Assembly: GCA_946480915.1 (NCBI GenBank)
Contig: CAMLLO010000060.1
Location: 1-17,792, forward strand
DNA length: 17,792 bases
Direction of reading: 5' to 3'
DNA from: an uncultured Sphingobacteriaceae bacterium
GTDB lineage: Bacteria; Bacteroidota; Bacteroidia; Sphingobacteriales; Sphingobacteriaceae
This document shows positions 1 through 17,792 of this stretch, piece after piece. Under the pieces are notes generated by a model. The model saw nothing but the letters and a program-made list of their open reading frames with translations. It was not told where the DNA came from and ran no database searches. Position 1 is the first letter of the stretch, and the number at the start of each line of letters is the position of its first letter. The position numbers and the translations under genes were made by a program.

Positions 1-95
1 TCGCAGGTTGCGGCTATGCCAAAAGGACTAGGCCACGCCGCGGCTATGAGCGGCAAAGATAATCGTGATCACAACTCAGCAATCATCTAACTCGC

Positions 96-103
96 TATAT
101 TTG
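96..103 (+). promoter_or_regulatory. Possible -7 promoter element for hrpB
   Basis: TATATTTG matches the Bacteroidota -7 consensus TAnnTTTG and lies about 10 bases before the HrpB ATG, so the transcript would have a very short 5' leader. I see no convincing -33 TTG partner at the usual spacing, which keeps confidence low. Confidence 0.35.
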
Positions 104-113
104 CCCCAATATC

Positions 114-2600
114 ATGAACTTCAACCCCTACACTCACAACCTCCCCGTCACCGATATCATCCCAACCGTTCAGCGCAAGCTGACCGATCATAATACCCTT
201 ATCATCACCGCCCCTCCAGGTGCCGGAAAAAGCACAATCCTCCCATTAGCATTAATGCAAGAACCCTGGCTAGCCAACAAAAAAATCATCCTCCTCGAAC
301 CCCGCCGCCTCGCCGCCTCCACCATCGCTCACCGCATGGCCGATCTCCTAAACGAGCAAGCCGGCCAAACCGTCGGCTACCGCATCCGCTTCGAGAATAA
401 AATATCAAAAAACACCAAAATAGAAGTCGTAACCGAAGGTATCCTTACCCGCATGCTCCACAGCGACAACGCATTAGAAGACGTCGCCCTCATCATCTTC
501 GACGAGTTTCACGAACGCAGCATCCACGCCGACATCGCCCTGGCGCTTAGTCGCGAGGTACAGGAAGTGCTCCGGCCCGATCTCCGCATTTTAATCATGT
601 CCGCCACGCTGGATGTGCCGCAATTAGCCGAAATGCTGCAAGCGCCTGTAGTCGAAAGCAAAGGAAAGATGTATCCCGTGGAGGTAATTTACACCGGCGA
701 GCAGCACATCGAGCACCTGCCCGACCTTTGCAGCAAAACCGTGGCTCGGGCTATGAAAGAGCAGGAGGGAGACTGCCTCGTATTTCTTCCAGGCCAGGGC
801 GAGATCCGCAAAACCGCCGAAATACTCAAGCGCAGCCTAAGCAGTTTCGCCATACACCCGCTGTACGGACAACTCACCCACGCCGAACAACAAGCCGCTC
901 TCATGCCCGACCCGCATGGCCGCCGCAAAATCGTCCTCGCCACCTCCATTGCCGAAACCAGCTTAACCATCGAAGGCATCCGCATCGTAGTCGACAGCGG
1001 CTACACCCGCAAATCCGCCTTCGATCCCCGCACCGGCCTCTCCGGACTCAAAACTGTGCAGGTCTCCATCGACTCCGCCGATCAGCGCGCAGGCCGTGCC
1101 GGCCGCCTCAGCTCCGGAAGCTGCTACCGCATGTGGTCCGCCGCCACCCAGCAGCGCCTGGCACCATATCGTACCCCCGAGATCCTCGACAGCGACCTTA
1201 CACCATTGGTGCTCGACCTCCTCGAATGGGGCATCCACGATCCAAACACGCTCTGCTGGCTCAATAATCCGCCGGCCACAGCGCTCAACAGCGCCAAAGA
1301 ATTGCTCGCTGCCCTTGGTGCCATCCAGGGCGACAAAATTACCGAACACGGCAAACAAATCCATCGCCTGCCGCTGCACCCGCGGTTGGCCAATATGCTC
1401 ATCACCGCGCAGGAGCTCAATAAGCTGCCCCTCGCCACCGACATCGCCGCTCTGCTCGAAGAACGCGATCCGCTCGACCGTACCCTCTTTGGTGCCGACC
1501 TCAACCACCGCATCGAAAGCCTCCGCCGCTACCGCGCAGAACAGCGCCGCGACCGCCAATACGAAAAGATCGAGAAAACCGCCGCCGCCTACCGCAAGCT
1601 CTTCCACATCCAAGCCGACAATTCCGCCGCCGATGCCTACCACGCCGGGCTCCTGCTCGCCTACGCCTATCCCGAGCGCATCGCCTCCGTAAAAGACGCC
1701 AAAAACGGCCTCTTTCAGCTTGCAAACGGCCAAACCGCCACCATCAACCGCGACGACGATCTCGCACACGAGCCCTGGCTCTCCATCGCCCAGCTCGACG
1801 CCCAGAAAGGGCAGGGCAAAATCTTCATCGCCGCCCCCCTCAACCCTAAAGACCTCACACACCTCGCCAAAGAAACCGAGAACATCCGCTGGGACAGTCG
1901 CAAACAACAGCTCCTCGCCTCCGCCGACCTCCGCATCGGGAGCATCGTGCTGCAATCCCGTCAACTCGCAGCGCCCGACAAACAAAAGCTCGAAGAGGTC
2001 CTCACCAGCACGATCAAAGCCGAGGGCCAGCACCTGCTCGATTTCAACCCCGACGTACAAACCTGGCAGAACCGCGTACTCAGCCTCCTCCGCTGGAACC
2101 CCGAACAATCCTGGCCCGACGTCAGCACCGAGGCCCTGCTCGCCAGCAACAATACCTGGCTGGGCCCGTACTACGACCAGCTCCGCAAAGCAGACGACTT
2201 CAAAAAAATTAACCTCAGTCACATACTGCAGCATTCCCTCACATACGAACAACAGCAGCAGCTCAACCAGCTCGCCCCGGCCGCCATCACCGTACCCAGC
2301 GGCTCCAGCATCCCGCTCAACTATTCCCCCTACGGCGAAAGCCCCATACTGGCCGTCCGTTTGCAAGAACTATTCGGCATGCTCGATACACCCAGCATCA
2401 ACAGCGGAACACAAACCGTAGTCATCCACCTGCTCTCACCCGGCTACAAACCCGTGCAAGTCACCACCGACCTTCGCAGCTTCTGGCAAAACACCTATTT
2501 CGAAGTCCGCAAAGAACTCAAACGCCGATACCCCAAACATTCATGGCCCGAAAACCCGCTCGAAGCAGAGGCGGTAAGAGGGGTGAAGAGGAAGGGTTAG
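114..2600 (+). CDS. hrpB: ATP-dependent helicase HrpB (DEAH/RHA family)
   Basis: An 828-residue DEAH-type helicase, close to the usual ~810-850 residues of HrpB. Visible motifs are Walker A GAGKST (residues 36-41), the DEFHE form of the DExH box (D130-E131-F132-H133), the SAT motif (163-165) in MSATLD, and DQRAGRAGR (motif VI, near residues 323-331). These are followed by the helicase-associated region and a C-terminal HrpB-type domain containing the PYGESP and WPENP segments. Family members are cytoplasmic NTP-dependent helicases; the physiological RNA or nucleic-acid substrate of bacterial HrpB is poorly defined. The ATG at 114 gives an N-terminus leading straight into the helicase core (NLPVTDIIPTV). 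Third codon positions are strongly C-biased (many gcc, ccc, ctc, cgc codons), unlike the AT-rich genes downstream, and this bias creates long spurious antisense reading frames. No co-transcribed partner is evident. Confidence 0.95.
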   Translation: MNFNPYTHNLPVTDIIPTVQRKLTDHNTLIITAPPGAGKSTILPLALMQEPWLANKKIILLEPRRLAASTIAHRMADLLNEQAGQTVGYRIRFENKISKNTKIEVVTEGILTRMLHSDNALEDVALIIFDEFHERSIHADIALALSREVQEVLRPDLRILIMSATLDVPQLAEMLQAPVVESKGKMYPVEVIYTGEQHIEHLPDLCSKTVARAMKEQEGDCLVFLPGQGEIRKTAEILKRSLSSFAIHPLYGQLTHAEQQAALMPDPHGRRKIVLATSIAETSLTIEGIRIVVDSGYTRKSAFDPRTGLSGLKTVQVSIDSADQRAGRAGRLSSGSCYRMWSAATQQRLAPYRTPEILDSDLTPLVLDLLEWGIHDPNTLCWLNNPPATALNSAKELLAALGAIQGDKITEHGKQIHRLPLHPRLANMLITAQELNKLPLATDIAALLEERDPLDRTLFGADLNHRIESLRRYRAEQRRDRQYEKIEKTAAAYRKLFHIQADNSAADAYHAGLLLAYAYPERIASVKDAKNGLFQLANGQTATINRDDDLAHEPWLSIAQLDAQKGQGKIFIAAPLNPKDLTHLAKETENIRWDSRKQQLLASADLRIGSIVLQSRQLAAPDKQKLEEVLTSTIKAEGQHLLDFNPDVQTWQNRVLSLLRWNPEQSWPDVSTEALLASNNTWLGPYYDQLRKADDFKKINLSHILQHSLTYEQQQQLNQLAPAAITVPSGSSIPLNYSPYGESPILAVRLQELFGMLDTPSINSGTQTVVIHLLSPGYKPVQVTTDLRSFWQNTYFEVRKELKRRYPKHSWPENPLEAEAVRGVKRKG

Positions 2601-2793
2601 GTTTGTTGAAGGTTTTAGAAAACGAACGGAACGCCTTCGTAGGTGCTGGGGCTCTGCTTTACGTTCATACGCCTGCAGGCATTGGGCGCGAAGGCCGGTA
2701 TCCACTGTAATCAGGTTTAAATATCAAGAGATGTGCATTCTTTGAAGTTACTGCTCTATAAAGGTGTTGCTCTTTTTAAGTTGTTGGTTTTGA

Positions 2794-2823
2794 TTATCAA
2801 CATTTTGCAAATTGTGTTGATAA
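2794..2823. promoter_or_regulatory. 9-12-9 inverted repeat, operator-like
   Basis: TTATCAACA and its exact reverse complement TGTTGATAA flank a 12-base spacer, centred about 113 bases before the cyclase ATG. The perfect 9-bp arms and the 21-bp centre-to-centre distance (two helical turns) suit a dimeric repressor. The assignment as an operator for the defence cluster is inference; no regulator gene lies next to it. Confidence 0.4.
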
Positions 2824-2828
2824 ATATA

Positions 2829-2845
2829 TTAGCATTTTTTGCTAA
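2829..2845. repeat. Short AT-rich palindrome upstream of cyclase
   Basis: TTAGCA and TGCTAA form a perfect 6-bp inverted repeat with a 5-base T spacer, directly after the 9-12-9 repeat. It could be part of a promoter/operator region. The stem is too AT-rich to be a good terminator. Confidence 0.3.
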
Positions 2846-2921
2846 ATACTTTAGATATTTGATGTGATGAGTTTAGCCATAGTTATCGGCTGGCTGTTTT
2901 TAATTTACTAAAACTAACGAT

Positions 2922-3974
2922 ATGGCGAAGAAAGTTTATCAAGCTTATTTAAACCAAATTCGAAGCGCAATTAATGAGCCGAATTTACTAAGCAATAAAG
3001 TTGCGAATTTTACTTCTGAAAGTCGTAATTACGGCACTAAACTTTCACTTGAGGATGTGAACGATCTCTCTGCTGAAATGGGCTTGTCGTCTTTAAAGCG
3101 GTTACTTGGAAAAGATCATCCCATCTATGTTAGCTCAGGAGATCATCCAGATTTTGCTTATTTAAGAAATAGTCAAGATGTGAGAGAGAAGCACTATATA
3201 GTTTCAGTATTTATCGACATCAAAAACTCAACACATTTCTTTAGAAAGTACAATCACGATCAGATTGCTTTGATTATCCAGACTATACAGGGTGCCGCAA
3301 TTCACACATGTTCACTCTTTAATGGACATATTCAAAGACAACAATATGATGGGTTGTTCTTGTATTTTGGGGGTAAAAATAAGACCCGTGAACAAGCAAT
3401 CGATGATGCGCTTAAAGCCGTAAGCTTTTTTACATACTTTATGAAGTATGAACTTCCAGAAATCTTCGACGCCAACGAATTAGATACTGTTTATACTCGT
3501 GCTGGAATTGACTTTGGAGATGATGATGAAGTATCTTGGTATATTTTTGGAGTAAATGGATGTTCGGAACTTACAACTGTTAGCTTACACACTAGTCTTG
3601 CTCCCAAGATGCAGGCGTATGCTGGTCATAATGGAATTATGATCGGTCACAACTTAATCAAAAAGGTATCCACTATTCAAAAGTATTCCACAGTACGTTT
3701 TCATGAAAAGGAACCTGTTCCCCTCATTTTTGAACGACCCGACTATCGACAATATCAGTTTAATTGGCAAGAATTTTTAGTAGATAGTTATCCTTTTATT
3801 ACGTGGGATGGAAGTAATATCGAGATTAACTACGATTATAATCCTGAAACAAACTCGTTTTATCAAAAAGTCGAAATGCTCAAAGATAATAGAGCTGCAA
3901 TAACAACTAGTGGGATAATGGGGGATGTCGGTCACAGTATATCACCAACTAAGTTCTATGGCTATGATTTTTGA
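2922..3974 (+). CDS. Class III nucleotide cyclase, Pycsar cyclase (PycC-like)
   Basis: A 350-residue soluble protein with a single class III nucleotidyl cyclase domain at about residues 90-270. The first metal-binding Asp is in VSVFIDIKNSTHFF (D99), the second in QRQQYDGLFLYFGG (D143), and the typical R-x-G-I-D-F-G strand follows at 193-199, then ELTTVSLHTSLAPKMQAYA, which corresponds to the conserved G..VN.A..L region of adenylyl/guanylyl cyclases. There are no receptor, HAMP or transmembrane segments. Stand-alone cyclases of this type paired with a small membrane protein are the signature of Pycsar, in which infection triggers cCMP or cUMP synthesis. Which nucleotide is made cannot be read from the motifs with confidence. 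The ~80-residue C-terminal extension ends in SPTKFYGYDF and may be flexible. The next gene overlaps the 3' end. The gene is AT-rich compared with hrpB. Calling it a cyclase is safe; calling it Pycsar rests on the neighbours. Confidence 0.85.
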   Translation: MAKKVYQAYLNQIRSAINEPNLLSNKVANFTSESRNYGTKLSLEDVNDLSAEMGLSSLKRLLGKDHPIYVSSGDHPDFAYLRNSQDVREKHYIVSVFIDIKNSTHFFRKYNHDQIALIIQTIQGAAIHTCSLFNGHIQRQQYDGLFLYFGGKNKTREQAIDDALKAVSFFTYFMKYELPEIFDANELDTVYTRAGIDFGDDDEVSWYIFGVNGCSELTTVSLHTSLAPKMQAYAGHNGIMIGHNLIKKVSTIQKYSTVRFHEKEPVPLIFERPDYRQYQFNWQEFLVDSYPFITWDGSNIEINYDYNPETNSFYQKVEMLKDNRAAITTSGIMGDVGHSISPTKFYGYDF

Positions 3975-4440
3975 TCAAAAAAACAAGGAGCTAACTCGAG
4001 AAATAGATAGATTTATTCATGTGAACTCCATATCAGACTTAAATTTTATCAATGTGTCGAACTTCAAGGATAGGATAATCTTGAATTACGTTGTTAAAGA
4101 CGATGACTTGGAATTCGAATATAAATTTGAAGTAACAAGCTATCTAATAAATGATCGGGAAGAAATTCAATATCAAACACCAGTTTTGAAACTCCTTTCG
4201 CCCAGCGTGAAAGTGAATTTAGATATTCACATGTTAATGAACGGGATAATTTGTTTCACTTTCCCAGGGGATATTCGATATAACCAAGGATTAACCTGTG
4301 GGTATGCAGTTGAACAATCTTTTAAGTGGGCTTTTGGATATGAGTTTTATCTAAAAAAGCATTATTGGCCGTTCCCTGAGATGCCTCATGGGATATACCC
4401 AATACATTGGGGATTTAGTAGGCCACAAATGGCCGCATAA
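3958..4440 (+). CDS. E2-like (ubiquitin-conjugating-type) CBASS/Pycsar accessory protein
   Basis: A 160-residue protein whose C-terminal half resembles the bacterial E2-like enzymes of type II-short CBASS. It has H91, then NGIICFTFPGD with candidate catalytic Cys99 (residues 95-105), an aromatic helix segment around W124 with YEF at 128-130, W137, and PFPEMPHG ending in H144. This matches the family pattern as I remember it (h-G-x-(L/I)-C-L-x-x-P-x-D ... W-x-x-x-YE ... W ... E-x-x-H). In CBASS, E2-like enzymes covalently attach the CD-NTase C-terminus to other molecules and so prime signalling; here the partner would be the cyclase encoded just before it. The start at ATG 3958 overlaps the cyclase by 17 bases; ATG 3964 (11-base overlap) or ATG 3925 are alternatives. 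No E1-like or JAB deconjugase gene is present. The homology call is from motifs only. Confidence 0.7.
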   Translation: MAMIFDQKNKELTREIDRFIHVNSISDLNFINVSNFKDRIILNYVVKDDDLEFEYKFEVTSYLINDREEIQYQTPVLKLLSPSVKVNLDIHMLMNGIICFTFPGDIRYNQGLTCGYAVEQSFKWAFGYEFYLKKHYWPFPEMPHGIYPIHWGFSRPQMAA

Positions 4441-4451
4441 ATAATTTTAGT

Positions 4452-4949
4452 ATGGAAGAAATGGAAAAAAACAAGCGGCCTAGTATTCCACTTGGTTTTG
4501 GAAAGGACGTAAATGATTATTTGAACCATTATGTTACTGTAGCTGATGCAAAAGCTGCGGCGATTTTGGCATCAAATTTTATCGTCCTTGGCGGACTTTC
4601 AACTATGGAAGTCGATGCATGCAATTTTGCCCTCATTTTTTTGTTGTCAGGTGTTTTTTCGATATTTTCCATCTTCTACTCTTTAAAATCTCTGTATCCT
4701 CGCTTAACAAATGCAGGTAAAGGTCTGATATTTTGGGAAAGCATCAGAAGTCACAAATCGTTAGATAGTTACTTAGAAGAATTGGGGAAATTAGACAATG
4801 CGAAGAAAGAGATTGAATACGGAAAACAAAATTGGCACATCAGTAATGTTTTATCAGCAAAAAACAATAACGTGAGATTGTCATTATTGACATTCGGAGC
4901 CTCTTTGATTTTTCTTATCATTGAATATGTCTTAGTGAAGTTTTCCTAG
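4452..4949 (+). CDS. Pycsar membrane effector, PycTM-like (DUF5706-type)
   Basis: A 165-residue integral membrane protein with predicted helices at about residues 36-50, 57-78 and 143-163. The segment DYLNHYVTVADAKAAAILAS (22-41) matches the DUF5706 hallmark, an ADAKA motif leading into the first membrane helix. The cytoplasmic loop with GLIFWESIRSHKSLDSYLEE (91-110) and the IEYGKQNWHISNVLSAKNNN stretch (121-140) before the last helix also fit that family. Family members sense the cyclic nucleotide made by the partner cyclase and are thought to disrupt the inner membrane, causing abortive infection. The start is ATG 4452, with ATG 4461 as an alternative. The gene follows the E2-like gene by 11 bases and so is almost certainly in the same transcript. 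Confidence 0.82.
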   Translation: MEEMEKNKRPSIPLGFGKDVNDYLNHYVTVADAKAAAILASNFIVLGGLSTMEVDACNFALIFLLSGVFSIFSIFYSLKSLYPRLTNAGKGLIFWESIRSHKSLDSYLEELGKLDNAKKEIEYGKQNWHISNVLSAKNNNVRLSLLTFGASLIFLIIEYVLVKFS

Positions 4950-4994
4950 TAGTTGTCTTGGGAAAAGCCACTAACTATTACCATTTATCATCGG

Positions 4995-5813
4995 ATGGCC
5001 GAAAATTATTTAAAAACATACATTGAATCGTTATTTGCTGAAATTACATTCTTGAATGCAAATCTCAATGTGCTAGACACCTTTGTTGAAGAAAGGGGGA
5101 AGGAGCTACATCGTAATTTTCCTTTTACAGATTATCAGCTTTATTCCATGGGCTCTACCTACAGGGATTTGACTCAATTAGAAGGTGGCAATAATTTATA
5201 TCTCACTAATGTTCATTATCGGCTAGCTACTTCGAATCTAAACGGCGAAATAGAAAGGCTAAAAAGTTATACAAGTTGTCTCACAATAACTCACTCTTTT
5301 GAGGTATTTGAATCGTTCTTAAAAAACGTTTTATCAATATTAATTCAAAATAATCAGTCACTTGTGAGTGACTTGAAATTAGAATGTGAAGCAGATTTTG
5401 ATGCAATAAGACGCAACTTGTTTAGAATTCAGGGTGAAAGCAATAAAGGATTTATTAAGGTGCTACGAAAGATATCTCCTTTTTTTAAGGCACATGAACA
5501 AAACAACATATGGCAGCGGAATATGAGCCATTGGTTCGAAATAATTGCAAAAGTTAGAAATTTAGTGGTGCATTCCAGATTGATTCTGAACCAAGAATTC
5601 AAGGAGTATATCTTAGAGACACATAGGTTGAAGCTTTTCAGGTTGCACTTTACTATATCAGAAGAGAATGGGTTAACAAAGTTGGCCTTAACCCCATATC
5701 AAGCGAATGCGATAATTGATCACCTCTATGAATATGCTCATCTAATCTACAAATCTTTGTCCATCGATTTTGGACTGGACTTGGATAGTAATTTCAACCA
5801 TCTAGAACTTTAA
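4995..5813 (+). CDS. HEPN-motif protein, possible RNase effector of the Pycsar-like cluster
   Basis: A 272-residue, helix-rich soluble protein from ATG 4995. A TTG at 4953 would add 14 residues and leave only 3 bases after the membrane effector gene. The segment FEIIAKVRNLVVHSRLI (181-197) carries R188-N189-x3-H193, the R-N-x-x-x-H signature of HEPN ribonucleases. It is preceded by a helix typical of HEPN proteins (LTITHSFEVFESFLKNVLSIL, 96-116). HEPN domains with this motif are metal-independent RNases in many defence systems (toxins, CRISPR effectors, Abi proteins), though some are non-catalytic adaptors. It resembles the stand-alone HEPN proteins found near restriction and defence genes. 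It sits on the same strand and shares the AT-rich composition of the three genes before it, so it may be co-expressed. Its membership in the system is inferred from position only. Confidence 0.55.
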   Translation: MAENYLKTYIESLFAEITFLNANLNVLDTFVEERGKELHRNFPFTDYQLYSMGSTYRDLTQLEGGNNLYLTNVHYRLATSNLNGEIERLKSYTSCLTITHSFEVFESFLKNVLSILIQNNQSLVSDLKLECEADFDAIRRNLFRIQGESNKGFIKVLRKISPFFKAHEQNNIWQRNMSHWFEIIAKVRNLVVHSRLILNQEFKEYILETHRLKLFRLHFTISEENGLTKLALTPYQANAIIDHLYEYAHLIYKSLSIDFGLDLDSNFNHLEL

Positions 5814-5844
5814 TCTAGTCCTTAGTCGATGCTGCGAAGGCCCC

Positions 5845-5907
5845 AGCTACCGCGAGCATAAGCGTTTTGCATAAGGCGCGAGCTGGTTCGAGCTTGCAGC
5901 TCGGACC
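5845..5907. repeat. REP-like palindromic repeat upstream of dead RAYT copy
   Basis: It contains GCTACCGCGAGCATAAG followed by a 23-base hairpin (5885-5907, arms GGTTCGAGC and GCTCGGACC with one mismatch). The same sequence, with the same ~45-base leader down to the ATG, occurs upstream of the RAYT at 8833. It is therefore the cognate REP of that RAYT lineage. Confidence 0.7.
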
Positions 5908-5951
5908 TTTTATATAAACGATAATTCCTTATCTTGGATCTTTATCTACAG

Positions 5952-6137
5952 ATGAGTCGTAATTATAAATTCTACAACAAAGAAGGCCTATATTTCGTCA
6001 GCTTTGCCACCATTAACTGGATTGATGTTTTCGTCCGCGATGAATAATTTATTGCCTTAGTCGGCAGCCTGGCCTGGTGTCGTAAAGAAAAAGGGATGGA
6101 AATATACTCCTGGTGCATAATGCCGAGCCATGTACCC
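5952..6137 (+). pseudogene. Truncated RAYT (REP-associated transposase) remnant
   Basis: The first ~62 codons match the intact RAYT at 8833 almost residue for residue (MSRNYKFYNKEGLYFVSFAT..., then SWCIMPSHV). A nonsense change turns the Tyr32 codon TAC into TAA at 6045-6047. The match ends shortly after MPSHV, before the second His of the HxH motif, where a ~160-bp repeat element begins at 6141. The remainder of the gene is missing. It is a dead duplicate that was probably broken by the repeat insertion or by later recombination. Confidence 0.8.
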
Positions 6138-6140
6138 TTA

Positions 6141-6303
6141 CTGGCTTAAGTTTCAGCTGCTGCCTGAGCTTGGGTAACTTAAGCTTTGCCAATAAAAGGA
6201 AGTTTGTAACTTCCGTCTACAATGTCCTTCGAAGCTACAAGCTTCTTTCTATAATAGGCATTAAGCTAGGCTTCTGCACAGTCTTCGCGTAAGCTTAAGC
6301 CAG
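6141..6303. repeat. ~160-bp MITE-like element, copy A (full length)
   Basis: It runs from CTGGCTTAAG to CTTAAGCCAG, so the ends are perfect 10-bp inverted repeats. Inside are two hairpins: GGAAGTTTGTAACTTCC and GAAGCTACAAGCTTC. The shared landmarks of the family are TAAGCTTTGCCAATAAAAGG, an ATGTC just before the second hairpin, and TATAATAGGCATTAAGC. There is no coding capacity. Further copies, whole or partial, are at 8653, 9446, 10981, 11382, 12590 and 13856. Confidence 0.8.
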
Positions 6304-6310
6304 AGAAAAT

Positions 6311-6352
6311 AAATAGGCTTTGCCAATAAAAGAATTTTGTAAATTCGTCTAC
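6311..6352. repeat. Left-half repeat fragment preceding RAYT copy 2
   Basis: GGCTTTGCCAATAAAAG, then the hairpin GAATTTTGTAAATTC (6332-6346) and CGTCTACC. This is the left half of the ~160-bp element, ending 17 bases before the RAYT start at 6369. It is probably the 5' REP of that transposase, and links the element family to this RAYT. Confidence 0.65.
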
Positions 6353-6368
6353 CAAACCATCATCAACC

Positions 6369-6917
6369 TTGTCATCCAAATACAAAATCTCCGATCACCA
6401 CGATGTTCATTTCATCAGCTTTGCCGTAGTCCAATGGGTAGATGCATTAAGCAGGCCAGCGTATAAAGATATTCTAATTGATTCTTTGAGATTCTGTCAG
6501 CAAAAGAAAGGTCTAAAGCTATATGCATACGTCATCATGAGCAACCACGTTCATCTCATTGCATCTGCCAAAGAAGGATTCAATTTATCCGACATTCTTC
6601 GAGATTTGAAACGACATACCAGCAAAGCACTACTAGAAGCAATTCAAAATAATCCAACAGAAAGTCGTCGTGAATGGATGTTGTGGATATTCAAATCAGC
6701 CGGCAGGGGCAATACTAATAATAAAGATTATCAATTCTGGCAGCAGGATAACCGCCCAATTCAACTAAGCAGTCCGGAAATGGTAGAGCAACGTTTAGAG
6801 TACATTCATCAGAATCCAGTTCAAGAGCAGCTTGTAGCTGAAGCACATTATTATATTTATAGCAGCGCTTTGGATTATTCAGGAGGGAAGGGGCTGTTGG
6901 AGATTGAGTTTCTCTAA
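6369..6917 (+). CDS. RAYT, REP-associated tyrosine transposase (IS200/Y1 superfamily)
   Basis: A 182-residue protein of the Y1_Tnp / RAYT type. Its HUH motif is H60-V-H62 in VIMSNHVHLIA. The family also conserves ESRREWMLW, YQFWQQDNRPIQL, the YIHQNPV segment and a C-terminal SSALDYSGGKGLLEIEFL. These single-copy-type transposases cut and process REP palindromes. I leave the catalytic Tyr open: TYTSK in the other intact copy is RHTSK here, whereas the Tyr of YIHxNPV is conserved. Translation must begin at TTG 6369, because the position that is ATG in the other two copies is TTG here. No in-frame stop interrupts it. It differs clearly from the copy at 8833, so the window holds two RAYT lineages, each with its own palindromes. 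Confidence 0.85.
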   Translation: MSSKYKISDHHDVHFISFAVVQWVDALSRPAYKDILIDSLRFCQQKKGLKLYAYVIMSNHVHLIASAKEGFNLSDILRDLKRHTSKALLEAIQNNPTESRREWMLWIFKSAGRGNTNNKDYQFWQQDNRPIQLSSPEMVEQRLEYIHQNPVQEQLVAEAHYYIYSSALDYSGGKGLLEIEFL

Positions 6918-6918
6918 G

Positions 6919-6933
6919 GAAGCTACAAGCTTC
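6919..6933. repeat. 3' hairpin of RAYT copy 2
   Basis: GAAGCTACAAGCTTC (6-bp perfect stem, 3-base loop) begins two bases after the RAYT stop codon. The identical hairpin is the right-half landmark of the ~160-bp elements. Confidence 0.7.
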
Positions 6934-6972
6934 TTATTATCTGCAGAATTGAACTGCTGTTTTTATAATGAC

Positions 6973-6993
6973 GTCGTAGCGAGACGCTACGAC
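6973..6993. repeat. Strong hairpin, 9-bp stem
   Basis: GTCGTAGCG and CGCTACGAC form a perfect 9-bp stem with a 3-base loop. No T-run follows, so it is more likely a REP-type palindrome than a terminator. A degenerate relative (TAGCGATACGACCAGTCA) lies near 12755, and both are followed by CCAGTCA. Confidence 0.6.
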
Positions 6994-7054
6994 CAGTCAC
7001 GAAGTATATTTTTAAAAGACTAATTTGAAAGACTGTTTGCTAAACTCTTATTAA

Positions 7055-8632
7055 ATGAAATACATAGTAGTACTCATTTGTATAATTCTATCGGCATTTG
7101 GCGGACAGGCCGGGCAGCAGCCCGCAGTCTATTCCGGCAGTATCAAAGGGTATACTGCAACCGCAGGATTTAAAACAGGCAAGGTGTTTGTAAATAACGT
7201 TACAACGGGCCGACAGGAAATGTATCTGATCGACATTTCTCCTTCTGGAAAATTTTCTGTAGAAATTCCCTTAAAGTATAATAACGAAGTCTGGATAAGT
7301 TTCCCCTTTTTTCAGGGCACTGTTTATTTAGAACCCGGAAAAGAACTCGTACATGATTTCGATATTTCTATACCGGCTAAGGTGTCGTCGGTATTCCGGA
7401 ACGATGGCGGGGTAGTTAACAACGATTTTAATAAGGTTAGGGCGATAACCCAATATAACTGGAACAAAGTTTACGCTGATATTTATGGACTAACGCCCGA
7501 GGAATACAAAGCCTATTTTTTGGCTATACAAGCCGAAAAACTGGCTGCTGTTGAAAACCTGTCAAAAACAGAGAGATTAAGTAAAAAAGCAGTTCAGCTA
7601 GCCACCGCCGATATAAAATACGACATTGCCATTGAACTGATGAATTTCAATTCTAAAAGAGAATCGGCATATAGAATAAAAAATAAAGTCGGTTTTAAAA
7701 ATAGGGTACCGGTAATAAGCGAGGTAAGACTTGATACAGGTTATTTTGATTTTTTGAAAACCTTTAAGTATAACGATTCATTCGGTATGCAATCTTTTAA
7801 GTACTACATTTTTATAAACAGATTAAAATTTCTCGATCTGATTTATAATATGGCTGAGCCGATCGATTATACTGAACAGATTAATCATTTAAAGCAGCTC
7901 GATACTACCGACGCGAGTATAATGGCCATTATAACAGATCTAAGAAAATCAATGAAAAACAAGGCTAGAGAAGTTGGGGCGCTTGAAGGTGCCAGGCCTA
8001 TTGTATTGAAAAGCTTGTTAAAAACAGATATTACTCTCGAGCTTGAACTGATGGAGTTGCAGGATTTGTGCCAAGGGATTTATCAAGAAAAGATTCCGTT
8101 ATCAAATGCTACCCTGGATAGTTTAAAGCGGAGGTTCCGATACACTTCATTTTTTATGTCACTAATCGACCTCAATAACAAGGTTAGAAAGGAGATTGAA
8201 ACTAGTGAACATCAAGACGGTTACGCAGCTAACAAGATGCCGGCTATAAGCACCGACAGCATTTTTGATAACATCATTAGCAAATACAAAGGCAAGACTA
8301 TTTTTATCGATTTTTGGGCAACTTGGTGTGGCCCCTGTCTTCAGGGAATTCAGGAAATAGAACCGATAAAAACTGCCCTCGTGGATAAAAATGTGGTGTT
8401 TATGTATATAACAAATGATACCTCGCCTGAGACAGCTTACCGAACTCTGATACCGAAAATTAAAGGGGAACATTACCGGGTAACAGCCGACGAGTATAAT
8501 TTATTATCAATACGATTTAAGATATATGGTATCCCTCATTACGCTATTGTAAACCCGGAAGGTATAGTGGTTAACAAGGATTTTCACTGGGTGAATACAG
8601 AGGATGTGAAAAAAGCGTTGTTGACTAATTAA
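7055..8632 (+). CDS. Exported TlpA/thioredoxin-like protein
   Basis: A 525-residue protein with an N-terminal signal peptide (MKYIVVLICIILSAFGGQAG) and a C-terminal thioredoxin-fold domain from about residue 400. The fold carries W424-C425-G426-P427-C428 in FIDFWATWCGPC and the downstream cis-Pro segment YGIPHYAIVNPEG. The N-terminal ~390 residues are mixed: a beta-rich part (~25-115, with a pattern like the DUF4369 domain that often precedes TlpA domains in Bacteroidota), then a mostly helical part. The protein is probably a periplasmic thiol-disulfide reductase of the TlpA/ResA class; the substrate is unknown. It stands alone between two RAYT loci, with no cytochrome c or Dsb genes nearby. 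Confidence 0.85.
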   Translation: MKYIVVLICIILSAFGGQAGQQPAVYSGSIKGYTATAGFKTGKVFVNNVTTGRQEMYLIDISPSGKFSVEIPLKYNNEVWISFPFFQGTVYLEPGKELVHDFDISIPAKVSSVFRNDGGVVNNDFNKVRAITQYNWNKVYADIYGLTPEEYKAYFLAIQAEKLAAVENLSKTERLSKKAVQLATADIKYDIAIELMNFNSKRESAYRIKNKVGFKNRVPVISEVRLDTGYFDFLKTFKYNDSFGMQSFKYYIFINRLKFLDLIYNMAEPIDYTEQINHLKQLDTTDASIMAIITDLRKSMKNKAREVGALEGARPIVLKSLLKTDITLELELMELQDLCQGIYQEKIPLSNATLDSLKRRFRYTSFFMSLIDLNNKVRKEIETSEHQDGYAANKMPAISTDSIFDNIISKYKGKTIFIDFWATWCGPCLQGIQEIEPIKTALVDKNVVFMYITNDTSPETAYRTLIPKIKGEHYRVTADEYNLLSIRFKIYGIPHYAIVNPEGIVVNKDFHWVNTEDVKKALLTN

Positions 8633-8652
8633 TCAGTCGCGTAAACCCCTCA

Positions 8653-8738
8653 CTGGCTTAAGTTTCAGGCGCTGCCTTAAGCTCGGGTAAATAAGCTTTG
8701 CCAATAAAAGGATTTTGTAAATCCGTCTATTATGTCCC
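8653..8738. repeat. ~160-bp element, copy B (left half)
   Basis: It starts CTGGCTTAAG and runs through TAAGCTTTGCCAATAAAAGG, the hairpin GGATTTTGTAAATCC and TATTATGTC. It then switches directly into the REP of the next RAYT instead of continuing to its own right half. Confidence 0.75.
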
Positions 8739-8789
8739 CTGCTACCGCGAGCATAAGTCGCTTGCTGGTTCGAGCTTGCAGCTCGGACC
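8739..8789. repeat. REP-like palindrome upstream of RAYT copy 3
   Basis: GCTACCGCGAGCATAAG plus a 23-base hairpin at 8767-8789 (arms GGTTCGAGC / GCTCGGACC). An inverted counterpart lies directly after the gene at 9382-9447, so the RAYT is bracketed by oppositely oriented REPs. Confidence 0.75.
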
Positions 8790-8832
8790 TTTTATATAAA
8801 CGATAATTCCTTATCTTGGATCCCATCTACCG

Positions 8833-9378
8833 ATGAGTCGTAACTATAAATTTTACAACAAAGAAGGGCTATACTTTGTCAGCTTTGCTACCATTAACTG
8901 GATCGATGTTTTCGTCCGCGATGAATACTTTATGGCATTAGTCGGCAGCTTGGCTTGGTGTCGCAACGAAAAAGGAATGGAAATATATTCGTGGTGCATC
9001 ATGCCAAGTCACGTACATTTGGTGTTCAGAGCAAAAGATGCTAATCCTGGCGAATTGCTAAAAAGTTTCAAAACATATACTTCAAAAGCTTTGCAAAAAA
9101 TGATTGAAGAACATCCTCAGGAAAGCAGGAGAGAATGGATTTTATGGATGATGGCTCGGGCAGGATTAAAGAACAGTAATGTGAAGAATATGCAGTTTTG
9201 GCAACAGCACAATAAGCCTATCGAGTTATGGAGCCCGGAAGTAATCGATCAAAAAGTCGATTATATTCATAACAATCCCGTTGTAGCGGGTTTTGTAACA
9301 GAAGCTCATTATTGGAAATACAGCAGCGCCATAGATTATTCAGGCGGTAAAGGGATCCTGGAAATTGACTTTGTGTAA
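8833..9378 (+). CDS. RAYT, REP-associated tyrosine transposase (intact)
   Basis: A 181-residue Y1_Tnp-type protein with the HUH motif H60-V-H62 in CIMPSHVHLVF. It then has ESRREWILWMMARAG, MQFWQQHNKPIELW, YIHNNPVVAGFV and a C-terminal SSAIDYSGGKGILEIDFV. The start ATG at 8833 is conserved in the dead copy at 5952. The gene is bracketed by inverted REP palindromes, the usual RAYT layout, so it is probably a functional REP-mobilising or REP-maintaining enzyme. It is the likely source of the pseudogene at 5952. Confidence 0.9.
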   Translation: MSRNYKFYNKEGLYFVSFATINWIDVFVRDEYFMALVGSLAWCRNEKGMEIYSWCIMPSHVHLVFRAKDANPGELLKSFKTYTSKALQKMIEEHPQESRREWILWMMARAGLKNSNVKNMQFWQQHNKPIELWSPEVIDQKVDYIHNNPVVAGFVTEAHYWKYSSAIDYSGGKGILEIDFV

Positions 9379-9381
9379 TAA

Positions 9382-9447
9382 GGTCCGAGCTGCAAGCTCG
9401 AACCAGCCAACGCCACCAGATTCGTGCATTATGCTCGCAATAGCAGG
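9382..9447. repeat. Inverted REP downstream of RAYT copy 3
   Basis: Arms GGTCCGAGC and GCTCGAACC (9382-9404) are the reverse complement of the upstream hairpin, and ATGCTCGCAATAGCAG further on is the near reverse complement of the upstream CTACCGCGAGCAT segment. It begins four bases after the stop codon. Confidence 0.75.
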
Positions 9448-9574
9448 GTAAATAAGCCTTGCCAATAAAAGGATTTTGTAAATCCGTCTACTATGCCTCT
9501 AGAAGCTACAAGCTTCTTTCTATAATAGGCATTAAGCCAGGCTTCCCCACAGTCTTCGCGTAAGCTTAAGCCAG
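9446..9574. repeat. ~160-bp element, copy C (left end missing)
   Basis: It begins at GGTAAATAAGCCTTGCC, so the CTGGCTTAAG end is missing. It then has hairpins GGATTTTGTAAATCC and GAAGCTACAAGCTTC and ends CTTAAGCCAG. The junction with the RAYT REP lies at 9446. Confidence 0.75.
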
Positions 9575-9641
9575 AAAGGGGGTAGCAGGGGCCTGTCTCT
9601 TTTCCGCACCAAAAGCCTTTAACTATAAGATGGTGATATTT

Positions 9642-10061
9642 TTACTTCCAGATCTTCCACGTAAAAACCAAATATAAAATGGCAACACCGGTCCACAACA
9701 GGAACGCTTCAAAATGAGTTTCAGGGAAGCCTCGGGATTGGGATATATATGCACCGGTGAGCAAGATCAATAAAATGGCAAAACCAAAAGTCAGTATTAA
9801 CTTCCTGGCCTTATTTAATGGTTGATGGGCAGTAACAGTTTGTCTTTCTGAGATGGTCAATTCCTGCTCAATACTTATTGGTGCAAATTCCAGTTGATTT
9901 GCTAACACATCTAATGAATATTGCCGTGGCATTACTTCGCCCTTTTCAATACGCTGCACCGACCGCAAACTTAGTTGGGTCATATCTGCCACCTGTTGCT
10001 GGGTATATCCTTTTTTAATACGGCTTTGCTTTATTAAGTGGCCAATTTGCTGGGTATTCAA
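9642..10061 (-). CDS. XRE-family transcriptional regulator with membrane anchor
   Basis: 139 residues. Residues 6-60 form a Cro/C1-type helix-turn-helix (IKQSRIKKGYTQQQVADMTQLSLRSVQRIEKGEVMPR), and the C-terminal part has two hydrophobic helices at about 88-107 and 118-137. A membrane-anchored XRE protein is a common arrangement in Bacteroidota. Translation appears to start at TTG (complement of 10059-10061): there is no in-frame ATG upstream, and the HTH begins within a few residues. It diverges from the CPBP protease gene across a short gap holding two tandem 10-bp repeats, so it probably regulates itself and that gene. Confidence 0.85.
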   Translation of the reverse strand: MNTQQIGHLIKQSRIKKGYTQQQVADMTQLSLRSVQRIEKGEVMPRQYSLDVLANQLEFAPISIEQELTISERQTVTAHQPLNKARKLILTFGFAILLILLTGAYISQSRGFPETHFEAFLLWTGVAILYLVFTWKIWK

Positions 10062-10080
10062 CTTATCTAAAGTATGTCAA

Positions 10081-10100
10081 TTACGTCATTTTACGTCATT
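10081..10100. promoter_or_regulatory. Tandem 10-bp operator-like repeat
   Basis: TTACGTCATT occurs twice in direct tandem in the gap between the divergent XRE and CPBP genes. The 10-bp period is about one helical turn, so two regulator molecules would bind on the same face. It is probably the binding site of the adjacent XRE protein; this is inferred from position. Confidence 0.5.
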
Positions 10101-10158
10101 GCTAAAAGGCGTAAATGTTACAACGCTAAATATAATACTTTTATCAAAACTTACTCAA

Positions 10159-10857
10159 ATGGCTGGCTTAGTAGTAGAACTTATAATATCATGGTTATTG
10201 CTCAAATTTGTTCTTAATAAAAACCTTTTGGTGCTTGGGTTTAAAATCAATAGCAAACAACTTACACCAATAATAATAGCTTTATTTATACCGGTGGCTT
10301 TCCTGGTTGTTCATTTGGTGGGTATATCATTGTGGGTAAAAAGCCCCTATCATTTAAACCCGCATTATACTTTCGCTGCATTTACAAACTCGACGCGGTA
10401 CGTATTAATATCGGTCGTTTATGAGGAATTGATATTCCGCGGAGCGCTATTATATATATTAATCAAAAAAATAGGTACTCAAAAAGCAGTGCTGGTATCT
10501 GCAATAAGTTTTGGTTTCTATCATTGGTTTACAATGGGTGTATTAGGCCAGGTAGTGCCTATGCTGTTTGTTTTTACTATTACTGCTATCATGGGATATA
10601 TATTTGCATTGTCCTTTAGCATAAGTAAAACCATCTATTTTCCATTCGCTTTACATTTGGGTTATAATTTTACTTTTATGATCATATTTTCCCGAAGTAA
10701 CATTGGCGAGCAATTATTGATCCCGATGTTTAAAAATGACCCGATTAAAACAGGGGTTGCATTTCAAACAGTTACTACGGCAATACATTATATCGTTTTT
10801 CCATTTATTATATGGTTGTATTTGCGTTATATGAAAAAGCGCATAGTCAGCGTATGA
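10159..10857 (+). CDS. CPBP-family intramembrane metalloprotease (CAAX/Abi type)
   Basis: A 232-residue polytopic membrane protein with about six hydrophobic helices. The CPBP motifs are E89-E90-x3-R94 in VVYEELIFRG (motif 1), FGFYHW with H122 (motif 2), and HLGYNF with H166 and N170 (motif 3). Family members are membrane-embedded glutamate-type metalloproteases; bacterial ones are linked to bacteriocin self-immunity and processing, and the Abi name is historical. I chose ATG 10159; a TTG at 10099 would add 20 residues but overlap the operator-like repeat. The divergent XRE gene is the likely regulator. Substrate unknown. Confidence 0.82.
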   Translation: MAGLVVELIISWLLLKFVLNKNLLVLGFKINSKQLTPIIIALFIPVAFLVVHLVGISLWVKSPYHLNPHYTFAAFTNSTRYVLISVVYEELIFRGALLYILIKKIGTQKAVLVSAISFGFYHWFTMGVLGQVVPMLFVFTITAIMGYIFALSFSISKTIYFPFALHLGYNFTFMIIFSRSNIGEQLLIPMFKNDPIKTGVAFQTVTTAIHYIVFPFIIWLYLRYMKKRIVSV

Positions 10858-10980
10858 TGAACATTCCCAAAAAACTGCTAACTATGATCAGCGGCTTCGG
10901 TTTAAATTTAAGAATCAAGTTCTTAATTCGCGATGACATAAACCTTGGCCACTGCCTGGCGAATGAAGGCAACTGCCTCA

Positions 10981-11159
10981 CTGGCTTATTTTGTTTTTCC
11001 TGACTTAAGTTTCAGGCGTTGCCATAAGCTTGGGTAAATAAGCTTTGCCTATAAAAGGATTTTCCAAATCCGTCTAGTATGTCGCCAGAAGCTGAAAGCT
11101 TCTTTTTATAATAGGCATTAAGCCAGGCTTTGCACAGTCTTCGCATAAGCCTAAGCCAG
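10981..11159. repeat. ~160-bp element, copy D
   Basis: It starts CTGGCTTA, has an extra ~20 bases (TTTTGTTTTTCCTGA) before CTTAAGTTTCAGG, and then the family landmarks. The first hairpin is decayed (GGATTTTCCAAATCC). The second hairpin carries a base change (GAAGCTGAAAGCTTC) that keeps the stem. It ends CTAAGCCAG. Confidence 0.75.
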
Positions 11160-11233
11160 AAAGGGACATCTTAGTGCAGTGGCTCACGTGACAATCTACA
11201 CTATACTGAACCGGGCACGCTATACGAATCATA

Positions 11234-11253
11234 TAATCTTAAACTTAAGATTA
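11234..11253. repeat. Perfect AT-rich palindrome
   Basis: TAATCTTAA and TTAAGATTA, 9-bp perfect arms separated by AC. It lies just before the 11-bp tandem repeat in a stretch with no gene. It could be a protein-binding site or part of a decayed element. Confidence 0.5.
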
Positions 11254-11302
11254 AATAATGCTAAAGATTATATTAGTTACTGTTAAAGTATCTCTTATAA
11301 GA

Positions 11303-11357
11303 GGTACCTTATAGGTACTGAAAGGGTACTTATAAGGTACTTAAATAGTACTTTAAC
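11303..11357. repeat. 11-bp tandem repeat, about five units
   Basis: Units with constant 11-base period: GGTACCTTATA, GGTACTGAAAG, GGTACTTATAA, GGTACTTAAAT and AGTACTTTAAC. The GTAC core is invariant while the A/T tail varies. The period is close to one helical turn. It could be an array of binding sites or a minisatellite; no gene is placed to use it. Confidence 0.6.
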
Positions 11358-11381
11358 CCCTTACTCGGTTGAGTCCAACCA

Positions 11382-11520
11382 CTGGTTTGAGGTTCAGGTA
11401 ATGCACAGAGCAGAGGTAAATAAGCTTTGGCAATAAAAGGATTTTGTAATATCCGACTATTATGTCTCCAGAAGCTACAAGCTTCTTTTTATAATAGGAT
11501 TAAGCTAGGCCTTTTCACAG
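11382..11520. repeat. ~160-bp element, copy E (right end missing)
   Basis: A degenerate left end (CTGGTTTGAGGTTCAGG), then TAAGCTTTGGCAATAAAAGG, TATTATGTC, GAAGCTACAAGCTTC and TTAAGCTAGGC up to TTCACAG. At 11521 the sequence switches to the IS3 transposase remnant, so the final CTTAAGCCAG is missing. Confidence 0.7.
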
Positions 11521-11712
11521 CGGTATAGAACAGACCAAAGAGCAAAACACCGAGCTGTAAAACTTTACAACGAGGACAGGCCACACTTTAGCATTGGTCT
11601 GCTTACACCTGAACTGGTTCATTCAAAGAATCTGATAGCAGAGAAATTATGGAAAACTATTATCAAAGAAAGTACAATTGTAAACCCATTGCAGACAATA
11701 AACAGCCTGTAA
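11521..11712 (+). pseudogene. IS3-family transposase OrfB remnant (C-terminus only)
   Basis: An open frame of ~63 codons ending at TAA 11710-11712 reads ...HRAVKLYNEDRPHFSIGLLTPELVHSKN... The YNxxRPHxSLGxxTP signature is the C-terminal end of the DDE integrase domain of IS3-type OrfB. There is no start codon and no catalytic D, D or E region. The upstream boundary coincides with copy E of the ~160-bp repeat, so the rest was deleted or replaced. Confidence 0.75.
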
Positions 11713-11737
11713 ATGTATAGCAGGATTATTATAAAAA

Positions 11738-11764
11738 CTGTAAACTTATTTTAGGACGATACAG
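11738..11764. repeat. Probable right end of the decayed IS3 element
   Basis: CTGTAAACTTATTTTAGGAC and then GATACAG, 25 bases after the transposase stop. The position and the TGT-A-AC-TATTT-AGGAC pattern resemble terminal inverted repeats of Bacteroidota IS3 elements. The matching left end is not in the window. Confidence 0.45.
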
Positions 11765-11786
11765 GTAATTAAGTATTTCCGGCCAC

Positions 11787-11921
11787 CACCCCCTTTAATT
11801 CCCCCGCCGGACGAGGGACACTAAGCGCTTTAGCAAAACGCCTTAAAATGACTGAACGCCAAATGCGACGTTATGCAGGCTAGGCATCCAGTGTCCCCCC
11901 CTGGCGGGGGTAGGGGGGGTG
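11787..11921. repeat. Large imperfect inverted repeat, C/G-rich arms
   Basis: Arm 1 (11787-11822; CACCCCC, CCCCCGCCGG, GAGGGACACT) and arm 2 (11890-11921; AGTGTCCCCC, GGCGGGGG, GGGGGGTG) are imperfect reverse complements of ~33 bases around a ~67-base spacer. It is a typical dispersed hairpin element, without coding capacity. Confidence 0.6.
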
Positions 11922-12054
11922 CGTATTTCTGTGAGAACCTTATAAAAACGATAAACAACTCAAATCGTCCTCGTTTGTACGAGGAGGTAGCGAGGTCTGC
12001 GAATTCTTCGCTCAATTTTGTAACCTGCTAAAAACTTGTAACTTGCCTTACTAA

Positions 12055-12264
12055 ATGCTTATCGCCATACTTTCCAAAGACCGAGTTTTAAGAGAAGTAA
12101 TTCCAAGCCTTCTTTTTTATCTCGCGTTTGCTCTATCCGTTTATTTGTTTGATAAAGCTGTACCTAGTGGGCCATGTACACCGGGAGGAATAGTTTTTCT
12201 TTTCATTCTTCCCTTTATTAGTGCAGCTCTTTTGTTGAAAGGAATTTATCAGAGAAACGGTTGA
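12055..12264 (+). CDS. Small two-helix membrane protein, unknown function
   Basis: A 69-residue hydrophobic protein with predicted membrane helices at about residues 15-35 and 45-62, joined by a Pro/Gly-rich loop (KAVPSGPCTPGG), and a basic tail (KGIYQRNG). I do not recognise the family. It is convergent with the CDGSH gene. Amino-acid composition and a clean ATG make it plausibly real, but conservation cannot be judged from this window. Confidence 0.45.
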   Translation: MLIAILSKDRVLREVIPSLLFYLAFALSVYLFDKAVPSGPCTPGGIVFLFILPFISAALLLKGIYQRNG

Positions 12265-12298
12265 GGATTCTTATACATGACTTGGTTAGGAGGGGTTA

Positions 12299-12523
12299 TT
12301 AGACTTTCTTTGGTGGCAAGTCGAATGCAACTGCTTCGTGGTCAAAATGACCGTTGTGTGATCCATCACAAAACGGCTTGTTCTTAGAAAGTCCGCAGCG
12401 GCAGATAGATACCACCGTTCGACCTTGCAAGCCATAGGAGTTGCCTTCCCTGTCAACAATCTCAAAATCGCCTTCAATTTTTACCGAGCCGTTATTATTT
12501 ATTGTAAGTTTTGTAGTTGCCAT
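12299..12523 (-). CDS. CDGSH iron-sulfur domain protein
   Basis: 74 residues. The motif CRCGLSKNKPFCDGSH (about residues 42-57) supplies three Cys and one His, the C-x-C-x(S/T)x3-P-x-C-D-G-(S/T)-H signature that binds a [2Fe-2S] cluster. The domain is preceded by a short beta-rich N-terminus (TTKLTINNNGSVKIEGDFEI). Small bacterial CDGSH proteins are thought to act in redox or iron-sulfur chemistry; no specific role can be given. The start at ATG 12523 is preferred to ATG 12556, because a promoter-like motif lies at 12538-12545, inside the longer frame. Confidence 0.92.
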   Translation of the reverse strand: MATTKLTINNNGSVKIEGDFEIVDREGNSYGLQGRTVVSICRCGLSKNKPFCDGSHNGHFDHEAVAFDLPPKKV

Positions 12524-12537
12524 TTTTCTATTTTGTG

Positions 12538-12545
12538 CAAAAGTA
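12538..12545 (-). promoter_or_regulatory. -7 promoter element for CDGSH gene
   Basis: On the minus strand this reads TACTTTTG, an exact TAnnTTTG match, 14 bases upstream of the CDGSH ATG. It supports the shorter start and a short 5' leader. Confidence 0.5.
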
Positions 12546-12589
12546 TAATAATGCATTAAGTAAAACGATTAAATTCACATAAGCTCTTA

Positions 12590-12746
12590 CTGGCTTAAGT
12601 TTCAGGTGCTGCTTTCAGTTTGGGTAAATAAGCTTTGCCAATAAAAGGATTTTGTAAATCCGGATACTATGTCTCTAGAAGCTACAAGCTTTCTGTAATA
12701 GGCATTAAGCTAGGCCTTTCACAGTCTCTGTCTAAGCTTAAGCCAG
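12590..12746. repeat. ~160-bp element, copy F (full length)
   Basis: CTGGCTTAAG to CTTAAGCCAG, 157 bases, with hairpin GGATTTTGTAAATCC and a shortened second hairpin (GAAGCTACAAGCTTT). The central junction reads ATGTCTCTAGAAGCTAC, which resembles the RAYT copy 2 start fused to its stop region. After it, 12747-12884 holds a decayed hairpin relative (TAGCGATACGACCAGTCA) and the promoter region of the lipoprotein gene. Confidence 0.8.
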
Positions 12747-12884
12747 AGCAGGGTAGCGATACGACCAGTCAGGAGATGGTGTTGACTGATTTAACAAGAT
12801 TTTTAGCGGAAATCAGGAAATAAGCTGCAAATTGGAAATGGAATAATTTATTGTATATACTCGATGAGTGCAATTGTCTGAAAA

Positions 12885-13574
12885 ATGAAAAGACTGTGTT
12901 TCTTCTTAATGTTTTCGATCCTAGCTGCTTGTAAACCAGACAAAAAGATTTGTGAGTTCATGTCAGAGAACGAAGAACTGTTGATTTACAACAATATCTT
13001 AACAGACCTGATTGAGAATAGGATGCATGGCAGATACCTCGGGGCTAAAGAAGAAGAGATCAGAGAAAAATACTATTATAATAATATACAGAATCCCGAC
13101 ACAGCAAGAATGGATATTGAGTTCATTAAGGCTCACAACTCCATCTTCGGTAGACCTTCGAAATTCTGTACAATATATCTTGATACAGTCACGCGAAGAA
13201 AATTCTTTTACGACAGAGTGAGGTTTGAGCAAGACATTAAATTTAAAACATTACTTAGCCAATATACCAACAATCCTCGTGCCGCCGTGGATAGTTTGAA
13301 CGGACTGCAACAGAGATATTCACCTAATGATTTTGGATTATGTACTGCAAGGATTGAGAAATTAGAAAATTCGAAAAATGATTCAGCAGCATGCACTTTT
13401 GGGCGACTAAGACTTTCAAAAATTGTATTAAACGATAAGAAAGATAAGGGAATAATGTTCTATGATTGGCATTGCGGTACTATGGGTCTATGTGGACATA
13501 GTGGAATAATTGAATTTATCAAAGGGACTAAAAGATGGGTAATTAAAGACTTTCAATATTGGAGTGTTTACTAG
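12885..13574 (+). CDS. Lipoprotein of unknown function
   Basis: 229 residues with a lipoprotein signal peptide: MKRLCFFLMFSILAAC, lipobox LAAC, lipidated C16. The mature part is charged and helical at first (residues ~30-130), then has a Cys-containing C-terminal region ending HCGTMGLCGHSGIIEFIKG...WVIKDFQYWSVY, which looks beta-rich. That tail resembles the end of many Bacteroidota lipoproteins that carry a small sensor-like or NTF2-like domain, but I cannot name a family. It is a single gene between repeat elements. Confidence 0.75.
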   Translation: MKRLCFFLMFSILAACKPDKKICEFMSENEELLIYNNILTDLIENRMHGRYLGAKEEEIREKYYYNNIQNPDTARMDIEFIKAHNSIFGRPSKFCTIYLDTVTRRKFFYDRVRFEQDIKFKTLLSQYTNNPRAAVDSLNGLQQRYSPNDFGLCTARIEKLENSKNDSAACTFGRLRLSKIVLNDKKDKGIMFYDWHCGTMGLCGHSGIIEFIKGTKRWVIKDFQYWSVY

Positions 13575-13796
13575 TATCCTCACAGACTGTAATCCTCACT
13601 GCCTTAAGTTTGTTGGTTCCGGTTTAACTGTAGAGTGCTGCTTGAGCGTTGTGGGTCTCTAAGGTAGCAAACTGCTATCTATTGAGTTCACGTCCGGCTA
13701 ATGCTACTTCTTTTCTTTATGGCAACCTTATAAAAATAGTAATCTTAAGAAAATCATCATTAAAACGATTATCTCCATCATATCTGCCTCTGGTTC

Positions 13797-13816
13797 CCTT
13801 CTCCTCGAGGAGAAGG
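13797..13816. repeat. Perfect 20-bp palindrome, dispersed hairpin family
   Basis: CCTTCTCCTC followed by its exact reverse complement GAGGAGAAGG, then CTTAGGGATGAGGTGA. The same element, in reverse orientation, ends the window at 17741-17792. It is a dispersed intergenic hairpin that may also act as a terminator. Confidence 0.6.
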
Positions 13817-13855
13817 CTTAGGGATGAGGTGATGCGATAACAAATCCATCCCTCA

Positions 13856-13904
13856 CTGGCCTAAGTTTCAGGCGCTGCCTTCCGCTGAGGTAAATAAGCT
13901 TTGG
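13856..13904. repeat. ~160-bp element, copy G (left 49 bases)
   Basis: CTGGCCTAAGTTTCAGGCGC through TAAATAAGCTTTGG, then the match ends. It is the left end of the family only, preceded by the same CCCTCA seen at copy B. Confidence 0.7.
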
Positions 13905-13908
13905 TTGA

Positions 13909-13961
13909 GATAGCAATCTAAAAAACTGGCATTGATAGTTCATTTAGACATATTTGCTATC
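13909..13961. repeat. 8-bp inverted repeat replacing the element's right part
   Basis: GATAGCAA (13909-13916) and TTGCTATC (13954-13961), 37 bases apart. It starts at the point where copy G loses similarity and could be a separate small element inserted there. Confidence 0.35.
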
Positions 13962-14152
13962 ACCTTGGTCAAATGTAACAGTCGTTCTAAGTACGCCGCT
14001 CTACTTTTGAAGCTTATTAATATTTAAGCGGTAAACCCAGTTGAATTTGATGAAAGAAAGAACCTTTTCTTGCACATATTTCAATGCCTCCCGAACGGAT
14101 TCTTAAACGTCGAATTATCGGCTGGTTAGACTGTGCTTTATTTTAATCACAC

Positions 14153-16684
14153 ATGCAAAGACTAAAATTTTTACTGGTAGCGCTGCTACCGCTGGCTGCT
14201 GTTAATTATGCTTCGGGTCAGGATCTGAAACTCAATGATCTTGAGTACTTCGAAAGGCAGGGTGTAAATGTCCTTGTGTACAATAACCTTTTTACCGGAG
14301 GTTTCAACGACGAAAAAAACGCCGGGATAGAACTGATTCATCACGGAGTAAGAACAGGGCAGGGCGGAGCTGTAAGGCTATCGAGCACTCCCGAACAATG
14401 GGACCTGGTTCCTAACATTTCAAGCCGAAAGGTAAATCGTGCTACGAATACAATTCAGGCGACCTTAAGCTATGATGAATATAATTTTGATTCGCGGGTG
14501 GTGGTAACGACCAAGGGGAATGGTGTTGAGATATCCGTTTACCTTGATAAGCCTGTTCCAAAGGCACTTGAAGGAAGTGCAGGATTTAATCTTGAGTTTC
14601 TGCCCTCACAATATTGGAGTAAGGCATATTTAATGGACGGACGGTATAATCGCTTCCCTCGCTATGTGGTAGGAAATACCGTTACCAGGCCTAATACAGA
14701 AAAGCCAAAGCAATATAAAGGGTATAATACTTCAGACGACCGGGGCACGGGCAAGTTTATCGATCCGCTGCCACTTGAAAAAGGGCGTACCTTTCTACTG
14801 GCACCCGATGAACCTTCGCGACTGGTAAAAATTACTTCGCAGGACGCTGATCTTATGCTGTTCGACGGTCGCGTGCTGGCGCAAAACGGTTGGTTTGTGG
14901 TGCGCAGTTTACTTCCTGCCGGGAAGACAGGCAAAGTACTAACCTGGACAGTTGAACCCAACGCCATTAAGGGCTGGGTAAAAGAACCGAACATTGGTTT
15001 TTCTCAGGTAGGCTATGTTCCCTCTCAGCAAAAGATCTCTGTAATTGAACTCGATAAGAAGGACAAAGCGCTCCCTACAGCTTCCTTATATAAGGTAGGA
15101 AATGACGGCAATGCTTCCGAAGTATTCAGTGGAAAAATCCAAGCCTGGGGAAATTATTTTAAATATAACTATGTAAAATTTGATTTCTCTTCGGTTAAAA
15201 CACCGGGCATTTACTATATCAAGTACGGCGATCTTAAGACGAACAATTTCCTGATAGAAAATAATGTTTACGACAAGATAACCGATGCCACCAGCGATAT
15301 ATGGATTCCCATACACATGAACCATATGTTTGTGAACGAGGCTTACCGGGTCTGGCATGGCGAGCCCTTTAAAGAAGGATACCTGCAGGCTCCGCCAAAT
15401 ACAGATCACTTCGACCTTCATAGCCAGGGGCCAACAACCGACACTAAATACAAGCCACTGGAATTAATTCCCGGATTAAACGTGGGTGGTTTCTTCGATG
15501 CGGGTGACTTTGATATCGAGACCGGATCAAATATCAGCGTTGTTCAGAACTTTGTCCATACCTGGGAATATTTCAAACCCCTGCGCGATCAAACTTTTGT
15601 GAGCCAGAAGCAGCGTTATGTTGATCTTCACCGACCCGACGGAACCCCGGATGTATTGCAGTTTATTGAGCATGGAACCTTGAACCTGGTAGCTCAGGCA
15701 GAGATTCTTGGCCATATGTCGCAAACGCTTTCAAACTCTGTGCTTGACAATTACCATCACCTGGGAGACGCAGCTTCTCTTACAGACGGCTTGCCTTACA
15801 ATCCGAACCTCGGTCCTTATGAAGTTGCGAAGGACGGCCAGTCAAGCGGTGTTAAGGATGATTTATGGGCCTTCACAAGTCGCAATCCAAATTTAGACTT
15901 GAGTGCAGCAACGATGTTTGCAGCAGCAAGCCGGGCCCTGAAGGGCTATAACGATGATCTTTCGGCCAGAGCCTTGCAGCAATCGAAAAGACTTCTGAAG
16001 GAGGCGACAGAACTGATAGCGAAAGGTAAGCAGGACACTGTGAGCAGGGGAGGCAGATCAGGAGATATTGCCACCAATCTGCAACTCTATATCGCCACAG
16101 GCGAAAAACAATACATCGATAAGTTTCAGCAGCTTTTATGGCCGGCACTTGATCGCAACGTAAATTTTGTACTTCTGACGGCTTTAAACGCCATACCACA
16201 TATGGGCGCATCGTACAAAGCGAAGCTTCGTCCCTATGTTGTAAAATACAATGATTACATCAAAGGCCTTGAAAAGGACAATCCCTACGGAGTGCCAATC
16301 GGTCTTGGTAACTGGGCTGGTAATGGTGGAGTAACCAGTTTTGGTACCACCGTTTGTTTTGCCAACCAGTACTTCCCCGACGTGGTAGATGCCAGCCATG
16401 CATACAAAGTTACCAACTGGTTATTTGGCTGCCACCCGTATCACAATTATTCGTTTGTGGCAACAGTGGGTGCTACCCGTCCGAAAGCCGTTTTTTATGG
16501 AAATAACAGGGCCGACTTCTCAGCGATACCGGGGAATGTTGCACCGGGAGTATTATTCAGAAAGCCCGACCATTTTGAGAATTACGATGACTGGCCCTTT
16601 TTCTGGGGACAGAACGAGGGCACGATTGCCGGAAATACAGGTTATCTGATATTTGGATCAGCTTTTAAGAATCTGGTAAAATAA
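14153..16684 (+). CDS. Exported glycoside hydrolase family 9 (cellulase-type) enzyme
   Basis: 843 residues. Signal peptide at 1-22 (LLVALLPLAAVNYASG). Residues ~25-270 form a beta-rich region I do not recognise. At ~278-370 is a cellulase N-terminal Ig-like domain (FSQVGYVPSQQKISVIELDKK ... GIYYIKYGDLKTNNFLIE). At ~375-840 is the GH9 (alpha/alpha)6 catalytic domain. The DAGD motif (D449-A-G-D452, in GGFFDAGDFDIETG) supplies the catalytic base region, and the general acid is E822 in WGQNEGTIAGNTGYL, the usual place near the C-terminus. GH9 enzymes invert on beta-1,4-glucans, but Bacteroidota members with this layout may act on other beta-glucans or oligosaccharides. An exported esterase follows 102 bases downstream, and the two probably act on the same polysaccharide. 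Confidence 0.88.
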   Translation: MQRLKFLLVALLPLAAVNYASGQDLKLNDLEYFERQGVNVLVYNNLFTGGFNDEKNAGIELIHHGVRTGQGGAVRLSSTPEQWDLVPNISSRKVNRATNTIQATLSYDEYNFDSRVVVTTKGNGVEISVYLDKPVPKALEGSAGFNLEFLPSQYWSKAYLMDGRYNRFPRYVVGNTVTRPNTEKPKQYKGYNTSDDRGTGKFIDPLPLEKGRTFLLAPDEPSRLVKITSQDADLMLFDGRVLAQNGWFVVRSLLPAGKTGKVLTWTVEPNAIKGWVKEPNIGFSQVGYVPSQQKISVIELDKKDKALPTASLYKVGNDGNASEVFSGKIQAWGNYFKYNYVKFDFSSVKTPGIYYIKYGDLKTNNFLIENNVYDKITDATSDIWIPIHMNHMFVNEAYRVWHGEPFKEGYLQAPPNTDHFDLHSQGPTTDTKYKPLELIPGLNVGGFFDAGDFDIETGSNISVVQNFVHTWEYFKPLRDQTFVSQKQRYVDLHRPDGTPDVLQFIEHGTLNLVAQAEILGHMSQTLSNSVLDNYHHLGDAASLTDGLPYNPNLGPYEVAKDGQSSGVKDDLWAFTSRNPNLDLSAATMFAAASRALKGYNDDLSARALQQSKRLLKEATELIAKGKQDTVSRGGRSGDIATNLQLYIATGEKQYIDKFQQLLWPALDRNVNFVLLTALNAIPHMGASYKAKLRPYVVKYNDYIKGLEKDNPYGVPIGLGNWAGNGGVTSFGTTVCFANQYFPDVVDASHAYKVTNWLFGCHPYHNYSFVATVGATRPKAVFYGNNRADFSAIPGNVAPGVLFRKPDHFENYDDWPFFWGQNEGTIAGNTGYLIFGSAFKNLVK

Positions 16685-16744
16685 ACAGATTTCTGAGCCG
16701 ACCGTAGGACAATATGCTTTAGCAAAGCTCTGCGGTAGACAAAG

Positions 16745-16770
16745 AATACTAATTACAGAAATACTAATTA
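16745..16770. repeat. Direct repeat before esterase start
   Basis: AATACTAATTA occurs at 16745-16755 and 16760-16770, a 15-bp period, 17 bases before the esterase ATG. It may be a regulator site or simply AT-rich promoter sequence. Confidence 0.3.
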
Positions 16771-16786
16771 ATATACTATAAGCCAT

Positions 16787-17740
16787 ATGACTCAAAAATC
16801 ACTAAATTTTGCTAAAAAGTCCGCTCTGGCCATCTTGATGGCACTTTCTATATCTGCCATGGCACAGGACGGCACTATCTATCCACTAAATGCGCCTGCA
16901 GAGCCTAATGCAATTCCACTCGGCACCGGAGGTGTCGATAATCAGCCGGCACAAGAAACCTGGTTCCGCCAGTGGGGTGATCCAATGGCAAGAAATATCA
17001 CCAAAGCAACTTTAACTCCTTTTCTGCCGAAAGCCGGCAAGGCAAATGGCACCGCGGTGATTGTAGCACCTGGCGGAGGTTACAGATGGTTATCATTAGA
17101 TAATGAGGGTTGGGAAGTTGCAAAGGCACTTGCGGATAAAGGAGTCGCCGCTTTTGTGCTTAAATACAGGTTGCAACCTACTCCCGTATCGCTTGAAGAT
17201 TTTAAGCAATCGATGAATGCTCCGAGGCCTGCGGCTCTTGCCAACGCCAATACTACGCCTGGTTCAACACCAGCCAGACCGGCACAACCTGATCTCTCTA
17301 ATCAACTGGAGGACGCAGAGGCCGCATACGCCATGATTGTTAAGCGTGCAAAAGAGTGGGGCGTCGATACCGCCAGAATCGGGATGATTGGATTCTCGGC
17401 CGGGGCTGGCCTAACCATGCACTCAACACTTAATTCTAAAACCATGAAACTGGCTTTCATTGGTCCAATCTACGGAGGTATGGGCCCGGTGCAGGTGCCA
17501 AAAAATGCTCCGCCTATGTTCAACGTAATTGCTTCGGATGATTTCCTTTTCCGCGGACAGTTTGGCGTGATCGACTCCTGGTACAAAGCCGGTATCCCAG
17601 TAGAGTTTCATCTTTACCAGAACGGCGGCCACGGCTTTGGACTAGGCAATCCAGACCGAACAAGTAACCGTTGGTTTGATGCCTTTATGCATTGGCTGGA
17701 GGTTAATCGCTTCCTAACGGCCAAATCTGCAATTAATTAG
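16787..17740 (+). CDS. Exported alpha/beta-hydrolase, carbohydrate esterase-like
   Basis: 317 residues. Signal peptide at about 1-26 (SALAILMALSISAMAQ). The alpha/beta-hydrolase fold has a Gly-rich oxyanion segment (AVIVAPGGGYRWLS), nucleophile elbow G-F-S-A-G with S204, acid D251 or D252 in IASDDFLF, and H282 in NGGHGFGLG. This order matches the acetylxylan-esterase/BD-FAE-like group often found with polysaccharide degradation genes in Bacteroidota. A Pro/Ala/Thr-rich insert (~145-170: APRPAALANANTTPGSTPAR) interrupts the fold before the nucleophile, as is usual in this group. It probably removes acyl groups from plant polysaccharide, supporting the GH9 enzyme. Confidence 0.85.
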   Translation: MTQKSLNFAKKSALAILMALSISAMAQDGTIYPLNAPAEPNAIPLGTGGVDNQPAQETWFRQWGDPMARNITKATLTPFLPKAGKANGTAVIVAPGGGYRWLSLDNEGWEVAKALADKGVAAFVLKYRLQPTPVSLEDFKQSMNAPRPAALANANTTPGSTPARPAQPDLSNQLEDAEAAYAMIVKRAKEWGVDTARIGMIGFSAGAGLTMHSTLNSKTMKLAFIGPIYGGMGPVQVPKNAPPMFNVIASDDFLFRGQFGVIDSWYKAGIPVEFHLYQNGGHGFGLGNPDRTSNRWFDAFMHWLEVNRFLTAKSAIN

Positions 17741-17769
17741 AAATTGTAGGCTGTCACCTCACCCTTAAT

Positions 17770-17789
17770 CCCTCTCCTCAAGGAGAGGG
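17770..17789. terminator. Hairpin after the GH9/esterase pair, terminator-like
   Basis: CCCTCTCCT and AGGAGAGGG form a perfect 9-bp stem with a CA loop. No T-run is visible before the window ends, so terminator function is uncertain. The same hairpin family, including its CACCTCACCCTTAATC flank, occurs in reverse at 13797. Confidence 0.4.
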
Positions 17790-17792
17790 TGT

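Follow-up and report, generated by a model that had tools for sequence, protein, structure and literature searches.

An E2-Like Gene of the CBASS Type II-Short Kind in a Pycsar Operon and Its Possible Action on the Cyclase Tail

The DNA analyzed in this work (the window) is a stretch of 17,792 nucleotides from an uncultured Sphingobacteriaceae bacterium, in which the list of open reading frames contains a row of four genes on the + strand (positions 2922–5813), viz. pycC, an E2-like gene, pycTM and a gene for a putatively HEPN-like protein. Based upon our analyses, the E2-like gene is predicted to encode a short E2-like enzyme of the type found in type II-short CBASS that forms part of a Pycsar system, probably works without an E1 and would act on the tail of PycC, thereby gating the synthesis of cCMP; we assign to this reading a probability of about 0.55.

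The Pycsar Operon and Its Surroundings

The first gene of the row (2922–3974, + strand) encodes a single-domain (“clade E”) pyrimidine cyclase of 350 aa, identified by its matches to the PADLOC profile PDLC00767 (3.2e-99) and to the solved EaPycC (PDB 8jsf, 8.2e-67). Its residues F97, R139, and Q141 align with F100, R142, and Q144 of EaPycC, and D99 and D143 align with the catalytic residues D102 and D146. According to the available part of the study concerned, F100, R142, and Q144 of EaPycC are required for cCMP synthesis (PMC11224242). Judged by these residues, the window PycC is predicted to be a cCMP-type cyclase. The AlphaFold2 model of this protein (pLDDT 87, pTM 0.82) consists beyond the helix 313–321 of coil with three two-residue bridges, and its last ten residues have a pLDDT of 71. 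The third gene (4452–4949, + strand) encodes the PycTM membrane effector of 165 aa, which matches PF18967 (3.4e-7; 31.1 bits against a cut-off of 27.2) and the PADLOC PycTM profile (3.3e-24). The assignment of this cyclase and effector to Pycsar, proposed in a first-pass annotation of the DNA, is borne out by the matches to PDLC00767 and PF18967.

As the neighbor of the E2-like gene is PycC and its effector is PycTM, the locus is not CBASS but Pycsar. It possesses both a cyclase with the catalytic and base-selecting residues and an adjacent PycTM, by which Pycsar is recognized, whereas the place that a CD-NTase holds beside the E2 in CBASS type II-short is occupied by PycC. Nor were the E1 domain and JAB isopeptidase that characterize Cap2/Cap3 systems recognized: a comparison of the 13 window proteins with Pfam revealed neither these nor a ubiquitin-like gene, and none of the three was noticed when the list of open reading frames of the related locus from Mucilaginibacter kameinonensis (L002) was read by eye.

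The E2-like gene (3958–4440, + strand) overlaps pycC by 17 nt and is followed after 11 nt by pycTM, which is separated by 3 nt from the last gene (4953–5813, + strand). The protein of 286 aa encoded by the latter contains an RNLVVH motif (Rx4H) suggestive of a HEPN-like protein, and in Pfam it showed a weak, below-cut-off match to Imm71. It has no counterpart in the L002 stretch, and hence this gene is probably accessory. The GC content of the operon is 35.4%, as compared with 41.4% for positions 6900–17,792 and with 58.7% in a gene for a helicase (114–2600), and because of this difference the operon appears to have been acquired. The helicase gene, which codes for HrpB, adjoins DNA of 35–41% GC. 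Three genes for Y1 (IS200-like) transposases are located by the operon (5950–6135, 6369–6917, and 8833–9378), one of them broken and two open; among the window copies the identity was checked with Pfam for the gene at 6369–6917. A similar Y1 (IS200-like) transposase is found beside the related operon of L002 (2911–3456).

The E2-Like Protein and Its Family

The open reading frame between cyclase and effector, which the first-pass annotation had pointed out, is real. It extends from an ATG at 3958 to a stop codon ending at 4440 and encodes 160 aa. With the in-frame ATG at 3925, farther upstream, as the start, the protein would have 171 aa, but since the 18 proteins of the E2 family are 148–161 aa long, the start at 3958 (or 3964) is favored. 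All of the residues quoted in that annotation are present, viz. NGIICFTFPGD with C99, W124, YEF (128–130), W137, and PEMPHG, and the conservation of C99, on which its proposal depended, was confirmed: C99, W124, E129, W137, and H144 are invariant in 18/18 aligned family members including the window. The Cys in the C99 column is also invariant in a 16-row alignment of short E2s, whereas a second Cys (C114), invariant in 18/18 members of the window family, is not conserved among the CBASS E2s. The last residue of the protein itself, A160 within an RP--AA end, is nearly invariant (at least 90% of the family).

The kinship with CBASS type II-short E2s claimed earlier also held, as a clear but remote relationship judged from sequence profiles. 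The PADLOC profile for CBASS E2 matched 15/15 aligned members at E≤1, with a value of 8.5e-8 for the window protein and 1.9e-10 for the best member. The putative catalytic Cys99 (codon TGT, 4252–4254, + strand) aligns with Cys101 of the Serratia marcescens E2 (SmE2; 8hsb chain B), which is presumably the catalytic Cys of that enzyme, and a profile including two CBASS E2s matched 8hsb at E 8.2e-4. The window protein is 16–27% identical to CBASS E2s, while the members of its own family, in which the core is conserved, are 53–68% identical to it. It has no match in Pfam; PF26395.1, which we take to be the family called E2-CBASS, was already assigned to 12 proteins of this family of 18, the window protein not among them. 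No E2 was found when the PDB was searched with a profile of the window family alone, and a weak match of the single sequence to a telomerase protein (0.0027) was rejected as spurious.

A UBC-like fold, which had been suggested as a check, was obtained in the model of the protein, but the confidence of this model is modest (pLDDT 67, pTM 0.62) and no Foldseek match reached E≤0.001, with seven CorA chains ranking above SmE2. The structural matches include UEV and RWD domains. Scans of genome contigs with the single window E2 sequence yielded no confirmed relative, and no matches were obtained on plasmids with the window E2, on viral contigs with the window E2, CBASS E2s or PycC, or on phages with a CBASS E2. 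An alignment of the SEC-C-containing E2s described below gave 32 matches on viral contigs, which were mostly on the SEC-C stretch and were discarded.

Linkage of the E2 Family to PycC

The linkage to PycC, another check named in the earlier annotation, is direct in the window and L002, and indirect elsewhere. Nine of the 18 E2-family clusters could each be paired with a member of the 11 closest clusters of PycC (P0019–P0029, at least 65% identity), this pairing being indirect in that it is based upon an equal size of the longest source sequence. Among the other 109 of the 120 PycC listed (of 493), one (P0109, 2782) also pairs, from a different source, and this was taken as a coincidence. In M. 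kameinonensis the gene order is PycTM, PycC, E2, and the PycC and E2 genes overlap by 20 nt; the effector gene thus precedes PycC in L002, whereas in the window it follows.

Within 399 sampled genomes of the same bacterial family, the E2 was found in two only (L001 and L002); there were five further weak matches, two of which are CBASS E2s. In M. corticis (L001, 6001–6105) it is represented by a remnant of the C-terminus of 35 residues that are 83% identical, and the stretch contains only a weak match to a different cyclase (0.002). This remnant is probably the trace of a lost system.

E2-Like Genes Accompany Single-Domain PycC Proteins

To see whether an E2 is confined to this cluster, loci were collected by PycC alone from genomes of the family (15/399 matched, 14 strongly), the phylum (45/395, 8 strongly), and a genus sample (15/149, 9 strongly), together with 3 of 31 PycC-matching plasmid records. 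Weak cyclase matches (L024, i.e. 1/15 for the family; 37/45 for the phylum; 6/15 for the genus; and 3/4 for a further set), duplicate records of a single place, and L071, in which the cyclase is interrupted, were left out of the counts. With repeats removed and the window added, 28 PycC loci were obtained.

In 20 of these 28 loci PycC is a single-domain protein (328–357 aa), and an E2-like gene was present at the PycC end in 20/20 (18/18 without the starting loci, the window and L002). Its start, in open reading frames taken from the first start codon, lies from 82 nt before to 3 nt after the end of PycC. The E2 is of the short CBASS type in 3/20 loci (the window, L002, and L034), whereas the other 17 contain a form of 214–249 aa in which a UBC-like core is followed by a SEC-C motif. 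The loci with the SEC-C form, all in Bacteroidota, are L011–L020, L032, L033, L035, L062, and L083–L085; L062 is the one annotated record among them, and its protein is named just as a SEC-C domain protein. Within the core of this form the H, G, and C of H-x4-G-x2-C, as in WHISPEGICCLD, are invariant in 10/10 aligned proteins, and the H-x7-C spacing equals that of H91 and C99 in the window E2. Five of the 17 SEC-C E2s were scanned, and 5/5 matched PADLOC PDLC00833 (“E1-E2”; 2e-75 to 3.9e-89) and several “E2” profiles. Pfam SEC-C was found in all five, in one of them just below the cut-off, and that protein also touches UEV and UQ_con, both below cut-off.

The remaining eight loci encode longer PycC proteins (418–467 aa), and neither E2 form was found in their flanks, which covered 4 kb in plasmid records and otherwise roughly 1.5 kb to either side or up to a nearer contig end; as just two E2 profiles were used, a third kind of E2 could have been missed. 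The AGS-C sensor domain (PF18134) is present in 8/8 of these proteins (L021–L023, L037–L039, L063, and L064) and was missing from 3/3 single-domain PycC scanned (L018, L034, and the window). Fisher's exact test for the presence of an E2 against the form of PycC gives a value of 3e-7, which is too small because several of the loci are kin.

Many of the SEC-C-E2 Pycsar operons are preceded, upstream of PycTM, by a gene for a DUF2188-like protein of 75 aa (L012, L014, L016, and L018–L020), identified by Pfam and PADLOC PDC-S16 for L018 alone. By annotation, a DUF2188-like gene also precedes some CBASS type II-short operons (L074, L075, L132, and L135).

Tails of the Cyclases

The window PycC ends in SPTKFYGYDF (residues 341–350, including Gly347; codons at 3942–3971, + strand). 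Within its family a conserved short end motif follows a less conserved linker: the mean column identity is 0.65 for 301–334, 0.74 for 335–348, and 0.86 for 340–346, compared with 0.84 for the core (61–300). KFYG is found in 10/11 proteins and KFYA in one, and the residues after the tail Gly vary. A parallel exists between the tail TKFYG-YDF of the window PycC and TKFHG-IDQG of a Nostoc CBASS cyclase.

The CBASS tails were examined in a first set of 15 CD-NTases, all encoded right before a short E2, of which two are genomic (L025 and L026) and 13 plasmid-borne. Of 31 plasmid records matching the L025 E2, 22 were taken; those left are five near-identical Cereibacter, three Agrobacterium, and one Burkholderia record. 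In 23/23 CBASS loci (15 first and 8 later) a profile detected an E2 frame at the cyclase end, and 10/10 of the cyclases scanned with PADLOC, unannotated ones included, are CD-NTases. An aromatic-aromatic-Gly pattern is present within the last 12 residues in 11/15 of the first set (e.g. SFYGE, LFYGD, TKFHGIDQG, and TFFGD), and is lacking in Spirosoma, Cereibacter, L025, and L026. These 15 rows and the window were in view when the pattern was defined. It occurs in 1.15% of random 12-mers from open reading frames of the same loci, some of which are surely not genes, and in 15/449 distinct open reading frames it stands at the end, 14 times in a cyclase next to an E2-like gene and once in xseA. Among the eight later loci, which were held out, it was found in 4/8 (in one the cyclase is truncated by an insertion), and all four are closely related to rows collected before; for those not near kin the count is 0/4, with the ends FWGN, SFAGGPR, EWFLD, and HFHPGFRDK. 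The aromatic-aromatic-Gly tail is thus a strong tendency and not a law, and a universal rule of this kind is ruled out by the held-out rows.

Two other rules were rejected. A cyclase ending in Gly or Ala, as in Cap2/Cap3 CBASS, disagrees with the varied final residues of the window family, and a tail is not unique to E2-linked PycC, since most relatives have some tail; it is the type of the tail, not its presence, that tracks the type of E2. A third type of tail, in most cases [SN]KPY, is found in the PycC proteins beside SEC-C E2s. Rough classes for the 120 PycC listed of 493 are 12 aromatic-aromatic-Gly, 60 RFY/RFH-like, 24 KPY-like, and 24 other; many in this last group are extended versions of the RFY/RFH-like tails. 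In P0030–P0034, the PycC group nearest outside the window family, the tail is SKP, and 4/5 end in a bare Gly.

The folds of CD-NTases and class III cyclases are not homologous. The CD-NTase of L025 (PADLOC Cyclase 4.9e-111; solved cGAS-like 9woo, 1.1e-57), which ends in GVKNQEHRFHFNE, nevertheless has GVKNQEHRFH near its end in common with three PycC proteins (P0089, P0114, and P0117). These three were found by PycC similarity, have two or three residues after this sequence, and are known as proteins alone. Among the PycC proteins with such a tail, the genomic neighbors were seen for that of L034 alone. This PycC ends in HEKHRFHYGK, and its gene overlaps that of a short E2 (PADLOC E2 3.6e-40) sharing 48% identity with the CBASS E2 of L025 and 26% with that of the window. 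In the E2 tree the L034 protein joins two CBASS E2s (96/97) and is separate from the window family (100/100). The tree and its bootstraps require two changes of system; a single Pycsar clade is not rejected by the AU test (p 0.229).

Proposed Working and Alternative Explanations

From these analyses we infer recognition of the tail, its processing, conjugation, and an effect on cyclase activity. The E2 would bind the TKFYG-YDF tail of the single-domain PycC, and Cys99 would attack at this tail, most likely after Gly347, giving a cyclase-E2 intermediate from which the cyclase may be passed to a lysine of another cyclase or of a partner. This transfer would prime or gate cCMP synthesis, and cCMP would open the PycTM membrane effector, whereupon the infected cell stops. 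In other PycC proteins the AGS-C sensor domain is predicted to take the C-terminus in place of a tail served by an E2. The tail sequences that are common to CBASS and PycC cyclases raise the likelihood that the cyclase would be conjugated or primed. Speaking against this working are the remoteness of the window family from CBASS E2s, the modest fold model, the loci lacking the tail pattern, the variation after the tail Gly together with its replacement by Ala in one member, and the lack of a conserved last residue in CBASS of other architectures. Independence from an E1 is not certain, because a ThiF gene (L072) or a JAB-type gene (L071) occurs within 2.5 kb in two of the plasmid CBASS loci.

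The invariance of the Cys, in 18/18 family members as well as in the 16-row alignment, bears upon the unlikely alternative that the E2-like protein only binds, without catalysis, in the manner of UEV or RWD proteins, and holds the PycC tail so that the cyclase is either kept inactive or delivered to a trigger. Binding-only partners usually lose the Cys, and the retention of the H-x4-G-x2-C residues in 10/10 proteins of the SEC-C form similarly argues against such a role, although UEV and RWD are among the structural matches, the sequence is far from canonical E2s, and the common tails require binding alone. Gene order is of importance for a different explanation, to which we give a rather small probability, that this is a genuine E2 whose target is not PycC: it would either draw upon a host E1 or ThiF protein to modify effector, phage or host proteins, or have its own C-terminal Ala joined. 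The near invariance of A160, despite the lack of any gene overlapping the 3′ end of the E2 gene in the window, is in its favor, as is the joining of cyclases ending in Gly or Ala by E1-E2 CBASS, reported in the available part of PMC10097602. However, the E2 is tied to PycC by gene order while the side of the effector differs between L002 and the window, the common tails point to the cyclase, and neither the scanned window proteins nor the L002 list revealed a recognizable gene for an E1, a ubiquitin-like protein or an isopeptidase.

That the E2 is a non-functional passenger of a decaying defense island seems very improbable. The remnant of just 35 residues in M. corticis, the GC content of the operon (35% vs. 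41% and 59% around it) and the rarity of the family (18 clusters) could be understood in this manner, but the reading frame is open, the core is conserved in members that are 53–68% identical to the window protein, a like overlap with pycC exists in L002, and two other E2-like lineages occupy the same position.

If the E2-like enzyme gates PycC through its tail, as we prefer, ubiquitin-like control would not be bound to cGAS-like enzymes but would represent a general add-on for defense by nucleotide signals, and the AGS-C domain and the E2 would be predicted to do comparable jobs. The common tails would then provide a direct handle on E2 control across CBASS and Pycsar. The likeness of tails across unrelated cyclases that stand beside similar E2s hints at a common, movable control module. 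More tentatively, and with a likelihood that we place somewhat below an even chance, an E2 and a cyclase tail may constitute a portable, E1-free control cassette, used by CD-NTases and PycC alike, which takes the place of AGS-C, has moved more than once and would operate through cleavage and joining of the C-terminus of the cyclase itself. Should this be true, most single-domain PycC proteins of Bacteroidota would be under the control of E2s of at least two forms (short and SEC-C-tipped).

Comparison with Known Systems

A description of an E2-like gene in Pycsar was not found in the available text of the open-access literature, a body that does not include Tal et al. (2021), in which Pycsar was founded, and in its available part one review covering both Pycsar and ubiquitin-conjugating enzymes treats them separately. 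The earlier remark that no described Pycsar subtype with such a component was known agrees with the literature searched; an E2-like component is, however, no oddity of this cluster, being present in 20/20 single-domain PycC loci examined, usually in the SEC-C form. SEC-C is not mentioned with Pycsar or AGS-C among the open-access matches listed. The very high scores of the SEC-C E2 and its PycTM under CBASS headings suggest that both are likely in the PADLOC training sets, and the association of this E2 with Pycsar may already be tabulated somewhere.

The window resembles CBASS type II-short, as in Serratia marcescens CdnG-E2 (8hsb, 8yjy, and 9kkb), in having a short E2 right after the cyclase, with the Cys in the same column, a UBC-like fold in a model of modest confidence, and a tail that is often aromatic-aromatic-Gly-x, but differs from it in that the CBASS cyclase is a CD-NTase and the effectors are mostly phospholipase/patatin or SAVED/HNH proteins. 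For the Serratia E2, work by Yan and colleagues from 2024 is reported to have found that the cyclase C-terminus is processed and linked to a cysteine, and that chains are formed. As far as the available text goes, type II-short CBASS is defined by short E2-like proteins and may contain further families (PMC8568899), and for CBASS of other architectures Jenson et al. noted no conserved last residue (PMC10097602).

Type II CBASS with Cap2 (E1-E2) and Cap3 is similar to the proposed working of the window in that the cyclase C-terminus is joined, but contains an E1 and an isopeptidase, and the last residue of its cyclase is fixed as Gly or Ala. In the parts of the sources at hand, the cyclase of this E1-E2 system is coupled to targets through its C-terminal Gly or Ala, which raises signal output (PMC10097602), and conjugation in type II CBASS holds the cyclase on PspA (PMC11153139).

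Compared with other Pycsar systems, the window agrees with those of clade E in its PycC, which is close to EaPycC (8jsf), and in its PycTM effector; however, clade E systems consist of the cyclase and effector alone in the available part of their description (PMC11224242), and the E2-like gene is the extra part of the window. The SEC-C-E2 Pycsar systems (e.g. L018 and a Chryseobacterium plasmid, NZ_MN657149.1, in which this E2 is annotated merely as “SEC-C metal-binding domain-containing protein”) share with the window a single-domain PycC whose end is touched by the E2, and have PycTM upstream as in the related L002. They are unlike the window in their E2 of 214–249 aa with a C-terminal SEC-C, their KPY tail and, often, a DUF2188-like gene.
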